A DNA stretch of 57,288 nt from positions 1 through 57,288 of the IMG/VR virus record IMGVR_UViG_3300020404_002135. The stretch is one strand, 5' to 3'. Within the stretch, counting starts at the first letter, position 1, and every line of letters begins with the position of its first letter. The notes under the pieces are model-generated. The model ran no database searches. It saw only the letters and a list, made by a program, of their open reading frames with translations, and had not been told where the DNA came from. The DNA is from a virus. The position numbers and the translations under genes are program-made. Positions 1 through 57,288 of this stretch are shown piece after piece.

Positions 1-12
1 GAGGACAAGCAA

Positions 13-156
13 ATGGCAACAGTTACTTACCGTGGTGTCGAGTATGACACTGAAGAGTACAACGCACAAGTTGTTGCGGAAGCAGCAAAACGCGAGAGAC
101 ACGATTTAATGTATCGTGGCATTAAAGTTAGAAGTAAGGCAAGACCTTGCAGTTAA
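13..156 (+). CDS. DUF4278-like small protein
   Basis: Complete 47-residue protein. A GAGGA Shine-Dalgarno at 1-5 lies eight bases before the ATG. The motif YRG occurs twice (residues 6-8 and 34-36), which resembles DUF4278, a short family shared by cyanobacteria and their phages with no known function. The strong terminator right after it makes it the last gene of an upstream transcript. Family assignment is from the YRG pattern only. Confidence 0.6.
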   Translation: MATVTYRGVEYDTEEYNAQVVAEAAKRERHDLMYRGIKVRSKARPCS

Positions 157-164
157 CAAAAACT

Positions 165-191
165 AGGAGGGGTTGATCCCCTCCTTTTTTT
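165..191 (+). terminator. Rho-independent terminator
   Basis: A perfect GC-rich stem (GGAGGGG at 166-172 with CCCCTCC at 178-184, extended by A165-T185), a 5-base loop TTGAT, then seven T. It ends the transcript of the preceding small gene. The loop also forms the -35 of the next promoter. Confidence 0.92.
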
Positions 192-201
192 GTGCTATAA
201 T
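173..201 (+). promoter_or_regulatory. Host-type sigma70 promoter with extended -10, overlapping a terminator
   Basis: TTGATC (173-178, 4 of 6 to consensus), 17-base spacer, TATAAT (196-201) preceded by TGC (193-195), an extended -10. The 14 bases at 193-206 recur exactly at 37863-37876 in front of the helicase gene. It would drive the two small genes and thyX downstream. Confidence 0.75.
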
Positions 202-221
202 AAGTGAAATGAAATTTATCT

Positions 222-395
222 ATGGATCGTGGAAAGTTAAAAGACATTGTTCGTTCATTAGAATTAGCAGTTGATGCACTTAAAGCAGAGGTTTATTCTG
301 ATGTTGAAGCGTATAGAGAAGCAGCTAATGTAGATGGATTCCTCTTTGGCGATTATGACGAAATATTAGAGGACGATGATGGCTACCCAGACTAG
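222..395 (+). CDS. Small acidic protein, unknown
   Basis: 57 residues. An amphipathic helix-rich start (residues 1-30) is followed by a strongly acidic C-terminus (about 43-57, many Asp and Glu). It overlaps the next gene by 17 bases in another frame, so the two are probably co-translated. It is the first gene after the promoter at 173-201. I do not recognise a family. Confidence 0.7.
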   Translation: MDRGKLKDIVRSLELAVDALKAEVYSDVEAYREAANVDGFLFGDYDEILEDDDGYPD

Positions 396-549
396 AGCAA
401 AAAGATTGATAAAGTTACTTGAGAGATTATTAAAACAAGATCACTTATATAGTGGTGAAAAACTCAAAGAAATAAAAGATCAATTAAAAGTTCTTAAAGA
501 AGAAGTTATTTTAGCAGAAAAAAAGAATTCAAAAGGATTTGGTAAATGA
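379..549 (+). CDS. Small basic coiled-coil protein, unknown
   Basis: 56 residues, Lys- and Leu-rich, with heptad-like spacing of Leu/Ile through most of its length, so probably a single long helix or coiled coil. Its TGA stop overlaps the ATG of thyX (ATGA), which suggests translational coupling. No known domain recognised; position beside thyX hints at DNA metabolism but does not prove it. Confidence 0.7.
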   Translation: MATQTRAKRLIKLLERLLKQDHLYSGEKLKEIKDQLKVLKEEVILAEKKNSKGFGK

Positions 550-1178
550 ATGTAAAATTAGTAAGCATTACACCTGATGCAGAGAAAACTATGGCATATA
601 TTGCCAGAGTGTCTAATCCAAATAACCAAGATAATGAAAAATTTGCAGGATTATTAAGATATTGCATACAGCATCAACATTGGTCTGTCTTTGAACAATC
701 ATCAATGACATTAGAGATAGAAACAACTCGTGCAATTGCAGCACAGATATTAAGACATCGTAGTTTTACATTCCAAGAGTTTTCTCAAAGATATGCTGAT
801 GCTAAACTTTTAGAAACTATTGAATTGCCAGAACTTCGCAGACAGGATTCTAAAAACAGACAAAATAGTATAGATGATCTTGAACCAGAAAAGATAGAGA
901 AATTAAATGCACAAATGAATACTTTGTTTAGCTCTGCTTTTTCGTTATATAATCAGATGCTAGATAGTGGAGTTGCAAAAGAATGTGCTAGAATGGTATT
1001 ACCATTGTGTACACCTACAAGAATCTATATGACAGGTTCTTGTCGTTCATGGATACACTATATAAATTTACGTTCAGCACATGGAACACAAAAAGAACAT
1101 ATGGACATTGCTAATGCATGTCGAGAGGTGTTTATTAAACAGTTTCCTACTGTGTCAGAATCTCTAGAATGGAGTTAA
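546..1178 (+). CDS. thyX: Flavin-dependent thymidylate synthase ThyX
   Basis: 210 residues, normal length for ThyX, which makes dTMP from dUMP using methylene-tetrahydrofolate, FAD and NADPH. The signature is present at residues 70-82 as RHR-SF-T-FQEF-S-QR; the usual RHRxxS Ser is Thr here. The C-terminal SCRSWIHYINLRS segment fits the dUMP/FAD-binding helix of the family. It supplies dTMP for phage DNA synthesis. It is ATGA-coupled to the upstream coiled-coil gene and one base from the next gene. Confidence 0.95.
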   Translation: MNVKLVSITPDAEKTMAYIARVSNPNNQDNEKFAGLLRYCIQHQHWSVFEQSSMTLEIETTRAIAAQILRHRSFTFQEFSQRYADAKLLETIELPELRRQDSKNRQNSIDDLEPEKIEKLNAQMNTLFSSAFSLYNQMLDSGVAKECARMVLPLCTPTRIYMTGSCRSWIHYINLRSAHGTQKEHMDIANACREVFIKQFPTVSESLEWS

Positions 1179-1179
1179 A

Positions 1180-1602
1180 ATGGAATTTAAATGGTATCTT
1201 ATAAAAGCAAAACTTGAAAATCATGCTTATCTTCCTAGAATGATCTCTGGTGTAGAACTTACATACGCATTAACAGATAAAACTGAATCTAATGATTTTG
1301 AAGTTTTAAATCAAGTTCTTATTGATTTTGCAAGACCTAAATCCACTAAAAATTATATTCAGTTTGATGAAGGTATGGAGTTTGAAAATATTGTTATGGG
1401 TTGGTGTATGGAAAAAATAAATCAAAATAAAGATGAGGTTACGGTAGAAGAGGACAAAATGAAAAAAATGCTTTATGATATGAAGTCTAGAAAAAACTTA
1501 CAAAAAGGTGCTACAATAGTTGAACAAACTGTTTGGGGATATTCGGGAGGATCTACTACTCCAAACTACATTGATCCCGATGCAACTAAACTTACTTTCT
1601 AA
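1180..1602 (+). CDS. Conserved-looking protein, unknown
   Basis: 140 residues, one base after the thyX stop, so in the same operon. Mixed alpha/beta composition with a Glu/Lys-rich stretch at about 90-120 and a Gly/Ser-rich end near 120-130. No catalytic motif or membrane segment visible. The context (thyX upstream, phoH and exonuclease downstream) suggests a role in nucleotide or DNA metabolism; this is inference only. Confidence 0.7.
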   Translation: MEFKWYLIKAKLENHAYLPRMISGVELTYALTDKTESNDFEVLNQVLIDFARPKSTKNYIQFDEGMEFENIVMGWCMEKINQNKDEVTVEEDKMKKMLYDMKSRKNLQKGATIVEQTVWGYSGGSTTPNYIDPDATKLTF

Positions 1603-1626
1603 ATATCTTTATAATACTTAATAATT

Positions 1627-1875
1627 ATGGCAACATATCCTGTAGTAAACACGAAAACTGGCGAACAAAAAGAAGTTGTCATGAGTGTTCATGACTGGTC
1701 AAAATGGTGTGAAGACAATCCTAATTGGAAGAGAGATTACTCAGATCCTTCAACGATGCCAGGAGTTGGTGAAGTTGGAGATTGGAAAGATAAATTAAGA
1801 AAATCAAAACCTGGTTGGAATGATGTCTTAAGAAAGGCACAAACAGCACCAGGTTCTGGGGTGAAAACATTGTAA
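1627..1875 (+). CDS. FmdB-like small phage protein lacking zinc ligands
   Basis: 82 residues. The start MATYPVVNTKTGEQ followed by a Ser-x-x-Asp-Trp segment resembles small cyanophage proteins annotated as FmdB-like regulators, but the CxxC pairs of the zinc ribbon are absent, so the label is structural at best. The stop abuts the phoH start directly. TATAAT at 1610-1615 could be a weak promoter, but no matching -35 is seen. Confidence 0.55.
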   Translation: MATYPVVNTKTGEQKEVVMSVHDWSKWCEDNPNWKRDYSDPSTMPGVGEVGDWKDKLRKSKPGWNDVLRKAQTAPGSGVKTL

Positions 1876-2634
1876 ATGGCACGTAAAAAAAGATCGAGTA
1901 GTGATCAACCTATTGGTGTAGGAATAACTACGAAGAAAATGAAAAGAAAAAAACCATTAAATTCTCATTATCTAACTGAAGTACAACCTTTAACAGAACA
2001 TCAAACGCAATTATTTAATTCATATTCTGAAGGAAAACATTTAATTGCATATGGTGTCGCAGGAACGGGAAAAACATTTATTACTCTTTATAATGCACTT
2101 AAAGATGTATTGAGTGATGATACACCTTATGAAACAATATATCTTGTAAGATCTTTGGTTTCTACAAGAGAGATTGGTTTCCTACCTGGAGATCATGAAG
2201 ATAAAGCAGACATATATCAAATCCCATATAAACATATGGTAAAATATATGTTTCAGATGCCATCTGATGCAGACTTTGAAATGCTATATGGCAATCTAAA
2301 AGCACAAGGAACTATAAAGTTCTGGTCAACCTCTTTTATCAGAGGAACAACTCTTGATAATTCAATTGTTATAGTTGATGAATTTCAAAACTTGAATTTT
2401 CATGAATTAGATAGTATAATGACAAGAGTTGGGGATAATAGTAAGATTATGTTTTGTGGCGATGCCACCCAATCAGATCTCACTAAAACCAATGATAGAA
2501 ATGGTATTGTTGATTTTATGAAAATTTTAACATCAATGCCATCAGTAGATATTATTGAATTTGGTTTAGATGATATAATACGTTCTGGACTAGTAAAAGA
2601 GTATCTTGTTGCAAAACTTGAGTTAGGTATGTAA
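1876..2634 (+). CDS. phoH: PhoH-like ATPase
   Basis: 252 residues. Walker A GVAGTGKT lies near residues 59-66 and Walker B IVIVDEFQN near 160-168, followed by an FCGDATQSD segment, the usual order in the PhoH branch of SF1-like ATPases. PhoH-like genes are common in marine phages; despite the name, a role in phosphate stress is unproven and an RNA/DNA helicase-type function is likely. Its stop overlaps the next ATG (TAATG). The N-terminus is very basic (residues 1-28), perhaps for nucleic-acid contact. Confidence 0.93.
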   Translation: MARKKRSSSDQPIGVGITTKKMKRKKPLNSHYLTEVQPLTEHQTQLFNSYSEGKHLIAYGVAGTGKTFITLYNALKDVLSDDTPYETIYLVRSLVSTREIGFLPGDHEDKADIYQIPYKHMVKYMFQMPSDADFEMLYGNLKAQGTIKFWSTSFIRGTTLDNSIVIVDEFQNLNFHELDSIMTRVGDNSKIMFCGDATQSDLTKTNDRNGIVDFMKILTSMPSVDIIEFGLDDIIRSGLVKEYLVAKLELGM

Positions 2635-3314
2635 TGTTTAAGCATATTGATTTGGATCTTCCTAAACTAAGTAGGGAGACTGTAGATGGAGTTCGTTATT
2701 ATTCAGTTCCAGAAGAAGATGAGTTAATTAAACTTGTTTCTATTACTTCTGTAACGAGTCATTTTAACAAAGAAATCTTTGTTGATTGGAGAAAAAGAGT
2801 TGGTAATGAGGAGGCAGATCGAATTACGAAAGCTGCCACAACTCGTGGAACAGATATGCACACACTTACTGAGCATTATTTGAATAATGAAGATCTTCCT
2901 AAAGTTCCACCAATATCAGATTTTCTCTTTAAAATATCAAAGGCAAATTTAAACAAAATAGATAATATTCACTGTCTTGAAGGTGCCCTATATAGTAGAG
3001 AATTAGGTATTGCAGGAACAGTCGATTGTATTGCAGAATACGATGGAGAGTTATCTATAATAGATTTTAAAACATCTAAAAAACCTAAACCCAGAGAGTG
3101 GATCGAACATTATTTCGTCCAAGCAATGGCATACGGTTGTATGCTCTATGAACTAACAGGAATAACTGTTAAAAAACTTGTAATTATCATGGCATGTGAA
3201 AATGGAGAATGCGTCGTTTATGAAGAGTATGACAAAAAAAAGTACATTAAACTCCTCACCAAGTATATTAGAAAATTTGTTGGGGATAAACTTGACCTCT
3301 ATGGAACCAAATAA
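2634..3314 (+). CDS. PD-(D/E)XK exonuclease, RecB/Cas4-like
   Basis: 226 residues. The nuclease core is visible: a RGTDMH helix near residue 80, GTVDCIAEYDG then IIDFKTSKK near 130-150 (Asp plus D-x-K catalytic motif), and QAMAYG near 165, the QxxxY motif of RecB/Cas4-like nucleases. Cyanophages carry this enzyme among replication and recombination genes, where it probably trims DNA ends. It overlaps the following gp33 gene by 14 bases. Exact polarity and substrate cannot be read from sequence. Confidence 0.85.
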   Translation: MFKHIDLDLPKLSRETVDGVRYYSVPEEDELIKLVSITSVTSHFNKEIFVDWRKRVGNEEADRITKAATTRGTDMHTLTEHYLNNEDLPKVPPISDFLFKISKANLNKIDNIHCLEGALYSRELGIAGTVDCIAEYDGELSIIDFKTSKKPKPREWIEHYFVQAMAYGCMLYELTGITVKKLVIIMACENGECVVYEEYDKKKYIKLLTKYIRKFVGDKLDLYGTK

Positions 3315-3561
3315 AGAACTAGAAAAAGCAATTGAGAGTAAATTCTTAACTCCTCAAAAATTTGCTATGGAAATAGAAAAGATTGTTGCAGAGGAAGGAT
3401 TCAATTACATTGATGCAATTTGCTACTATTGCGAAATTAATGGTCTTGAGGTAGAATCAATAACAAGACTAATTTCAAAACCTTTAAAGGAAAGATTAAA
3501 ATGGGATGCTACTCGTCTCAATTTTATGAAACCTACATCAAGAGCAAAACTACCCATATAA
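3301..3561 (+). CDS. gp33: Late-transcription coactivator gp33
   Basis: 86 residues from the ATG at 3301; an upstream in-frame start at 3196 would lie inside the exonuclease gene and is not needed. The sequence (acidic helical start; a cysteine-containing YYCEINGLE middle; a KPLKERLK basic end) matches cyanophage gp33. In T4, gp33 bridges RNA polymerase and the sliding clamp so that the late sigma factor gp55 fires late promoters. Late boxes of the TATAAATA type occur later in this window. The stop overlaps the next ATG by one base. Confidence 0.82.
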   Translation: MEPNKELEKAIESKFLTPQKFAMEIEKIVAEEGFNYIDAICYYCEINGLEVESITRLISKPLKERLKWDATRLNFMKPTSRAKLPI

Positions 3562-3770
3562 TGCCTAGTCAAAGTGAACTAATGCATTATCGTTTACAAG
3601 CGATTTTGCGTGAACATTCTTTTCCTGATTTAGAATATTTGGGAGTTAGACCAGATAGTATAGGAATTGATCAACATTGGTATAGAATCGGAAACGCTGA
3701 AGTTCCCGTTGATTCTATAAAATCACTAGATACTGAAGAACATGATGAAGACGAAAGTGACTCCCTTTGA
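3561..3770 (+). CDS. Small acidic-tailed protein, unknown
   Basis: 69 residues starting at the ATG that overlaps the gp33 stop. An ordered N-terminal part (residues 1-52, with the LEYLGVRPDSIGID and HWYRIG segments) is followed by an Asp/Glu-rich tail. It overlaps gp59 by 29 bases. Such compact coupling between gp33 and gp59 suggests conserved co-expression. No domain recognised. Confidence 0.7.
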   Translation: MPSQSELMHYRLQAILREHSFPDLEYLGVRPDSIGIDQHWYRIGNAEVPVDSIKSLDTEEHDEDESDSL

Positions 3771-4347
3771 GACCTATCAAACATATCTTTCTATGAAAAG
3801 TCATTTTACTAACCGTAAGTATGACTTTTTTAAGTATGGTGGTAAGTCCAGAGCAACTATGACATCTTTTAATAAAAGAAAAGATAAGTACTGGTTTGAG
3901 AAAACTTCTAGAAAATACTCCGATCAAGAGATTACAGATTTTTTACTTGCAAACTTTGTTACTGCAGATACACCACAAAATCTATGGATTGGAGAAATAA
4001 TAAATTCTGGAGAAAGGACGTACGCAGATTGGATGAAACGACAGCAGAGTTTAACTTACTTGTTCAAAGAACAATCGACGGAATTGCTATCGGAAAAAAA
4101 ATTAGAAGAAGTATTCAGTTGCTCGAAAGGACATCCAATAATCCTCAAAAAATATCTGGGAGGAGAAATATCATTAGAGACACTTACAATCTTGGAAAGA
4201 ATATTCTCTTTCGCAAAAAAATTTGATATTAAATTGAAAGATCCAGTATGGGAATCTGTTAGTATGAAGATAAAGAAATATATTCCTTTCCTAAATATTA
4301 ATGTGTTCAGCTATAAAAAAATTTTAAGGGATTTAATAGATGAGTAA
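3742..4347 (+). CDS. gp59: gp59 loader of the gp41 replicative helicase
   Basis: 201 residues (217 in T4). The N-terminus with FETYQTYLSMKSHF and YDFFKYGGK, followed by RKDKYWFEK, aligns by eye with T4 gp59, and the C-terminal half is basic and helical as in that all-alpha protein. gp59 binds forked DNA and gp32 and loads the gp41 helicase during recombination-dependent replication. gp32 lies two genes downstream, as in relatives. The start could be either of two tandem ATG codons (3742 or 3745). Confidence 0.85.
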   Translation: MMKTKVTPFETYQTYLSMKSHFTNRKYDFFKYGGKSRATMTSFNKRKDKYWFEKTSRKYSDQEITDFLLANFVTADTPQNLWIGEIINSGERTYADWMKRQQSLTYLFKEQSTELLSEKKLEEVFSCSKGHPIILKKYLGGEISLETLTILERIFSFAKKFDIKLKDPVWESVSMKIKKYIPFLNINVFSYKKILRDLIDE

Positions 4348-4669
4348 TTTTTTCGATTCCGAAATAGTTAAGCAGGAACTTGTTGAAATAAACAAGTTAC
4401 AGGAGCAAGTGTACTCTCGTGCATTTAATTATCCATTAATGTCTCGTGAAGATAAAATTGAACACATTGATAAATTAATCAATTTATTAGAAAAGCAGAA
4501 AGTCATGTACACTAGACTATCTCTTTCAGATTCGCCAGAGGCAAAAAAAATGCAAGACACCTTGCAAAAATCCATTTCAAGTATGGGTTTTCCACCTGGT
4601 ACTGATATGCAGATATTATTCAGTTGCATGAATGAGACTATCCAAACATTGAAACAAAATATCAATTGA
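4340..4669 (+). CDS. DUF1825 protein, cyanobacterial conserved family
   Basis: 109 residues. FFDSEIVKQELVEINKLQ at the start, LLEKQKVMYTRLSLSDSPEA in the middle and a C-terminal TIQTLKQNI helix match DUF1825, a small helical family found across cyanobacteria. Finding it between gp59 and gp32 shows a host-like gene fixed inside the replication cluster. Function unknown. The TGA stop lies inside the -35 of the gp32 promoter. Confidence 0.85.
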   Translation: MSNFFDSEIVKQELVEINKLQEQVYSRAFNYPLMSREDKIEHIDKLINLLEKQKVMYTRLSLSDSPEAKKMQDTLQKSISSMGFPPGTDMQILFSCMNETIQTLKQNIN

Positions 4670-4694
4670 CATTTGATAGTTTTTCTGTTATAAT
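4666..4694 (+). promoter_or_regulatory. Consensus sigma70 promoter of gp32
   Basis: TTGACA (4666-4671), exactly 17 bases, TATAAT (4689-4694), with TG one base before the -10 (extended). Both hexamers are perfect. It overlaps the DUF1825 stop codon and drives gp32. A short direct repeat of AATCCAATT follows in the leader (about 4701-4722). Confidence 0.93.
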
Positions 4695-4732
4695 CAAAAC
4701 ATCCAATTAATCCAATTAATCCGAGGTATCCA

Positions 4733-5623
4733 ATGTCGTTTGCTAATCTTAAAAAGCAATCTAAATTAGGTTCTTTAACTGCAAAGTTAGTTAAAGAAGT
4801 GGAAAAAATGAATAATAACGGTGCAGCAGGAGATGACCGTTTATGGAAACTAGACGTAGACAAAAGTGGTAACGGCTATGCTGTTATACGTTTCCTTCCC
4901 CCTCCCGATAAGGAGGATCTCCCATTCGTAAAACTATACTCCCATGCCTTCCAAGGTCCTGGTGGTTGGTATATCGAAAACTCTTTAACCACATTAGGTC
5001 AAAAAGATCCAGTATCTGAATATAATTCAGAGTTATGGAACAATGGAACTGATGCAGGTAAAGAAACTGCTAGAAAGCAGAAACGTAAGTTAACTTACAT
5101 TAGTAATATCTACGTTGTAAAGGATCCATCAAATCCTGATAACGAAGGTAAAGTATTCTTATATAAGTTCGGTAAAAAGATCTTTGATAAACTCACAGCA
5201 GCAATGCAACCTGAGTTTGAAGATGAAGAAGCAATTGATCCATTCGATTTTTGGCAAGGTGCAAACTTCAAGTTAAAGGCAAAAAATGTGGCAGGTTATA
5301 GAAACTATGATAGTTCTGAGTTTGCTGCAGTAAGTCCACTACTTGATGATGACGATGCTCTTGAAGCGATTTGGAAAAAGCAATACTCTCTTGAAGAGTT
5401 TACACATGCTGATCAATTTAAATCTTATGATGATTTAAAGAAGAGACTTGAATCTGTGTTGAGAGTCGGAAGCACTCGTATACAACCAACAGAAGAACTA
5501 GAACGTGAAGATGATGGTCGTGGTTCTGCAGAAGAATTAGTTAATTCTGCAACTCAAACAACACCATCTACTGAAGATGAGGATGATGCATTATCATATT
5601 TTGCTAAATTAGCACAAGATTGA
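4733..5623 (+). CDS. gp32: Single-stranded DNA-binding protein gp32
   Basis: 296 residues (301 in T4). A basic N-terminus for cooperativity, an OB-type core (NGYAVIRFLPPP, HAFQGPGGWYIEN, then NEGKVFLYKFGKKIFDK) and an acidic C-terminal tail (TPSTEDEDD) for partner proteins. It coats single-stranded DNA in replication, recombination and repair. The T4 zinc site appears lost: the His is kept, but the three Cys expected in the next 30 residues are replaced. It has its own consensus promoter and terminator, in keeping with the high dosage this protein needs. Confidence 0.95.
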   Translation: MSFANLKKQSKLGSLTAKLVKEVEKMNNNGAAGDDRLWKLDVDKSGNGYAVIRFLPPPDKEDLPFVKLYSHAFQGPGGWYIENSLTTLGQKDPVSEYNSELWNNGTDAGKETARKQKRKLTYISNIYVVKDPSNPDNEGKVFLYKFGKKIFDKLTAAMQPEFEDEEAIDPFDFWQGANFKLKAKNVAGYRNYDSSEFAAVSPLLDDDDALEAIWKKQYSLEEFTHADQFKSYDDLKKRLESVLRVGSTRIQPTEELEREDDGRGSAEELVNSATQTTPSTEDEDDALSYFAKLAQD

Positions 5624-5640
5624 TATTAGAACATATTAGA

Positions 5641-5667
5641 AAGGGGTCGTTTAGACCCCTTTTTTTT
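5641..5667 (+). terminator. Rho-independent terminator after gp32
   Basis: Stem AAGGGGTC / GACCCCTT with loop GTTTA (5649-5653) and eight T. It lies between convergent genes (gp32 and gp53); on the minus strand the hairpin is also present but the T tract is poor, so it works mainly for the plus strand. Confidence 0.92.
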
Positions 5668-6322
5668 ATGGCGATTTGATTCTTACGTTAGACGTTCTAA
5701 TTAATCTAGTATTAATATATTGAGAAGATTTCGAGTATTTCATAATTTTTCTCATATCTTTTAAAAACTGTTGTAAATATTCTGGTTTCAATAAATCAAT
5801 ATCTCTTTTATCTTCATTTACACGAGTTTCAAATTCATAGTTAGATATACCGATTCTAACTGCATTACCTGTTAAACTGGTTAGTGTATTAGAAGGATTT
5901 GGTATTGAAAAATCTTCATCTACGATTTTACCTGCAGGTAAAATTAATCTATTTTTGATATCTCTAATTTCAATTGTCTCAAAATGTTTGGTAGCATTTA
6001 AATTTGTGCCATATTTTCTAAGAGCAAATTCATACAGTTCACGACTATTCAACGGCCATTCATTATTTACATTAATTATTCCTGCAGTTATTAATACAAC
6101 CCAATCAAGATCAGATTGTCCATATACTTGCTCCGCAACTTGATCAGGACGAAAACCATCTTTGACAGTTACTTTATCAAAGATAGTAAAATATTTTTTT
6201 AAGTCGTCTCTAATTTTTACACGACGAAATAAATTTTTAACTTTTATGAAATCTAAGGAAGAATTTCTATCTGAAAGTGGAGACAGATATTCAACATTAG
6301 GTAACTCTCTAAAAAATCCCAT
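5666..6322 (-). CDS. gp53: Baseplate wedge protein gp53
   Basis: 218 residues (196 in T4). The segment GFRPDQVAEQVYGQSDLDWV near residues 56-76 fits the LysM-like part of gp53, which joins neighbouring wedges around the hub. The N-terminus (FFRELPNVEYLSP) is typical of cyanophage gp53. It is the last gene of a minus-strand block gp4 - unknown - gp48 - gp53, and its start overlaps the gp48 stop by one base. Confidence 0.85.
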   Translation of the reverse strand: MGFFRELPNVEYLSPLSDRNSSLDFIKVKNLFRRVKIRDDLKKYFTIFDKVTVKDGFRPDQVAEQVYGQSDLDWVVLITAGIINVNNEWPLNSRELYEFALRKYGTNLNATKHFETIEIRDIKNRLILPAGKIVDEDFSIPNPSNTLTSLTGNAVRIGISNYEFETRVNEDKRDIDLLKPEYLQQFLKDMRKIMKYSKSSQYINTRLIRTSNVRIKSP

Positions 6323-7359
6323 TAGAATCCTACTCCCTCTCCTGATGCTTCTGATAAGTAATCTTCTCTGTATATTGGTGTTAATTCTCTGAAGGTCATT
6401 GAAAGATTTAAGTGTATTGGATTTCCATCATAATATGTAGCATAAGTTCCAGAACCTGTGTAGTTTACAGTAAAATTAGTAAGTGCTGATGGTTTAAATG
6501 CATTTAAGAAAGGATGTGGATCTCTTCCCTTCATATATGTTAGATAAAATATATCTGGAGATTTTAAAAATAAACCTTTTACAGTTGCTGCTCCTCCTCT
6601 TTGGGCAGACATTGATTGTTTAAGTATTCTTATGATAACTTTTACTTGCTCAGCTTCTTTTCTACTTCTTGGAATTACATCCCAGTTAAATGAAAAGTCT
6701 CTGCCAGTTACACCACTGAATAATAATTGTTGGTTTTTGTTGATCCTTAGACCAGTTTCTCTAGCAACAAAATCAGCATTTCCACCTGTAATTGCATTTG
6801 CGACCATTCCTGCAACTCCACCAGTTACTAATTTACCAATTGTTGCCCTATCTGATGTTCCTAATTCGTTAAGTTGACCTGTTATTTCTGAAAAAGATGC
6901 TCCTCCCATAGAAGCCAAACTACCTTCTGATCTTAGACCTGCTCCTGCAGCACTCGCTGCTAATGCACCTAAAGGACCCATTTCTGACATTCCCCATTCT
7001 GCAGATCTACCATCTTGTACACCTTGAGGAACTGGTAGTATAATAGTATAATTGATGTCTTTCTTTGCAATTTCATCACTAGTTCTTAAACGAAGTGAAT
7101 CATCTGCTCTTACTAGACCTGGTGGAGTAAATTCAACTATTTCAATTCTCATATAATCATCATGCTCATCTATTTTTGCAAAAGGATATCTGAGAGGTGC
7201 AGATGATCTTGGAGTTCCAGTAATATTTGCTGTTTCTTTACCTAAATTTGAATTTTTATTAAGTGCCCATATTTTTACAACTTCTCGCATTTCAGGAGTT
7301 ATGTTACTATTCCTTTCCCCTGAACCCCTACTTCTATTAAATGCCTCTGACCTTGCCAT
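6322..7359 (-). CDS. gp48: Baseplate tail-tube cap protein gp48
   Basis: 345 residues (364 in T4). The N- and C-terminal beta-rich parts (IEIVEFTPPGL; FTVNYTGSGTYATYYDGNPIHLNLSMTFREL) carry the tube-like fold, separated by an Ala/Gly-rich helical insert at about 120-190. gp48 sits on the hub and starts tube polymerisation with gp54. The C-terminal MTFRELTPIYREDY segment is typical of this family in cyanophages. Confidence 0.85.
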   Translation of the reverse strand: MARSEAFNRSRGSGERNSNITPEMREVVKIWALNKNSNLGKETANITGTPRSSAPLRYPFAKIDEHDDYMRIEIVEFTPPGLVRADDSLRLRTSDEIAKKDINYTIILPVPQGVQDGRSAEWGMSEMGPLGALAASAAGAGLRSEGSLASMGGASFSEITGQLNELGTSDRATIGKLVTGGVAGMVANAITGGNADFVARETGLRINKNQQLLFSGVTGRDFSFNWDVIPRSRKEAEQVKVIIRILKQSMSAQRGGAATVKGLFLKSPDIFYLTYMKGRDPHPFLNAFKPSALTNFTVNYTGSGTYATYYDGNPIHLNLSMTFRELTPIYREDYLSEASGEGVGF

Positions 7360-7372
7360 TATTTCTCTTTTT

Positions 7373-7717
7373 TTATCTATTTAGCCTATATTTACCAAAA
7401 GATAAATTTTTGGCATCTGATAACTCTTCATCAGTTATATTATAGACACCACCGACTATCTCTTGAAAGGTATATTGTCTTGATTGTCCCCAATGAAAGT
7501 TAATACCCTTGAATCCCCAATCAAATATACTTGTAACTGCTACCAGTGGATATTCATCATATCTTAAGTTAGGTGTTTTGGGACGATATACAAATGTGTA
7601 ATATTTTCCAACTTCTGGAACACCTCCTTCAGAAAGCACTCCTAATACCTCTTGGTAGATATCATCGACATCTTCCGAACCTGTATATTCTTCTAATATT
7701 TCCGATAGTCTACTCAT
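7373..7717 (-). CDS. Probable virion-associated protein, unknown
   Basis: 114 residues. Helical acidic start (1-30) and a beta-rich remainder with many aromatic residues (YYTFVYRP, FKGINFHWGQSRQYTF). It lies between gp48 and gp4, with a 4-base overlap to gp4, so it is expressed with structural genes and is probably a small baseplate or assembly protein. No named family recognised. Confidence 0.7.
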   Translation of the reverse strand: MSRLSEILEEYTGSEDVDDIYQEVLGVLSEGGVPEVGKYYTFVYRPKTPNLRYDEYPLVAVTSIFDWGFKGINFHWGQSRQYTFQEIVGGVYNITDEELSDAKNLSFGKYRLNR

Positions 7718-8148
7718 ACTTTTAGTTCTTTTTCTGTTATAATTTTAAACTCCCATCCACGATCTTTACAATACTCAATCGCTGCTTTCCATTTTGATTG
7801 ATTCTTAGCATACTCATATGCTTCACGAATATAACCTTTTGTTTGTCTTTTTGGTTTTACTGGTGGTTTTGTTTGTTTCTTAGGTTTTACTTCTATAAGA
7901 TATGATTTAATTTTATCATGAGACTCTTTTACTTTGATATAAAAGTCTGGAAAGTATCTATGTATTCTCCTATCAATTGGAGATCTATAAGGGATAGCGA
8001 TTTCTTCACTCCACCATTCTAAAATATTTCTATTTTTATCGCAGTAAACCATGAATTTTCGTTCCCACAATGAACGATATACTATGTTCATAGGATTACC
8101 TTTATACTTTTCAGGATAAGATGGTCGGTATTTTCCCTTGTATGTCAT
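7714..8148 (-). CDS. gp4: Head completion protein gp4 with nuclease-like fold
   Basis: 144 residues (150 in T4). The N-terminus YKGNPMNIVYRSLWERKFMVYCD is diagnostic for the gp4 (gp50/64) family. Catalytic-looking residues are visible: FPDFYIKV then YLIEVKPKK, a PD...E-x-K arrangement as in TnsA/PD-(D/E)XK nucleases. gp4 is needed to complete filled heads before tail joining; a DNA-trimming activity has been suggested from this fold. First gene of the minus-strand block, facing the divergent late boxes at 8150-8186. Confidence 0.85.
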   Translation of the reverse strand: MTYKGKYRPSYPEKYKGNPMNIVYRSLWERKFMVYCDKNRNILEWWSEEIAIPYRSPIDRRIHRYFPDFYIKVKESHDKIKSYLIEVKPKKQTKPPVKPKRQTKGYIREAYEYAKNQSKWKAAIEYCKDRGWEFKIITEKELKV

Positions 8149-8149
8149 G

Positions 8150-8186
8150 CTAAATAGGTATAATTAAACTCATATTAGATATTTAG
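8150..8186. promoter_or_regulatory. Candidate divergent late promoters
   Basis: CTAAATA on the plus strand (8150-8156) and the same heptamer on the minus strand (8186-8180) face away from each other around 8168. Each is a 6-7 of 8 match to the T4-type late box TATAAATA, and predicted starts would fall between them, suiting gp4 leftward and the tube initiator gene rightward. No host-type -35 is present. Confidence 0.5.
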
Positions 8187-8187
8187 T

Positions 8188-9030
8188 GTGGAAAAACCGA
8201 GACCAAGAAGAATAAGTGATTTTAAACCAACTCTAACTAATTTGGCTCAAACTTCTCATTATGTGGTTAGTTTTGGTAGAGCATCTGGAGGGTTAAGTAA
8301 TTATTTGAGGGAAAGAGGGGTTGATGGTAGATTTATAGCAGGAGATATGGGTTTACTATGTAATCAGGCTCAGTTACCATTTACATCTCTTGCTACTGCA
8401 AATGTTACAGGTGCTTATACTGGAATAACAGAAAAATTTGCACATAGTCGAATATTTACACCTATCACTCTTAGTTTTTATGTTGATAAAGACTATAAGG
8501 TTTTAAAATTTTTAGAACATTGGATGGAGTACACAGCTGGTGGAACTCATGCACCTGAAGGTAGAGTAGGACGGATTAATCAAAATAATACAAACTACTT
8601 CATAAGAATGCAGTATCCTGATGATTATAGGATGCAAGAGACTAAAATTATGAAGTTTGAAAGAGATTATGATAATAGTTTAGAATACACTTTCTTTGAT
8701 CTATTTCCACAAAACGTAGCTAGTATTCAGGTTGGTTATGAGGGATCTAAAATTTTAACTGCTTCTGCTACTTTTGAATATACTCGTTATGTTTCTGGAC
8801 CTATAAGTAATATATCTAAGTTTCGTAGTGGTCAAGGATATAATAATCTTACTGTTAATCAACTTAAAGATATAGCTCAAAAGAATCTTGACATATCTAA
8901 TAATAATCCTATCATCCCTAGTGATAAAGACGGAACGGTATCTACAAACGTAGATAGTAATGAGGCACTTTACATCAAGAACGAGAGGCAGAGGATAAAA
9001 GAAGGGAAAGATGTTATTGTTGATATCTAA
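8188..9030 (+). CDS. Tail-tube-like baseplate protein, gp54-like
   Basis: 280 residues with a GTG start. The beta-rich body (FTPITLSFYVDKDYKVLKF; NYFIRMQYPDDY; KFERDYDNSLEYTFFDLFPQ; SATFEYTRY) resembles tail-tube-fold proteins, and the position next to gp48 and gp4 suits gp54, the initiator on which the tube grows. A tube protein (gp19) identity cannot be excluded from sequence alone. The C-terminal ~80 residues look disordered and charged. No good Shine-Dalgarno is seen before the GTG. Confidence 0.65.
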   Translation: MEKPRPRRISDFKPTLTNLAQTSHYVVSFGRASGGLSNYLRERGVDGRFIAGDMGLLCNQAQLPFTSLATANVTGAYTGITEKFAHSRIFTPITLSFYVDKDYKVLKFLEHWMEYTAGGTHAPEGRVGRINQNNTNYFIRMQYPDDYRMQETKIMKFERDYDNSLEYTFFDLFPQNVASIQVGYEGSKILTASATFEYTRYVSGPISNISKFRSGQGYNNLTVNQLKDIAQKNLDISNNNPIIPSDKDGTVSTNVDSNEALYIKNERQRIKEGKDVIVDI

Positions 9031-9048
9031 AAAAGTGTGCTATATACT
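9020..9048 (+). promoter_or_regulatory. Candidate sigma70 promoter before gp26
   Basis: TTGATA (9020-9025), 17 bases, TATACT (9043-9048), each 5 of 6 to consensus. A second -10-like TGCTATAAT at 9057-9065 is too close to the ATG (9071) to give a leader. It would give baseplate hub genes a host-type promoter. Confidence 0.55.
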
Positions 9049-9070
9049 ATACGAATTGCTATAATTTATT

Positions 9071-9787
9071 ATGCCTTTACCAACCATTTCAACTCCAACG
9101 TATGAGTTAGAGTTGCCTGTTACGAAGAAAACTGTAAAATATAGACCTTTCCTTGTTAAAGAAGAAAAAATTCTTGTTATAGCAATGGAGAGTCAAGATG
9201 AAAAACAAATTGGTCGTGCTGTTAAAGATGTCCTCTCTAGTTGTATTTTAACAAGAGGTGTCAAAGTAGATAAACTACCAACTTTTGAGATAGAATATCT
9301 ATTTTTACATGTTCGTGGTAAATCTGTGGGAGAACAAGTTGAAGTATTGATAACTTGTCCTGATGATGGGGCAACACAAGTTCCTGTATTAATTGATATA
9401 GATGAAATAAATTTGAATATAGATTCAGATCATAATAGAGATGTGGTTTTAGATGATAATTACACTTTGAGATTAAAATACCCTTCTTTAGGTCAATTTA
9501 TTAAATCTAATTTTAATCAGGAAGATGTTTCAGTAGAAGATACCTTTGATTTGATTGCTGATTGTATTGATCAAGTTTTCAGTCCAGAGGAATCATTTGC
9601 TGCTTCCGAATGTACAAAGAAAGAATTAAATGCTTTCCTTGAACAACTTAATTCACAACAATTCAAAAAAATTGAAAAGTTTTTTGAGACTATGCCAAAA
9701 TTAAAACATACTATTGACATAGTTAATCCTAAAACTAAAGTTACTAATCATGTCGTTTTGGAGGGTTTACAGTCTTTTTTCGAGTAG
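9071..9787 (+). CDS. gp26: Baseplate hub assembly protein gp26
   Basis: 238 residues (208 in T4). The opening LPTISTPTYELELPVTKK and YRPFLVKEEKILVIAME, followed by ILTRGVKVDKLPTFEIEYLFLHVRGKS, are hallmarks of the T4_baseplate family in cyanophages. The KCTE-type C-terminal helix pattern (ECTKKELNAFLEQLNSQQFKKIEKFF) is conserved. With the short gene that follows, it occupies the place where contractile-tail phages carry tape-measure chaperones. Confidence 0.82.
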   Translation: MPLPTISTPTYELELPVTKKTVKYRPFLVKEEKILVIAMESQDEKQIGRAVKDVLSSCILTRGVKVDKLPTFEIEYLFLHVRGKSVGEQVEVLITCPDDGATQVPVLIDIDEINLNIDSDHNRDVVLDDNYTLRLKYPSLGQFIKSNFNQEDVSVEDTFDLIADCIDQVFSPEESFAASECTKKELNAFLEQLNSQQFKKIEKFFETMPKLKHTIDIVNPKTKVTNHVVLEGLQSFFE

Positions 9788-9789
9788 CT

Positions 9790-9966
9790 ATGGCTCATGA
9801 ATCTCTTGAGTCATACTTTAAGACTAATTTTGCCCTAATGCAACATCATAAATATTCATTAACAGAGTTAGAAAATATGATGCCTTGGGAAAGAGAAATA
9901 TATGTAACTCTCTTATCTCAATATATTGAAGAGGAAAATTTAAAAAATGGTGTAAATGGCAGTTAA
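9790..9966 (+). CDS. Short baseplate assembly protein, gp51-position
   Basis: 58 residues (ATG at 9790, two bases after the gp26 stop). Helical and acidic; ESYFKTNFALMQHHKYSLTELENMMPWEREIYV resembles small proteins following gp26 in other T4-like and Mu-like tail clusters. It overlaps the next gene by 11 bases. The pair of a ~240-residue protein and a short downstream partner ahead of tape-measure-like genes mirrors G/GT-type tail chaperone pairs; no slippery heptamer is obvious at the junction. Confidence 0.65.
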   Translation: MAHESLESYFKTNFALMQHHKYSLTELENMMPWEREIYVTLLSQYIEEENLKNGVNGS

Positions 9967-11377
9967 CGACCAATTTTACAATATAGGTAATAACCCTAAT
10001 CTGGACGCAGCAGATACGGGGATAGATCCTGCTACGGGAAGAGTCTTAACAAATCAGGAAAGAAAACAGATATTTGCAAAACGTAGTATTTTAAATAAAT
10101 CTGCAAGACAGGCGATTGCTAAAAATACCAAAATGAATATTGGTGGTGGCGGTGCTTTAGTATTATCAAAAAAATCCTCTATTGAGCAACAAAGGGTGCA
10201 AGCAGATGGTGGTGCTTTAGCTGCTCCAATCAATAATTTAGAAAAAAGAGTAAGTACGTTAGAAGCATCTGTGGTTAGTATGACAACAGTTCTTGCTAAC
10301 ATCAGGAAGGTAATTATAAAAGGAAATGAGACTGATGCTAAAATACAAGAGGAATTAGCAAAGCAACAAAATCTTATGATGCAGGATAGAATAAGAAAGG
10401 GTAGGGAGGCAGAATTAGAGGAAGATGATACTTTAGAAAAAGCAAAACCAAAGATAGATGAGCAACAAAAGAAAACTAAAGGATTCTTTGATAAGATAGG
10501 AGATGCACTTAAAATACTTTTTGGAGGTTTTCTTGCAAAGAAAGCGTTTAGATTATTTACTGCATGGCAAGATGGTAATGGAGAATTGATGAAAGAGTTG
10601 GGTGTAGATTTAAACTCTGCTCTTCAACAAGTAACAACTGGAGTCTTCTATTTCCAAAAAATTATGGGAAATTTGACAAAACTTGCTTTTAACTTTGCTA
10701 GAAGTATTGGTAGGTTTATTGGAAAAGTTATAACATTTCCTTTTAAGATGGCAAGTAAAATAATTAGAACTGGAGTAAGAAAAGCATTTGTTGGTATAAA
10801 GAGAGCAATCGGTCCTGGCATGAGAAAGTTTCTTAAAAAGTTTGGATTATTAAGTTCAGAAAAAGTAACAAAAGAAGTTACTAAGAAGGTAGGTAAAAAA
10901 GTAGCTGGTAAAGTTGCTAAGAAAGGAATCTTAGGATCTATACCTATTATTGGTACTGGTCTTGATATTTGGGGTGCTGTAAGTGAAGGTATGAAAGGTA
11001 ACTGGGTGGGTGCAGGATTATACACTGCAGGTGCCATTACCAGTTTAATACCAGGTATGCAAGGTGTTTCAGGTGTTTTAAGTGTTTCTGCTATGGGACA
11101 ATCTATACATTCAGATTTGAAGAGAGATGCTAAAAATGAAGGTATTAATATTGAAGGTAATGATATAAATGGTAAGAAGGATAATAATTTTGATAATCTT
11201 TCAGCAATCGATAGACCAGGACCTATTGTCACTATGGTTACACCTGAAGGAAGAGGAACTGGTAGTTCAGGTGGACTGACAGATGCAGGAAACGAAGTAC
11301 CCATGCTTGCATCATCAGATTCTGATAACATGTACACCAGATTCTCAAAATCAATTTATAATACACCGATAGCATAA
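9956..11377 (+). CDS. Tape-measure-like tail protein 1
   Basis: 473 residues. A predicted coiled coil at about 80-170 (ending in an Asp/Glu/Lys-rich stretch), then a basic helical part and two or more hydrophobic helices at about 320-385 (GILGSIPIIGTGLDIWG; GAGLYTAGAITSLIPG). This coiled-coil plus hydrophobic-helix layout is typical of tape-measure and hub proteins threaded in the tail tube (T4 gp29, 590 residues). Position between gp26/gp51 and the gp27-like hub supports that role. Overlaps its neighbours on both sides. Confidence 0.55.
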   Translation: MAVNDQFYNIGNNPNLDAADTGIDPATGRVLTNQERKQIFAKRSILNKSARQAIAKNTKMNIGGGGALVLSKKSSIEQQRVQADGGALAAPINNLEKRVSTLEASVVSMTTVLANIRKVIIKGNETDAKIQEELAKQQNLMMQDRIRKGREAELEEDDTLEKAKPKIDEQQKKTKGFFDKIGDALKILFGGFLAKKAFRLFTAWQDGNGELMKELGVDLNSALQQVTTGVFYFQKIMGNLTKLAFNFARSIGRFIGKVITFPFKMASKIIRTGVRKAFVGIKRAIGPGMRKFLKKFGLLSSEKVTKEVTKKVGKKVAGKVAKKGILGSIPIIGTGLDIWGAVSEGMKGNWVGAGLYTAGAITSLIPGMQGVSGVLSVSAMGQSIHSDLKRDAKNEGINIEGNDINGKKDNNFDNLSAIDRPGPIVTMVTPEGRGTGSSGGLTDAGNEVPMLASSDSDNMYTRFSKSIYNTPIA

Positions 11378-12663
11378 TGGCAAAGGTAACAACTACTGGT
11401 GGTAAAACTGTAAGATCTCCCATATCTTCTATGAGATCTAGTCTTCGTTCGTTAAAAAATAATATTAAAAGTGGTATGAAGAGTGTTCTTGGTCTAGAAG
11501 ATGCGGTACAAAAAGAAAATGAATTGAAGAAAAAACGTTTAGAAAATGTTAAAACACGTAATGCCAAGGAAAAAGATTTAAGGCAAAAGCAATCTAAAGA
11601 AAAACGATTAGAGAAACCTAACTTAGTATCTACATCATTTTCTAATATTGGTAAGACTTTGAAAAAAACTGGAAAAGGTATATTAGGTAGAGTGCTACAA
11701 ATAGTTGGACTTTTTGCAGGTGCATGGTTAATAAAAAATATTCCCGATCTCATCAAAACGGTTGAGAAGGGAATAAAAGTAATCACAGATATTTGGGAAA
11801 GAGCAGGTAATTTTGTTGGTGGAATAATTGATACTGTGAAAGGTTTAGCTAAAGTTGTTCTTGCATTTGGAGAAAATTTAGTAAATTTTGATTTTGCAGA
11901 TAGTTCAGGAAAATTAAAAGAAGCATTTGATGAAGTGGAATTGGGATGGAACAAATTAAGTGGTGCTATTACTGGTGCAGAGCAAACTTTAGAAAATCCA
12001 GAAAATGATAAGAAGATTAATGATGCTCTTGAAGGAAAAGAAGCAAATGGAAATGGTGAAGGGAATGGTGAGGATACAGAATTAGATTCAGGTGGAAAGA
12101 GTGATGAAAATACAAAACTAGGCGAGGTTGATCTCCTTGGCGAAAAGGATAAAGTTAATCCTTTGATTGTATTAGAAGATAATATGGATCTAATAGAAGA
12201 CAAATATAGTATTGGATCTAATATGATAGTAAATCAAATAAAAGATGAGATTAAGAAAAATCCTGAAAAGTATGATACTAGAAAAGAAATTAATGATGCT
12301 CTTTCAGGACTTGGTATAGATCCTAGTGAAATTAAATATAGAGATAGTTATCCAAATCTATCTTCAACAAGTACTACTACTGTCGAGGGTAAACAGACAG
12401 CGATGGTAGGTAAGGTTGATCAACAAGTTAATGCTGCAGGGCAAAAACTTAATAATGATCAATTAACAATTGAAGGAAAACAGGCTCTTAATGTTGCTAG
12501 TATAACACCACAATTTACTCCAGAAGTAATAACTGTTGTTGCTCCTAGTAACCAACAAAATAATATGGATTATGGAAGTGGTCGGAGTGGTATTAAATTA
12601 ATCACTGTCAAACCTGACTTAAATAAACTTGAGAATCTAAAAATGTTGGAGGCTATAGGTTAA
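11377..12663 (+). CDS. Tape-measure-like tail protein 2
   Basis: 428 residues, one-base overlap with the previous gene. It repeats the previous protein's layout: a basic coiled coil (about 30-85), then amphipathic and hydrophobic helices (GRVLQIVGLFAGAWLIKNIPDLI at about 104-126; FVGGIIDTVKGLAKVVLAFG at about 147-166), then an acidic linker and an ordered end. The two may be paralogues or two halves of a tape-measure function. The minus-strand open frames here are shadows. Confidence 0.55.
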   Translation: MAKVTTTGGKTVRSPISSMRSSLRSLKNNIKSGMKSVLGLEDAVQKENELKKKRLENVKTRNAKEKDLRQKQSKEKRLEKPNLVSTSFSNIGKTLKKTGKGILGRVLQIVGLFAGAWLIKNIPDLIKTVEKGIKVITDIWERAGNFVGGIIDTVKGLAKVVLAFGENLVNFDFADSSGKLKEAFDEVELGWNKLSGAITGAEQTLENPENDKKINDALEGKEANGNGEGNGEDTELDSGGKSDENTKLGEVDLLGEKDKVNPLIVLEDNMDLIEDKYSIGSNMIVNQIKDEIKKNPEKYDTRKEINDALSGLGIDPSEIKYRDSYPNLSSTSTTTVEGKQTAMVGKVDQQVNAAGQKLNNDQLTIEGKQALNVASITPQFTPEVITVVAPSNQQNNMDYGSGRSGIKLITVKPDLNKLENLKMLEAIG

Positions 12664-12668
12664 GGACA

Positions 12669-14120
12669 ATGTCAGCAACTAATCAATGTATCATAGAAGA
12701 ATTTTTAATACATTCAGATAGAAGAAAGGAGGGAGAAAAACCTTTTGATCTAACACCTTTTGTTGCTTCTATAGATTATTTTGAAGATATATTTTCTCCT
12801 TGTGTTACTTTAAAAGTTTTGATAGTTAATGAAGCTCAAGTAGTTGCAGAGGATGAAGAGGATACAGAGAGCACAGATGATAATTTAAAATCACTCTATC
12901 AAGGTTTACCTCTTAGGGGTGGAGAAATATGTAGACTTAAAATAGGAGCAAATGTTGGAACTAATATTCCGTTAGATTTTTCTGAAAAAGTGCAAGATTA
13001 TCTTTATGTAACTGGTATTAGTAATGTGATAAGAGATTCTAAGAGGGAATTATTTACTTTAAATTTAACTTCTAGAGAGGCAATAGTTAATGAAACTGTA
13101 AGATGTTTTAAAAAGTATTCTCCAGATCAGAATATTGGTGCTACTGTTGAAAATATTCTATCAGATACTCTTGGTGTAGAACAAGATCGTTATAAAGTTG
13201 AACTAACATCTAATTCATATGGTTTCATTGGAAATTTAAAAAAACCATTTCCCACAATAACGTGGTTAGCAAAAAAATCTGTTACTAAAACTAAAGGTGG
13301 TGGAAGTGCGGGATTTTTATTCTATCAAACTAAGTCTGGATATAAATTTAGATCTGTTGATACTTTGATGAGACAAGAAACTTATAAACTTGTAAATGAA
13401 TCTGGTGACAAATTAAAAGCACCTCCATTTTATTATGGAGAAGCAACACAAGGATTTGATGGAAATGATAGACCTGTAAATACTGATTTTAAAATATTAA
13501 AATTTGCAATACAACAAAATAGTGATATTCTTAGAGATTTAAGATTAGGAACTTATTGCACTTCTGGTATGTATTTTAATCCGTATAACTTTGAATTTGA
13601 AAGTAAAATTTATAAAAGAAAAGATGAAATAAAGAAAGATAATATGTCTTTGATGGGTTCTGAAGATCCTACAAGATATCCTCTAAAACTTGATCCTGAT
13701 AATAAAACAGGTTCTGATGATACTATTGAAGATTCTGTATCTAGAACTCTTACTGGAATTTCTGATATAGGTGTCTTAGCAAGAGAAGATACAAATCATC
13801 TTAAAAAATCTGATCCATTAAAGTTTCAAATGCAATCTGTTACAAGATATAATACATTATTTACAAATGTATTAGAAATGATGATTCCTCTCAATTCAAA
13901 TTTAGAAGCAGGAATGTGTGTTGAATGTGAGTTTCCTCCAATGTCCACATCAGGACCTGCAGGAGATGCTATAGATAGTAAACAAAGTGGTGTGTATATA
14001 ATAAAAGAATTATGCCATCATTATGATGTTGAAAAATCCTATACGTCTATGAAACTTCTAAAAGATTTTGCAGGAGATAATCCTGATAGGGTAGAAGAAC
14101 AGCAGGAGGATGTAGATTAA
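12669..14120 (+). CDS. Baseplate hub protein, gp27-like
   Basis: 483 residues. Early segments FVASIDYFEDIFSPCVTLKVLI and GLPLRGGEICRLKI, then ELFTLNLTSREAIVNETVRCF, fit the hub domain shared by gp27 and VgrG N-termini. The C-terminal region (IPLNSNLEAGMCVECEFPP and GVYIIKELCHHYD) has the beta-barrel look of such hubs. The gp5-like gene follows with a one-base overlap (TAATG), the partner expected to bind this protein as a trimer under the spike. Assignment is by pattern and context. Confidence 0.7.
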   Translation: MSATNQCIIEEFLIHSDRRKEGEKPFDLTPFVASIDYFEDIFSPCVTLKVLIVNEAQVVAEDEEDTESTDDNLKSLYQGLPLRGGEICRLKIGANVGTNIPLDFSEKVQDYLYVTGISNVIRDSKRELFTLNLTSREAIVNETVRCFKKYSPDQNIGATVENILSDTLGVEQDRYKVELTSNSYGFIGNLKKPFPTITWLAKKSVTKTKGGGSAGFLFYQTKSGYKFRSVDTLMRQETYKLVNESGDKLKAPPFYYGEATQGFDGNDRPVNTDFKILKFAIQQNSDILRDLRLGTYCTSGMYFNPYNFEFESKIYKRKDEIKKDNMSLMGSEDPTRYPLKLDPDNKTGSDDTIEDSVSRTLTGISDIGVLAREDTNHLKKSDPLKFQMQSVTRYNTLFTNVLEMMIPLNSNLEAGMCVECEFPPMSTSGPAGDAIDSKQSGVYIIKELCHHYDVEKSYTSMKLLKDFAGDNPDRVEEQQEDVD

Positions 14121-16663
14121 TGATAGATGATACAAGTAATATAAAAACTAATTTTCTAGGAAAAGATGGTTTTAGATGGTGGATAGGGCAAGTTCCTCCA
14201 TCTCCTAATCATAAGGTAAATGCAACTTTTAATAAAAATTGGGGTCTTAAAAGAAGAGTCAGGATCATGGGTTATCATCCTGATGAGAAAAAGTTACCAG
14301 ATGTAGATTTACCTTTGGCAATCGTATTATTACCTCCAACTGCAGGAACTGGAGCGAAAAATCAGGCACAGTCAATTTACATTGAGCCTGGAGAAATTGT
14401 ATTAGGATTTTTCTTAGATGGAGATGATGCTCAAGTTCCTGCGATCATTGCAAGTTTTGGTAGAACCAGTAAAGCCAGTGAGGCATTTGCAGAGTATAGC
14501 GGTGCCTATAAACCATTTACAGGATATACTAAAGAAATACCTAGAGAAAAATATGAACAGAATAAAGCAGTTCATGTTCAAGAATCTAATGAAGAAAGAG
14601 TTGATAGTGTAAAAACTCCACTTGTAGTACCTCCAACAGATGCGGAGAAGGAGGAAAATGTATCTGTAAGTCATAATATTGGTAGAGAAGTTGTTGTTCC
14701 TAGTGCTTGTAAAGATAGTAGCACGGCTAAGGTATCAGCAAGTGTTAATAATTTTCTAGGTGATTTTAAAAGTCTTTCAAGTATGGGAGAGGGACAGTCT
14801 GGAAAAATAAATCAATTGATAAAAAATACTACTAAAGGCATAACAAAAAATGTAAATGGTTTAGTTGGAGAGATTAGTCAAAATGTTGTAGGAGAATTAA
14901 CGGGACAAGTCCAACAAGGGTTACAAGTATTATACAAAGGTGTTTTTAATAATGTACTGGCAATATCAGGTAATCCTGTAGCAGCACACTTAGCTGGTGT
15001 GGCAGCACAGCAAGCCATGGCTGGTCCGATTTCTTCTTTTCAGGAAGAACTACCATGTATGGCGGGTAATGTTGCTAGTGGTTTATCTGGAACAACTGAG
15101 AAAATGCTTCAATCAATGACAGGTTCATATGATAATGTTCAGGGATTCCCACAATGTATGTCAGATCAATTTACAGGAGCACTTTTAAATAATATAGTTG
15201 ATAGTATTGGAGATACTTTAGCAGGTCCTCTTGGAACTATAAGTAAAGTAATATCTAAAGGATTCAATATTTCTAATACGATTAGAAGTAAAGTTGATAT
15301 GATTAGTGGATCAGGTGCATCATTTGATTGTGGACAGGGAATTGATAAATGTACTGGTCTAAGTGGAGGATTTAAGATAGGAGGAGGACCTCTTAATTCT
15401 GCATTAAGTGGTTTAGAAGATGTATTATCAGCAGCAAATGGATTTGCTAATACTTTAGGAGGAGTTGAGAGTTCATTAGATACAGATTTAAATATTCCTA
15501 ATTTTAATAAATCTTTCAGCGATCCCACAGGAGAGTGTTTTGGTGGAAAAAAATCATCTGCAACTTGTGGTAAACCAAAAGTTAGAATATTTGGTGGTAA
15601 TGGATACGGAGCTGCAGGGGAAACTATTATGGGTGTGTTGAATGGTGAAATTGGTGATCCAGAAACCACTGCAAGTGTTATTGGTCTCAGAGTTACTAAA
15701 CCTGGTGTTGGATATGAGTTTCCTCCCTTTGTTGAAATTATAGATGAATGCAAACAAGGATATGGTGCAATTGCTAGATCAATTATCAAAGATGGAGAAG
15801 TTGTAGGTCTTTATCTTGTATCTGAAGGGGAAGGATATCCACCAGGAGAAATAGAAGACTTTGGTGTTGTTGATACAATAGTGGATAATCCTGGATTAGG
15901 ATATTCAGAAAATGATACAGCGACTGATCAGTTTGGAAATCGATATTCATTAGTTGTTGATAAGGGAAGTATAGTTTCTGTTAAACCGCTAAATATCAAT
16001 ATAACTACTCTCTTACCGTTAATTACAATCCAAAGTTCTACTGGAAGTGGTGCTTTGATTAGACCAGTTTTAGGAACTCCTAAACCAACAGCAGAAATAA
16101 AACAGGTTATTGATTGTATTGATCCAGAGGAGAATAACTTGGTTGGTTATGTAAAAGGAAAACCATACTACGGACCTTATCATATTCATCCAACAAGAGG
16201 TGTAAAAATGGTTGGTATCGCACATACAACCACACCTCATGAAATAATATATGATACTCCAGAACAAAGTTTTGGATCAAGAGTTAGCGTTGCGTCTACA
16301 TCTCAACCAACTATGCAGACAAATGTTCCCGACACCACAGTACAGACTACTTCAAGTAGCACTACAACAACTACAACTACCACTACAACATCTGGAACAA
16401 CTTCTGGATCTACAACATCCTCAACACCTAGTTCGTCATCTCCACCAAGCAGTTCAGGAGGTTACGGGTCAAGTTCGTCATCAAGTTCGTCATCAAGTTC
16501 AAGCAGTAGTTCCTCAAGTTCAAGCAGTAGTTCCTCAAGTTCAAGCAGCAGTTCGTCAGGTGGTGATTCTGGTGGCAGTGGTTCTTCTGGTTCTGGCGGG
16601 TCTTCGGGATCAGGTGGGGGTGGATCGTCAGGCGGTGGCGGTGGATATGGAGGTGGATACTAA
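14120..16663 (+). CDS. gp5: Baseplate hub/spike protein gp5-like, without lysozyme domain
   Basis: 847 residues. The N-terminal OB fold (about 10-115: FRWWIGQVPP, RVRIMGYHPD, EPGEIVLGFFLDGDDAQVPAIIASFG) matches gp5/VgrG. I see no T4-type lysozyme domain after it; instead a Gly/Ser-rich helical region (200-470), a beta-rich part with GxGY repeats (about 490-680), a His-rich motif YHIHPTRG...H near 695-715, and a long Thr/Ser/Gly tail (735-847). The beta-helix expected at the gp5 tip may be the next gene. Overlaps both neighbours by one base. Confidence 0.75.
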   Translation: MIDDTSNIKTNFLGKDGFRWWIGQVPPSPNHKVNATFNKNWGLKRRVRIMGYHPDEKKLPDVDLPLAIVLLPPTAGTGAKNQAQSIYIEPGEIVLGFFLDGDDAQVPAIIASFGRTSKASEAFAEYSGAYKPFTGYTKEIPREKYEQNKAVHVQESNEERVDSVKTPLVVPPTDAEKEENVSVSHNIGREVVVPSACKDSSTAKVSASVNNFLGDFKSLSSMGEGQSGKINQLIKNTTKGITKNVNGLVGEISQNVVGELTGQVQQGLQVLYKGVFNNVLAISGNPVAAHLAGVAAQQAMAGPISSFQEELPCMAGNVASGLSGTTEKMLQSMTGSYDNVQGFPQCMSDQFTGALLNNIVDSIGDTLAGPLGTISKVISKGFNISNTIRSKVDMISGSGASFDCGQGIDKCTGLSGGFKIGGGPLNSALSGLEDVLSAANGFANTLGGVESSLDTDLNIPNFNKSFSDPTGECFGGKKSSATCGKPKVRIFGGNGYGAAGETIMGVLNGEIGDPETTASVIGLRVTKPGVGYEFPPFVEIIDECKQGYGAIARSIIKDGEVVGLYLVSEGEGYPPGEIEDFGVVDTIVDNPGLGYSENDTATDQFGNRYSLVVDKGSIVSVKPLNINITTLLPLITIQSSTGSGALIRPVLGTPKPTAEIKQVIDCIDPEENNLVGYVKGKPYYGPYHIHPTRGVKMVGIAHTTTPHEIIYDTPEQSFGSRVSVASTSQPTMQTNVPDTTVQTTSSSTTTTTTTTTTSGTTSGSTTSSTPSSSSPPSSSGGYGSSSSSSSSSSSSSSSSSSSSSSSSSSSSSSGGDSGGSGSSGSGGSSGSGGGGSSGGGGGYGGGY
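16363..16655 (+). repeat. Thr/Ser/Gly low-complexity coding repeat
   Basis: Within the 3' end of the gp5-like gene: ACA/ACT Thr runs, then nearly pure TCA/AGT/TCG Ser codons built from repeated AGTTCAAGC and AGTTCGTCA units (about 16470-16560), then Gly/Ser. Mixed Ser codon families show selection for the residue and not only slippage, though the DNA units are prone to length change. Confidence 0.85.
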
Positions 16664-17427
16664 TGCCTAATGGAAGACCAAACGAAACTTTAAATTGGGA
16701 TAGAAGAAAATTTATTACTTTGGGTCCTGATTTTAGAATTGATGCTAATGATCCTAAGATGGGAAATAGGGGAAATTTGTCATGGTTGATATATGGTGTA
16801 AATGATGATGGGGATAAGTCATCTATGTTCCAAAATAATGATGGAACATTAAGTATTGATAGTAGTAGAAAAATAGAAATTGTTGCTGGTGCAAATAACG
16901 AAAATGAAAAAGAGGAGGATATATCTATAACTGCTGTCAAAGGAGGAATTACTATTACATGTAGTGGTAATGGACAAGTTAAAATTTCAGCATCTAATAT
17001 TCTTTTACAAGCAGATGAAGATATTGATATACAAGCAGGAAGAAATTTAACTTTAAATGCTAAAAGTGGAACATTAGATATAAATGGATTCAAAGCTAAT
17101 GTATCTGCTAAGTTGGGTAATCTTCCAAAAGGTTTAGGTATAGACTTTGCTAAAAATGCGTTTGCAGGAAGTTTTGTTGGTCCTGATTTCTTAGAATCAG
17201 CATTGGGTGGAGCATTACCTCAACTTACTGATGTAGCAAGTTCATTTAGTGGTAAACTTGAATCTCAATTAAAAGATAAACTTCCTGATCTACAAGCAGG
17301 GATTGGAAATGCTACTGAAGGATTGACAGATAGTTTAAATAAGATTGATACAAATGCACTTCAAGATCAATTAAAAGGGCAACTTAGTCAAGATTCAATA
17401 AAGAATCTATTTGGAGGTTTAGGATAA
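16663..17427 (+). CDS. Beta-helix spike-like baseplate protein
   Basis: 254 residues. Residues about 60-160 show short alternating beta repeats (ISITAVKGGITITCSG, VKISASNILLQADEDIDIQAG, LTLNAKSGTLDING), the pattern of the triple beta-helix at the end of gp5 and VgrG. The C-terminal third is helical with Leu/Asp-rich repeats. It follows the gp5-like gene with a one-base overlap; together they look like gp5 split into OB and spike parts. Functional identity is inference. Confidence 0.6.
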   Translation: MPNGRPNETLNWDRRKFITLGPDFRIDANDPKMGNRGNLSWLIYGVNDDGDKSSMFQNNDGTLSIDSSRKIEIVAGANNENEKEEDISITAVKGGITITCSGNGQVKISASNILLQADEDIDIQAGRNLTLNAKSGTLDINGFKANVSAKLGNLPKGLGIDFAKNAFAGSFVGPDFLESALGGALPQLTDVASSFSGKLESQLKDKLPDLQAGIGNATEGLTDSLNKIDTNALQDQLKGQLSQDSIKNLFGGLG

Positions 17428-20400
17428 GTGGAAGAAGAACAGAAAGATCTGACCATAATTGGAAAACCAACCATCCAGAATGAGGATGCAAAGTTTTATA
17501 AGGATGTTTATGTTTTTGGTAAATTATATTATGATTTTGATGGGGATGATAATCAATTTGGAGACCTTAATGTAATAGGTAACGCTCTTTTTAATGGCAT
17601 TAGCACATTCAAAGGTGCAGTAAATTTTGATCAGGAATTAGAAGAATTACAGGTAGGAATATTAACTGTTACTGATGTTTTTAGAGTTGGTGGTGCAGAC
17701 GGAAACCCAGAGGGTGCAAGTTTAATAATAAAAGAAAGCGATGGTAGATTAGGCTTAGGAACATTAAATCCAACAAGAAGGTTGGATGTTGTTGGCGACA
17801 TGAGATTGAGTGCCAACCTATATGACTCAACTAATAATCCTGGTGTTTTAGGAGCATTCTTAACAAAAGATGCTCAAGGTGTAAAATGGGTAGAATTTGA
17901 ACCTTCATTCAGTGAAGGTATCTTTGTCTATAACGAAGAGACTCTTGTAGGTACTTCATCATTCCGTGGTTTAAACTTGATTACCAGTGGTGGTGGATCT
18001 CTAAAAGAATTAGTAGAAGGTTCTGTAAATCCAAATAACCCTAACATTGCAGATATTGCAATTAGAACCTTTTGGGAAAAGAGACCTGCGGGACTTGTAA
18101 CTAACTCATACATTGGTATTGGTCTTACACTTCCACAAAATCATCTTCATGTTCAAGGCACTTCAAGATTCCAAGGAAATATAATTGTATTAGGTATCTC
18201 TAGTTTCTTCCAGAGATCAGAGTTTACTCAAGGATTCAATGCAACAGGTGCAGGATCTACAATAGATGCTGAATTAAAAGTTACTGGAATAACAACTGTA
18301 GATAATGATTTCAGTGTAACAGGAGATGGTAAAGGTTTATTTGAAAATGAAATAAATGTTGAGGGACCTACTCAACTTGATGATACTTTATTTGTAGGAT
18401 CAGCATCTACTTTAAGTGGATCTTTAAGAGTTGTAGGTGTATCTACATTAGAGAATAGACTTGATGTTGGTGCAGGTGCATCAATTACAGAAAACTTACA
18501 AGTTGGAACTTCAGCAACAATCTTTGGTACAATGGAAGTTGGTGCTGCTGCAACTTTCAAAGATAAACTAACAGTAGAAAAGGATACAAAGTTAGAACAG
18601 TTACTTGAAGTGTCGGGTGCGACTACTCTTCAAAATACTTTAGTAGTTGCAAATAATACAACCCTTCAAAATCAATTAAATGTTATTAATGATGTTGATT
18701 TTGATTCTGCGTTCAATGTAGATGGAGATTCGACTCTTGAGGGAACATTAAAAGTAGGTCCTGATGGAACAGTAATTACAACAACTGGTATAGGATCAGT
18801 TGGTTTTGGAACCAATCAACCATCAAGAGACATTGAAATAAACAATAAAGATGTTTTCTTTAATCAAGGAGCAGTATATGATTCTGATAATAATGTAGGA
18901 TTTAATTCATTTACAACTGCTGAAGATGTAAGAGTTCCTAAATCAGTTTTTGCATCAGTAGGTGTTGGTACAACTGGATTAATAGCACCTAGATTTTATG
19001 ATGCAGCTGCATTACTAAGACAGAATGCTGATTTCATTGCTGCGGAATCAGTTGGATTTATTACTAGCACCGAATACTTAAATCCTAGTTTCTCTTTGAC
19101 AACTTCAAACTATCGAAACTGTAGAGATGATATTAAATCAATTTTATACTCTGTTGCAAATGATATAACAAAAGGTGGTAATTCTCAGAGTGTTGGTGCA
19201 GGATTATCTTATTACAATGGAAATACTTTATTGCATATCACTGGTACAGATGATAGTGGTTACTCAATTAAAGATGCAACTGTAACAGCAGTTGATTATG
19301 CTTCTAAGGTTGCAAAATATGTTATTAATAATGCTCCATATCCAAGATCATATCAGATTGATGCAATCGATACTGAGTATGCTGCATCTTCAAGATTGAT
19401 TGAACTTAATAAGGATTTTATTGCTACAGAGACAGTAGATAGAATATTAGCAACATATCCTTCTCATAATATTACTGGTGGATCTCAAGCTTGTGTTGAT
19501 GATGTTAAGCAAGTATTAGATGCGATTATGTATAATCTATCGTTTGATGGTAATGATAGAGTTTATGATGCTACAAGATATTATGTTGATGGTAGATTTG
19601 TAGCAGGAGAGGAGACAGAAGTATTATATGGTTACAACCAAATGCTTGTGGTTGTAAATGATGTTATAAGAAATAATACTGTTGCAAAAGTATCTGGTAC
19701 ACTGAATACATTTACTCAAATTACAACAGGATCTGCTGTATCCCGTGTTGCTCAAGTTGCATCTGTAACATCATTAGTTGGTATTGTAACTGTTGGTGTA
19801 GGACTTACAAGATTACCAGATACTAGAACAGATTCATATGCGTTATTCTCTGCACAAGTAATTGATCAAACAGTATTACCAGATTCTGCTAGGAATAGTA
19901 ATCATGACCCAGAGGGATGTGCAAATGTATATTCTGCAATTAATACTCTTGTTGGTATTACTAGCACAATTATTGGAATAGGTACTACAGGTGCACCAAC
20001 AATAACCTTCCCAGATAGTAAAGTAGTTTGGGCACCAAGAGGTGGAGATTCTAAAAATATAATTTATGTCTCTAAGTTTGGAAATGATGCTAATAGTGGT
20101 AGAACAGAGGGAGATGCAAAATTAACTATTGGTGGTGCAGCTGCTGTTGCACAACAAGGAGATACAATTTATGTAAGATCTGGTGTGTACTCAGAAAATA
20201 ATCCAATTGGTTTAAGAACTGATGTTAGTATAACTGGACAAGATCTTCGTTTAGTTACAATATATCCACAAAATGATGATGATATCTTCTATGTTAGAAG
20301 AGGATGTCTTGTTGAAAACTTAAACTTTGCATACAGTCAAGATCCATTAGATAATTTGGCACCAATAAAAATTACTGGTGGTTGTGTGGCATTCCCTCCT

Positions 20401-21636
20401 CCTGCAGGAGTTGGTAGTGCAAGATCAGGATGTTTAGATATTGGTCCTGCTAATGAAGGTCCTAGTGGTAGATGGAGGTCTCCTTATATTAGAAACTGCA
20501 CAAACTTTATTACTAATAGTATTGGTATGAAGATTGATGGAGATCATGTAGGTTCAGCATTTACTGGAGCAGTAAATCCAGGACAAGATTTGAAATCTAT
20601 GGTTTGCGACTCATTTACTCAGTATAATGAAAATGGTATTGGTGTTTCGATTACTAATAACGCATACGCACAGTTAGTTTCTATATTCACTATCAATAGC
20701 GACATTGCTATATTCTGTAATACTGGTGGATCTTGTGATTTAACAAACTCAAACTCTTCCTTTGGTAACTTTGGATTAGTTGCTGATGGTGTTGGTAGAA
20801 TTGATTTTACTGGCATAACAACAGTAGCAACACTCGGAGGAGATTCTGATACAACAACCCTAACAGGAGTTGCAGATACTATAGGTAATTATAGAAGACC
20901 ATATAACGGACAAGCATTATACTTTAAAATAAATCTTGATGATTATGATGATACAACCGCTAGTGGTATTATTACTGCACCGTTGCGTTCTTTGAGAAAA
21001 ATTAATATATTAAATGGTGGTAGTGGATATAGTCAAGCAGCACCACCTGCAGTTACAATCTCATCACCTGGCGGACCTGAAGGAATTTCTGCTGAAGGTA
21101 GTGCGAATGTTAGTGTCGCAGGAACTATTACTTCAATTGATGTTACTAATGAAGGTAGAAACTACTTACCTAATGAAGAATTAGTAATCTCAATCGGTGG
21201 TGGTGGAGGAGGAATAGCAACTGCTGTAACAGAACCAATATACTTTACTGTTTCTGAAGCAACAGAACCTACACCAACAGTTGGTCTTACAACAGTAAGA
21301 CTTGATCAGTTTATACCTTACAGTGTTGGAGTTGGTGTAACTGCTGAAATGTTTAGAATCAGTAGAATATTAACCAGCTCACACTCCTTTGAATATGTCG
21401 GTACGGGTGTTAACATAAATAGAGCGAACCCCTTTCAGGGTGGAGTTCCTATTCCTGAAAACGAAGTTGTTGCTACTAATGGTGCTCAAATACCATTTAC
21501 AAGTACCGACCAAGCTGGTAACTTCAAAATTGGTGAAGGTATCACAATTGATCAAACAACTTCAACGATCAGAGGTAGAGATTTCAGTCGGGCAATCCAA
21601 GCAGAAGTTACACCATTAATACTAGCATTGAGATAA
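17428..21636 (+). CDS. Very large tail fibre or baseplate fibre protein with DUF1565-like region
   Basis: 1402 residues, GTG start directly after the previous stop. The N-terminal 500 residues hold many short beta repeats and a GLGTLNPTRRLDVVGD motif (about 110-125) found in several fibre proteins of this window. Residues about 885-960 (NIIYVSKFGNDANSGRTEG; GDTIYVRSGVYSE) resemble DUF1565/pectate-lyase-like beta helices. GGSGY/GRNY repeats occur near 1200-1250 and ADGVGRIDF near 1115. Probably a long fibre or wedge-attached structural protein. Confidence 0.75.
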   Translation: MEEEQKDLTIIGKPTIQNEDAKFYKDVYVFGKLYYDFDGDDNQFGDLNVIGNALFNGISTFKGAVNFDQELEELQVGILTVTDVFRVGGADGNPEGASLIIKESDGRLGLGTLNPTRRLDVVGDMRLSANLYDSTNNPGVLGAFLTKDAQGVKWVEFEPSFSEGIFVYNEETLVGTSSFRGLNLITSGGGSLKELVEGSVNPNNPNIADIAIRTFWEKRPAGLVTNSYIGIGLTLPQNHLHVQGTSRFQGNIIVLGISSFFQRSEFTQGFNATGAGSTIDAELKVTGITTVDNDFSVTGDGKGLFENEINVEGPTQLDDTLFVGSASTLSGSLRVVGVSTLENRLDVGAGASITENLQVGTSATIFGTMEVGAAATFKDKLTVEKDTKLEQLLEVSGATTLQNTLVVANNTTLQNQLNVINDVDFDSAFNVDGDSTLEGTLKVGPDGTVITTTGIGSVGFGTNQPSRDIEINNKDVFFNQGAVYDSDNNVGFNSFTTAEDVRVPKSVFASVGVGTTGLIAPRFYDAAALLRQNADFIAAESVGFITSTEYLNPSFSLTTSNYRNCRDDIKSILYSVANDITKGGNSQSVGAGLSYYNGNTLLHITGTDDSGYSIKDATVTAVDYASKVAKYVINNAPYPRSYQIDAIDTEYAASSRLIELNKDFIATETVDRILATYPSHNITGGSQACVDDVKQVLDAIMYNLSFDGNDRVYDATRYYVDGRFVAGEETEVLYGYNQMLVVVNDVIRNNTVAKVSGTLNTFTQITTGSAVSRVAQVASVTSLVGIVTVGVGLTRLPDTRTDSYALFSAQVIDQTVLPDSARNSNHDPEGCANVYSAINTLVGITSTIIGIGTTGAPTITFPDSKVVWAPRGGDSKNIIYVSKFGNDANSGRTEGDAKLTIGGAAAVAQQGDTIYVRSGVYSENNPIGLRTDVSITGQDLRLVTIYPQNDDDIFYVRRGCLVENLNFAYSQDPLDNLAPIKITGGCVAFPPPAGVGSARSGCLDIGPANEGPSGRWRSPYIRNCTNFITNSIGMKIDGDHVGSAFTGAVNPGQDLKSMVCDSFTQYNENGIGVSITNNAYAQLVSIFTINSDIAIFCNTGGSCDLTNSNSSFGNFGLVADGVGRIDFTGITTVATLGGDSDTTTLTGVADTIGNYRRPYNGQALYFKINLDDYDDTTASGIITAPLRSLRKINILNGGSGYSQAAPPAVTISSPGGPEGISAEGSANVSVAGTITSIDVTNEGRNYLPNEELVISIGGGGGGIATAVTEPIYFTVSEATEPTPTVGLTTVRLDQFIPYSVGVGVTAEMFRISRILTSSHSFEYVGTGVNINRANPFQGGVPIPENEVVATNGAQIPFTSTDQAGNFKIGEGITIDQTTSTIRGRDFSRAIQAEVTPLILALR

Positions 21637-21637
21637 T

Positions 21638-23548
21638 ATGGCAGTCGCACCAGTAAATAAGTTTTTAACAGTTGCAGTTCCTGTAGCACCAGGTCCGCAG
21701 AAACTTTATGAGGTTCCTACGGGAGTTTCCTCAATTCTTTTGTTTGCTCAAGTATCAAATGTTGGTATTGGAGCATCATATCCTGCAGTAACATTCTGGC
21801 ATAGGAGAACTTCAAGAAGCACAGGTAATTTTAGAGATACTCGTGTTATAAGAGATATACAAGTCCCACCAAATGATGCAGTGGTTCTTATTGATGGTCG
21901 TTTGGTGTTAGAGAAAGATGCAATAAAAGTAGATGAAATATATGTTGATGCAAAACAAAGTGGTATAGTATCAGTTACGGGTGCAGTTTATGATGAACCA
22001 AGTGGTATCGTAACAGTTACAACTTTAACACCACATAATTTTCCTGTTGGGCAGGAAATAACTTTATCTGGATTAGAATTCAAATGTCCTAGTGGTACAG
22101 GTATTACTACTACATTTTTCCCAGATCCACAACAATCATACGTTGTTGATACGATTGTTAATGATGTAGGTATATCAAAAACATTTTCTGCTATAATCGG
22201 TGGTGCTGTGGGATATCAACACACTTATGTTGGTAACTCTGTTCATACATTTGTTAGTGCAGCAACCAGTTCAATAATAGCTGGTGGTGCGTATGATCAT
22301 AAGTTTGTACGTGCAACAGCTGGTGCAGTCATACAGGGTGGCGACTATAACCACACATTTGTAAGTGCAAAAACAGGAGCAGTAAAAGTTACTGGTGGTG
22401 GTAATGTAACTCCTACAGGAGCTACCTATGATGGAGCGACAGGATTGCTAGTAATTACAGCAAATTCTCATGGATTGACTGATGCAAATACAGTCGGAAT
22501 TATTACTGATGGTATTACTTTTAAATGTTCAATGGATGGAAATGCAACAGATCATGCATATCCAAGAAGGAGCGATCCAAATTATAATGCATTTAATTTA
22601 GGGATCACAACATTTACAACTAATACATTTACTGTTAACGTAGGAATATCAAGTATCGTTAATTATAATGTTTCAAATGCATCTTATACACCAACAACAG
22701 GACAGTTAACTCTTAATATAGGTAATCATAGTTTGAAGAGTGGAGTAACTACGACTGTGCAAGGTGCAGAATACAGTCCTATTACAGGAATTATGACTGT
22801 TACCATTGCTAATCATGAATACTCTGCAGGAGAAAGAATCAAATTTGATACAGAGTCTTTAAGATTTAGTTGCACTACTGGTCCTGATATAAAAGCATAT
22901 CCTAGAGTTAATGATTATGCAAATAATAGATGGTTGCCAATATCTAATGTAACTGCTAATACTTTTGAAGTTCAGGTATTAGGACCTGATGGGTATCCCT
23001 CTACAAGCACAGGTATCCATACATTTATCAATGCTGTTGGGGATATGAAGAAAGGTGGAGAATCAATTAAGATTGCTACAAATTCTTTGACATTTACTTG
23101 TGATATGGATAATCATGGATCAGAACATTCTTACCCAAGAACAACAGATCCATATTATGATACTTCAATTCCTATAGTATCCACAACATCAGATACTATA
23201 ACAGTCAATGTTGGTATTTCAAGTCTTGTATATCATACACCAACAGATGCTACATATAATCCTGCAAATGGAGATTTAGTAGTAACTATTGGATTTCATA
23301 AATTGATGGTTGGAAAAAATGTTAAGATAGCAACTGGATCTCTAGGATTTACTTGCGATAAAGATGATAATACAGTAACTAAGTACTATCCAAGAGAAGA
23401 TAAAGATCCAGCTTATAATACTTCTGTTGCTGTTGGTGCTACAACATTAAATACAGTAACTCTTCAAATCGGTGCTCAGGCTGGTGGATTAGTTGCACCA
23501 TTACAAATGGAATTTCTTGCAAGTATCCTAGAGAACAGTACAACATAA
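21638..23548 (+). CDS. Virion structural protein with internal tandem repeats
   Basis: 636 residues, one base after the previous stop. N-terminal ~110 residues (VPTGVSSILLFAQVSN; TFWHRRTSR) look like a fibre attachment domain. Then come three short repeats of the type YxHxFVxAxxGAVxxGG (about 185-250) and from about 255 onward longer beta-rich repeats with a conserved core TFxCxMDxxxxxHxYPRxxDPxY. It sits in a run of fibre genes and shares their style; a head or tail decoration role is also possible. Confidence 0.7.
   Translation: MAVAPVNKFLTVAVPVAPGPQKLYEVPTGVSSILLFAQVSNVGIGASYPAVTFWHRRTSRSTGNFRDTRVIRDIQVPPNDAVVLIDGRLVLEKDAIKVDEIYVDAKQSGIVSVTGAVYDEPSGIVTVTTLTPHNFPVGQEITLSGLEFKCPSGTGITTTFFPDPQQSYVVDTIVNDVGISKTFSAIIGGAVGYQHTYVGNSVHTFVSAATSSIIAGGAYDHKFVRATAGAVIQGGDYNHTFVSAKTGAVKVTGGGNVTPTGATYDGATGLLVITANSHGLTDANTVGIITDGITFKCSMDGNATDHAYPRRSDPNYNAFNLGITTFTTNTFTVNVGISSIVNYNVSNASYTPTTGQLTLNIGNHSLKSGVTTTVQGAEYSPITGIMTVTIANHEYSAGERIKFDTESLRFSCTTGPDIKAYPRVNDYANNRWLPISNVTANTFEVQVLGPDGYPSTSTGIHTFINAVGDMKKGGESIKIATNSLTFTCDMDNHGSEHSYPRTTDPYYDTSIPIVSTTSDTITVNVGISSLVYHTPTDATYNPANGDLVVTIGFHKLMVGKNVKIATGSLGFTCDKDDNTVTKYYPREDKDPAYNTSVAVGATTLNTVTLQIGAQAGGLVAPLQMEFLASILENSTT
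22400..23510 (+). repeat. Tandem protein repeats of about 80-100 residues
   Basis: Diverged coding copies within the structural gene, each reading TG-x-L-x-x-TI...H, a Ser-Leu-x-Phe-x-Cys core, YPR, DP-x-Y and a VNVGISS end (clear copies near 22504-22665, 22845-22990, 23085-23230 and 23335-23480). DNA identity is too low for recent duplication, so selection has kept the protein pattern. Confidence 0.7.
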
Positions 23549-23549
23549 T

Positions 23550-26189
23550 ATGGGAAATAAGGAAAGGTTTTTAAGTGGTAAAAGAAAACTTACACCATTA
23601 ACTGGTTTAAGCACTGATCGTCATGTTTACCTTTCACCTGAAGAGACAGAACCTAATTTAGGTTTTGTTGGAGAGAAAAATCTTCCTTTAAGAGATGAAT
23701 ATTATCAATTAGTAACCATTGAAGATGGTGGACAGTTTGATCGTTACTGGCAAGTTGCACCTTCTGGTATTTTAACAACTGGTATATCCATATTTGATGA
23801 AAGTGGATTAGTTGGTACTGGTAATAGTATTAACAAACTTAATTTTGTTGGTAATATTGTAAATGTAACTGCGAATAATTTTGGATCTATATCTACGATT
23901 ACCATATCTCCACCAGGTAGCGATAGTCAAATTATATTCAATGATGATGGTAGTTTTGCAGGAACTCCATATCTCTTAGTTAATAATTCAGGAATAGTAA
24001 CTGCAACAGATGTTTTTCAAATTGGTGTTGGTGGGACAATATTATCTTCTAAGACTAATGGAAATATTGGTATCGGAAGTGCTGTACCAAAGTATGATTT
24101 AGATATTGTAGGAAATGTAAAAATTAGTGGAACTATAGTTGATGCTGCAGACGGGACAGGAAGCACGGGAGAACTTCTGGTTAAAACTGCTACAGGTGGA
24201 ATGCAATGGCAAACTGCAAATGCAGTTACTTCTGGTGCAGGTGGAACGATATCTCAAATACAATATCATAGTGCTTCAGGAACTGTTGGTGGTGCTGATG
24301 TTTTTTGGTATGATTACACAAATAATAGAATAGGAATAGGAACTCAGTTCCCAGAAGTTATATTTGAAGTTGTTGGTAATTCAAAATTTTCTGAAACTAC
24401 TGAAACAAAAAATTTAACAGTAACAGGTGTTTCAAGTTTCATAGGAGTATCGACTTTTACTACGGGAGTTGTAATTGGTAGTGGTGTTTCTACATCTGAT
24501 CTAACTGTAGATGGAGGATCATTTGTTTCTGGTATGTCTACTGCAACCATTTTTGATGGTAAGGTAACTAAAAAAGCAATAACAGAACAAGTTCAAACTA
24601 CAAGTGCTGATGGACAGAATGATTTACTACTAATATATGATGCTGATCAAGATACAACCAGATCAATAAGTATTGAAGATGCTACTTTCCAAGGTCTTCA
24701 GGGTATTCAAGGAAGTCAAGGTTTACAAGGACTTCAAGGTACACAAGCTGCACAGGGAACAACTGGTCAACAAGGTATAAGAGGTGCACAGGGAATACAA
24801 GGACTGCAGGGTATAGGTGCTGCAGGTGTTCAGGGTGTTCAGGGTCGCCAAGGTATTCAGGGCATTCAAGGTGTTCAGGGAACACAAGGTAGACAAGGAA
24901 ATCAAGGTAGACAGGGAACACAAGGTCGTCAAGGGACAAAGGGAGATCAAGGTATTCAAGGTATCTCTGGTGCACAGGGAAACCAAGCATCTCAAGGTAT
25001 TCAGGGTATTCAAGGTATTCAGGGTAGACAAGGTGCTCAAGGTATTCAAGGTAGGCAAGGTTATCAAGGTATTCAGGGTGTTCAGGGTATTCAGGGTAAT
25101 CAAGGTCTTCAGGGTATTCAAGGTACAACTGGTGCACAAGGTGACCAAGGTATACAGGGTATCCAAGGAATTCAAGGAGCTGGTGCTCAAGGTATTCAGG
25201 GTGTTCAGGGTGGAGAAGGTCCACAAGGACAACAAGGTGTTCAAGGTAGGCAAGGGATTCAGGGTATTCAAGGATTTCAGGGTATTCAGGGTATTCAGGG
25301 AGAGCAAGGTATTCAGGGTATTCAGGGTCTTCAAGGTAATAATGGTGCCGATGGTGCTCAAGGTATCCAAGGTCTTCAAGGTATTCAGGGTAATCAAGGA
25401 ATACAGGGAGATAACGGTGTAGGTTCTCAAGGTATTCAAGGTATTCAGGGTATCTTAGGTATTCAAGGTCCAGATGGTACTCAAGGTGTTCAGGGTATTC
25501 AGGGTATACAAGGTATACAAGGAATCTTAGGTGTTCAAGGAAATACTGGTGACGGCAATCAAGGTATTCAGGGTATCATAGGATCTCAAGGTATTCAGGG
25601 TCTTCAGGGTAATCAAGGTATCAGTGGTGTTGTTGGTGGACAGGGTATTCAAGGTATTCAGGGTATTCAGGGTATTCAAGGAACTGGTGCTGTTGGTGGT
25701 GTAGTTACAGGAAGTATTGTATGGTATGCAGGAGATAAGGGAGGTAGTAGTTATCCATCTCCTCCTTCTGGATTCTTATACTGTGATGGTTCTTCATATG
25801 GTAATGTAAGCAACTTCCCTGCTTCTGGACAGTATCAAGATTTATTCAATGCGATTGGTTATCAATATGGAGGATCTGGACAAAACTTTAATGTCCCTGA
25901 TCTTCGAGGAGAATTTATTAGAGGATATGATGATAGTAGAGGTGTAGATAGTGGTAGAGCGTTTGCTTCATCACAACAACATCAGTTCCAAACTCATACT
26001 CATGATATACCCATTCATGCTCGTGGAAATGCTGATTGGAGTGGTGGTGTAAATGATAGACCAGCTGCTGATGATGCTAGTTTTATTAGAAACGTTGAGG
26101 GTGGTCTTCCAAACGCTTCAAATGGAGGAAACAATGGTTCTGAAACCAGACCAAGAAATATTAACTTCCTGCCTATTATAAAAACATAA
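23550..26189 (+). CDS. Collagen-like tail fibre with T4 gp12-type collar/receptor domain
   Basis: 879 residues. N-terminal part to about 380 with the GIGSAVPKYDLDIVGN module; then about 330 residues of Gly-x-Gln collagen-like triplets (GIQ, GVQ, GLQ, GRQ; about 382-713); then a C-terminal phage tail-collar domain (about 720-879: PSGFLYCDGSSYG, FNVPDLRGEFIRGYD, SSQQHQFQTHTHDIP). The HxxQTHTHD His cluster matches the metal-binding tip of short-fibre receptor domains. It should form a trimeric shaft ending in a cell-binding head. Late boxes lie just downstream. Confidence 0.9.
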   Translation: MGNKERFLSGKRKLTPLTGLSTDRHVYLSPEETEPNLGFVGEKNLPLRDEYYQLVTIEDGGQFDRYWQVAPSGILTTGISIFDESGLVGTGNSINKLNFVGNIVNVTANNFGSISTITISPPGSDSQIIFNDDGSFAGTPYLLVNNSGIVTATDVFQIGVGGTILSSKTNGNIGIGSAVPKYDLDIVGNVKISGTIVDAADGTGSTGELLVKTATGGMQWQTANAVTSGAGGTISQIQYHSASGTVGGADVFWYDYTNNRIGIGTQFPEVIFEVVGNSKFSETTETKNLTVTGVSSFIGVSTFTTGVVIGSGVSTSDLTVDGGSFVSGMSTATIFDGKVTKKAITEQVQTTSADGQNDLLLIYDADQDTTRSISIEDATFQGLQGIQGSQGLQGLQGTQAAQGTTGQQGIRGAQGIQGLQGIGAAGVQGVQGRQGIQGIQGVQGTQGRQGNQGRQGTQGRQGTKGDQGIQGISGAQGNQASQGIQGIQGIQGRQGAQGIQGRQGYQGIQGVQGIQGNQGLQGIQGTTGAQGDQGIQGIQGIQGAGAQGIQGVQGGEGPQGQQGVQGRQGIQGIQGFQGIQGIQGEQGIQGIQGLQGNNGADGAQGIQGLQGIQGNQGIQGDNGVGSQGIQGIQGILGIQGPDGTQGVQGIQGIQGIQGILGVQGNTGDGNQGIQGIIGSQGIQGLQGNQGISGVVGGQGIQGIQGIQGIQGTGAVGGVVTGSIVWYAGDKGGSSYPSPPSGFLYCDGSSYGNVSNFPASGQYQDLFNAIGYQYGGSGQNFNVPDLRGEFIRGYDDSRGVDSGRAFASSQQHQFQTHTHDIPIHARGNADWSGGVNDRPAADDASFIRNVEGGLPNASNGGNNGSETRPRNINFLPIIKT
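24693..25688 (+). repeat. Collagen-like coding repeat array
   Basis: About 1 kb of 9-base units encoding Gly-x-Gln, most often GGTATTCAG or GGTATTCAA, with interruptions such as GGTGCTGCAGGTGTT. Near-identical units make length change by recombination likely. On the opposite strand the same units give long Leu/Asn/Thr-rich open frames that are not genes. Confidence 0.95.
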
Positions 26190-26192
26190 ATA
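26185..26192 (+). promoter_or_regulatory. T4-type late promoter box
   Basis: CATAAATA, 7 of 8 to the late consensus TATAAATA, 37 bases before the next ATG and directly after the collagen-like fibre gene. No host -35 accompanies it. Confidence 0.6.
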
Positions 26193-26228
26193 GGTGTAAC
26201 TCAACTTAGATAATTGTTATAAAAGGAT

Positions 26229-26771
26229 ATGGCAACTGTAATTTGCAAAACTTATGATGGTGTAGAACGCACTATTACTGTAGAAGCTGAAAATACCTGC
26301 CCACTGTATAGTTATGGTGAGACTCATAAGGAATATACTGGAGTATTTGAAAAACCATCCGCTCCTGATAATCCTAATTATTATAATGCACCCGCAAATT
26401 CAACTCCAATTGCTCCACCTGAAGCAGTGGAGGGAAAAGTTAGAGTTTTTGATGAAGGTGCCCAAACTTGGAGTCAAATTGATAATCTGCGTGGAATTTA
26501 CTATTCTGTTCTTGATGCTACATGTGGATCAGCTGTTGTTGTATCAAGTCCATGGGGACCAGTTCCTACAGGAGTAACCACATTTTCTCCACCTGTAGTA
26601 TTACGTCAAACTGCTCTATCATGGGATACAGCAGCTGGTGGTGCTGACGCAGGAATAGGAATTACTAACGCATGGAGTTTAGTTTCAACTGCAGCTACTT
26701 TAACTGCATCACAAAAACTTGAAAAAGTTGGTCTTTCAACTGAAGAACTAAAAGAACTTTTAGGTTTATAA
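26229..26771 (+). CDS. Probable structural protein, unknown
   Basis: 180 residues preceded by a late box and an AAGGA Shine-Dalgarno (26222-26226). Pro/Gly-rich beta-type sequence with two central Cys and a helical end (ASQKLEKVGLSTEELKELLGL). It sits between fibre genes, so a small fibre-associated or tail-fibre chaperone role is plausible; no family recognised. Confidence 0.7.
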   Translation: MATVICKTYDGVERTITVEAENTCPLYSYGETHKEYTGVFEKPSAPDNPNYYNAPANSTPIAPPEAVEGKVRVFDEGAQTWSQIDNLRGIYYSVLDATCGSAVVVSSPWGPVPTGVTTFSPPVVLRQTALSWDTAAGGADAGIGITNAWSLVSTAATLTASQKLEKVGLSTEELKELLGL

Positions 26772-26776
26772 TACTC

Positions 26777-26805
26777 TTGACATAATGCTCCCAGTGATAT
26801 ATACT
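26777..26805 (+). promoter_or_regulatory. Sigma70 promoter inside the fibre cluster
   Basis: TTGACA (26777-26782, perfect), 17 bases, TATACT (26800-26805, 5 of 6). It starts six bases after the stop of the preceding gene and serves two small genes of non-structural look. Confidence 0.85.
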
Positions 26806-26827
26806 GATAGTACTTTACAAGTTGTTG

Positions 26828-27031
26828 ATGAACAGTCCAACTGATGACAACGAACTCGTTGATCGTGTAATCATAGATCTATGTGCTAAGTCTTTTAAAT
26901 TACTTGGCAACGGATGTGATGAAAATCTAATACAATGTGAAACCACCGATGAATTCATGGGTGTATTAAAAGTCTGTAAGGAATACATAGTTCCAAGCAG
27001 AATTGAATATGCAGATCTATCATTAAAATAA
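26828..27031 (+). CDS. Small cysteine-containing protein, unknown
   Basis: 67 residues from the ATG at 26828; TTG codons just upstream would only add two residues. Acidic, helical, with three Cys (CAKSFKLLG, NGCDEN, LIQCETTDEF). The pattern of a SFKLLGNGCDE segment followed by DEFMGVLKVCKE looks like a compact helical bundle. It is the first gene after a host-type promoter, so probably early or middle expressed despite the structural surroundings. Confidence 0.7.
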   Translation: MNSPTDDNELVDRVIIDLCAKSFKLLGNGCDENLIQCETTDEFMGVLKVCKEYIVPSRIEYADLSLK

Positions 27032-27035
27032 TCAA

Positions 27036-27212
27036 ATGCAAATTATAACCTCTGAAGAATTTGAGAATCCTCAAACAAAGTATGAAATGATCAGTAGGGC
27101 AAAAGATGGTGAACTTATTGGAATTTTAGATGCTGATGGAAAAGCATCTGTATTGAAACAAGCCGAAACCGAAGAGGAGTGGTTTGAAATGCAAACACAT
27201 TCAGACCTTTAA
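27036..27212 (+). CDS. Small acidic protein, unknown
   Basis: 58 residues, complete, four bases after the previous stop. A DGELIGILDADGK beta-hairpin is flanked by Glu-rich helices. It belongs to the same two-gene unit started by the promoter at 26777-26805. No family recognised. Confidence 0.7.
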   Translation: MQIITSEEFENPQTKYEMISRAKDGELIGILDADGKASVLKQAETEEEWFEMQTHSDL

Positions 27213-27257
27213 TAGTGGTTTTGTACTACATCATGAAAGTAGGGTAACTTCTACTAC

Positions 27258-27265
27258 CATAAATA
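27258..27265 (+). promoter_or_regulatory. T4-type late promoter box
   Basis: CATAAATA, 32 bases before the ATG of the largest gene of the window, which restarts late structural transcription after the small two-gene unit. Confidence 0.65.
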
Positions 27266-27296
27266 AAACATAGAAATCTCATGGTCGTGTACGACA

Positions 27297-30200
27297 ATGC
27301 CACTTAATAAATTAGATAATTTTATCAAGAACACAGACGGAAGGACACTTTATGTCAATCCGAATGATCTTGAAGCCACCGATAGTATAGAAAACCAAGG
27401 AAATTCTCTTGCTAAACCTTTTAAAACGATTCAAAGGGCATTAATAGAGTCTGCCAGATTTTCATATCTTAAGGGAAACAATAACGATAAAATCGAACAA
27501 ACTACAATTTTGCTTTTTCCAGGCGAGCACGTTGTAGATAATAGACCTGGTTTTGCTATCTTTAATGATGCAAGTTTAGGTGTAAGAGTTACCTCTCCAT
27601 CTGGTACAAACTCTCCACCTTCTGAAGAAATTGCTTTAAATTTAGATTCAAATTTTGATTTGAATCAAGTAGATAATCAATTATATAAGTTTAATAGTGT
27701 AAATGGTGGTGTAATTGTTCCTCGTGGTACATCACTTGTTGGATTAGATTTAAGAAAGACAAAGATAAGACCAAAATATGTACCTAACCCAACTGATAGT
27801 AATGCTCCAGGAAGTGCCATATTCAGAATCACTGGTACATCATATTTCTGGCAGTTTTCAATATTTGATGGAAATGAATTAGGTACTGTATATACAGACC
27901 CAGTTGATTTCTCAACAACTAATCGTTCAAAACCAAGTTTCTCTCACCATAAATTAACTTGTTTTGAATATGCTGATGGTGTTAACAAGGTATCTGGTTA
28001 TGATTTAACTGACCTTGATATGTTCTATAGTAAACTATCAAACGCATTCAGTTCTATAAGAAATATACCAGAAAAATATCCTGATGATCCAGATGCTTTC
28101 GCGAAGCAAAGACCAGAGTGGGAAATTGTAGGTGCATTTGCTGCGGATCCATTATCAATTGCAAGAATTGAATCTGGTAGTGGTGGAACAGCAGGACCAG
28201 TTATAACAGTTACTACTGTATTGGATCATGGATTTAATGAAGGCACTCCAATTAAGATTGATGGTGTTGGAGTTCCAGACAACGTAAACGATTATAATAT
28301 ATCCACAAAAGTACAAAGTATAGTTAATAGTAAAACTTTTACATATCTTTTACCTTATGTTCAACCAAACTTACTAACTGTACCTGATGTTAGTGGTGCA
28401 GTAGTGACAATTGAAACTGATACAGTTTCTGGTGCTTCTCCTTACATATTCAACATATCATTGAGATCTGTATTTGGTATGCAGGGTATGCATGCGGATG
28501 GATCAAAAGCATCTGGTTTCCGTTCAATGGTTGTTGCCCAGTTTACTGGTATATCTTTACAAAAAGATGATCGTGCATTTGTAAAATATAATCCTGCCAC
28601 AAGAGCTTATGAAGGTAGATCTATAAGTAAAAAGACAGGAGCAGAATTATCTTCTGGATCATCTTCATTAGATAAGGCAAAAGTATATCATTTAGATTCT
28701 GACGCAGTTTACAGACAAGGATTTGATACTACACATATCAAGATCAGTAATGATTCTGTTATGCAAATTGTGTCTGTATTTGCGATTGGATTCAATAAGC
28801 ATTTTGAAACCTTAAGTGGTGGAGATGCTTCTATTACTAACTCTAACTCTAACTTTGGACAGTTCTCTCTTGCTTCAGATGGATTTAGAAAAGCTGCGTT
28901 TGATAAAGATAATAGATCTTACATAACATCTATTATTACACCAAGATCAATTAATGAATCAGAAACAAATGTTGATTGGCAATCATTAGATGTTGGTCTT
29001 ACAACAGCAGTTGGTATCTCTAGTCAATTATATCTCTTTGGATTTAATAACTTTGACGATGCTCCTCCAGTATTAACACAAGGTTATAGAGTAGGTGCGA
29101 AAAGAGATGACACCCTTTCTGTTAATTTAGGTGCAGGTATTGGTACATTTACCTCTGACATCTGCATGGTAGATAATATTGTCAGTAGTGGAACAACTTC
29201 TCTTGGAATTAATGTAGCATATAAAGAGTTCCCTGTAATATCGGGACCTGTAGAAAATATATTCAATATCGGTACACACAATATTTTAACTGGAGAAAGT
29301 GTTGTTATTCAGAGTAGCGATGGAGATCTTCCAGAAAATATAGTTGCTAATAGACTTTATTATGCAATTAGAGAAAGTTCTACTACAATTAAATTAGCAT
29401 CATCTAAGGCAGCTGCCGATAGCGATTCAGCAGTCTCAATATTTGGTGGAAGTAATTTAAAGATAATCAGTAGAGTTTCTGACAAGAGTGCAGGAGATGT
29501 TGGACATCCAGTTCAGTTTGACTCTAACGTTGGTAACTGGTATATTCATACCACACATCCAAATGATATTTACAGTGCATTAAATACAAACGGAGTTTCT
29601 CTTCTTACTCAAACAACTGATAATAGTTTCATAGTAAGAACTGATGATTCTAGAAGTTTAGATGAAAAATTATACAAAGTTAGAATAGTTGTTCCAAAAG
29701 ACGCTGAAAATGCTAAAGAACCTGCTGAAACTTTTATTATTCAAGAATCAAGTTCTACTGGATTTAGAAATGATGCAGATCCAACAAGGGTAAGTATTGG
29801 TGCTACAGACCATGACTTTGATAGAAATCCAAGATTCATTAGTACATGTATCGCAGGAAGTGCAGGTGTTGTAACTGTAACTTCAGAAGTACCACATGAT
29901 TTAAGCACAGGTAATTTAGTTAACGTTGTAAACGTAAGAAGCACAAACAATACTGGGGGTGCATCTAATTTAGGATACAACGGAAGATTTGCAGTAACAG
30001 GTATTGTAAATGATCATACATTTACATATTCAACTACCGACGTTGATAATATTATCCACACACCAGGTGTATTTACTAGCGATACTTCAGTAAGAAATTT
30101 AGATCTACCAAGATTTGAGAAAAATGATTCTAAGAGAAATTATTATGTATATCGTTCTGAAGTAATTGCAGATTACATCAAGGATGTACAGGATGGTGTT

Positions 30201-32627
30201 TATCATGGTTACGTTTTAAATGCGAACAATGCAATATCTGAAGAATTTACTGATTTCAAATACAGTCAAAATGTTACTAACCTCTATCCAGAACTGGATA
30301 AAGACAATGTAAATGATAATCCTGGTCCTACAAAATCTTTTGCAAAGAGAGCACCTATTGGAGAAGTTGTATCAAATGACCTTACAAAAAGTTTAACAAG
30401 AGAAACTTTAGATTCATTTATAGAAGAGTTTAAATTTGGTAAATTAATAACTGGTGTTACAACAGTATTTACTAGTGTAAATGCAGGAATTGCAACAGTT
30501 ACACTTGATAGAGAGCATGGATTCGCAGGTGTAAACACATATAGCACATTTGCAGGTGGTAGTGGTTACAATGAAGGAGTTCATTATAATGTTAAACTAC
30601 TTAATGACGGAACTACAACTTGGGATGGTGCAACCGCAAAAGTTACAGTCGGAACTGGTGGAACAATAACAGATGTAAGTTTCATCTCTAGAGGATCTGG
30701 ATATACTGATGCCGAAAAATTAGACTTTGATACTTCAGTTTTAGGTTCTGGTACAGGTGCAGGAGTTACAATATCTTCTTCTGGTATCTCTACAAATATA
30801 GGAGATGCGGTTCAGATAACAGGAATAGGAACTACTGGAGAAGGATATTATAAGATTGCTTCAATACCTTCTAAGAATCAAGTTTCAATTGCTATAACTT
30901 CAGGAGATATAGAGATTCATTCAGGACAATACCTATTGAATCTAGGACCTTCTGTTCATGTAAACACGATTGCAGGACCAGTTTTAGGTATTACTACCTT
31001 TACCACTGATTTTGCACATGGTTTAACTGCAGGATCTAAAGTTGAATTTAAAGATTCAAGCAATAATAAATTAGGAGTCTTTGTTGTTAACGAAAAAGTT
31101 GGTGTTACCACATTTACAGTTAAGACATCTAATGCTCTATCATCTAGTTCTTACATATTACCTCATGGTGTTGATTCAAATAATGCTCCTTCTGATGCTG
31201 TAACTGAGAATCTAGGTACAAGAGGTACACCTTCTTATGATAATGATAAATTCTTCTTACATGTTCCAATTACAGATGGAGATGTAGTAGCTGTTACTGA
31301 TTCTACTCTTTGTGGTATTGCAACCTTAAATCAATTCCCTGTTGGATCATACATTCAGATTGATAATGAGATAATGAGGATTTCTAATTCCTCATTCAGT
31401 GGAACTAATAATAATGAATTAAATGTTATTCGTGGTGTGTTTGGAACTCCAAAAGAATCCCATGCAACAGGATCAATCGCTAAGAAGATAAGACCAAGAG
31501 CGATTGAACTTAGAAGACCATCTATCATTCGTGCTTCTGCCCACACATTTGAATATCTTGGTTTTGGTCCAGGTAACTATTCCACAGGTTTACCTCAAGT
31601 ACAAGTAAGAACTTTAACAGATGTAGAGTCCTTCTTAGCACAGTCTCAGAAGAAAGCTGCGGGTGTTGTTGTTTATACTGGTATGAACAGCGAAGGAGAC
31701 TTCTTTATTGGTAATAAGAAATCCAGTTCTGCAACTGGACAAGAAAGAACATTTGATGTTCCATCTCCTACTGTAACAGGACAGGAAGTTGGTAGATTAA
31801 GTGTTGTATTTGATGAAGTATTAATCAAAGAAAGATTAAGAGTTGAAGGTGGTAAGTCTGGAACAGTATTATCTCAGTTTGATGGTCCTGTAACATTCAA
31901 CAAAGAAGTTAGACTTAGAAATACAGGAACAATTACTGGAGTCCTTAAATTAGATGATACTACACCATCAACAAGTAGAACTACTGGTGCTCTTGTTGTT
32001 GCAGGTGGCATGGGCATATCTGGTAAGGCAACATTTGGTGATGAAATTATTGTTGACTCAGGTATCATTCCTGATGTTGATAAAGGAGCATACATTGGTA
32101 AAGAAGATCAAGCATTTGAAGAAGCATACATTGATGGAATCAGACTTGGTGTTGGTAGCACAACAACTATTGATACCAGAGGTGGAGATCTTGTTATCAG
32201 TGCTGCGATTGGAAGTAGTGTTTCAATCAGTACAGTTACAACAATCACATCAGATCTGAATGTAGAGGGAGACATTACTGCCTTCTATACTTCTGACCGT
32301 AGATTGAAGGATAACATTACTCCTATTGATGATCCTCTTGATAAAGTTATATCAATCAGTGGTAATACATATGATTGGAATAATGAATCTGGAAAAGAAG
32401 GTAAGGATGTTGGTGTAATTGCTCAAGAGATCGAACAGGTTCTACCCGAAGCAGTTACAACCCGTAAGAATGGTTATCTTGCTGTTGATTATGATAAAGT
32501 TGTTCCTCTACTTGTAGAAGCAATTAAGGAACTAAGTGGTAAAGTTGATAAATTAGAGAAAGACTTGAAAGACCACGAGTGTTGCAATAAATGCCATCAT
32601 TGTAATGATCACAACAACCCTAAATAA
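27297..32627 (+). CDS. Giant tail fibre/tailspike with C-terminal S74 self-cleaving chaperone
   Basis: 1776 residues, the longest gene here. Residues 1-120 (GRTLYVNPNDLEATDS; PFKTIQRALIESARFS; LLFPGEHVVDN) open a pectate-lyase-like beta helix; more beta-helix signal lies at about 450-560 (NSNSNFGQFSLASDGF). GGSGY/GSGY repeats occur near 1085-1145. The C-terminus (about 1664-1776) is a peptidase S74 intramolecular chaperone: Ser1666 and Lys1671 in SDRRLKDN fit the catalytic dyad, followed by GVIAQEIEQVLPEAV and a coiled coil. The chain ends in an unusual CCNKCHHCNDH cluster. It is preceded by a late box. Confidence 0.88.
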   Translation: MPLNKLDNFIKNTDGRTLYVNPNDLEATDSIENQGNSLAKPFKTIQRALIESARFSYLKGNNNDKIEQTTILLFPGEHVVDNRPGFAIFNDASLGVRVTSPSGTNSPPSEEIALNLDSNFDLNQVDNQLYKFNSVNGGVIVPRGTSLVGLDLRKTKIRPKYVPNPTDSNAPGSAIFRITGTSYFWQFSIFDGNELGTVYTDPVDFSTTNRSKPSFSHHKLTCFEYADGVNKVSGYDLTDLDMFYSKLSNAFSSIRNIPEKYPDDPDAFAKQRPEWEIVGAFAADPLSIARIESGSGGTAGPVITVTTVLDHGFNEGTPIKIDGVGVPDNVNDYNISTKVQSIVNSKTFTYLLPYVQPNLLTVPDVSGAVVTIETDTVSGASPYIFNISLRSVFGMQGMHADGSKASGFRSMVVAQFTGISLQKDDRAFVKYNPATRAYEGRSISKKTGAELSSGSSSLDKAKVYHLDSDAVYRQGFDTTHIKISNDSVMQIVSVFAIGFNKHFETLSGGDASITNSNSNFGQFSLASDGFRKAAFDKDNRSYITSIITPRSINESETNVDWQSLDVGLTTAVGISSQLYLFGFNNFDDAPPVLTQGYRVGAKRDDTLSVNLGAGIGTFTSDICMVDNIVSSGTTSLGINVAYKEFPVISGPVENIFNIGTHNILTGESVVIQSSDGDLPENIVANRLYYAIRESSTTIKLASSKAAADSDSAVSIFGGSNLKIISRVSDKSAGDVGHPVQFDSNVGNWYIHTTHPNDIYSALNTNGVSLLTQTTDNSFIVRTDDSRSLDEKLYKVRIVVPKDAENAKEPAETFIIQESSSTGFRNDADPTRVSIGATDHDFDRNPRFISTCIAGSAGVVTVTSEVPHDLSTGNLVNVVNVRSTNNTGGASNLGYNGRFAVTGIVNDHTFTYSTTDVDNIIHTPGVFTSDTSVRNLDLPRFEKNDSKRNYYVYRSEVIADYIKDVQDGVYHGYVLNANNAISEEFTDFKYSQNVTNLYPELDKDNVNDNPGPTKSFAKRAPIGEVVSNDLTKSLTRETLDSFIEEFKFGKLITGVTTVFTSVNAGIATVTLDREHGFAGVNTYSTFAGGSGYNEGVHYNVKLLNDGTTTWDGATAKVTVGTGGTITDVSFISRGSGYTDAEKLDFDTSVLGSGTGAGVTISSSGISTNIGDAVQITGIGTTGEGYYKIASIPSKNQVSIAITSGDIEIHSGQYLLNLGPSVHVNTIAGPVLGITTFTTDFAHGLTAGSKVEFKDSSNNKLGVFVVNEKVGVTTFTVKTSNALSSSSYILPHGVDSNNAPSDAVTENLGTRGTPSYDNDKFFLHVPITDGDVVAVTDSTLCGIATLNQFPVGSYIQIDNEIMRISNSSFSGTNNNELNVIRGVFGTPKESHATGSIAKKIRPRAIELRRPSIIRASAHTFEYLGFGPGNYSTGLPQVQVRTLTDVESFLAQSQKKAAGVVVYTGMNSEGDFFIGNKKSSSATGQERTFDVPSPTVTGQEVGRLSVVFDEVLIKERLRVEGGKSGTVLSQFDGPVTFNKEVRLRNTGTITGVLKLDDTTPSTSRTTGALVVAGGMGISGKATFGDEIIVDSGIIPDVDKGAYIGKEDQAFEEAYIDGIRLGVGSTTTIDTRGGDLVISAAIGSSVSISTVTTITSDLNVEGDITAFYTSDRRLKDNITPIDDPLDKVISISGNTYDWNNESGKEGKDVGVIAQEIEQVLPEAVTTRKNGYLAVDYDKVVPLLVEAIKELSGKVDKLEKDLKDHECCNKCHHCNDHNNPK

Positions 32628-32644
32628 CTAAAAAGTGTAAGTAG

Positions 32645-34819
32645 ATGCCTAATTATAAGAAGTCGTTTAATTTTCGTAATGGTGTCCAAGTTGATGACGA
32701 CAATTTCATCGTAAATCCTAATGGTCTGGTTGGAATCGGTACATCGGTTCCGACAGAGTTTTTAGATGTCAGGGGAACTGCGAAAGTTGTCGGAGTAGCA
32801 ACGATAAAAAATACGTTTATTGAAGAAGGTGCTATAGTTTCGGGAGTCGCAACTATAGGGCAAGTTGAGGTTGGTATAACATCCATACTGCCATCAGGTA
32901 TTGTTACTGCAACTTCCCCATCAGGAGTTGTTACTTATTTTGGAGATGGTGGTAGGTTAATAAATTTACCTACATCTCAATGGATTGATGTAAATCCAGG
33001 TTTAGGTTTCTCAAGCATATATTCTGCAGGGTATGTTGGTATCGCAACTGAACTTCCATACAATGCACTTCAAATAGGTGGAACAGCAGATGATGAAGAT
33101 TCACCAGGTGTTGGTATAAATTCGACAGGAGATATTAAGGCAACAGGTATAATAACAACAAGACAACTTTCATTTGAAGGTCCTAATTCAGGAATAGTTG
33201 GTGTTACATCTATCATTGATAGCACAGCATTACCACTTTTGAGAGTATCTCAACTACAATCTGGTGTTGATGCTTTACAAGTTGATGGAGATATTAGTGC
33301 CAATGGAAGAATTGTTGGTACAGCTGTAAGTAATGTAATACCATTCTTATATGCTAATTATAGTGATTTACCTTCACCTGTAACATATCATGGTGCATTT
33401 GCTCATGTTCATGCAAGCGGAAAAGCATATTATGCTCATGCAGGTGCATGGTTTGAGTTAGTTAACAAAGAGGCAGATGCAAGAATTGGAACAGGAACAG
33501 AAGGATTTAATCTTGGATCTGGTAATGTAGTTGTTTTAAATGCATCCGAAATAAAATCAGGTTTCTCAACAATAGGGGTAAGCACAGTAACTGATGTATT
33601 CCATGTTGGAACTGGTGGAACTATTCTTGCTAACAATGGACAATTTATTGGTATAGGAACTGTTCTTCCTACTTCTGATCTTCAGATTCGCAAACCAAGT
33701 GGTGTTGCAAAGATAGAAGTAGTTTCTGATGGAGACAATGCTGTAATTTCTGTTGGACAATCAGTTGGTGTTGGTGCTAGCTCTGCAGCAATGAAGTTTG
33801 GTGTTGCTGAAAAAACACTTGATATTGTTAATAACGACACAGGAGATTTTAACTTAGTTATTCATGGAGGTCCTGCAGGAGTATCAACAGGTAACTTTAA
33901 CTTTGTTAATGGACAATCTAATGGAGATTTGATGACCCTAACCTATCAAGGTAATTTAGGTTTAGGTGTTGCAATCCCAGAACATAAGTTACATGTGGTT
34001 GGTACATCAACTGTTACAGGTAACTCATTTGTTGGTGGAAACTTCAAGATAGGTGGATCAATTGATGCAGGAACATTTAATTTACCAAATGTTATTCCTT
34101 CTAAGATTAACAACGCAGGAGTTAATACTTTCGGAAAAGTATATGTAAACTCTAGTATTGGTGCAGGAACTAGCATTGGAATTGGAACTGCTGAACCTCA
34201 AGTTAGTTTTGATGCAACTGCTAAAACAGGATTAATTGGAAGACTTGGAATTAATACAAGTAATGAATATACAAGCAACCCTGTTAGTGGTGCTTTGGTA
34301 GTTGGTGGACAAGCAAACTTTGGTGCTGTTGGTGTAGGAACAACCTCTATTGCATACCTATTCAATGAACAGTTTACACCTATATTCTCTTGCTTCAAAC
34401 CTGCAGCTTTCTATAACTCTCAAGTTAGAGTCTTTAACGCAGGGTTACTATGCGACGAAAATAGTTTACTAGGTGTTGGTACACACGAACCTTTAGCTGC
34501 TGTTGACTTCGCTAAAGCAGGAAGTGGAGGTGGCATAGGTGTCAGTTCTTCCAGAGCAATGAGAACTCCTCATTCAACAAATGCTCAAAGAGTTGGTGTC
34601 ATAACTCAAACTGGATCTATAATTTATAATACAGATGCAGGGGAACATCAAGCATATTGTGATGATGAATGGGTAGGATTTGCTAATCAAACAGGAATTG
34701 TAACTGCTGCAAATGGATTCACAAGTGGAACTGGAACACCTGTTCAAATAAGTGTGGTGGGATCTACATTAACATTTACAGTTGCAGGTATTGGAAGCAC
34801 AAGTTTGACTTTATCTTGA
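32645..34819 (+). CDS. Tail fibre protein
   Basis: 724 residues. At least four GIGTxxPxxxLDVxG-type modules are visible (near 30-50, 330-350, 445-465 and 510-530), with many VGxGT beta repeats, as in other fibres of the cluster. A central YANYSDLPSPVTYHGAFAHVHASGKAYYAHAGAWFELV segment (about 235-272) looks like a distinct His-rich domain, and a similar surface-type motif (GEHQAYCDDEWVGF) is near the end. Probably a distal fibre part. Followed after 8 bases by a halogenase gene. Confidence 0.75.
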   Translation: MPNYKKSFNFRNGVQVDDDNFIVNPNGLVGIGTSVPTEFLDVRGTAKVVGVATIKNTFIEEGAIVSGVATIGQVEVGITSILPSGIVTATSPSGVVTYFGDGGRLINLPTSQWIDVNPGLGFSSIYSAGYVGIATELPYNALQIGGTADDEDSPGVGINSTGDIKATGIITTRQLSFEGPNSGIVGVTSIIDSTALPLLRVSQLQSGVDALQVDGDISANGRIVGTAVSNVIPFLYANYSDLPSPVTYHGAFAHVHASGKAYYAHAGAWFELVNKEADARIGTGTEGFNLGSGNVVVLNASEIKSGFSTIGVSTVTDVFHVGTGGTILANNGQFIGIGTVLPTSDLQIRKPSGVAKIEVVSDGDNAVISVGQSVGVGASSAAMKFGVAEKTLDIVNNDTGDFNLVIHGGPAGVSTGNFNFVNGQSNGDLMTLTYQGNLGLGVAIPEHKLHVVGTSTVTGNSFVGGNFKIGGSIDAGTFNLPNVIPSKINNAGVNTFGKVYVNSSIGAGTSIGIGTAEPQVSFDATAKTGLIGRLGINTSNEYTSNPVSGALVVGGQANFGAVGVGTTSIAYLFNEQFTPIFSCFKPAAFYNSQVRVFNAGLLCDENSLLGVGTHEPLAAVDFAKAGSGGGIGVSSSRAMRTPHSTNAQRVGVITQTGSIIYNTDAGEHQAYCDDEWVGFANQTGIVTAANGFTSGTGTPVQISVVGSTLTFTVAGIGSTSLTLS

Positions 34820-34827
34820 TCTAATTT

Positions 34828-36306
34828 ATGAAAAAAATTGTTATTGTTGGGTCTGGTTCATCTGGACTAATGGCTGCTGCTATGTTCAAAAGATTCTACG
34901 CAGGTAGAATAAAGGTAGAGATATATTACGACAGTAAGAAAAAAAATATAGGTGTTGGAGAAAGCACAACACCTGCATTTGTAGATTTTCTTAAAAGGTT
35001 TTTAAAAGTTGAAATTGGTGATTTCATTAAAGATACTGGAAGCACTGTAAAGTTAGGAATAAATTTCAAGAATTGGACAGGAAGTAAAGAATATTTTCAC
35101 GGATTTAATGCGTGTAACATAGAGGGTACAGGAGTTGATTATCCAGAATCTTTATATTCAATTCCAAATGGCACTTACAATGGGGGAACTTTACACCATA
35201 AACCAACAACAACAGTTCCTAGTCATGATTTTTACTATGATCATGCTTTTCATATAGACACACAGATCGTAACACAATATATTTTAGATGATATTGAAGA
35301 TGAGATAGATCGTATTGATGATGTGGTGGAGAAAGTAAATTCAGATGGTAAAAGTATACAAAGTATTATATTTAAAAACAGTGGAGAGGTAACTGCTGAT
35401 TTTTATGTTGATGCTTCTGGATTCAATAGTATTTTATTTAAACATTTAAACCCTGATTGGGTTGATATCACAGGTGATCTTCCATTAGATAGAGCAATCC
35501 CACAACAAATACCTCATAAACTTGTAGAAATACCTTCATATACACAGGCAGAGGCAACAAAAGATGGTTGGACTTGGCAGATTCCATTAAAGAAAAGATA
35601 TGGAACTGGTTATGTATATTCATCTAAGTTTACTACTGATGAAGAAGCAAAGAAAAATTATAATGAGTGGTTAAAAAAGAATCATGGTGTTGAATTGAAT
35701 GAAGATCCTAGAGTAATTCATTACAAACCAGGATACTACAAGAAAAATTGGATAGGAAATTGTTTATCTGTTGGTCTTGCGAGTGGATTTATTGAACCAT
35801 TAGAATCTACAGGACTTCATATAGTTTATAATCAATTGCAATTCTTTATACAAAATAATACTACTCTTAAGTTTTTAGATTTTGATAAGATTAATTATAA
35901 TAATTTCAATGAAAAAAGTTATGTAGATATTTTTAATTTTATTTGTCTACACTATGCTACAAACAGGGTAGATTCTCCTTTCTGGAAGTATATGACTGAC
36001 AACAAAACTGATTGGATGAAAGCATACGAAGAAAAATGTTCTATTGAATTTATACCATCTGGAGTTTCAGATAAAGATTCTCAATGGCATGTTGATAGTT
36101 TCATACAAGTTAGTAATGGTTTAGAAATGATAAATGTAGATTCTGTGAATAAATTTGTAAATAATTTACCAAAAGCAAAAGCAATTTTAGAGGAGTGTAA
36201 GTCAACCCATCAGTTACAGGAACGTGTTAAAAATAAGGGTAGATCTGTACCTCATAGATCTGTTTTAAATGGTTCAGTCATAGTTAAAAAGAAAGTTTGG
36301 GGATAA
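34828..36306 (+). CDS. Flavin-dependent tryptophan-halogenase-like enzyme (copy 1)
   Basis: 492 residues. FAD-binding GSGSSG at 8-13 and GVGES at 42-46; Lys75 in TVKLGINFKNW lines up with the catalytic Lys (Lys79 in PrnA) that carries the haloamine; W248-T-W250-Q-I-P is the WxWxIP motif that blocks monooxygenation; GFIEPLESTG at 320-329 contains the active-site Glu326. Such enzymes add chlorine, bromine or iodine to aromatic substrates using reduced flavin. A cyanophage halogenase (VirX1 of Syn10) has been characterised. The gene lies between a tail fibre and a glycine-rich adhesin; substrate unknown. Confidence 0.9.
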   Translation: MKKIVIVGSGSSGLMAAAMFKRFYAGRIKVEIYYDSKKKNIGVGESTTPAFVDFLKRFLKVEIGDFIKDTGSTVKLGINFKNWTGSKEYFHGFNACNIEGTGVDYPESLYSIPNGTYNGGTLHHKPTTTVPSHDFYYDHAFHIDTQIVTQYILDDIEDEIDRIDDVVEKVNSDGKSIQSIIFKNSGEVTADFYVDASGFNSILFKHLNPDWVDITGDLPLDRAIPQQIPHKLVEIPSYTQAEATKDGWTWQIPLKKRYGTGYVYSSKFTTDEEAKKNYNEWLKKNHGVELNEDPRVIHYKPGYYKKNWIGNCLSVGLASGFIEPLESTGLHIVYNQLQFFIQNNTTLKFLDFDKINYNNFNEKSYVDIFNFICLHYATNRVDSPFWKYMTDNKTDWMKAYEEKCSIEFIPSGVSDKDSQWHVDSFIQVSNGLEMINVDSVNKFVNNLPKAKAILEECKSTHQLQERVKNKGRSVPHRSVLNGSVIVKKKVWG

Positions 36307-36307
36307 A

Positions 36308-36315
36308 TATAAATA
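36308..36315 (+). promoter_or_regulatory. Perfect T4-type late promoter box
   Basis: TATAAATA, exact match to the late consensus, 21 bases before the ATG of the adhesin-like gene, two bases after the halogenase stop. The gene at 36336 is thus a clear late gene. Confidence 0.8.
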
Positions 36316-36335
36316 ATAAAAAAGATAGTGTATAA

Positions 36336-37490
36336 ATGTCTGTATCAATATCAAAGGCAGGACCATTTTTTGCTTCAGGACCTATAACTTTTAGTGAGTT
36401 AAGGAGAACTTTTAGAGCACAGTCTCGTAAAACTACTGCTAGTGGGTCTGAAACTTTTGCTTCCGATGTTGCTCCTATTAGTATGTCAGAGTTGAAGAGA
36501 GATACAAATCCCACTAGTGCAAACCCAATAGTTCCAGATGCTACAGAAAATTCTTCAATAGGTTCTGTTAGCGATGTTACTTTGTCTCAATTTAGAAATA
36601 GTATAAAATTTTATTATATTCAACAAACTGGATCTGATATCTATTTTGATATTGATGCATTAACTTGGAACAATAATCTATCAAAAACTATAAACAAAAC
36701 AATGTTTATAGATGGAAGTATAGGTTCTGATAATGCACTTTCTGCTGCAGCTGCATTTGAACAGTCTCCTGCATATAATATTTTATTTGATGTTTCTGGA
36801 ACTATCAAGGGTGGTCCAGGATTGGGTGGTGGAAAACCTGGTAATGTATCAATTACTGGACAGACTGGTGGAACTGCACTTTCGATTATTTCAACTGGTG
36901 GAGAAAATTTAGTTGTAAATATAAGATCTTCCGCAAGAATTTATGGTGGAGGTGGTGGAGGAGAGAAAGGTGCTACTGGAGCTCAAGGTGCTACTGGATT
37001 ATGCCAAGACTTTGAAACTGTTCGGGACTGTAATAGTTGCCCTGATTGCCCAGAGGGATGGACATCAACAAGTGGTTGTTACTCTGGAGGAGAGTGTAGT
37101 AGACGAAGAGCTTGTAACTGGTGGGGAAGTTGTTGGTTTATCACGACTGGTTGGTGGAGATTTGATGACTGTCTTAATGAATATGAGGTAGCTGGTGGAC
37201 TCGGTGGAGAAGGTGGCGATGGTGGTACTGGAAGAGGATTTGGAAATGAGTCTGGTGCATTACAAGGAGATAACGGTGGATCACCTGATCCTGATAATGG
37301 TTGTAACTCTACTCAAGGACAACCAGGAGAAGTAGGTGGAGCTGGTGGAGAGTGGGCACTAGCAGGTGGTGATACTAACGCTTCTGGTACGGGCGGATTA
37401 GCAGGAAAAGCAATTGCAGGAACAAGTTATTCTGTAATAGGATCTATTAGTTCTACTACAATTAAGGGGGATTATCCTGCCACAACTTGA
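36336..37490 (+). CDS. Glycine-rich adhesin-like protein with Cys/Trp-rich insert
   Basis: 384 residues. The N-terminal half includes two 'ITFSELRRTF' / 'VTLSQFRNSI' type repeats that look like attachment motifs. From about 165 on there are poly-Gly loops (GGPGLGGGKPG, YGGGGGGE, GGLGGEGGDGGTG) like those of T-even gp38 adhesins and similar tip proteins. Between Gly blocks sits an insert of about 60 residues (225-285) with nine Cys and seven Trp. Position after the fibres fits a tail-tip receptor-binding protein. A perfect late box precedes it. Confidence 0.7.
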   Translation: MSVSISKAGPFFASGPITFSELRRTFRAQSRKTTASGSETFASDVAPISMSELKRDTNPTSANPIVPDATENSSIGSVSDVTLSQFRNSIKFYYIQQTGSDIYFDIDALTWNNNLSKTINKTMFIDGSIGSDNALSAAAAFEQSPAYNILFDVSGTIKGGPGLGGGKPGNVSITGQTGGTALSIISTGGENLVVNIRSSARIYGGGGGGEKGATGAQGATGLCQDFETVRDCNSCPDCPEGWTSTSGCYSGGECSRRRACNWWGSCWFITTGWWRFDDCLNEYEVAGGLGGEGGDGGTGRGFGNESGALQGDNGGSPDPDNGCNSTQGQPGEVGGAGGEWALAGGDTNASGTGGLAGKAIAGTSYSVIGSISSTTIKGDYPATT

Positions 37491-37504
37491 CAATATATAA
37501 TATT

Positions 37505-37825
37505 ATGGAACCGACTGAACCATCATTTGTTGAAAAAACGAAGAATTTTGCAAATTTTTCATGGGATATAATGAATTATCTCAGAAAGAATGGAGCTGAT
37601 GCTTTAGTTGTATCTAATGAAACTTATGAGATTAGACATGAGATTTGTAAATCATGCGAAATGTGGATAAAGAAAAAAGATATGTGTGCAGAATGTGGAT
37701 GTTTTATACCTGCCAAGGCTAGAGTTGTATTAGAGTCTTGCCCATTAGATAAATGGTCTCAAGATAGGGATGGGTGGGAAGATGCACTCAAAAAAATTTC
37801 TGATAAGATAGACGAAGACAGTTGA
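37505..37825 (+). CDS. Small zinc-ribbon protein
   Basis: 106 residues from the ATG at 37505. A helical N-terminus (FANFSWDIMNYLRKNG) precedes two cysteine knuckles, CKSC and CAECGC (about residues 53-72), and a final RVVLESCPLDKW, together a zinc ribbon often seen as a small conserved protein near cyanophage tail genes. Function unknown; a DNA-, RNA- or structural zinc role cannot be separated. Confidence 0.75.
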   Translation: MEPTEPSFVEKTKNFANFSWDIMNYLRKNGADALVVSNETYEIRHEICKSCEMWIKKKDMCAECGCFIPAKARVVLESCPLDKWSQDRDGWEDALKKISDKIDEDS

Positions 37826-37842
37826 GATAGTGGCACAGGCAT

Positions 37843-37871
37843 TTGCAAATTGAGGTTACGTTTGCTATAAT
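37843..37871 (+). promoter_or_regulatory. Sigma70 promoter with extended -10 before helicase
   Basis: TTGCAA (37843-37848, 4 of 6), 17 bases, TATAAT (37866-37871) preceded by TGC. The 14 bases from 37863 are identical to those at 193-206. Confidence 0.75.
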
Positions 37872-37892
37872 AAGTGTAACGAAACAGATTTA

Positions 37893-39074
37893 ATGCAATT
37901 ACGTCCACATCAAATTGATTCTTTGGTTGCTATGCAGTCCAACACTAAGGGACAAGTTATTGTTCCTACTGGTGGTGGTAAAACAATGTGCATGATTGAA
38001 GATGCGATTTTTCAGTTTCGTACTTCTCCAAAGACCATTGTGGTAGTTGCACCTCGCATATTACTTGCAAAGCAGTTATGCTCAGAGTTTCGCGAAATGA
38101 TTGACATTCATCCTGATGATGTAATGCATGTTCACAGTGGCGATCTAACGGGTAAGAGTTTGTATTTCTGCAGTACTCAAGTAAATGATATCAAGTTATT
38201 TACTTTTGCAAAGAAGAGAAATACTCTTATCTTTACTACATATCATTCATTACATAAGATCGTAGAGAGTGGCATCAATGTGGATACAATCTACTTTGAT
38301 GAAGCACACAATGGAGTTCAGAAGAACTTTGTTGAAGCAGTAGAATACTTTTCAATGTATTCTGCAAGAGCATACTTCTTTACTGCTACACCAAAGCATT
38401 CTCTTACACCTCTTAAAGTTGGCATGAATGATGCTGATATCTTTGGTAATGTTATTTGCCAAGTACCTGCACCTAAATTAGTAGAGGAAGGACATATCTT
38501 ACCACCAAAGGTTGCAGTATACAAGACAAGAATACTAGAGAAGGATGAGTTAGTTGTAGATGCTGATTGCGATCAAATGATCAATGCTCTTGATAACATT
38601 CAGAAGGACAAAGTATTGATATGTGCTAAGTCTACAAAACAGATTACTAACTTGATATCTCAAACTCCATTTGTCTGCGACTTACAAATGCGTGGATACA
38701 ACTGGATGTTTATTACTGCTAAGACAGGTGCTTTTATCAATGGTAAAAAGGTTAGCAGAGAAGAGTTCTTCAGAACACTTAATGAGTGGGGTGTAGATGG
38801 TACAAAGTTTGTTGTATTACATCATAGCATCCTCTCAGAGGGTATCAATGTAAAAGGTCTTGAGGCAGTATTGTTTATGAGATCTATGGACTACATTGGT
38901 ATTAGTCAGACTATTGGTAGAGTAATTCGTAAGGGTGCAGAGAACAAGGTTTATGGTCTTGTATGTGTTCCAGTTTACTCTAAAGTTGGTATTTCAACTG
39001 CAAGGAAGGTCGAAGCAGTTGTGGATACTGTATTCAACAAAGGACAAGCAGCTACCTCAGTTATCAGATCATGA
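37893..39074 (+). CDS. SF2 DEAH-box helicase
   Basis: 393 residues. Q-like RPHQ start, Walker A PTGGGKT near 26-32, FDEAH near 136-140, motif III FTATP near 162-166, motif V LSEGINVKG and motif VI QTIGRVIRKG near 350. It has the minimal two-RecA core with little extra, shorter than T4 UvsW (503 residues), so it is a UvsW-class DNA helicase by type but not clearly UvsW itself. It probably remodels branched DNA. A promoter lies just upstream and it is coupled to a 34-residue ORF and a methyltransferase. Confidence 0.88.
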   Translation: MQLRPHQIDSLVAMQSNTKGQVIVPTGGGKTMCMIEDAIFQFRTSPKTIVVVAPRILLAKQLCSEFREMIDIHPDDVMHVHSGDLTGKSLYFCSTQVNDIKLFTFAKKRNTLIFTTYHSLHKIVESGINVDTIYFDEAHNGVQKNFVEAVEYFSMYSARAYFFTATPKHSLTPLKVGMNDADIFGNVICQVPAPKLVEEGHILPPKVAVYKTRILEKDELVVDADCDQMINALDNIQKDKVLICAKSTKQITNLISQTPFVCDLQMRGYNWMFITAKTGAFINGKKVSREEFFRTLNEWGVDGTKFVVLHHSILSEGINVKGLEAVLFMRSMDYIGISQTIGRVIRKGAENKVYGLVCVPVYSKVGISTARKVEAVVDTVFNKGQAATSVIRS

Positions 39075-39175
39075 AAACAGACACACTATTAAGGATATAC
39101 AAAGTGGTTAGGGTAAAACCTAAACCCAAATATCCACCAGTTCGCAAACATTACAACATTCATAGTTACGGATGA
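39071..39175 (+). CDS. Basic micro-protein between helicase and methyltransferase
   Basis: 34 residues with ATGA overlaps at both ends (helicase stop and methyltransferase start), so it may exist to pass ribosomes along the operon, or as a real peptide. It is rich in Lys, Pro and Tyr (VRVKPKPKYPPVRKHY). No family recognised; a conserved counterpart in relatives would decide. Confidence 0.5.
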   Translation: MKTDTLLRIYKVVRVKPKPKYPPVRKHYNIHSYG

Positions 39176-40260
39176 GAGACACAATTTTATACGGAGATTG
39201 TCGAGAGACACTCAAACAATTTGATGAACAGGCAAGGGTGTGTGTAACATCCCCACCTTACTATGGTTTACGTGATTACGGAACTGCTACTTGGATAGGT
39301 GGAGATCCTAATTGCGATCATAGAAAAAAGGGTAAGCAAGGTTCAAATTGTATTACTGGTCATAAAAATGCCGACATCATGGGTGGTGTTGGAGATTACA
39401 TATACAAAACAGTGTGCCCTAAGTGTGGTGCAGTAAGACAAGATGATCAAATCGGATTGGAAGAGACTCCAGAAGAGTACATTGATCAATTAGTAAACGT
39501 ATTTAAGGAGGTTCGCAATGTGCTTACAGATGATGGAACTTGTTGGGTTAATCTTGGGGATAGTTACTATAATTACAGACCTGGAAGAGGACAAGGATTG
39601 GTTAAGCAAAGTGTCTCTGCTACAAAACAAGACCTACCAGATGTGTGTCCTCGCAGAGGAAATAGACTCGAAGGACTTAAAGAAAAAGATCTTATTGGAA
39701 TCCCATGGATGTTCGCATTCGCAATGCGAGCAGACGGATGGTATCTAAGACAAGATATCATATGGCACAAACCTAATCCCATGCCCGAATCTGTACGCGA
39801 CAGGTGTACAAAAGCACATGAGTACATTTTTTTATTCAGTAAAAATAGGAAGTATCATTATGACAACGAAGCAATCAAAGAACCCGCAAAAGATTGGGGC
39901 ACTAGGAATCGCACTCAAGGCAAGTATCATAATCCTGGCACTGGTTTATCCCCTCACACAGGGTTAACTAAAAGTTATGCTACAAAAAATAAAAGATCTG
40001 TCTGGTCGGTAACAAATAAACCATACAAAGGTGCACACTTTGCTGTATTTCCACCTGAGTTAATCGAACCATGTATCAAAGCAGGAAGCGAGAAGGGAGA
40101 CATAATTTTAGATCCTTTCATGGGATCAGGTACTACTGGAATGGTAGCAAAACAATTAGGTAGAGATTACATAGGTTGCGAACTTAATGAAGAGTATGGT
40201 AAACTAATACAACAACGTGTGACAGATTACAAAGTGTCCATTATGGACATTGTTGGATGA
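39172..40260 (+). CDS. Orphan DNA methyltransferase (beta-class, N4-C or N6-A)
   Basis: 362 residues. Motif IV TSPPYYGLRDYG (about 26-37) comes before motif I DPFMGSGTTG (about 318-327), the beta-class order. Zinc-type ligands (CDH near 45, CPKCG near 83-87) and the block QIGLEETPEEYIDQLVNVF match a family of phage and bacterial site-specific methylases. No cognate nuclease is adjacent, so it probably protects phage DNA from host restriction or marks it. Substrate base cannot be decided from the SPPY motif with certainty. Confidence 0.9.
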   Translation: MRDTILYGDCRETLKQFDEQARVCVTSPPYYGLRDYGTATWIGGDPNCDHRKKGKQGSNCITGHKNADIMGGVGDYIYKTVCPKCGAVRQDDQIGLEETPEEYIDQLVNVFKEVRNVLTDDGTCWVNLGDSYYNYRPGRGQGLVKQSVSATKQDLPDVCPRRGNRLEGLKEKDLIGIPWMFAFAMRADGWYLRQDIIWHKPNPMPESVRDRCTKAHEYIFLFSKNRKYHYDNEAIKEPAKDWGTRNRTQGKYHNPGTGLSPHTGLTKSYATKNKRSVWSVTNKPYKGAHFAVFPPELIEPCIKAGSEKGDIILDPFMGSGTTGMVAKQLGRDYIGCELNEEYGKLIQQRVTDYKVSIMDIVG

Positions 40261-40266
40261 ACACTC

Positions 40267-40275
40267 TGTTATAAT
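40267..40275 (+). promoter_or_regulatory. Extended -10 promoter
   Basis: TGTTATAAT, a full extended -10, starts seven bases after the methyltransferase stop and 26 bases before the next ATG. A TGGACA is 20 bases upstream of the -10, which is too far for a good -35. Confidence 0.55.
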
Positions 40276-40301
40276 GAATATATAATTAAAAGGAAACTTC
40301 T

Positions 40302-40442
40302 ATGAAAATCAAAGTACAACTAATAGTAGCAGGAAAACTTTTTGATGAAGTAGTTAATGCTGCAAACTATGCTGACGCACAACAGGTTGCTCTTGCAAGA
40401 AACCCAAATGCAACTATTGTTTCTACAACAGCAGTACTTTAA
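40302..40442 (+). CDS. Small cyanophage protein, unknown
   Basis: 46 residues, AGGAA Shine-Dalgarno at 40290-40295. Beta-strand start (MKIKVQLIVAGKLFDEVV) followed by an Ala-rich helix with ADAQQVALARNPNA, a pattern I associate with short conserved cyanophage proteins. Overlaps the next gene by one base. Confidence 0.7.
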   Translation: MKIKVQLIVAGKLFDEVVNAANYADAQQVALARNPNATIVSTTAVL

Positions 40443-40663
40443 TGGCTTTAACTCCCGAACAAAAAGAACTTAGAGCAATCGCAAGGTTCTATCAAGATTC
40501 TAAAATGGGATTTGCTACCAATGATGGATACTATGGAGTGCCATCAGATGGTAAAAAAATAGCAGTTATACATGATGGAGAAATCCTAAAATTTTGTCGC
40601 AATGAATCCTCTGCGAAAAATTTTGTACTACAACACAAAAAATCTAAGAAAAAGAAACAATGA
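40442..40663 (+). CDS. Small basic-tailed protein, unknown
   Basis: 73 residues. Residues 15-60 look like a small alpha/beta fold (DGYYGVPSDGKKIAVIHDGEILKFC), the tail is nearly all Lys. Co-transcribed with the genes on both sides by 1- and 4-base overlaps. No family recognised. Confidence 0.7.
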   Translation: MALTPEQKELRAIARFYQDSKMGFATNDGYYGVPSDGKKIAVIHDGEILKFCRNESSAKNFVLQHKKSKKKKQ

Positions 40664-40857
40664 AAGAACAAGAAAGATGGGATCGAGGTAAAAGTTTGTT
40701 AATAGAATCATTATACAAACCAGATTCTAAGTTGCGTGGTTGTGCACATAATCAAGATTGTTTCAACGAATTGATAGCAATACGTGATGAAGTAATAGAG
40801 TATGTAAAATCTATGGAAAATCCATACTCTGTAACACCTCTTTCTAAGTGGAGATAA
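40660..40857 (+). CDS. Small helical protein, unknown
   Basis: 65 residues, ATGA-coupled to the preceding gene. Helical, with two Cys (GCAHNQDCF) in the middle that could form a disulfide or metal site. No family recognised. Confidence 0.65.
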   Translation: MKEQERWDRGKSLLIESLYKPDSKLRGCAHNQDCFNELIAIRDEVIEYVKSMENPYSVTPLSKWR

Positions 40858-40860
40858 CAT

Positions 40861-41208
40861 ATGGAAAAAGTGATTAAACCATGGGGACATTATGAAGTTT
40901 TATTGGATGAACCAAATTATAAAGTAAAAAGATTATACCTTAAACCAAATTGTGCATTTTCGTATCAATATCACAATTATAGACAAGAGTTTTGGGTTGT
41001 TGTACAGGGAGATGGAATAGTTATTGCAGATGGGTCTGAGTACGATGCAAAACCAAATCGCATATACGTTATTACGGAAACATCCCCACATAGAGCAAGG
41101 GCAGGGGATGAAGGAATGACTATTATTGAGACTCAAACTGGAGAGTGTAGAGAGGATGATATTGTAAGATTAATGGATGATTATGGGCGAGTAGGTACAA
41201 ACACGTAG
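40861..41208 (+). CDS. Cupin, mannose-6-phosphate isomerase type II-like
   Basis: 115 residues, a single cupin. KPWGHYEVLLD at the start, HNYRQEFWVVVQGDGIVI (metal-binding His and Glu), SPHRARAGDEG with a further His, and the end QTGECREDDIVRLMDDYGR match the C-terminal isomerase domain of bifunctional mannose-1-P guanylyltransferase/mannose-6-P isomerase. It would interconvert fructose-6-P and mannose-6-P, feeding sugar nucleotides. A related sugar gene (dehydratase) lies at 42923. Stand-alone size is about a quarter of the bifunctional enzyme. Confidence 0.8.
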   Translation: MEKVIKPWGHYEVLLDEPNYKVKRLYLKPNCAFSYQYHNYRQEFWVVVQGDGIVIADGSEYDAKPNRIYVITETSPHRARAGDEGMTIIETQTGECREDDIVRLMDDYGRVGTNT

Positions 41209-41339
41209 GTATAAATTTTTCTTAATATTATCAGGTTTTTTTAACATTTGATGCCTAAATATTTTCAGAATTAGGATAGACAAGATGCACTAAACCTTAT
41301 TCGTTATTCTTTTATTATACTATTCCTTGGAGACAATTA

Positions 41340-41483
41340 ATGCATAACTTAATTCCCTTTAATCAGTTAGCGGGTGAAAATAATGACCCTCATAACGATA
41401 AAATCACAGAGTACTACGAATGCTTAATTGACTGCGAAGATGATCATCACATCTGTAAACGTATCTGTAGGGAGGTTTTTTAA
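41340..41483 (+). CDS. Four-cysteine micro-protein
   Basis: 47 residues. Two CxxxC pairs near the end (C28, C32, C39, C43 with His between) look like a helical hairpin holding disulfides or a metal. A TTGGAGAC Shine-Dalgarno precedes it. The 131 bases before it contain T-rich tracts, a CTAAATA late-like box (41255-41261) and a TATACT (41316-41321) without a good -35. Confidence 0.65.
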   Translation: MHNLIPFNQLAGENNDPHNDKITEYYECLIDCEDDHHICKRICREVF

Positions 41484-41539
41484 TTCAAAGATGATAAAGT
41501 ATCAGCATCCCCCTTAAAGAAAAATCTAATAACCTAACA

Positions 41540-41568
41540 AACCCTTGACTTTTTTAGTTAAGGGTTTT
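41540..41568 (+). terminator. Hairpin terminator overlapping a promoter
   Basis: AACCCTTGAC (41540-41549) pairs with GTTAAGGGTT (41557-41566) with one G-T pair around a TTTTTTA loop; a short T run follows. It is AT-richer than the other terminators and probably leaky. Confidence 0.6.
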
Positions 41569-41573
41569 ATAAT
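41545..41573 (+). promoter_or_regulatory. Sigma70 promoter built into the hairpin
   Basis: TTGACT (41545-41550, 5 of 6), exactly 17 bases, TATAAT (41568-41573). The -35 is the 5' arm of the hairpin. It serves a small gene and cpeT. Confidence 0.8.
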
Positions 41574-41592
41574 TGGAGAAACAATTTACTAA

Positions 41593-41772
41593 ATGTTTAA
41601 TCCAGTGTCTTTTGTAAAAAATGTAAGAACATCCTACAGTAGATTCTTACAAAAAAACGTACAAGAAGTAGAAGTGCAATTTATGGATGAAGATCCTGCA
41701 TGGATTCCATATGACACACTGATCTCTATGTTATCAAAGTTTGGCATACAAGATGAGTATACAGAGACTTAG
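41593..41772 (+). CDS. Small protein before cpeT, unknown
   Basis: 59 residues. Basic start (FVKNVRTSYSRFLQKNV) and a middle with MDEDPAWIPYDTLISML. Overlaps the cpeT start by 20 bases in another frame, so the two are co-expressed from the promoter at 41545-41573. No family recognised. Confidence 0.65.
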   Translation: MFNPVSFVKNVRTSYSRFLQKNVQEVEVQFMDEDPAWIPYDTLISMLSKFGIQDEYTET

Positions 41773-42271
41773 AGAGTTATTGATAGGAACATTTGATAAT
41801 AAACGACAGGCATACCAAAATCCTACATTCTATGCTCATATTAGACTAATACATAAAGATATTGGTAATAATTTGATATATGGAGAACAGGCATATACAT
41901 ATGAACAGGGTAGACCATATCGACAATTTATTATTGAACCTGTGATAGATGGGCAACTAATGAAAGTAAAAAACTATGATATCAAAGAAAAGAACAGATT
42001 TACTGGATTTAAAAATCTGGACAACATTACTCCAGACGATTTATATCATAACACTGGTTGTGACCTACTATTCAATCAAGTAGATTATAACACCTTTACT
42101 GGTGGTTTATATGGATGTGATTGCATGGTAAGAGACTCATACGTTCAAAGTAGAGTTCAAGTTACAACCACTACATATACTACAATAGATATTGGATACT
42201 CCAAAACTACAAATGAAAAAGTTTGGGGATCTGATTATGGACCTTTTGAATTTGATAGACTAAATGCTTGA
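41753..42271 (+). CDS. cpeT: CpeT/CpcT-type phycobiliprotein lyase
   Basis: 172 residues from the ATG at 41753. GTFDNKRQAYQNPTFYAHIRLIHK at the start, PYRQFIIEPV, NTGCDLLFN, GCDCMVRDSYVQSRV and the end WGSDYGPFEFDR are hallmarks of the CpeT/CpcT lyases, which attach bilin to phycocyanin or phycoerythrin beta subunits. Cyanophages often carry cpeT; with ho1 (44616) it would keep light harvesting or pigment turnover going during infection. The conserved Cys pair (GCDC) is kept. Confidence 0.92.
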   Translation: MSIQRLRELLIGTFDNKRQAYQNPTFYAHIRLIHKDIGNNLIYGEQAYTYEQGRPYRQFIIEPVIDGQLMKVKNYDIKEKNRFTGFKNLDNITPDDLYHNTGCDLLFNQVDYNTFTGGLYGCDCMVRDSYVQSRVQVTTTTYTTIDIGYSKTTNEKVWGSDYGPFEFDRLNA

Positions 42272-42920
42272 CATTACAATAAAAGATAATTACTTTCTAG
42301 ACGTTGAACACGTAAGAGAACTTGGTATTAGAAATAGATCATGGAGAATTTCTGATAAACCTGAGACAGGACCAGGATGGAGAGGATTAAGATCTGAGAA
42401 GTTTAAGAAAATAGGTTATGGAAGTAACGAAGAATTATTACAGATAGAGAAAGATATATTTGATTTTATATGGGAAGAGAGAAAACTTAAAGATTGGAGG
42501 TATCCAAGTTGGGAGGAGGATTTTCCAAGTGACTATTATGAAATGTATGATTTAGAACAACCATCTGTAGCAAATTCTCCTTTGTTAGACCCTATGATTA
42601 CAACATATTTTCATAGGAGTCCTGCAAACACAGTTGATATGTTGTATGATTTTCATTCAGACAGATTTCATAAAGATTATCTATCGTGTGCAGGGGTTAT
42701 ATTTCTAAATCCAGATCCCCCACCTTTAACAGGAACTTCAATTCTGGATAGTCGTAACATTCAGTTTGTTAACGTAGAAAACGTGTATAATAGATTGGTA
42801 GCTTATGATGGATATAATATCCACGGTCTATCTGGATGCTTTGGAAATAGTCCAAAGACTGATAGACTAACTATAGTATTCTTTATACACGAAAAAGCAT
42901 TAGCGAAAGCATTTATCTAA
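42264..42920 (+). CDS. Fe(II)/2OG-type oxygenase-like protein (DUF6445-like)
   Basis: 218 residues. The iron-site pattern is visible: FHSDRF (HxD, about 133-138) and a distal His in YNIHGLSGCFG with Arg in TDRLTIVFF about 15 residues on, as expected for the cosubstrate contact. This resembles DUF6445 proteins. Substrate unknown. It overlaps cpeT by 8 bases and sits beside a sugar dehydratase, so hydroxylation of a carbohydrate or protein partner is possible but unproven. Confidence 0.75.
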   Translation: MLDITIKDNYFLDVEHVRELGIRNRSWRISDKPETGPGWRGLRSEKFKKIGYGSNEELLQIEKDIFDFIWEERKLKDWRYPSWEEDFPSDYYEMYDLEQPSVANSPLLDPMITTYFHRSPANTVDMLYDFHSDRFHKDYLSCAGVIFLNPDPPPLTGTSILDSRNIQFVNVENVYNRLVAYDGYNIHGLSGCFGNSPKTDRLTIVFFIHEKALAKAFI

Positions 42921-42922
42921 TT

Positions 42923-43945
42923 ATGACAAAAGCACTTATTACAGGTGGAGCAGGTTTTATTGCACACCATACAATCAGTTACTTATTAAAACATACTGAT
43001 TGGGAGATTATTACTCTTGATAGATTAGATTATAGTGGTAATCTTAATCGTCTGCACGACATTATGCTATCATTTGATCCTGATGTTAGAAAACGTGTAA
43101 AGATCGTACATCATGATCTTAAGGCAGAACTCAATCCATTGGTCTGTAGCGAAGTAGGACAAGTGGATTATATCTTACACTTGGCAGCAGGATCTCATGT
43201 AGATCGTAGTATAGATTATCCTATGGAGTTCGTCATGGATAATGTTGTAGGAACTGCTAACATCTTAGAGTTTGCAAGAAAGCAAGACAATCTTGAAAGA
43301 TTTGTTTATTTCAGTACAGATGAAGTATTCGGTCCCGCACCTAATGGTATCAAGTATAAAGAGAATGATAGATATAACTCTACTAATCCATACAGTGCGA
43401 CTAAGGCAGGTGCAGAAGAGTTAGCAGTGGCATATGAGAATACATATAAACTTCCAATATACATTACCCATACTATGAATGTGTTCGGAGAGAGACAGCA
43501 CCCAGAGAAGTTTATTCCTATGTGTATTAAGAGAGCAAGAGATGGAGAAGTTATAACAATACATAGCGATAAGACTAGAACAATTCCTGGTTCAAGACAT
43601 TATATACATGCTGAAGATGTTTCATCAGCAGTATATTTCTTATTACAATACAAAGGAACATTTTTACCAACTTGGGGAAATGCAAAGTGCCCTAAGTTTA
43701 ATATTGTAGGATCAGAAGAACTAAACAATCTTGAATTAGCACAGATTATTGCTGATGCACAGGGTAAAGAACTGAAGTATGAGTTGGTTGATTTCCATTC
43801 TTCAAGACCAGGACATGACTTGCGATATGCATTAGATGGTGGTAAGATGAGAGAACTCGGTTGGACACCTGCTAAGTCAGTTCGCGAACGCATAGCAGAG
43901 GTTACTAACTGGACACTTAACAACCAGAGGTGGATTAAACTATGA
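42923..43945 (+). CDS. SDR sugar epimerase/dehydratase, dTDP-glucose 4,6-dehydratase-like
   Basis: 340 residues. NAD-binding TGGAGFIAHH at 8-17, FSTDEVFG near 129-136 and YSATKAGAEE (Tyr-x-x-x-Lys) near 152-161; the C-terminus SVRERIAEVTNWTLNNQRW is typical of the RfbB subfamily. It probably makes a 4-keto-6-deoxy sugar nucleotide, for glycan or LPS modification. The TDE triad residues support dehydratase activity. With the mannose isomerase cupin it suggests the phage remodels sugar pools. Confidence 0.85.
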   Translation: MTKALITGGAGFIAHHTISYLLKHTDWEIITLDRLDYSGNLNRLHDIMLSFDPDVRKRVKIVHHDLKAELNPLVCSEVGQVDYILHLAAGSHVDRSIDYPMEFVMDNVVGTANILEFARKQDNLERFVYFSTDEVFGPAPNGIKYKENDRYNSTNPYSATKAGAEELAVAYENTYKLPIYITHTMNVFGERQHPEKFIPMCIKRARDGEVITIHSDKTRTIPGSRHYIHAEDVSSAVYFLLQYKGTFLPTWGNAKCPKFNIVGSEELNNLELAQIIADAQGKELKYELVDFHSSRPGHDLRYALDGGKMRELGWTPAKSVRERIAEVTNWTLNNQRWIKL

Positions 43946-44154
43946 AGGACAATAACATAACTCATGAAGAATTCAAGAGTGTTGCAGATGATTTTTTTCA
44001 AAAGTACGACTATGTTAAACAAAATATGGATGGTAGTACCGAAGATATCATAAAGGTTGTTAATACTATTTGCAATGAGGTTCATTCTCAAAAAGATAGT
44101 AAGAGTAGTTTTTCAGTAGGATTCGCAGGAGATTATGAAAAAGATTCTGTTTAA
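43942..44154 (+). CDS. Small protein, unknown
   Basis: 70 residues, ATGA overlap with the dehydratase. Helical N-terminal 45 residues, then a Ser-rich SKSSFSVGFAGDY. Overlaps the next gene by 20 bases. No family recognised. Confidence 0.65.
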   Translation: MKDNNITHEEFKSVADDFFQKYDYVKQNMDGSTEDIIKVVNTICNEVHSQKDSKSSFSVGFAGDYEKDSV

Positions 44155-44470
44155 CATTAGAGAATTTGCGTGGATAGTAGCAGACGAAATCGCTGATTGG
44201 TTGTATCCATATAGGAACAGACTAACTCCAGAGGAAAGATTTGAAGTTAGGGTTAAAGAACCAATGACTGGTGAAATGTGGATGGTTGAGGAACTTATTC
44301 AACAAATGAATGAGAAGGTAGATAAGTTGCAAGATGATATGCTATATGTAAAAAATAAACTGGCAGAACATGAGAAATTACTTGAATTAAATCCAAAATT
44401 TAGAGTAAGAAAAGCAAGTGAAAGTTTCTCAGTTTCGGGATCAGTGCGGGGAAATGGTATAAATACTTAA
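44135..44470 (+). CDS. Coiled-coil protein, unknown
   Basis: 111 residues. Hydrophobic helical start (ILFNIREFAWIVADEIADWLYPY), a TPEERFEVRVKEPMTGEMWMVEELIQQMNEKV middle and a clear coiled coil at about 50-85. No family recognised. The late box at 44458 lies inside its 3' end. Confidence 0.65.
   Translation: MKKILFNIREFAWIVADEIADWLYPYRNRLTPEERFEVRVKEPMTGEMWMVEELIQQMNEKVDKLQDDMLYVKNKLAEHEKLLELNPKFRVRKASESFSVSGSVRGNGINT
44458..44465 (+). promoter_or_regulatory. T4-type late promoter box
   Basis: TATAAATA, exact, inside the last codons of the coiled-coil gene and 30 bases before the TTG start of the next. It would drive the small gene and ho1. Confidence 0.65.
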
Positions 44471-44494
44471 TTCACACCTTTAGAGGACAACGTT

Positions 44495-44623
44495 TTGGAG
44501 GACAAAAAAGCAGCCAAAAAGATTATCAAACTGGCAAAAAAACATCCTGAGTGGTATAGTGATAAGGATGTTTATTATGCTAAAATGATCAAAAAGAAAC
44601 TTAAGAAAAAGAAAAATGACTAA
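44495..44623 (+). CDS. Lys-rich micro-protein with TTG start
   Basis: 42 residues, TTG start with AGAGGA at 44482-44487. Half the residues are Lys; YSDKDVYYAKMIKKKLKKKK ends it. It overlaps the ho1 ATG by 8 bases, so it may act as a leader that couples translation into ho1. No family recognised. Confidence 0.55.
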   Translation: MEDKKAAKKIIKLAKKHPEWYSDKDVYYAKMIKKKLKKKKND

Positions 44624-45296
44624 TTTTGCAAAACAACTTAAGGAAGGAACAAAGAAGTCTCATTCAGCAGCAGAGAACACTTCTTTTGTTAGATCCTTCC
44701 TGCGTGGAGTTGTGAGTCCAGATAACTATAAATGTTTAGTTTCGGATCTCTACTTTGTTTATAAGGCATTAGAGGAGCAGGTGTATGGGTTAAGATCTCA
44801 TCCTGTCGTAGGTAGTTTATATTTTCCAGAGTTAGAGAGAGTATTATCATTAGAGAAAGATCTAAATTATTATTATGGTTCTGAGTGGAGAACAAAGATA
44901 GAACCAAGTGAAGCATGTAAGAGATATGTTGCAAGAATACGTGAAGTCGCAGAAGATGAACCAGAATTACTAGTAGGACATCATTATACAAGATACTTGG
45001 GAGATTTGTCAGGAGGACAAATACTGAAGGGAATTGCAAAAAAAGCAATGAACTTGAATGAAGAAGGTCTTTATTTTTATGATTTTGAAAAAATTAAAGA
45101 TGCTAAGATTTATAAAGAAAAGTATCGCTCTGTATTAGACACGTTACCACTTACAGAATCTGAAAAAAATGCCATCATTACAGAAGCAAATTATGCTTTT
45201 AGATTGAATATGTATATGTTTGAGGAGTTGGAAGGTAACGCAGCTAAATCATTCTTCCAAATAATTATGGGAGTTATTTTTGGAGTCAAAAAATGA
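44616..45296 (+). CDS. ho1: Heme oxygenase
   Basis: 226 residues, normal size. KSHSAAENT near the start contains the proximal His that binds heme iron; HHYTRYLGDLSGGQILKGIAKKA at about 127-149 is the distal helix with the Gly-rich flexible DLSGG. It opens heme to biliverdin, CO and iron, the first step to phycobilins. Cyanophage ho1 is established in several marine phages. With cpeT in the same region it supports bilin metabolism in the infected cell. The C-terminus is hydrophobic (FQIIMGVIFGV). Confidence 0.93.
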   Translation: MTNFAKQLKEGTKKSHSAAENTSFVRSFLRGVVSPDNYKCLVSDLYFVYKALEEQVYGLRSHPVVGSLYFPELERVLSLEKDLNYYYGSEWRTKIEPSEACKRYVARIREVAEDEPELLVGHHYTRYLGDLSGGQILKGIAKKAMNLNEEGLYFYDFEKIKDAKIYKEKYRSVLDTLPLTESEKNAIITEANYAFRLNMYMFEELEGNAAKSFFQIIMGVIFGVKK

Positions 45297-45448
45297 CTAA
45301 AGATTCATTAAAGATCAACAGAAATGAAGATGGATCTTTTACTGCAGAGTGGGATAAAAAAGACCCCGATTGGAATTGGTTAAATAATTTGACATCAAAA
45401 GAACTACAGCATGTATTTGAGCAAGCAATCAAAATGGATGGACAATGA
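45293..45448 (+). CDS. Small Trp-rich protein, unknown
   Basis: 51 residues, ATGA overlap with ho1. Acidic, with four Trp within WDKKDPDWNWLNN and its surroundings, then a helix. No family recognised. Confidence 0.6.
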   Translation: MTKDSLKINRNEDGSFTAEWDKKDPDWNWLNNLTSKELQHVFEQAIKMDGQ

Positions 45449-45575
45449 GTTGCCAAAAGAAACAACTCATGGTAAAATAGATACCTACACCGAAAAAGAT
45501 TATTGGGAAGGTAAAGTCCCAGATGAATTATTTGAGGAGTATCTCCAAAAATATGGTTACGAATACACACCATGA
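45438..45575 (+). CDS. Small protein, unknown
   Basis: 45 residues in the +1-type frame, overlapping its neighbour by 11 bases. Charged, ending with EEYLQKYGYEYTP, a Tyr-rich tail. The ATG at 45438 is chosen because the alternative at 45445 runs into a stop after 11 codons. Confidence 0.55.
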   Translation: MDNELPKETTHGKIDTYTEKDYWEGKVPDELFEEYLQKYGYEYTP

Positions 45576-45670
45576 ATAACATAGGATTAGAGATAGTATT
45601 TTGGACAGTGCTATCAGTATATCTTTTAGCAAAGCTAGGAGTATTTAAAAAAACAACAAAAAGAAAGTAA
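45572..45670 (+). CDS. Single-span membrane micro-protein
   Basis: 32 residues: a hydrophobic helix at about 4-24 (IGLEIVFWTVLSVYLLAKLGV) and a basic tail KKTTKRK. The positive tail suggests an N-out, C-in topology in the plasma or thylakoid membrane. It overlaps both neighbours (ATGA and TAATG), which supports it as a real gene despite the short length. Confidence 0.6.
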   Translation: MNNIGLEIVFWTVLSVYLLAKLGVFKKTTKRK

Positions 45671-45903
45671 TGGCACTATCAGAAACAGTTAAATCATCAT
45701 TAAAAGATGCACAAGAGAATTTGAGAAATGCTCTTGCTTATGCTGCACGTACAGAGAAATCATTTGTAAGTAAACACATTGCTGATATGATGGCAAGTAT
45801 TGATAGCATTATAGATGCTAGTGAAGTAATTTCTAAGTTAGAAGAACGCAAAGATGGAGATAATGGTTTCTTTGGCACATTTTATAACAAAGACGATATA
45901 TAA
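45670..45903 (+). CDS. Small helical protein, unknown
   Basis: 77 residues. Mostly helix (1-63) with regular Leu/Ile/Ala spacing, ending in a GDNGFFGTFYN turn. Last gene before a 74-base gap containing a promoter. No family recognised. Confidence 0.7.
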   Translation: MALSETVKSSLKDAQENLRNALAYAARTEKSFVSKHIADMMASIDSIIDASEVISKLEERKDGDNGFFGTFYNKDDI

Positions 45904-45947
45904 ATCTATAGTAATTGTAAAGAAATATTGGTTGGCATAGATAGTTA

Positions 45948-45956
45948 TGTTATAAT
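45948..45956 (+). promoter_or_regulatory. Extended -10 promoter
   Basis: TGTTATAAT; a weak TTGGTT lies 17 bases upstream (45928-45933). It lies 21 bases before the ATG at 45978, so the leader would be short. Confidence 0.55.
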
Positions 45957-45977
45957 ATCCTAACATACTAGAGACCA

Positions 45978-46196
45978 ATGTTTAACTTAGACCAAATTTA
46001 CGAAACTTATCTAACAAGCGACAAAAAATTTCGTATAGATGGTGTGGGGGAGAAAGTTATAGCATACGGATACAACTGCGATGGTGCTGACATAGTAGGA
46101 CACTATGTTACCACAGAAAATCACAAGCTTTTTTATGATTTACAAGGTGGACTTATCCGCAAAGAAACACTAGCAGTTGCAAATGCTGAACGATAG
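45978..46196 (+). CDS. Small protein, unknown
   Basis: 72 residues. Alternating strands with two Cys-free Gly turns (RIDGVGEKVIAYGYNCDGADIVGHYV) then DLQGGLIRKETLAVAN. A small beta-rich fold is likely. No family recognised; it has its own promoter and precedes cp12. Confidence 0.7.
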   Translation: MFNLDQIYETYLTSDKKFRIDGVGEKVIAYGYNCDGADIVGHYVTTENHKLFYDLQGGLIRKETLAVANAER

Positions 46197-46204
46197 TGCT
46201 AAAT

Positions 46205-46212
46205 TATAAATA
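46205..46212 (+). promoter_or_regulatory. T4-type late box before cp12
   Basis: TATAAATA, exact, 26 bases before the cp12 ATG. A GGAGG Shine-Dalgarno follows at 46228-46232. It implies late transcription of cp12 by the phage sigma. Confidence 0.65.
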
Positions 46213-46237
46213 GTAATGTAGGATATAGGAGGTCACT

Positions 46238-46465
46238 ATGAAAACTATTGAAGACCACATCCAAAAGGACAAGGATATTCTTGCCGATCCAAACACTTCT
46301 GAACCAATGCGACATCATATAGAAGATGAGTTGCACGATTTAGAAGAGTATGTTGAACATCATAAAGATGAGATCGAAGCAGGAGATCATCATGATCCAA
46401 ATGTACTAGAAGTATTCTGCGATGTCCACCCAGACGAACCAGAGTGTCTAGTATACGATGACTGA
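46238..46465 (+). CDS. cp12: CP12, Calvin-cycle inhibitor
   Basis: 75 residues. The C-terminus VLEVFCDVHPDEPECLVYDD matches the CP12 signature: two Cys nine residues apart and the ending YDD that binds GAPDH. The N-terminal Cys pair of plant CP12 is absent; the rest is an acidic helical hairpin. CP12 locks GAPDH and phosphoribulokinase, cutting Calvin-cycle flux so that light energy goes to NADPH and nucleotide synthesis. This is an established cyanophage auxiliary gene. Confidence 0.92.
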   Translation: MKTIEDHIQKDKDILADPNTSEPMRHHIEDELHDLEEYVEHHKDEIEAGDHHDPNVLEVFCDVHPDEPECLVYDD

Positions 46466-46727
46466 TGAACCGAATACCTCTGAAGATGCGGTAAAATCTA
46501 ACAAACTTTTTAGTAGAAAGACTTATTTAAAACAATTTGAACCACCAACAGTTGATAAAGAATTAAATGGTGGGCAATCTCTTGCAAAAAATGTTAAGAA
46601 TGAATCCTCTACGTTTGTTAAAAAAGAGAGCACCAATCTGAGAAAGACCAAACCAAAAGAAATTGAGTGGGCACCTGTAGAATATACTAAAAGCACCACA
46701 AGAATGAGAAGATCTAAGACAGATTAG
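46458..46727 (+). CDS. Basic disordered protein, unknown
   Basis: 89 residues, overlaps cp12 by 8 bases. Rich in Lys, Thr and Ser with no predicted core; ends TRMRRSKTD. Likely a nucleic-acid- or protein-binding flexible peptide. It is followed by a terminator, closing the cp12 unit. Confidence 0.65.
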   Translation: MTDEPNTSEDAVKSNKLFSRKTYLKQFEPPTVDKELNGGQSLAKNVKNESSTFVKKESTNLRKTKPKEIEWAPVEYTKSTTRMRRSKTD

Positions 46728-46739
46728 AAAGTGTCACAA

Positions 46740-46761
46740 CCCCCTTTACAGGGGGTTTTTT
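46740..46761 (+). terminator. Rho-independent terminator
   Basis: CCCCC (46740-46744), loop TTTACA (46745-46750), GGGGG (46751-46755), then six T. It ends the cp12 unit; the loop doubles as the -35 of the next promoter. Confidence 0.88.
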
Positions 46762-46772
46762 AATGCTATAAT
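46745..46772 (+). promoter_or_regulatory. Sigma70 promoter with -35 in the terminator loop
   Basis: TTTACA (46745-46750, 5 of 6), 16 bases, TATAAT (46767-46772) preceded by TGC (extended). It drives the structured leader and the helicase-methyltransferase gene. Confidence 0.75.
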
Positions 46773-46778
46773 ATATGC

Positions 46779-46888
46779 AGGGAAACAGAACCAATGGTTT
46801 CGACCCACATACAGTGGAATAAGTCGAGTAATCTGGGCAAACCGCCCCATTCGGTTTTTGTTTCTCGCACCCAATTTACTAGGAGACA
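46779..46888 (+). ncRNA. Structured 5' leader with attenuator-like hairpins
   Basis: About 110 bases between the promoter and the gene at 46889. A bulged hairpin pairs TCGAC (46800-46804) with GTCGA (46823-46827) and CCAC (46805-46808) with GTGG (46814-46817), bulging AATAA. Next, GGGC (46835-46838) can pair with GCCC (46844-46847), or instead AAACCG (46839-46844) with CGGTTT (46852-46857) followed by T-rich TTG TTT, a terminator-like form; the two share bases and exclude each other. GGAGA before the ATG is the ribosome site. A riboswitch or attenuator is likely; no ligand is known. Confidence 0.6.
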
Positions 46889-49800
46889 ATGAACATTTAC
46901 CTTGACGGATTTAAAGGTAATCCGTCCGCTTTTGGTTTAGGAGAAACCATACACACATATGAAGATAGACATAAAGGTGGAGACTATGGTAAATCAAAAC
47001 AAGATTTGGCAGCAGTTGGTAGTGCAAGAATAAAGAGAGGATGGTGGACAGATTTTGATGGTAGAGATCATGAAATACATGCATGGTTAAAGATACAACG
47101 TGGTATTACACAAACTGGTAGAGAGACTTATAAAATTGAAGAAGGTCATGGTCTAAGTATTGATGTTGTTAAGGATCTTATTGAAGAGAAATTCTTCTCA
47201 AATAATGTTGAGATAAAAGAATATCGTAACCTTCGCAAACATCAAAAAGAATTTGTATCTGAGATAACTTCAACATGGAATGAGTGGAATGAATACTTGT
47301 TATTTGCTAAGTGTCGTGCAGGTAAATCTACAATGGTTCTTTCATCTATTGTAGAGAATAATGTTAAAGTATCCTTAGTTGTTTCATATAGAAATTCTCC
47401 CAAACAATCATGGAGAGATGATTCGCAACAGTTTCAAAACTTTGATAATATTGTATTCATTGATATTCGCGATGGGGAAGTGGATCAGTTTAAAACTGAG
47501 ATAGAATATTGGATGGAAACTGACAAACAAATAGTTTTATATTCAACTATTCAAGCTCCCAACAGATATAAGAATCTACCATGTAATATTGATTTGATAG
47601 TATTTGATGAAGCACATCTTGGATATCAGGGAGATCAATGGATAACTCTTAAAAATTATTTTGATACAAAAGTATTATATGTCTCAGGAACTGCACATAA
47701 AATCTTAGAAGATTTTCCTAGATTCAGATTTGTATATTCTTACTTTGAAGAACAATTATATAAATTGCAGAACATAGAGGGATATAAAGATTCCCCACAG
47801 ATGAGATTAATTCTTGCAAAGTATGAGTCCAATGAATACCAAGATTTATATGGTGATGATCCTGATGCAATGGGTAATATTTTTAGAGTAAACAAAGATG
47901 AAAATGATTTTGCTGAACCAATATTAGTTGATGAGTTTATGAGTAAAGTTTTTACTCAAGATGGAATAAAGTATAACAAAAGAATACTAAAGAATTGTAG
48001 ACATATAATGATAACTCTACCCTCTATGGCATCATGTCATGCATTTGTAGATTACTTTAAATCAACAAGATTCAAACCATTAGTTGTAACTTCAGATACT
48101 AAAGAAAATTCTGATACAATCAGATCACATATTAGTGCAAATACATCTACAGTTATCTTAACTAAAACTGCAAATGTTCTTGGTTTAACTGCGGAGGGTA
48201 TTGATACTGTTATGAATTGTGCAGAGGGATCATCAAGAGAACAATGGACACAGTTTGCTTTTCGTGGTGGATCAACAAAGAGAAATTCTTGGGATGTAAT
48301 TGATTTTTGTCCAGAACGTTGTTTCACTACAATCAGAAACATGTATTTTACTGCATGTGATTTGAACCATGAACTAACAGAATCTGAATATGAACTTCTT
48401 GATTTAGTCCCTATCTTTGAATACTTCTCTGATTTTGAGGAAGTAACACCAGAACGTTTAAATGAAATTTTATCTAATGATGTGGACAGTGCAATATCTT
48501 TAATATCAGGTATTGTATCTCAGTTAGATTTTCTTAAGTTAGGAGACATTGAATTTGATAATTTCCAGAAGAGTGCGAAGTTATCTTCATGGAGTTCCTT
48601 TACAGTAAATGAGAACAATGCTAACGCAAAGAGTAATAAGAAACTTACCAGTTCATCTAAATTTTCTACACACTATGATAAATCTGAGATAGCACAGAAA
48701 ACAGAGACTATTCAAGCATACATGGAGAGAATAGGATTAGTTATCTTTCACATGATAAAGAATAAATCCACACCCAAAAGTGTAGATAGTATTCTTAATT
48801 CAAAATACTATGAAAATGATACAGGAGATACTACTGGTATTATTAAAGCTTGTTTAGAACAAAAGATTATACCTAAGACATGGATCAATAGAATTAATCA
48901 AGGTATTATAGATATTGAATACTCCATGTCTAAAGATGAATGTGGAACTTTGCAAAAACTTGCAACTACTAGAAAGAATCAAAAGACACTTTCATTAGAT
49001 ATTCTTGATAGAATAATACCTACAAAAACAAAACCCACAGATAAACTAAAAATTGATGGGGATCCATCTGGACTCCATTCTTTATATGCAATAGAGAATA
49101 AATCTTGGGAACCTAATGACATTACTGTCTGGGAGAACGATCCTACACATCGCTATGCAATCACGCAAATTGATGCTAAAATAAATGTAACTGACGACCC
49201 TTTTAATTACAATATGAAATTTAGTGCGACAGTTGGTAATCCACCATATACAGATACATCTACAGTAACAGGTGCAACCACAGGTGGATGTGCAAAAACT
49301 TTAGATACACATTTCTATCTAAGTGCAATGGAGAGATCTGATTATGTATCGGAAGTAATTAGATCAAAACACTTTGCTAAGTCTACATCAAAGTTTAGAA
49401 GAACTTTGTTTTCAACATCAGGTGTTGTTTCTATTGAATCATTATCTCCTGATACATTCCCTTCCATATCAATGACAGAAACATGTATCTGCACATGGAA
49501 ACGTGGATATACTGGATTGACAAAATTAACTTATCTTGATGGTACAGTAAAAGATATCCAACTAACTCCTGATACTTGCATTAGATTCACTAATCCAGAT
49601 TTTGTTTCAGATGTTCCCAATAATATGGGACACCGCTATCAACGTGGAGACTTAAATTTAAATCAGTTGATCAAGGGAGAGTATCCTATGATAACTACAA
49701 TGGGTGGTAAAAATGGAGAAATGCAAATTACTAAAGTTGATAAGTCTCAGTATACTTGTTGTGTTAATCAACATGGAGTTGTAATGAATAGTAAGTATGG

Positions 49801-50008
49801 TGGACAAGGTTTTGGACAAATTCGTATCAAACCATACGATCATGCTATCAGTGGATCTACAGTTATTATAAAAACATCTTCGGAAGAAGAGAGTAATAAA
49901 CTTGCAGATTATTTGAGATCTGATGAAGTGCATCAAATGGTTTTAAAGAATAGAATAGTTAATACTAACTCAAAAGAATTATTCAGAACTATTCCTGATA
50001 TTTTATGA
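46889..50008 (+). CDS. Helicase fused to the C-terminal half of an adenine methyltransferase (R-M-like)
   Basis: 1039 residues. Residues 115-270 are an SF2 helicase front half: KHQKEF, Walker A-like AKCRAGKST at 140-148, VFDEAH at 238-243 and SGTAH at 266-270; VLTKTANVLG and REQWTQFAFRGG (about 427-460) fit helicase motifs V and VI. Residues 776-790 (KFSATVGNPPYTD, NPPY at 784-787) are motif IV of a gamma-class N6-adenine methyltransferase, and the rest resembles a target-recognition region, but motifs X, I, II and III are missing; they lie in the next gene. Residues 1-105 (ETIHTYEDRH, RDHEIHAWLKI, ETYKI) vaguely resemble T5orf172-type GIY-YIG nucleases. The layout resembles Type ISP or IIG restriction enzymes. 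Confidence 0.75.
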   Translation: MNIYLDGFKGNPSAFGLGETIHTYEDRHKGGDYGKSKQDLAAVGSARIKRGWWTDFDGRDHEIHAWLKIQRGITQTGRETYKIEEGHGLSIDVVKDLIEEKFFSNNVEIKEYRNLRKHQKEFVSEITSTWNEWNEYLLFAKCRAGKSTMVLSSIVENNVKVSLVVSYRNSPKQSWRDDSQQFQNFDNIVFIDIRDGEVDQFKTEIEYWMETDKQIVLYSTIQAPNRYKNLPCNIDLIVFDEAHLGYQGDQWITLKNYFDTKVLYVSGTAHKILEDFPRFRFVYSYFEEQLYKLQNIEGYKDSPQMRLILAKYESNEYQDLYGDDPDAMGNIFRVNKDENDFAEPILVDEFMSKVFTQDGIKYNKRILKNCRHIMITLPSMASCHAFVDYFKSTRFKPLVVTSDTKENSDTIRSHISANTSTVILTKTANVLGLTAEGIDTVMNCAEGSSREQWTQFAFRGGSTKRNSWDVIDFCPERCFTTIRNMYFTACDLNHELTESEYELLDLVPIFEYFSDFEEVTPERLNEILSNDVDSAISLISGIVSQLDFLKLGDIEFDNFQKSAKLSSWSSFTVNENNANAKSNKKLTSSSKFSTHYDKSEIAQKTETIQAYMERIGLVIFHMIKNKSTPKSVDSILNSKYYENDTGDTTGIIKACLEQKIIPKTWINRINQGIIDIEYSMSKDECGTLQKLATTRKNQKTLSLDILDRIIPTKTKPTDKLKIDGDPSGLHSLYAIENKSWEPNDITVWENDPTHRYAITQIDAKINVTDDPFNYNMKFSATVGNPPYTDTSTVTGATTGGCAKTLDTHFYLSAMERSDYVSEVIRSKHFAKSTSKFRRTLFSTSGVVSIESLSPDTFPSISMTETCICTWKRGYTGLTKLTYLDGTVKDIQLTPDTCIRFTNPDFVSDVPNNMGHRYQRGDLNLNQLIKGEYPMITTMGGKNGEMQITKVDKSQYTCCVNQHGVVMNSKYGGQGFGQIRIKPYDHAISGSTVIIKTSSEEESNKLADYLRSDEVHQMVLKNRIVNTNSKELFRTIPDIL

Positions 50009-50409
50009 AAAGAAACGATCATAATAAAAATGTAGGATCTGTAATTGAAAGATCAGATGATAGGATAAATGCTACGAGCGAAGTGTTTACACCTATGGAA
50101 GTTTGTGATAGAATGATAGATAGTATACCAGAGGAGATGAAGGTAAATCCTAACTCTAAATTTCTAGATAATTCAGCAGGTAGTGGTAATTTTTTAGTAA
50201 CTCTAAAGAATAAATTACTTCAATATCATGATGAAGATCATATATTAAATAATATGCTATATGCAGTGGAACTTATGGAGGATAATCATCTTGAATTGTG
50301 TAAAAGATTAGGTGTTGAACCTGATCATCCGCATTATGTTTGTCATGATGCATTAACTTATGATTATAGTTTTGGAGAACCAGTTGGATTAGAGGCATTT
50401 TATGAGTGA
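50005..50409 (+). CDS. N-terminal (SAM-binding) half of an adenine methyltransferase
   Basis: 134 residues, ATGA overlap with the preceding gene. It carries motif X FTP (28-30), motif I DNSAGSGNFL (55-64), motif II YAVELMEDNHLELC (86-99) and motif III CHDALTYDYSF (113-123), then stops where motif IV NPPY should follow; that part is in the upstream protein. Together they make one full gamma-class N6-adenine methyltransferase, split at the motif III-IV boundary and with the pieces in reverse gene order. The stop is a true TGA, and the next ATG overlaps it by 8 bases. Confidence 0.8.
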   Translation: MKRNDHNKNVGSVIERSDDRINATSEVFTPMEVCDRMIDSIPEEMKVNPNSKFLDNSAGSGNFLVTLKNKLLQYHDEDHILNNMLYAVELMEDNHLELCKRLGVEPDHPHYVCHDALTYDYSFGEPVGLEAFYE

Positions 50410-50896
50410 GCAAAGGCAACTTTTTCCACCAACAGTCGTTATCAAAGATAACATCAAAATACCAGACGGATGGATTGATAAACTTGAAGAGTGGTGTTTA
50501 AAATACGGAAAATATGTTGAACATGGTAGACTTACTACCACATATGGAACAGCAAACCAACCACATGCAGTTCCATGGATTATGAATGTTCTGGATCTCA
50601 TAGCTCCAGAGGAGGGATTTGATAATTCTTGGGTTCAAATATATGAACCTGGTGGATTTCATCCAATACATAATCACGCAGGAACAAATATAAGTGGTTC
50701 TGGTTGTCTATTCTTAAATGATGGGCAATCTACTTATTTTCAAGATCCACTACATCAAAGTAATACAGCAACTTCTAAAGTTGAGGTAGGTGATGTATTA
50801 ATATGGGATCCAGACATATATCATTTTAGTCCACCTGTCATGGAAAAAAGGATTATTCTAGCATTTAATTTAAAAAACATTGAAGAACCAAAATGA
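50402..50896 (+). CDS. Fe(II)/2OG-type oxygenase
   Basis: 164 residues. VQIYEPGGFHPIHNHAG holds the iron-site His (HxxHNH, about 85-90); GSGCLFLN, KVEVGDVLIWDPDIYHFSP holds the distal His and EKRIILAFN the Arg that would bind 2-oxoglutarate. This is a compact double-stranded beta helix. Overlaps both neighbours (8 and 4 bases), inside a run of oxygenases. Substrate unknown. Confidence 0.75.
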   Translation: MSEQRQLFPPTVVIKDNIKIPDGWIDKLEEWCLKYGKYVEHGRLTTTYGTANQPHAVPWIMNVLDLIAPEEGFDNSWVQIYEPGGFHPIHNHAGTNISGSGCLFLNDGQSTYFQDPLHQSNTATSKVEVGDVLIWDPDIYHFSPPVMEKRIILAFNLKNIEEPK

Positions 50897-51783
50897 TTAC
50901 TAATTTTTCTGAAATGATAGCAGAGTACGATAACGTAATAACTGCTGATGACTGTAAACAGATTATCGAACAATTTGAATATGATAACCGTAAATCTAAA
51001 GGAATTACAGCTTGCGATACTCATGACAATGTAGCAAATGAGAATTCTATTAAGAAATCAACAGACTTATGGATATCATCTTGGCCAGAGTGGCAAAAAT
51101 GGGATCAATTCTTTTATGAAGCACTTTCTCCCTATGTAAAAAAGTATTTGACATTTGTTAAGCAAAAACTAGGGGATGAGGTTCAATCTCTCAGTGCATT
51201 GGTTGATTCTGGATATCAGATACAAAGGACTGAAGTAGGAGAAGGTTATGGTTGGCATGCTGATGATGATTATGGACCTATTTTAGATACAATCGTATAT
51301 CCACTGAGGGGATATAGAGATTCTGGATCTATCTTACAGGCAAGAAGATTATTTACATACATGTTTTATCTTAATGATGATTTTGAAGGTGGGTGCACAC
51401 AATTTAGAGTTGGTGGAGAAAAGGAAGATATACTCTCAGTTAAACCAAAAACTGGTAAATTGATTTGTTTTCCTGCTTCGTGGTATTTTCATCATAGAGG
51501 AGACATGGTTACTGAAGGTACAAAATATGTTTGTACTGGATGGTTAAGTGATCATGTAACTGCTTACACAAATGAAACCACTAGTTTGTCTGCTGAATTT
51601 AGGAGAGATGCTAGGAAATCGGGTAGGAAAATGGTATTGCAGTTTAATGAAAACACTGGTAGAATAGAGGTAGATAAAGATATGCAAAAGGGAGAAACAA
51701 AAGAAGGAAGTGGATACGAAGGTTTATATCCATCGTTATCCAGTATCGAAACAGTAACCAATTCTGAACAAGAGAAAATTTAG
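50893..51783 (+). CDS. Prolyl-4-hydroxylase-type Fe(II)/2OG oxygenase
   Basis: 296 residues. YQIQRTEVGEGYGWHADDD (HxD), RRLFTYMFYLNDDFEGGCTQF, KPKTGKLICFPASWYFHHRGDMVTEGTKYVCTGWL (distal His and Lys contacting the keto acid) match P4H-type oxygenases found widely in cyanophages. It may hydroxylate a protein or other metabolite. Overlaps the preceding oxygenase by 4 bases. The C-terminal 60 residues are basic and extra to the core. Confidence 0.88.
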   Translation: MITNFSEMIAEYDNVITADDCKQIIEQFEYDNRKSKGITACDTHDNVANENSIKKSTDLWISSWPEWQKWDQFFYEALSPYVKKYLTFVKQKLGDEVQSLSALVDSGYQIQRTEVGEGYGWHADDDYGPILDTIVYPLRGYRDSGSILQARRLFTYMFYLNDDFEGGCTQFRVGGEKEDILSVKPKTGKLICFPASWYFHHRGDMVTEGTKYVCTGWLSDHVTAYTNETTSLSAEFRRDARKSGRKMVLQFNENTGRIEVDKDMQKGETKEGSGYEGLYPSLSSIETVTNSEQEKI

Positions 51784-51784
51784 T

Positions 51785-52039
51785 ATGACCATACAAGAAA
51801 CCATACATAGATTACAATCAGACTTAAATGCTGATGATATTGATTTTTTACTTGATGTATTAGACAAAGTAAGTATGAATACTTCTGGGAAGGAATACAA
51901 TGTTATCATGAGTTCGGTAGTAATGAAATTGAACCAACAAGCTGATAGACTACACGAAATTCAAAGGAATTCATCTGCCTATGTGCCACTTGTTGAAGTG
52001 GAACGACAGAGGCATGGAAAAGATTTAGATATATTATGA
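51785..52039 (+). CDS. Small helical protein, unknown
   Basis: 84 residues, one base after the oxygenase stop. Helical (TIQETIHRLQSDLNADDIDFLLDVLDKV; MSSVVMKLNQQADRLHEI), two-helix hairpin likely. No family recognised. Confidence 0.7.
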   Translation: MTIQETIHRLQSDLNADDIDFLLDVLDKVSMNTSGKEYNVIMSSVVMKLNQQADRLHEIQRNSSAYVPLVEVERQRHGKDLDIL

Positions 52040-52046
52040 TAGTAAT

Positions 52047-52424
52047 ATGAAAAATTCAATCCTACTTTCAACAACAGCAGCAATATTACTTTCTGCCACA
52101 CCAAGTTATTCTTCATGGAGACATATAGATCAAACAAAATGTTTTCAAACTAGAGAAGAATATGTACCTGGTAGATTTCGTGATGATGGAAGGTGGTTAA
52201 GAGGATATGTGGTTATAGATCAATTTGAGGTTCCTTGCAAAGATGGAGGAACAGTATATCATCATCCGACACCAGATAGAACACCAGAATGCGATCCAAG
52301 TAAAACTGCAATCGGTGCTATGGGTGGAGGTGCTCTTGGTGCAGGACTAAGTAGAGGGGATGGTCGTTGGTGGGCAATACCACTAGGAGCATTTTTTGGT
52401 GCAAAAACTTATGGATGTGATTAA
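52047..52424 (+). CDS. Exported glycine-zipper protein with signal peptide
   Basis: 125 residues. A signal peptide at 1-22: Lys start, hydrophobic ILLSTTAAILLSA, then PSYSS as a likely cleavage site. The mature part has four Cys and a final hydrophobic Gly-rich GAMGGGALGAGLSRG...WAIPLGAFFGAKTYG stretch (about 90-122), like glycine-zipper (YMGG/17 kDa antigen-type) outer-membrane or periplasmic proteins. No lipobox Cys at the cleavage site. It may act on the cell envelope, for example in lysis or superinfection exclusion; that is inference. Confidence 0.7.
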   Translation: MKNSILLSTTAAILLSATPSYSSWRHIDQTKCFQTREEYVPGRFRDDGRWLRGYVVIDQFEVPCKDGGTVYHHPTPDRTPECDPSKTAIGAMGGGALGAGLSRGDGRWWAIPLGAFFGAKTYGCD

Positions 52425-52426
52425 CA

Positions 52427-52630
52427 ATGATGAATGATTTTTTAGACAATCTTGGAGCAGATCAGTATCAAAAGATGCATAAGACTCCAAAGAAAAAGAA
52501 AGAAAAGGATCCACTATTGGATGAATTGGAAGAACGGATCTTAGAAGGTCCTGTTATCTTTACTCCAGATGAGGAGTTTTTAAAATTAGTTGAAGAAAGA
52601 ACCAAGAAAAAGAATGAGCAAAAAGATTAA
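52427..52630 (+). CDS. Small charged protein, unknown
   Basis: 67 residues, tandem ATG start. Lys/Glu-rich (KMHKTPKKKKEKDPLLDELEERIL; VEERTKKKNEQ). It overlaps the halogenase start by 17 bases. No family recognised. Confidence 0.6.
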   Translation: MMNDFLDNLGADQYQKMHKTPKKKKEKDPLLDELEERILEGPVIFTPDEEFLKLVEERTKKKNEQKD

Positions 52631-54326
52631 GAGTGTATGTATTGTAGGTGGTGGATCATCAGGTTGGATGTCTGCTGCCACATTTGCAACACAACTTCCA
52701 AACATTGACGTTACTATCATTGAGAGTCCAGACTTTCCTATATTGGGAGTTGGAGAAAGCACTCTTGGTGGTATAAAGCATTGGTCTTCATTAATAGGTC
52801 TTGAGGATAAAGATCTGTTAAAAGCAACAGATGGTAGTTACAAGTTAAGTATTAAGTTTACAGATTGGTTAGGGAAAAATACAGGAGGATTTCATTATCC
52901 TTTTGGAGAAGCACAAAGACCTATTGAACAAGTCGGACAAAATGATTGGTGGTTCTTAAAAGGGAATAGAGGTGGTCTTGATAGTAATTCATTTGCACGT
53001 TGCCATTATCCAATAGCTGCAGTTGCAGAGAGAGGTAAAATATCTGAAGATAGTATGGGTAAGACACCTGGTTTTTCATTTGTTCAAGATGTAGCATTTC
53101 ATTTTGATGCAACAGCACTAGGACAATATCTTAAGAAGAAAATATGCTTACCAAAAGGTGTAAAATTAATTGCTTCAACAGTTAAGAAGATTAATACAAA
53201 TGATAATGGAGTAGAGTCTCTAATTCTAGAAAATAAAGAGAAAGTAACTGCTGATTTATACATTGATTGCACTGGTTTTAAGAGTTTACTATTGGAGGGT
53301 GCATTAGGAGTTAAATTCAATAATATTGATACTCTGATTCCAAATAATAAAGCATGGGCAACACATATACCATACACAGATAAGAATAAACAATTACAAC
53401 CATTTACAAATTGTACTGCTCTCAGTAATGGGTGGACATGGGATATACCTCTATGGTCACGCATTGGTGCAGGGTATGTTTATAGTGACAAGTATATTAG
53501 TGATGATGAAGCTCTTAAAGAGTTTAAGGATTATATCAAGACAAAGTACAGTGGTGCTCCATTTGATGATCTTGAATTTAAATCCATTACAATGAGAAAT
53601 GGATTGCATGAAAAAACATGGGAGAAGAATGTAGTTGCGATTGGTTTATCCAGTGGATTTATTGAACCATTAGAAAGTACAGGATTGATGACCACTTATG
53701 AGTGGTTACTATCATTGATCTACACATTACGCAAAGGTTTTGTTAATCAATGGGATAGAGATGCATTTAATTATGCACTTAAAAATATTTTCTATGGACA
53801 CGCAAACTTTGTTGGTATGCATTATGCACTAAGTCCAAGAAATGATACTCCATATTGGCAGGACATAACAGAGAAAGTTAGAATTGATCCAACAGTTAAT
53901 AATTCATTGAACTATGAAACTGATATGGGAGAAAATCTTGAATTACTCTACTATGCTACCTCTGCATACAAATATCATCAGTTTAGGGAGGGTAGTGCAG
54001 GATTCCAGTGTATTGCTGCAGGAATGAATTATTCTCCAATTGATGCAAAGATGCATAGTTCATTAGGAAAGTTAAAAGGATTTGACCCAGATATGCATTG
54101 CGATAGATTACAGGAATTGTATAGTGAAACTGAAAAGAAATATATAAGTTATGCAAATAGTTGCCCTTCATTATATGAATACCTATCTAAGAATATTCAC
54201 GAAAGTAAAAACGACTTTACTTTCATTGGTACAGATAAGGAGGTTCCGAAGCAAGTCTATAACACCATGCCAGAACGTGTCAAGAGAAAAGTTGCAAAAC
54301 CAAAAGGTTTTGTCACCTATGAATGA
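52614..54326 (+). CDS. Flavin-dependent tryptophan-halogenase-like enzyme (copy 2)
   Basis: 570 residues from the ATG at 52614. FAD-binding GGGSSG at 12-17, GVGES at 45-49, catalytic Lys77 in YKLSIKFTDW, W274-T-W276-D-I-P, and GFIEPLESTG at 348-357 with Glu354, so all key residues of PrnA/RebH-type halogenases are kept. It is longer than copy 1 by inserts after about 85 and at the C-terminus and looks distant from it, so the two are not a recent duplication. It sits among 2OG oxygenases. Substrate unknown; VirX1 of cyanophage Syn10 is a possible relative. Confidence 0.9.
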   Translation: MSKKIKSVCIVGGGSSGWMSAATFATQLPNIDVTIIESPDFPILGVGESTLGGIKHWSSLIGLEDKDLLKATDGSYKLSIKFTDWLGKNTGGFHYPFGEAQRPIEQVGQNDWWFLKGNRGGLDSNSFARCHYPIAAVAERGKISEDSMGKTPGFSFVQDVAFHFDATALGQYLKKKICLPKGVKLIASTVKKINTNDNGVESLILENKEKVTADLYIDCTGFKSLLLEGALGVKFNNIDTLIPNNKAWATHIPYTDKNKQLQPFTNCTALSNGWTWDIPLWSRIGAGYVYSDKYISDDEALKEFKDYIKTKYSGAPFDDLEFKSITMRNGLHEKTWEKNVVAIGLSSGFIEPLESTGLMTTYEWLLSLIYTLRKGFVNQWDRDAFNYALKNIFYGHANFVGMHYALSPRNDTPYWQDITEKVRIDPTVNNSLNYETDMGENLELLYYATSAYKYHQFREGSAGFQCIAAGMNYSPIDAKMHSSLGKLKGFDPDMHCDRLQELYSETEKKYISYANSCPSLYEYLSKNIHESKNDFTFIGTDKEVPKQVYNTMPERVKRKVAKPKGFVTYE

Positions 54327-54513
54327 TAAAGAAATCGAAGAATTTATTGAACTATTAAAAGATTACATGATTAAATCAGAAATTGAGATTATTAAGTGGA
54401 AACAAAGACAAGAATACTTTAAAGGTCTTGCTCAACATGGCGACTACTTAGAAAAGGAATCTGCCAAGATGGAGGTTACAGTTGATTATTATATTGATGA
54501 GTTCCTTGTCTAA
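54319..54513 (+). CDS. Small helical protein, unknown
   Basis: 64 residues, overlaps the halogenase by 8 bases. Two helices, charged (IEEFIELLKDYM; EIIKWKQRQEYFKGLAQH). No family recognised. It closes the halogenase unit before a promoter. Confidence 0.65.
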   Translation: MNDKEIEEFIELLKDYMIKSEIEIIKWKQRQEYFKGLAQHGDYLEKESAKMEVTVDYYIDEFLV

Positions 54514-54534
54514 ATCATTTTTTTGTGCTATACT
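54506..54534 (+). promoter_or_regulatory. Sigma70 promoter with extended -10
   Basis: TTGTCT (54506-54511, 4 of 6), 17 bases, TATACT (54529-54534) preceded by TGC. The T tract at 54518-54524 lies in the spacer. It precedes the oxygenase gene with the TTG start. Confidence 0.7.
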
Positions 54535-54556
54535 AACCATATTCGGAGGTGCATAA

Positions 54557-55381
54557 TTGGAATCTAATAATTTTAGATCATGGAATAGCGATGTGAAAGT
54601 TCCTACTGGTCAACCCGAAGGTGGGTTTACCATTAATACAGGAATCACTGAAATACATAATGAAAGACCTGTACGCTCCGAAGATCCAGACACACTGGCA
54701 ACAGAGAAAAAGGATATCAAAGTTACCGATAGGGATATTGGTGTTCTTTTTCCTTCATTACTTTTTAAATCAAGAGTTGATGATGAAGACTTCATTGACG
54801 ATACTGTTAAAAAAGTATTGGACATGGCAAAGAGAGATGATGCAGGAAGTTGTGCAGGAAATCCAAAAGATCCTTTGGGTTGGTATAGTTATGATAATCT
54901 TCATCAAGCAGAGGGTTTTGAATTAGTTCATGACTTTCTACTGAATGAGGCAGCTGCAGTCTTCGCATATCATGATTTTAAAGTGGATGAAGTCTACCTA
55001 ACTTCAATGTGGGCAAATGTAGGATATAAACCAGAGTATTGCCACATGAATCATACTCATCCAAATTCAATATTCAGTGGAGTATGGCATATAAGTGTAC
55101 CAAATATAGGGACACCCTATGCTCAAACTACAACTTTTAGTGATCCAAGAGCTGGAGCAAGAGTTATTGAACCAAATGTTAACAAAAACTTTGCTGCTCA
55201 TAACTCAGGCACAGTTTCTCCTATTGTAAATAAAGGTAGTTTGTTTTTATTTCCATCGTGGTTGCCACATGGAGTACAACAATCACATGAACCTTATAGT
55301 GTTCCTCGCATTACTATTTCATTTAATGCGATGATGACAGGAGAAATCACAACACGCACCGCACCAATTAAATTTACTTAA
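54557..55381 (+). CDS. Fe(II)/2OG-type oxygenase (TIGR02466-like)
   Basis: 274 residues with a TTG start six bases after CGGAGGT (54544-54550), which decides the start. After a ~70-residue disordered lead, the core shows HMNHTHPNSIFSGVWHIS (HxH plus PNS), TFSDPRAG, FPSWLPHGVQ (distal His) and PRITISFN (Arg), the order of the TIGR02466 / 2OG-FeII_Oxy_5 family. Substrate unknown. Confidence 0.85.
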   Translation: MESNNFRSWNSDVKVPTGQPEGGFTINTGITEIHNERPVRSEDPDTLATEKKDIKVTDRDIGVLFPSLLFKSRVDDEDFIDDTVKKVLDMAKRDDAGSCAGNPKDPLGWYSYDNLHQAEGFELVHDFLLNEAAAVFAYHDFKVDEVYLTSMWANVGYKPEYCHMNHTHPNSIFSGVWHISVPNIGTPYAQTTTFSDPRAGARVIEPNVNKNFAAHNSGTVSPIVNKGSLFLFPSWLPHGVQQSHEPYSVPRITISFNAMMTGEITTRTAPIKFT

Positions 55382-55385
55382 AACT

Positions 55386-55553
55386 ATGGCTGGAGTTAAA
55401 AAATGGCGAATCATCCAAAATACAACAATGGGATGGTTTGATGTACAAGAACCAAATTGCTCAGATCTTACAAAAGAAGCATGTAAGGTTAGATTAGAAC
55501 AACTGATGAATGAAGGATTTAATCCAAACGATTTGAAAGCAGTTCCCCACTAA
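55386..55553 (+). CDS. Small protein, unknown
   Basis: 55 residues, four bases after the oxygenase stop. WRIIQNTTMGWFDVQEPNCSDLTKEAC starts with a beta hairpin, then a helix with two Cys. Small conserved-looking; function unknown. Confidence 0.65.
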   Translation: MAGVKKWRIIQNTTMGWFDVQEPNCSDLTKEACKVRLEQLMNEGFNPNDLKAVPH

Positions 55554-55559
55554 CAACCG

Positions 55560-55931
55560 ATGGCAGAAGAGGAATACATTCCAGAAGTCAATGACTATGT
55601 AATCTGGACAAATGATCTTGGGACAATCGATAAAGGATGGGTTTACTGGAAAGGTGAACCTGTCGATAATGAAAAAAGAAAGAAGTTTGGGTGGAGACCA
55701 CTTCAGAACTATATTACCATTGAAACTGGTATACGAGATAAACCTGATTGTGAGTATGACAAAAACAACCCACACAAACACATTCATATTTTAGTCTGTT
55801 GCTATGAACATCAATGGCATCAACTTCAGTTTGTCAAGAAACGCAAGAGTAAGCATGACCAACAAATTGTACAAGAGTCCACTCATATGTACTATAACGA
55901 ACCAAAAGAGAATCATAGCAGAGAGTCATGA
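55560..55931 (+). CDS. Cyanophage conserved protein, unknown
   Basis: 123 residues. IPEVNDYVIWTNDLG with KGWVYW suggests a small beta barrel, then ITIETGIRDKPDCEYDKNNPHKHIHILVCCYEHQWHQLQFVKKR, a His/Cys-rich stretch (about 72-105) I associate with a recurring cyanophage protein. Possible metal binding. It overlaps the next oxygenase by 4 bases. Confidence 0.65.
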   Translation: MAEEEYIPEVNDYVIWTNDLGTIDKGWVYWKGEPVDNEKRKKFGWRPLQNYITIETGIRDKPDCEYDKNNPHKHIHILVCCYEHQWHQLQFVKKRKSKHDQQIVQESTHMYYNEPKENHSRES

Positions 55932-56539
55932 GACATACGATATTTCCTGTATCATATTATCAAGGACAACTTGAGAATAATGAAAGGTTGAAGCAGGACT
56001 TGCTACCTTTTATTAATTCGACCAAGAGAACGTTGACTCCACCAGAAGGATGGTTGACCACAAAAATTACGACGAGTCATGAAAGAGACGACATTAATCG
56101 GTTTTTCATGTCTCAAACAGAACTACAGAGACAGTATCATAATTTAATTAAAACTTTCTTCGATAACAAGTTTGAAGTGGAGGTGGACGAATGTTGGTAT
56201 AATTGTTATGAGGATGAAGAATATCAGGAGTCGCACAATCATATTGGCGATCCTTTAGATCCAAATCATTTTGCATGTGTTCATTTTCTATGTTATGATA
56301 AGAAGGTGCATAGTCCATTAACCTTTACGGATCCGATGGGCATCATTCGATCTCATTCATTAGAGTTCGATTCGCACAACTATGAGGAAATCTTCTCTCC
56401 TGACATTAATGAGGGAGATTTGATTATGTTTCCTTCATATCTGATGCATGAGGTTAAGGCAAATAAACCTACGCCTGGCAATCCACGTATCTCAATCGCA
56501 TTTAACTTTGCAGTTACTTCTTACAATTCAGTTCGATAA
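55928..56539 (+). CDS. Fe(II)/2OG-type oxygenase
   Basis: 203 residues. CWYNCYEDEEYQESHNHIGDPL (HxH), FTDPMG, GDLIMFPSYLMHEV (distal His) and PRISIAFNFA (Arg) show the double-stranded beta-helix oxygenase fold of the TIGR02466-like type. It overlaps its neighbours by 4 and 1 bases. Confidence 0.8.
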   Translation: MRHTIFPVSYYQGQLENNERLKQDLLPFINSTKRTLTPPEGWLTTKITTSHERDDINRFFMSQTELQRQYHNLIKTFFDNKFEVEVDECWYNCYEDEEYQESHNHIGDPLDPNHFACVHFLCYDKKVHSPLTFTDPMGIIRSHSLEFDSHNYEEIFSPDINEGDLIMFPSYLMHEVKANKPTPGNPRISIAFNFAVTSYNSVR

Positions 56540-57036
56540 TGGATTTTATCTATGGAAAAGATGTTCCGATTCATATTCGGGACGATTGGTTGAAACAAAC
56601 AGAACAAGAGAACATCTATCGATATTGCCAGCTTGCTTCTTACACTTATGGAGAACAGGATGAAACTGATCTTGCTCCAACTGGATTAAGTGCAGAGATC
56701 AAGTCCTCTGAATTAATATATCGCTTTTTGTTTGAGAAGACACAACCCATTGTGCCAGATCTTTGTCTGGTTCGCATGTATGTAAATTTATTTGCACCGA
56801 ATGAAGTTCCATACTATCATACAGACGCAGATCAGGGAACAACCTTTCTCTATTATCCACACACAGAGATGTGGACACCAAACTTTCTAGGACAGACAGA
56901 GTTCTATGTGAACAATCGATCCTACATGGTGTCACCAGAACCAAATCGATTAGTCTTCTTCAATGCAGAGATTCTACATCGAGCAACATCCTTTCGCAAC
57001 AAACACCGATTCACAGTCGCACTTAAATATGAGTAA
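56539..57036 (+). CDS. Fe(II)/2OG-type oxygenase with atypical codon use
   Basis: 165 residues. VPYYHTDADQG (HxD), NAEILHRATSF (distal His) and KHRFTVALKY (Arg) give the iron and cosubstrate residues. All nine Arg codons are CGN, whereas the rest of the window uses mostly AGA for Arg, so it may be a recent arrival or differently selected. Overlaps the next gene by 8 bases. Confidence 0.8.
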   Translation: MDFIYGKDVPIHIRDDWLKQTEQENIYRYCQLASYTYGEQDETDLAPTGLSAEIKSSELIYRFLFEKTQPIVPDLCLVRMYVNLFAPNEVPYYHTDADQGTTFLYYPHTEMWTPNFLGQTEFYVNNRSYMVSPEPNRLVFFNAEILHRATSFRNKHRFTVALKYE

Positions 57037-57277
57037 AAGAAAACCATTTGAACCTATTTCAGAAATCAATCCCTTAGATTTCGAGACATATAACTTAGAC
57101 GGAACATTATGGGAACCAGGCGAGTACCCAGATGATAAACCCAAGTTTACTTTTACATACGAAGATCATACAGTCGGCAAGACTCCGTATCCAAAGCATA
57201 CCTTATATGTTTACGGTAAAGAAACGATGCTTAACGTTATGGAACACTTCGATGGTTATTCATATACTATACAGTAA
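57029..57277 (+). CDS. Small protein, unknown
   Basis: 82 residues. Mostly beta-type with Pro and Asp, two Tyr/Phe-rich stretches (FETYNLDGTLWEP; FTFTYEDHTVGKTPYPKHTLYVYG) and a short helix. Complete within the window. No family recognised. Confidence 0.65.
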   Translation: MSKRKPFEPISEINPLDFETYNLDGTLWEPGEYPDDKPKFTFTYEDHTVGKTPYPKHTLYVYGKETMLNVMEHFDGYSYTIQ

Positions 57278-57288
57278 TTCTATATCTT

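Follow-up and report, generated by a model that had tools for sequence, protein, structure and literature searches.

The sequence analysed, IMGVR_UViG_3300020404_002135, is a viral stretch of 57,288 nt, here called the window. A leader element was recognized on its plus strand at 46780-46872, between the genes for CP12 (46238-46465) and heme oxygenase (44616-45296), which lie immediately upstream, and an operon whose first gene encodes a 1039-aa helicase-methyltransferase. This gene is directly followed by one for a 134-aa protein resembling an N6-methyltransferase fragment (50005-50409). The features of the region are listed below; type A is one of the interior types, or heads, of the element family described later.

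46732-46738 (+): TGTCACA, the right half of the GTGACAGTT...TGTCACA motif, degenerate in the window and seen also upstream of homologues
46738-46757 (+): intrinsic terminator of the upstream operon, an 8-bp stem with a T run after it, overlapping the -35 box
46745-46772 (+): sigma70-type promoter TTTACA-16-TATAAT with TG ahead of the -10 box; 11 of 12 consensus matches
46780-46796 (+): 5' strand of the closing stem, the chassis GGGAAACAGA (46780-46789) plus an extension; from fold and covariation
46799-46828 (+): P4 hairpin of the type-A head, its apical part being the insert site in other type-A heads; from the fold and from two-sided changes in three of four pairs
46828-46834 (+): junction GTAATCT, conserved, GTAATYT in most type-A heads; from the type-A alignment
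46835-46847 (+): P5 hairpin GGGC/GCCC of the type-A head; from fold and covariation
46839-46857 (+): terminator-like hairpin AAACCG/CGGTTT, neither conserved nor favoured; from fold and type-A comparison
46848-46866 (+): 3' strand of the closing stem, including TTTTTGTTTCTC, the origin of the "T run"; from fold and covariation
46867-46872 (+): tail GCACCC, conserved and single-stranded (GCAYCC; CCAYC or TCGYC on other chassis); from the 5'-anchored scan, unbiased by the 3' end
46881-46885 (+): AGGAG, Shine-Dalgarno-like, unpaired; from sequence and fold
46889-50008 (+): gene for the helicase-methyltransferase (ResIII; weak Eco57I)

The inverted motif GTGACAGTT...AGTGTCACA recurs before the -35 box, at 46720-46738 in the window and upstream of the loci L324-L398, with or without the RNA element. 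It is possibly an operator or a terminator remnant of cyanophage early promoters.

The first G of the leader lies 7 nt past the -10 box of TTTACA-16-TATAAT, and the transcription start is therefore predicted at 46779/46780. A sequence-only reading of this DNA had proposed a structured leader and named a start downstream of 46857 as incompatible with it; the promoter predicts the start at about 46780 instead. The segment 46780-46867 has a folding energy of -31.7 kcal/mol (z = -3.9), which none of 200 shuffles equalled, and the proposed structured 5' leader is thus upheld. The closing stem consists of 11 bp between 46780-46790 and 46856-46866, with an extension between 46791-46796 and 46848-46854, and encloses a three-way junction with the hairpins P4 and P5. 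Based on the fold and the promoter spacing, with the start being a predicted one, the 5' end of the leader is base-paired, with few unpaired nucleotides ahead of the stem. The bulged hairpin noticed earlier is present, with TCGAC (46800-46804) paired to GTCGA (46823-46827) and CCAC/GTGG inside. The two ends of the leader had also been said to pair, and they do; however, GTTTCTC is located one base later than was given, at 46860-46866, and the stem is longer than the 7 bp proposed.

BLAST against phages detected a related leader in P-TIM68 and the exact 23-nt 3' end in S-SSM7. IMG/VR was then scanned with the 3' end and, independently, with the promoter plus the 5' end, which gave 133 elements, with one false hit removed. 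Homologues are found in about 130 marine phage contigs, plus isolates including P-TIM68 and S-SSM7, and have the closing stem and the GCAYCC tail in common. Although the 5'-anchored scan presupposes no 3' strand, TTTTGTTTCTCGCAYCC is seen in the true cyanophage elements that extend to this strand. Among 88 distinct upstream sequences, 87 contain a -10 hexamer with 5 or 6 of 6 matches to TATAAT, against 3.7% of random positions, and the box mostly lies 7 nt ahead of the first G of the element. The ATG usually follows the element and its tail by 12-22 nt, and a Shine-Dalgarno-like motif no more than 16 nt from the start codon was observed in only 18 of 132 elements. The same family precedes many unrelated genes, and the suggested tie to a "toxic-looking" gene is therefore abandoned.

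Among isolates, P-TIM68, S-SSM7, P-SSM2, P-SSM4, P-RSM4, and P-SSM5 carry one chassis each, with additional pattern matches in P-SSM2, P-SSM4, and P-SSM5, while P-HM2 has a lone reverse-strand pattern hit. Large contigs contain one element each, and none of the contigs in the set carries a second. Several closed leaders per genome are not favoured: when the complete P-TIM68 genome and the window were scanned, each revealed one credible leader, and the rest were near the level of shuffled controls. A second TTTTGTTTTCTC in P-TIM68 was rejected as an element, being near a gene start and having no promoter-proximal closing strand. Homologous genes without the element exist (L322, L323). In P-TIM68, the element leads about 19 kb of co-directional genes (154.2-173.6 kb; L407:5348-24750), many of them for sugar and glycosyl metabolism, and no clear intergenic terminator was found among them until L407:24753. 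A host origin was also considered and rejected; a scan of bacterial genomes yielded 61 matches to the 17-mer, approximately the number expected by chance according to our own estimate, and none had the structure of the element. Judging from the sequences, the element at 46780-46872 is likely to be a cis-acting 5'-leader RNA whose family is, as far as seen, confined to marine cyanophages.

The interiors enclosed by the closing stem can be divided into at least seven unrelated types, designated as A, B, C, D, E, F, and G. Three of them are characterized as follows.

Head A: found in the window and P-TIM68; three-way junction
Head B: NGGC...TAAGTCCN
Head C: plain hairpins, several with UUCG/UACG-type loops; the short forms are 5'-terminal hairpins only

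The heads are exchangeable. One gene family (MSTRARIG..., phrog_1987) bears heads A, B, C, D, E, and F, and the window's own gene has heads A, B, and C in different phages. At this gene, a head swap in situ is seen between L318 and L321, which are 97% identical upstream, 12% in the interior, and 97% downstream. Conversely, a single head type is also found before different genes, and three different chassis stems carry the type-A head. Related heads are also seen standing alone or nested in other domains, as in P-SSM2 and P-SSM5.

Several further arrangements of such domains were observed. One intergenic region of P-SSM2 (55818-56123; L408:1340-1645) includes three tandem structured RNA domains, namely a closed-stem leader, a stand-alone type-B head in the middle, and a GAGGAGATGGATGTGCCTC...AACTAACATCC domain, with no Rfam match; the last domain also precedes the homologue of the window's gene in L320. 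In P-SSM5 (L411:1460-1720; filed under the species of P-SSM2), the first domain holds a type-B head nested in its apical region. In P-HM2 (L413:1410-1585), GTGTGGCA...GTAAGACCACAC closes a type-F-like head, and a second domain after it resembles the head of L342 and L409. A submodule ACATCCA-N-TGG-TTAGGA recurs across head types (L003, L082, L093, L113, L361, L366, and L380), and this recurrence suggests a common 3D motif. MSTR-type genes in L327, L330, L347, L373, and L396 are preceded by further long structured leaders (GAGGGCAGAG...CTGAAAGCGGAGATCCGCC...), for which Rfam has no match.

Covariation among homologous leaders had been named as the check on the structured leader, and homologous leaders do covary. 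The type-A alignment includes 10 distinct sequences and was built by hand, with the apical inserts of P4 trimmed by hand. RNAalifold recovers the three-way junction from these 10 sequences, and 98.4% of cells are paired in the structure, compared with 47-60% in slid versions. In this hand-built, trimmed alignment, six pairs show two-sided changes, and compensation is seen in P1, P2, P4, and P5. The variants of P4 are TCGAC/GTCGA, TTGAC/GTCAA, TCAAC/GTTGA, and TCATC/GATGA. The closing stem is compensated likewise, as in GGGAAACAAA/TTTGTTTCTC, GAGAAAC/GTTTCTC, GGGAAAACAAA/TTTGTTTTCTC, and GGGGAAACAAA/TTTGTTTCCTC, and in P-RSM4 as GTCGAAACAAA/TTTGTTTCGAC, while the inner stem AAACAAA/TTTGTTT is near-invariant. 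Two 127-nt type-B heads (L039 and L266) differ by a change from A-U to U-A at a stem end. Unpaired nucleotides are also conserved: GTAATYT between P4 and P5 in type A, and GTAAGTCC in type B. G-U pairs are used, and thus the selected structure is RNA. MITE-like mobile DNA with terminal repeats was rejected for the same reason, and because the place of the element is fixed at +1.

At the gathering threshold, Rfam 15 has no family matching the window or any of the elements in the related loci that were scanned, and the relaxed E-value gave nothing convincing in the leaders of the window, P-SSM2, or P-HM2. This covers the wcaG and glutamine motifs, with which the sequence-only reading had proposed a comparison. 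The search itself works, since manA was recovered in P-TIM68 (L001) and PhotoRC-II in L010. The ends GGGAAAC...GTTTCTC look like an acceptor, and ARAGORN finds no tRNA or tmRNA. The manA (RF01745), wcaG (RF01761), and PhotoRC-II (RF01717) RNAs and the glnA riboswitch are also 5'-UTR RNAs of T4-like cyanophages, but they have other genes and structures, and their covariance models have no match in the window or the type representatives scanned. The leaders of Escherichia coli ompA and papA and of T7 gene 10 likewise begin with a stem from the very first nucleotide and leave the ribosome site open downstream; these are single plain hairpins of one gene, whereas the cyanophage family has a conserved stem, exchangeable heads, and a conserved tail. 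The put element of HK022 and the EAR element are similarly placed, as RNAs close to where the transcript of a phage or a long operon begins, and Rfam gave no match. The CfrI RNA of S-PM2, which is antisense to psbA (PMC9602691), is likewise a cyanophage RNA, but its position and sequence are unrelated to the leader. Open-access papers on cyanophage RNAs (PMC2864571, PMC9602691, PMC9964418) name only CfrI, PhotoRC-II, wcaG, manA, and glnA. The structured leader is real, and its family appears to be undescribed in the open-access literature.

What the leader does is a separate question, and the account preferred here, to which we give close to an even chance, is that it may act as a 5'-terminal structural cap, shielding the 5' end of the mRNA from RNase E- and RNase J-dependent decay while keeping the ribosome site open. 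The constant closing stem, in which the first ~11 nt of the transcript pair with a TTTTGTTTCTC strand, would bury the 5' end once ~87 nt have been transcribed. The 5'-sensing RNase E and the 5'-3' exonuclease RNase J would then be unable to start at this end, while the ribosome-binding site would be left single-stranded. One early, probably long, transcript per genome would be favoured in expression, and the heads would be alternative closures of the stem or carriers of extra activity. Plain tetraloop hairpins and large heads interchange at the same genes, and thus a common function is placed in the stem and tail; the cap account fits this replacement of complex heads by simple hairpins. It also agrees with the fold score (z = -3.9) and with the presence of one chassis with different heads in more than 130 loci. 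RppH and RNase E require a 5' end that is single-stranded, and mRNA is stabilised by 5' hairpins (PMC3997798). Cyanobacteria possess RNase E and RNase J, of which RNase J degrades RNAs without a 5' triphosphate (PMC10989914); against the cap, this source lists no known RppH homologue in that group. The cyanophage P-SSP7 raises host RNase E (PMC9692554). The homologous genes without the element also count against the cap. The inner stem AAACAAA/TTTGTTT, the tail GCAYCC, and the elaborate conserved heads suggest, from their sequences, a specific binding partner rather than a pure stabiliser. A general stabiliser is expected at many promoters, and finding about one copy per genome is at odds with this; it is the strongest reason for keeping other explanations.

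The switch proposed by the sequence-only reading, in which AAACCG/CGGTTT with its T run stops transcription and GGGC/GCCC prevents the stop, is extremely improbable. GGGC (46835-46838) with GCCC (46844-46847) and AAACCG (46839-46844) with CGGTTT (46852-46857) are both present and mutually exclusive, as had been noticed, and the site is listed by a pattern scan; however, the terminator hairpin alone reaches only -3.7 kcal/mol with a pair probability of ~1e-4, and the best fold containing it lies 5.5 kcal/mol above the optimum. With successive 3' truncations, the closed three-way junction forms progressively from 46856 on, and the terminator never forms. Its core is not conserved: the two innermost G-C pairs are found in one of the ten distinct type-A leaders, that of the window, and not in the other nine. 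Nearly all elements with other head types have no comparable hairpin before the T run (most none, the best -3.9 kcal/mol), and the T run itself is the 3' strand of the closing stem, kept in all elements regardless of the preceding sequence. The heads could instead sense a ligand or a protein in a riboswitch-like manner, tuning the first gene through the closing stem, as would suit their covarying helices, the conserved unpaired nucleotides in types A and B, and the recurrence of the same head on different chassis, stand-alone or nested (P-SSM2, P-SSM5). This is judged unlikely; one ligand cannot explain why six or seven unrelated heads, plain hairpins among them, interchange before the same gene, no alternative structure hiding the ribosome site was found, and there is no Rfam match.

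The position at +1, the single copy per genome, the sequence-specific stem and tail, and the long run of genes without a clear terminator in P-TIM68 are consistent with a put-like processive antiterminator, whose nascent RNA would stay on RNA polymerase and drive a long early operon. We regard it as quite unlikely: there are few downstream terminators to overcome, cyanobacteria are without Rho (PMC13289151), and head swapping is unexpected if the polymerase reads the fold. Another candidate is a trans-acting small RNA processed from the mRNA, serving as a decoy, anti-defence, or competition RNA with the head as its specificity. The variability of the heads, the sporadic occurrence among phages, the differing downstream genes, and a copy number of about one per genome would accord with it, but the element has no terminator at its 3' end, a constant short spacing to the start codon, and no sign of a processing site, and the chance of this reading is likewise low. 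The scarcity of Shine-Dalgarno-like motifs (18 of 132), with the ATG mostly 12-22 nt past the tail, could mean that the stem and GCAYCC recruit the ribosome or S1 to mRNAs lacking such a motif. However, mRNAs of this kind are common in cyanobacteria anyway, the copy in the window has a Shine-Dalgarno sequence, and a role in translation is highly unlikely.

A broader view of the heads can be offered tentatively, and remains doubtful: exchangeable, nestable RNA heads, pooled among cyanophages, may move as units between a few conserved docking stems at +1 of one key early transcript per genome, and a conflict with host nucleases or defence would probably drive this cassette-like shuffling on a common RNA chassis.

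With this finding, abundant marine viruses gain a well-supported RNA family that Rfam lacks, and copies are available in the growable isolates P-TIM68, S-SSM7, P-SSM2, P-SSM4, and P-RSM4. The in-situ head swaps are natural experiments, in which the same gene and promoter carry a 121-nt or a 37-nt element. Two questions become directly testable with them: how cyanophage mRNA survives in a host in which infection increases RNase E, and whether RNA domains are traded as modules.

Follow-up and report, generated by a model that had tools for sequence, protein, structure and literature searches.

M.AquI and M.EcoHK31I are natural split cytosine methyltransferases, each making one enzyme from two genes. 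Both are mentioned in PMC3404938. They are isolated bacterial enzymes of the cytosine-C5 kind, whereas the gene pair described here appears to be of the adenine type, belongs to a virus-wide family and has exchangeable partners. The gamma-class enzymes M.TaqI, BseCI, CamA and HsdM carry the same motifs X, I, II, III, NPPY and TRD as our pair, and the class holds them in a single chain in the order X-I-III-IV-VIII-TRD. In our pair, by contrast, motifs X to III belong to a second chain whose gene follows that of the catalytic half, and only a remodelled I-III region precedes motif IV. The order IV-VIII, TRD, X, I-III is that of the beta class, and it was found in one chain in Aeromonas PX29 and loci L092-L095 and L153, and across two genes in our locus. 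Pfam gave no sign of kinship with the beta class, since N6_Mtase and Eco57I were returned instead of N6_N4_Mtase (PF01555). Circularly permuted M.EcoKI-like DAMs are on record in jumbo phages (PMC7824862, section 3.4.7); they are enzymes of the same kind and come from related T4-like and Lak-type phages, and the PX29 and L153 fusions are likewise permuted. The DNA-modification section of that paper makes no mention of an enzyme encoded by two genes in which the SAM half stays constant and its partners vary. The initial annotation had called our locus a permuted variant, and the swapped order did hold, but the arrangement IV-TRD-X-I-III was already known from the beta class and permuted phage methylases had been recorded, so that the order by itself is no novelty.

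Two further groups of enzymes were compared. In type ISP/IIG enzymes (LlaGI, LlaBIII, Eco57I), a nuclease-like domain, an SF2 ATPase, a helical region, a methyltransferase and a TRD follow one another in the same order as in the large chain of our locus, where an SF2 helicase-like ATPase is likewise joined to a methyltransferase half and TRD. The large chain differs in that its N-terminal domain belongs to a family matching T5orf172/GIY-YIG rather than the Mrr nucleases, in that it is phage-encoded, and in that the methyltransferase motifs are not all in a single chain: it has no canonical motif I, and an intact SAM half is supplied in trans. NPPY methyltransferases with a GIY-YIG nuclease attached have been described before (PMC1564403). 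In Klebsiella phage PKO111, GIY-YIG is fused to an NPPF half (PHROG_314, 'homing endonuclease') and followed by the small SAM half (PHROG_21201). Unlike our pair, this one has no helicase, and the existing annotation treats its members separately, as a homing endonuclease and a DNA methyltransferase. Our search of the open-access literature turned up no report of an adenine methyltransferase made from two genes, one for a constant SAM half and the other for a variable catalytic half.

The locus lies in a marine phage sequence of 57,288 nt (IMG/VR record IMGVR_UViG_3300020404_002135, positions 1 to 57,288), here called the window. It consists of a large and a small ORF which overlap by 4 nt, and re-reading of the window confirmed the coordinates first assigned to both (Table 1). 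We propose, with a probability of about 0.8, that the two genes encode one two-chain gamma-type N6-adenine DNA methyltransferase, the catalytic half of which is fused to a GIY-YIG-like nuclease/SF2 translocase.

Table 1. Features of the two-gene locus, in window coordinates.
Feature	Position	Strand	Basis or remark
Large subunit, 1039 aa: GIY-YIG-like, SF2 ATPase, helical coupler, remodelled I-III, motif IV, TRD	46889..50008	+	
T5orf172/GIY-YIG-like N-terminal domain, residues ~1-85, possible nuclease	46889..47143	+	Family matches
SF2 translocase-type ATPase, residues ~106-540	47204..48508	+	ResIII E 3e-8; AF2 match
Helical coupler-like region, residues ~598-710	48680..49018	+	High-pLDDT helices in AF2 model
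Remodelled N-half, residues ~718-770: GDPSGLHS at motif I, VWEND at motif II	49040..49198	+	Alignment A10
Catalytic/recognition half, residues 776-1039: motif IV onward and TRD-like end	49214..50005	+	PHROG_3689
Motif IV NPPY, residues 784-787	49238..49249	+	Fits (D/N/S)PP(Y/F/W)
Small subunit, 134 aa; motifs X, I, II, III	50005..50409	+	Free-standing putative SAM-binding half
Motif X core FTP, residues 28-30	50086..50094	+	F28, T29 invariant in 42 relatives
Motif I DNSAGSGNF, residues 55-63	50167..50193	+	GxGN in 106/106 distinct small proteins
Motif II YAVEL, residues 86-90	50260..50274	+	E89 invariant
Motif III CHDAL, residues 113-117	50341..50355	+	Final methyltransferase motif of small chain

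The small protein had been credited with FTP, DNSAGSGNF, YAVEL and CHDAL and with ending before motif IV. All four motifs were present, among them the GxG loop, the acidic residue of motif II and the motif X expected of the gamma class, and the Pfam match agreed with the early end: N6_Mtase matched residues 25-93, which covers only positions 26-88, the start, of the 311-position model. When a profile of 42 relatives (at least 25% identity) was compared with solved structures, the best match was CamA 26-82, the motif X/I stretch (E 1.5e-4), followed more weakly by the N-terminal motif X/I stretches of RM.BsaXI and BseCI. CamA and BseCI match the small profile with their N-termini, and M.TaqI matches the structure models described below. 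Beyond the invariant residues of Table 1, E26, F53, G59, G61, N62, D93 and N94 were invariant in the same relatives.

Relatives of the gene pair were mostly T4-like cyanophages (S-CAM7, ACG-2014f, MA01, P-SSM2, S-SKS1, Bellamy). The small protein was also present in Klebsiella, Aeromonas and Prevotella Lak phages, with the large and small genes paired in Klebsiella phage PKO111 and Prevotella phage Lak-C1. An apparent absence of the partner in Lak-C1 was rejected, as genetic code 15 revealed a 1108-aa helicase with NPPY about 1.5 kb upstream. Among bacteria and archaea, a genome scan of 84,980 species yielded the small protein in only three contigs, all from metagenome-assembled genomes.

We collected 80 viral-contig loci by the small protein alone; in 74 of them the sequence reached 700 nt or more upstream of the small gene, and the other six were contig ends. 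A same-strand NPPY/F-type partner was found upstream of the small gene in all 74, so that the gene order proposed from the window recurred among relatives above chance, in a set that includes many near copies and is hence non-independent. Partner and small gene overlapped or were separated by no more than 3 nt in 64 of the 74, and a gap of 507-562 nt was seen in ten. Conversely, selection by the large protein gave 52 loci: the small gene was found in 44, seven were cut by the contig end, and there was one exception; the small gene was therefore linked in 44 of the 45 loci with room for it, and in the exception it lay elsewhere on the same contig. The motif sets were complementary as well. NPPY was found in 104 of 137 partner ORFs, NPPF in 19 and NYPY in three, so that 126 carried one of these; 11 were partial or had no simple motif. 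GxG was missing from 94 of 95 distinct partner regions preceding motif IV; the exception was the large chain of S-CAM7 0809CC03 with a near-canonical DPAMGGG, beside which the small gene was still present. As judged from these sequences, the split, with complementary motif sets always co-occurring in two genes, is a genuine family feature and no accident of the window contig.

Four contigs syntenic with the window (L015, L017, L018 and L019) carry a 273-codon ORF in place of the 1039-aa gene. The methyltransferase part of this ORF starts at MQFSVVVGNPPY, measures about 263 aa when counted from the methionine there, and is about 88% identical to window residues 776-1039. The nuclease-like domain, the ATPase and the remodelled N-half are all missing, and the small gene comes next. 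Synteny included an 89-aa gene before the pair, a heme oxygenase upstream of it where the contig reached that far, and a 2OG oxygenase after the pair in the three contigs extending so far. Compared with the window, the C-half had a dN/dS of about 0.12-0.13 and the small gene one of 0.14-0.15. Unrelated partners starting at motif IV were found in P-SSM2, L032, L042, L044, L058 and L077. Where the partner starts at motif IV, the SAM-binding half can be supplied only by the small protein. Among the sequence data, the minimal form of the four contigs is the strongest single evidence for a split methyltransferase unit.

Natural fusions were also found. Gp083 of Aeromonas PX29 and its counterparts in L092-L095 join both halves in a single polypeptide; in the 415-aa members, NPPY lies at residue 9 and EPSCGDG at 322. 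The rumen contig L153 carries a single-chain fusion with NPPY at 9 and DNSAGNG at 361. The order in each is IV-TRD-X-I-III, although their sequences are of gamma-like character. The AF2 model of the PX29-type chain had a pLDDT of 69.7 and a pTM of 0.65, with the cores of both methyltransferase halves above 90, and its best solved match was M.TaqI (E 6e-4) over only about 150 columns, as Foldseek ignores permutation. Minimal forms and fusions together support the earlier proposal of a single gamma-class unit that is divided between motifs III and IV and in which the gene for the IV-TRD half precedes that for the X-III half.

We infer the following division of labour. The small chain (X-III) would bind SAM, and the end of the large chain (motif IV and TRD) would contribute the catalytic NPPY and read the DNA sequence. 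The small half would dock beside motif IV, giving a TaqI-like active site that spans two chains. The ATPase and the GIY-YIG-like domain would supply restriction activity, in a layout comparable to type ISP.

The large chain contains the parts that such a layout would use. ResIII was matched at residues 114-268 (E 3e-8), PHROG_22930 at 9-710 and PHROG_3689 ('DNA methyltransferase') at 719-1036; Eco57I at 746-846 (E 7e-4) was below the curated cut-off. The SF2 helicase front, the NPPY and the recognition-like end that the initial annotation had read in this protein were confirmed, and the GIY-YIG-like N-terminal domain had been overlooked. In the AF2 model the ATPase resembles SauUSI and Snf2-type ATPases, its best fold match being SauUSI rather than an ISP enzyme. 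Residues ~598-710 are read as a coupler from their position. In the family of the N-terminal domain, T5orf172 was matched by six of 24 members (best 6.4e-7, Pfam) and MUG113 by six of 24, and PKO111 has an undoubted GIY-YIG domain at the position equivalent to the N-terminal ~85 residues of the window protein. Y4, G18, R27, D32, D60 and E79 are conserved. Queried singly, the window's own domain matched no Pfam family, and its profile (A7) gave only chance matches against the PDB.

The whole complex would probably act in the manner of type ISP/IIG restriction-modification enzymes, except that its SAM half comes in trans. Protection of phage DNA or attack on rivals, the roles offered in the initial annotation, would be possible uses of it. 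Somewhat short of even odds is the alternative that the pair methylates only, as protection of phage DNA, its nuclease-like domain and its ATPase having no activity or another use. The four near relatives that kept the putative methylating pair without nuclease and ATPase fit this alternative, as does an N-terminal domain that matches no family by itself. However, relatives retain R27, E79 and the helicase motifs, selection on these parts is purifying (dN/dS 0.05-0.20 and about 0.11), and loss of the restriction part with the methylase retained is expected of restriction-modification systems too. Such a loss runs in the harmless direction and fits restriction-modification, and pure self-protection is fitted by it as well.

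Besides the DPAMGGG of S-CAM7 0809CC03, a result of structure prediction counts against a two-chain active site. Given the large chain alone, AF2 confidently places residues ~718-783 where the small half should dock. Residues ~718-770 (GDPSGLHSLYAI...ITVWENDPTH...) form a strand-helix-strand-helix-strand running into NPPY at a pLDDT around 91-96, and the C-terminal part of the model matched the M.TaqI fold (about 405 columns, TM-score 0.58 by target length, E 3e-9). In alignment A10 (31 relatives), D725, P726 and G728 were invariant and E749 nearly so, and the region was under purifying selection (dN/dS 0.15-0.16). It has no motif X and no second glycine of the motif I GxG, and retains DPxG and the acidic residue. 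The large protein had been said to hold no SAM-binding motifs; this was right for a full or canonical motif I, and it missed a conserved, remodelled I-III region with a predicted TaqI-like fold. Given the conserved DPxG and acidic residue and the dN/dS values, the large chain could carry an altered SAM site of its own.

It is accordingly conceivable, and in our estimate unlikely, that the large chain is complete alone, that its GDPSGLHS/VWEND N-half binds SAM, and that the small protein, descended from a duplicated N-half, has an accessory or regulatory role. The single TaqI-like unit modelled from residues ~718-1039 is in line with such an enzyme, as are the purifying selection on the N-half and the conservation of DPxG and the acidic residue among partners having one. 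Several partner types nevertheless lack an N-half entirely, as in L005, L015, L153 and PX29; it is also missing in the partners of L032, L042, L044, L058, L017, L018 and L019. No motif X was found in the type B partners with an N-half, and the second glycine of motif I was kept in none of them, whereas the small protein has the full SAM motif set wherever found. No significant link between the small profile and the remodelled N-halves was given by hhalign, and common descent of the two is thus not supported. Other partner types bear differently remodelled N-halves: that of type E weakly resembles HemK motifs I-IV (E 0.02), the profiles of types B and C match each other, aided by their common NPPY. 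Against the PDB, the mixed alignment A6 yielded chance matches only. In a tree of 82 distinct small proteins, the window clade (support 98/97) served five partners with an N-half and three without. Since small proteins of the same clade serve both, the N-half cannot decide whether the small protein is needed.

Very improbable is a free SAM-binding protein (a SAM sink or regulator) that co-travels with the large gene outside the active site: the small gene is indeed separate, about 510-560 nt off in 10/74 loci, ahead of the helicase in ACG-2014f and far off on the contig in L114, but half a Rossmann fold whose edge is open would be improbable as a protein by itself, and natural fusions in two unrelated virus groups, the exceptionless pairing and partners without any N-half all oppose this reading.

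Under the two-chain methyltransferase, the N-half could be displaced by the small half, or could be a docking module or a placeholder. Seven loci have two NPPY/F subunits and a single small gene. Where both partners have an N-half (n=5 loci), the N-halves are 44-77% identical versus 28-32% for the catalytic halves, which suggests a common docking module in two-partner loci, a lead from five loci. Across related phages, the small protein is almost constant and the large partner is exchanged. We tentatively suggest, at somewhat less than even odds, that T4-like and Lak-type phages possess a plug-in methyltransferase, in which a near-constant SAM subunit is combined with interchangeable catalytic subunits and a shared GIY-YIG translocase is the restriction arm. 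One SAM subunit would sometimes serve two catalytic/recognition subunits simultaneously, and a one-gene swap would change or double the methylation specificity of the phage. If the pair functions as we infer, PHROG_4376, 5172, 22930 and 314, annotated as 'unknown function' or 'homing endonuclease', would unite as one enzyme system, for which the small half is a marker that is simple to search for. The pair would be a natural two-part adenine methyltransferase allowing a direct test of an N6A active site across two chains, and these viruses would have a modular specificity system comparable to the S subunits of type I enzymes.

Compared with four close relatives, the large and small subunit genes in the window each carried a divergent patch. 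The patch in the large subunit gene covered the remodelled N-half preceding motif IV (dS ~0.8 versus ~0.3-0.45 in its surroundings), and that in the small gene covered the motif X-I part. Divergence at these two patches was not seen when relatives were compared with one another. A single recombination event may have produced both; alternatively, they may be contact surfaces that have co-adapted. The ATPase held a third divergent patch.

Among the large chains of relatives, the N-terminal domain at locus L087 was nearly identical to that of the window protein, with the rest of the protein far diverged; its GIY-YIG-like part is a case of exchange at the domain level. The large chain of S-CAM7 0809CC03 contained a near-canonical motif I (DPAMGGG) with the small gene still present, the sole such case seen.

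Coordinates of the features discussed, by record or locus
Feature	Record or locus	Positions
Remodelled N-half patch	Window	48989-49220
Motif X-I patch	Window	~50084-50264
ATPase patch	Window	around 47699-47834
Second helicase-methylase set	Window	37893-40260
Halogenases and oxygenases	Window	34828-36306, 50402-57033
CpeT-like to heme oxygenase genes	Window	41741-45296
Two split pairs, Synechococcus phage S-CAM7	L001	14117-15561, 21462-22477
Near-canonical motif I case, S-CAM7 0809CC03	L002	4931-6402
1108-aa helicase with NPPY, ~1.5 kb, then small gene; Lak-C1 megaphage, genetic code 15	L010	118-5420
Protein with window-like N-terminal domain	L087	2954-6001

The genes around the pair included those for two tryptophan halogenases and for five 2OG-Fe(II) oxygenases; similar cyanophage clusters have been described as a possible halogenated-metabolite pathway (PMC7824862). 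The window also encoded a CpeT-like protein, a sugar nucleotide dehydratase/epimerase and heme oxygenase, genes that cyanophages likewise carry.

A second set lay 7 kb upstream of the pair in the window: a separate helicase (ResIII, Helicase_C) and, after it, a DNA methylase complete in one chain (N6_N4_Mtase, E 6e-59). The S-CAM7 genome encoded two different split pairs, each consisting of a partner and, after it, a small gene of its own. At L048, L077, L081, L103, L104, L106 and L107 (L077 and L104 sharing one contig), a single small SAM-half gene accompanied two NPPY/F catalytic subunits, and two specificities may share one SAM half at these loci.

Follow-up and report, generated by a model that had tools for sequence, protein, structure and literature searches.

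The second halogenase gene of the window (the whole 57,288-base virus record under study, classed as linear) is almost certainly of the VirX1 type, as judged from its sequence, its position in phylogenetic trees and its predicted fold. This gene, hereafter copy 2 (52614..54326, + strand, 570 amino acids), lies among 2OG-Fe(II) oxygenase genes, which are also common neighbours of its relatives in other phages. Enzymes of this type are already known. VirX1, which has been investigated for biocatalysis, was taken from cyanophage Syn10 and is described as a broad-range iodinase/brominase that prefers iodide, is trimeric and accepts many small aromatic compounds; its natural substrate is not named in the review text available to us (PMC8407142). 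We regard the link between the VirX1 clade and oxygenase arrays, and less surely that with tail fibres, as the noteworthy part of the results. Among the main texts of the open literature accessible to us, we recognized no description of VirX1-clade genes in oxygenase arrays, and the nearest published statement concerns another clade (PMC7824862).

Resemblance of copy 2 to VirX1

Copy 2 encodes a complete flavin-dependent halogenase, which matches Pfam family PF04820 with 350 bits (E = 2.8e-104; curated cut-off 21) and the PHROG family phrog_2928, 'tryptophan halogenase', with an E value of 2.7e-143. Its start may be the ATG at 52614, which gives the 570-residue product, or an in-frame TTG at 52590. 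When residues are numbered from the ATG, K77, W274, W276 and E354 are all present, at the positions given in the initial annotation, which had called this open reading frame (ORF) a second, distant halogenase. The two tryptophans belong to the WxWxIP motif (W274-T-W276-D-I-P279), and E354 is the second glutamate in the stretch I-E-P-L-E-S. We take the catalytic residues K77 and E354 to be the equivalents of K79 and E346 of PrnA. The dinucleotide-binding motif GxGxxG, as defined for flavin-dependent halogenases in the available text of PMC8407142, is kept as GGGSSG at residues 12-17, and the loss of FAD binding that had been named as a possible objection is not seen. An alignment of 54 clade sequences reveals that G12, G13, G14, G17, K77, W274, W276, E351 and E354 are invariant, and dN/dS values of 0.13-0.19 against four sister contigs indicate purifying selection. 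These conserved residues and the selection on the gene suggest that copy 2 is very likely to be catalytically competent.

A sequence search of PDB chains with copy 2 ranks VirX1 (PDB 6qgm) first with 349 bits, followed by a chain with 260 bits, and a profile of the clade yields 617 bits for VirX1 and 398 for the next structure. The predicted fold of copy 2 (pLDDT 88.7) superimposes on VirX1 with a Z score of 48.0 and an rmsd of 1.7 over 512 residues, compared with a Z score of 42.5 for the next structure. The two proteins have in common the catalytic lysine and glutamate, the WxWxIP motif and the IEPLESTG stretch, and the VirX1 gene likewise resides in an oxygenase array (Syn9/Syn10). They differ in that identity is 36%, the C-terminus of copy 2 is longer, and Syn10 carries a tandem pair of halogenase genes whereas copy 2 has no halogenase gene next door. 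The closest relative in a named phage is the 'tryptophan 7-halogenase' of Synechococcus phage Sf-CH11 (PV340848.1; 48.1% identity). This gene also has 2OG-Fe(II) oxygenase genes on either side but, unlike copy 2, lies within 2.3 kb of a gene for a giant structural protein.

Two halogenases from separate clades

The window is read as part of the genome of a marine T4-like cyanophage, with the host predicted from its genes. It encodes T4-type functions (gp59, gp32, gp53, baseplate and tail fibres) together with PhoH, Thy1, CpeT and heme oxygenase, and DNA comparison of its first 25 kb gives a marine single-cell virus and Synechococcus phage S-SRM01 as the best matches. The CpeT and heme oxygenase genes fit the cyanophage origin suggested at the outset.

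Copy 1 (34828..36306, + strand, 492 amino acids) matches PF04820 with 288.9 bits and is closest to the flavin-dependent halogenase of S-SRM01 (56.9% identity). Reading of its sequence locates K75, W248 and E326, and dN/dS values of 0.125-0.157 against four sister contigs again indicate purifying selection. Upstream are genes for a large tail fibre protein (27297..32627, + strand; phrog_529, 1432 bits) and, immediately adjacent, a tail protein (32645..34819, + strand; phrog_3269, E = 3.7e-66). The gene directly downstream (36336..37490, + strand) has a weak PHROG tail-fibre match, and the S-SRM01 gene in this position is annotated as a gp37-gp38 adhesin tip. The setting described in the initial annotation, with one copy in the fibre region and one among oxygenases, is the one we observe: copy 1 comes after tail and fibre genes, and copy 2 is located between 2OG-Fe(II) oxygenase genes.

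Copies 1 and 2 belong to one Pfam family and align by BLASTP over 419 residues with 32% identity, 48% positives and 31 gap positions (E = 6e-54), so the earlier impression of little visible identity outside the motifs was mistaken. Copy 2 is 78 residues longer, with most of the excess near residues 97-150 and in the C-terminal part. Their common family and this identity might be taken to indicate that copy 2 arose by a recent duplication of copy 1 and shares its substrate, but the trees leave that idea with next to no probability. A quick tree (85 rows) and a careful one (62 rows) were built with VirX1 relatives and bacterial halogenases included; the careful tree draws on only some IMG/VR rows and omits eight rows that had long branches or looked odd, including S-MbCM6. 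The two topologies agree. VirX1 is represented by its Syn9 counterpart rather than by the Syn10 gene itself, and copy 2 groups with this counterpart in a phage clade of 28 rows (support 100/99 in the careful tree and 100 in the quick tree). The careful tree places copy 1 in another phage clade of 5 rows, on a long stem, whose other members are S-SRM01 and three IMG/VR contigs (100/100). Forcing the two copies together costs 342 log units (AU test, p-AU = 1.5e-82). The copies are not sisters, and a recent duplication is ruled out.

The only member of the VirX1 clade from outside phages in the careful tree is a contig from a deltaproteobacterial metagenome-assembled genome (MAG; L053, JABDFK010000005.1), whose halogenase is 44% identical to copy 2; it may be a phage contig that was binned with the bacterium. 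The homologues were taken as the best 80 of 590 and the best 80 of 593 confirmed stretches, and the set therefore leans towards close relatives of copy 2.

The predicted fold of copy 1 is nearest to those of bacterial halogenases (best Z score 42.7), with VirX1 in 48th place (Z score 35.7). The well-supported separate clades, the different nearest structures and the purifying selection on both genes uphold the proposal that the window encodes two intact, non-redundant halogenases, and from clade and context it is a fair inference that their substrates differ. Both genes occur together in three IMG/VR contigs with starts ~17-18 kb apart, near the spacing in the window, and the coordinates indicate that the remaining contigs of this close group stop before the expected place of the second gene.

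The presence of two halogenases in one phage is not new: several cyanophages, including Syn10, carry two or three, and such cases have been in print since 2010. As far as the accessible parts of these papers go, two prnA genes are given for 2 of 16 cyanophage genomes in PMC3037559, where the lengths of 1593 and 1524 equal those of the two Syn9 halogenase genes, and prnA is marked 'x2' in PMC2984593. At least two separate halogenase genes are present in 9 of the 21 phage records we considered, which were chosen for carrying a halogenase; the nine include two S-RIM44 isolates and the close relatives Syn9 and Syn10.

Oxygenase genes around VirX1-clade halogenases

Two oxygenase genes precede copy 2 (50402..50896, PF13759/phrog_81; 50893..51783, PF13640/phrog_61) and two more follow it (54557..55381 and 55928..56539, each PF13759/phrog_81), all on the + strand. 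A fifth, probable 2OG-Fe(II) oxygenase gene (56539..57036, + strand) matches phrog_274 (1.6e-20) and phrog_81 (2.4e-6), with a PF13640 match below the cut-off (E = 2.6e-4, 22.3 bits versus 27). The family phrog_274 is named DNA endonuclease V in PHROG, a label that is also attached to genes of other cyanophages. Because the product resembles a 2OG-Fe(II) oxygenase, this label may be a transferred error. Each of the sister contigs L003, L004 and L007 likewise has five oxygenase ORFs, of which two precede the halogenase and three follow it, and the arrangement is preserved in sister contigs at 80-87% protein identity.

The flanks of halogenase ORFs were then compared across the homologue set. 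At least one oxygenase ORF lies within 3 kb of 80 of 95 viral VirX1-clade genes, and 34 of the 95 have one within 60 bases. Among bacterial relatives the 3-kb figure is 3 of 86, and the single ORF of the MAG contig has none. Because the oxygenase profiles were seeded with the genes of the window and iterated over this same set of ORFs, distant bacterial oxygenases could be missed in the figure of 3 of 86. The counts cover ORFs for which 4 kb or more of a possible 6 kb of flank was present, namely 95 of 116 VirX1-clade viral ORFs (the window being one of the 95) and 86 of 113 bacterial ORFs. Halogenase ORFs shorter than 200 amino acids were omitted, as were eleven loci that share a contig with another, copy the window or are near-identical (L001, L002, L008, L011, L020, L021, L023, L038, L052, L135 and L167). 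In the clade of copy 1 proper, 1 of 9 listed ORFs (L029) has an oxygenase within 3 kb; L143, L145, L192 and L199 were assigned to that clade by best hit only.

Oxygenase genes are plentiful in these phages (2 to 17 per record), and VirX1-clade genes of S-B64 and S-MbCM6 have neither an oxygenase within 5 kb nor a fibre gene within 8 kb. Both observations could be explained if halogenase and oxygenases were separate cargo that gathers in one variable island with no functional link. However, oxygenases become sparser away from VirX1-clade genes, their density declining from 0.43 to 0.11 per kb. When gene positions in 12 named genomes were subjected to circular shifts, 25 oxygenases were found within 5 kb of VirX1-clade genes compared with 7.1 expected (p = 2e-4), and such an oxygenase occurs in 10 of the 12 genomes. 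By this test no significant excess is seen around halogenases of other clades in phages of the same kind (11 genomes; 10 versus 6.7 expected, p = 0.17). Records W08 and W21, which repeat W03 and W04, were left out of this test and of the fibre test below, and the p values of both are optimistic because the phage genomes are related. These position statistics, and the arrangement preserved in the sister contigs, make chance co-residence unlikely and a functional link between halogenase and oxygenases reasonably probable.

Other genes are found within such arrays. A JmjC_2/Cupin_8 protein is encoded in the Syn9 array, and proteins of this type recall protein hydroxylases. Three IMG/VR stretches of ~21.5 kb (L162, L156 and L151) contain 4-5 halogenase ORFs among 5-8 oxygenase ORFs, adjoining tail-fibre genes. 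DUF6445 (PF20043) proteins are also encoded among the oxygenases of these three arrays, with the match in L162 below the cut-off, and could represent an additional component of the tailoring set.

Candidate substrates

By homology, copy 2 would use FADH2, O2 and halide to form hypohalous acid, which would pass to K77 and then be delivered, with the help of E354, to an electron-rich aromatic ring. The reduced flavin would probably be supplied by the host, because the window and nine other phage records yielded no match to the flavin reductase family PF01613, the one reductase family searched; the control search was positive in 13 of 14 well-known genomes, Synechococcus elongatus included. With its five flanking 2OG-Fe(II) oxygenase genes, copy 2 would form part of a tailoring array. 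On balance we favour this role, in an oxygenase-rich array and away from free tryptophan.

The family name 'tryptophan halogenase' points to free tryptophan as the substrate, and chlorination of the PrnA kind, with an antibiotic-like product as protection for the host, is proposed for cyanophage prnA in the accessible text of PMC2984593 and PMC9964418. Copy 2 indeed has its family, fold and catalytic residues in common with the halogenases acting on tryptophan position 5 (PyrH), 6 (SttH/Thal) or 7 (PrnA/RebH). These enzymes, however, are less similar to copy 2 in structure and sequence than VirX1 is, and copy 2 lacks the Trp4 motif with which free-tryptophan halogenases hold their substrate (groups A or B, as described in the part of PMC8269204 available to us). 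The same patterns detect this motif in 0 of 121 VirX1-clade ORFs and in 23 of 105 bacterial ORFs, and in neither halogenase of the window; the count retained the eleven loci dropped elsewhere and so contains some repeats. Its absence makes free tryptophan an unlikely substrate and leaves the PrnA-type proposal, as worded in the accessible text of those two papers, unsupported for the VirX1 clade. The nearest relative of known activity is VirX1, whose broad range (PMC8407142) also argues against that proposal, which we consider very improbable for copy 2. A substrate other than free tryptophan is thus quite probable.

We examined proximity to tail-fibre genes in the same 12 named genomes. A tail-fibre-family match lies within 8 kb of a VirX1-clade gene in 10 of them (3.6 expected, p = 7e-4), a limit chosen after the distances had been seen, and at 3.5 kb the association is not significant (4 of 12 genomes, p = 0.20). 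Halogenases of other clades have such a match within 8 kb in 1 of 11 genomes, namely the S-SRM01 relative of copy 1. PHROG tail-fibre genes are also present in all five IMG/VR loci examined by hand (L151, L156, L160, L162 and L165), which were picked for long flanks or several halogenases. In the window itself, the fibre genes extend to ~37.5 kb, short of copy 2 with its start at 52.6 kb; copy 1, and not copy 2, is beside the fibres. Two other neighbours were rejected as general marks of the VirX1 clade: collagen-like ORFs, which only 11 of 95 genes have within 6 kb, and large ORFs (>700 amino acids), found near 54 of 95 compared with 7 of 14 in bacteria.

Because the array is usually close to tail-fibre genes in relatives, the most likely target would be an aromatic residue of a virion fibre or adhesin protein that the oxygenases would also hydroxylate, and a fibre protein is accordingly our tentative candidate for the substrate of copy 2. 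A possible representative of this substrate class is the collagen-like tail fibre protein of the window (23550..26189, + strand; PF01391, E = 4.5e-46; Collar domain; PHROG tail fibre).

About as likely as this preferred fibre-modifying reading is one in which the halogenase and its neighbouring oxygenases serve to build or modify a small molecule or surface sugar (a secondary metabolite, toxin or capsule) and not a virion protein. The accessible text of PMC7824862 interprets a cluster of halogenase, 2OG oxygenase (2OGFeDO), cupin and carbamoyltransferase genes in S-SSM6a as a metabolite or capsule tailoring pathway, which is like our array in combining a cyanophage halogenase with 2OG oxygenases. 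Carbamoyltransferase genes also occur in the VirX1-clade loci L165 and L160, and the window has a GDP-mannose-dehydratase-like gene at 42923-43945. Moreover, because VirX1 accepts many small aromatics (PMC8407142, in the part available), a protein substrate is not favoured in particular. Against this, no gene for making a metabolite scaffold or for export was recognized among the window ORFs scanned, and the VirX1-clade arrays of 10 of the 12 named genomes have a fibre-family gene within 8 kb. In addition, S-SSM7 is a phage of the same kind as S-SSM6a, and its halogenase falls outside the VirX1 clade, in a setting of sugar and carbamoyltransferase genes.

The fibre-modifying reading can be extended to a widespread system for decorating virion adhesins, in which VirX1-clade halogenases (1-5 per array) and several 2OG-Fe(II)/JmjC-type oxygenases, encoded near tail fibres, would halogenate and hydroxylate fibre side chains. 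We hold this broader proposal to be rather doubtful. If it is true, the decoration would perhaps tune receptor binding or resist proteases, and it would represent both a natural substrate class for VirX1 and a new post-translational chemistry in phages. The oxygenase-rich and usually fibre-associated neighbourhood of the clade makes the VirX1 substrate question directly testable, with virion fibres set against a metabolite. In the window, the combination of two distantly related, apparently intact halogenases with oxygenases hints at a viral decoration kit.

Sequence variation was also observed around the catalytic glutamate. The form EPLESNG is present in 77 of 121 VirX1-clade ORFs, whereas EPLEST(G/S) predominates in bacterial halogenases; the forms listed for 105 bacterial ORFs do not include ESNG, and copy 2 and VirX1 keep the threonine. 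The threonine position, occupied by asparagine in EPLESNG, adjoins the halide site known from PrnA, and the substitution might bear on halide choice. In one S-PM2 gene (L050:4995-6470) and in the third copy of S-RIM44 (L038:9004-10440), the catalytic glutamate is replaced by glutamine (EPLQATS), and these phage halogenases may therefore be inactive or altered.

Upstream of the oxygenase genes, window positions 46889-50409 encode a 1039-amino acid protein that combines ResIII helicase and Eco57I-type methylase parts and, after it, a 134-amino acid methyltransferase-like ORF. Together these are perhaps a split restriction-modification-like enzyme.
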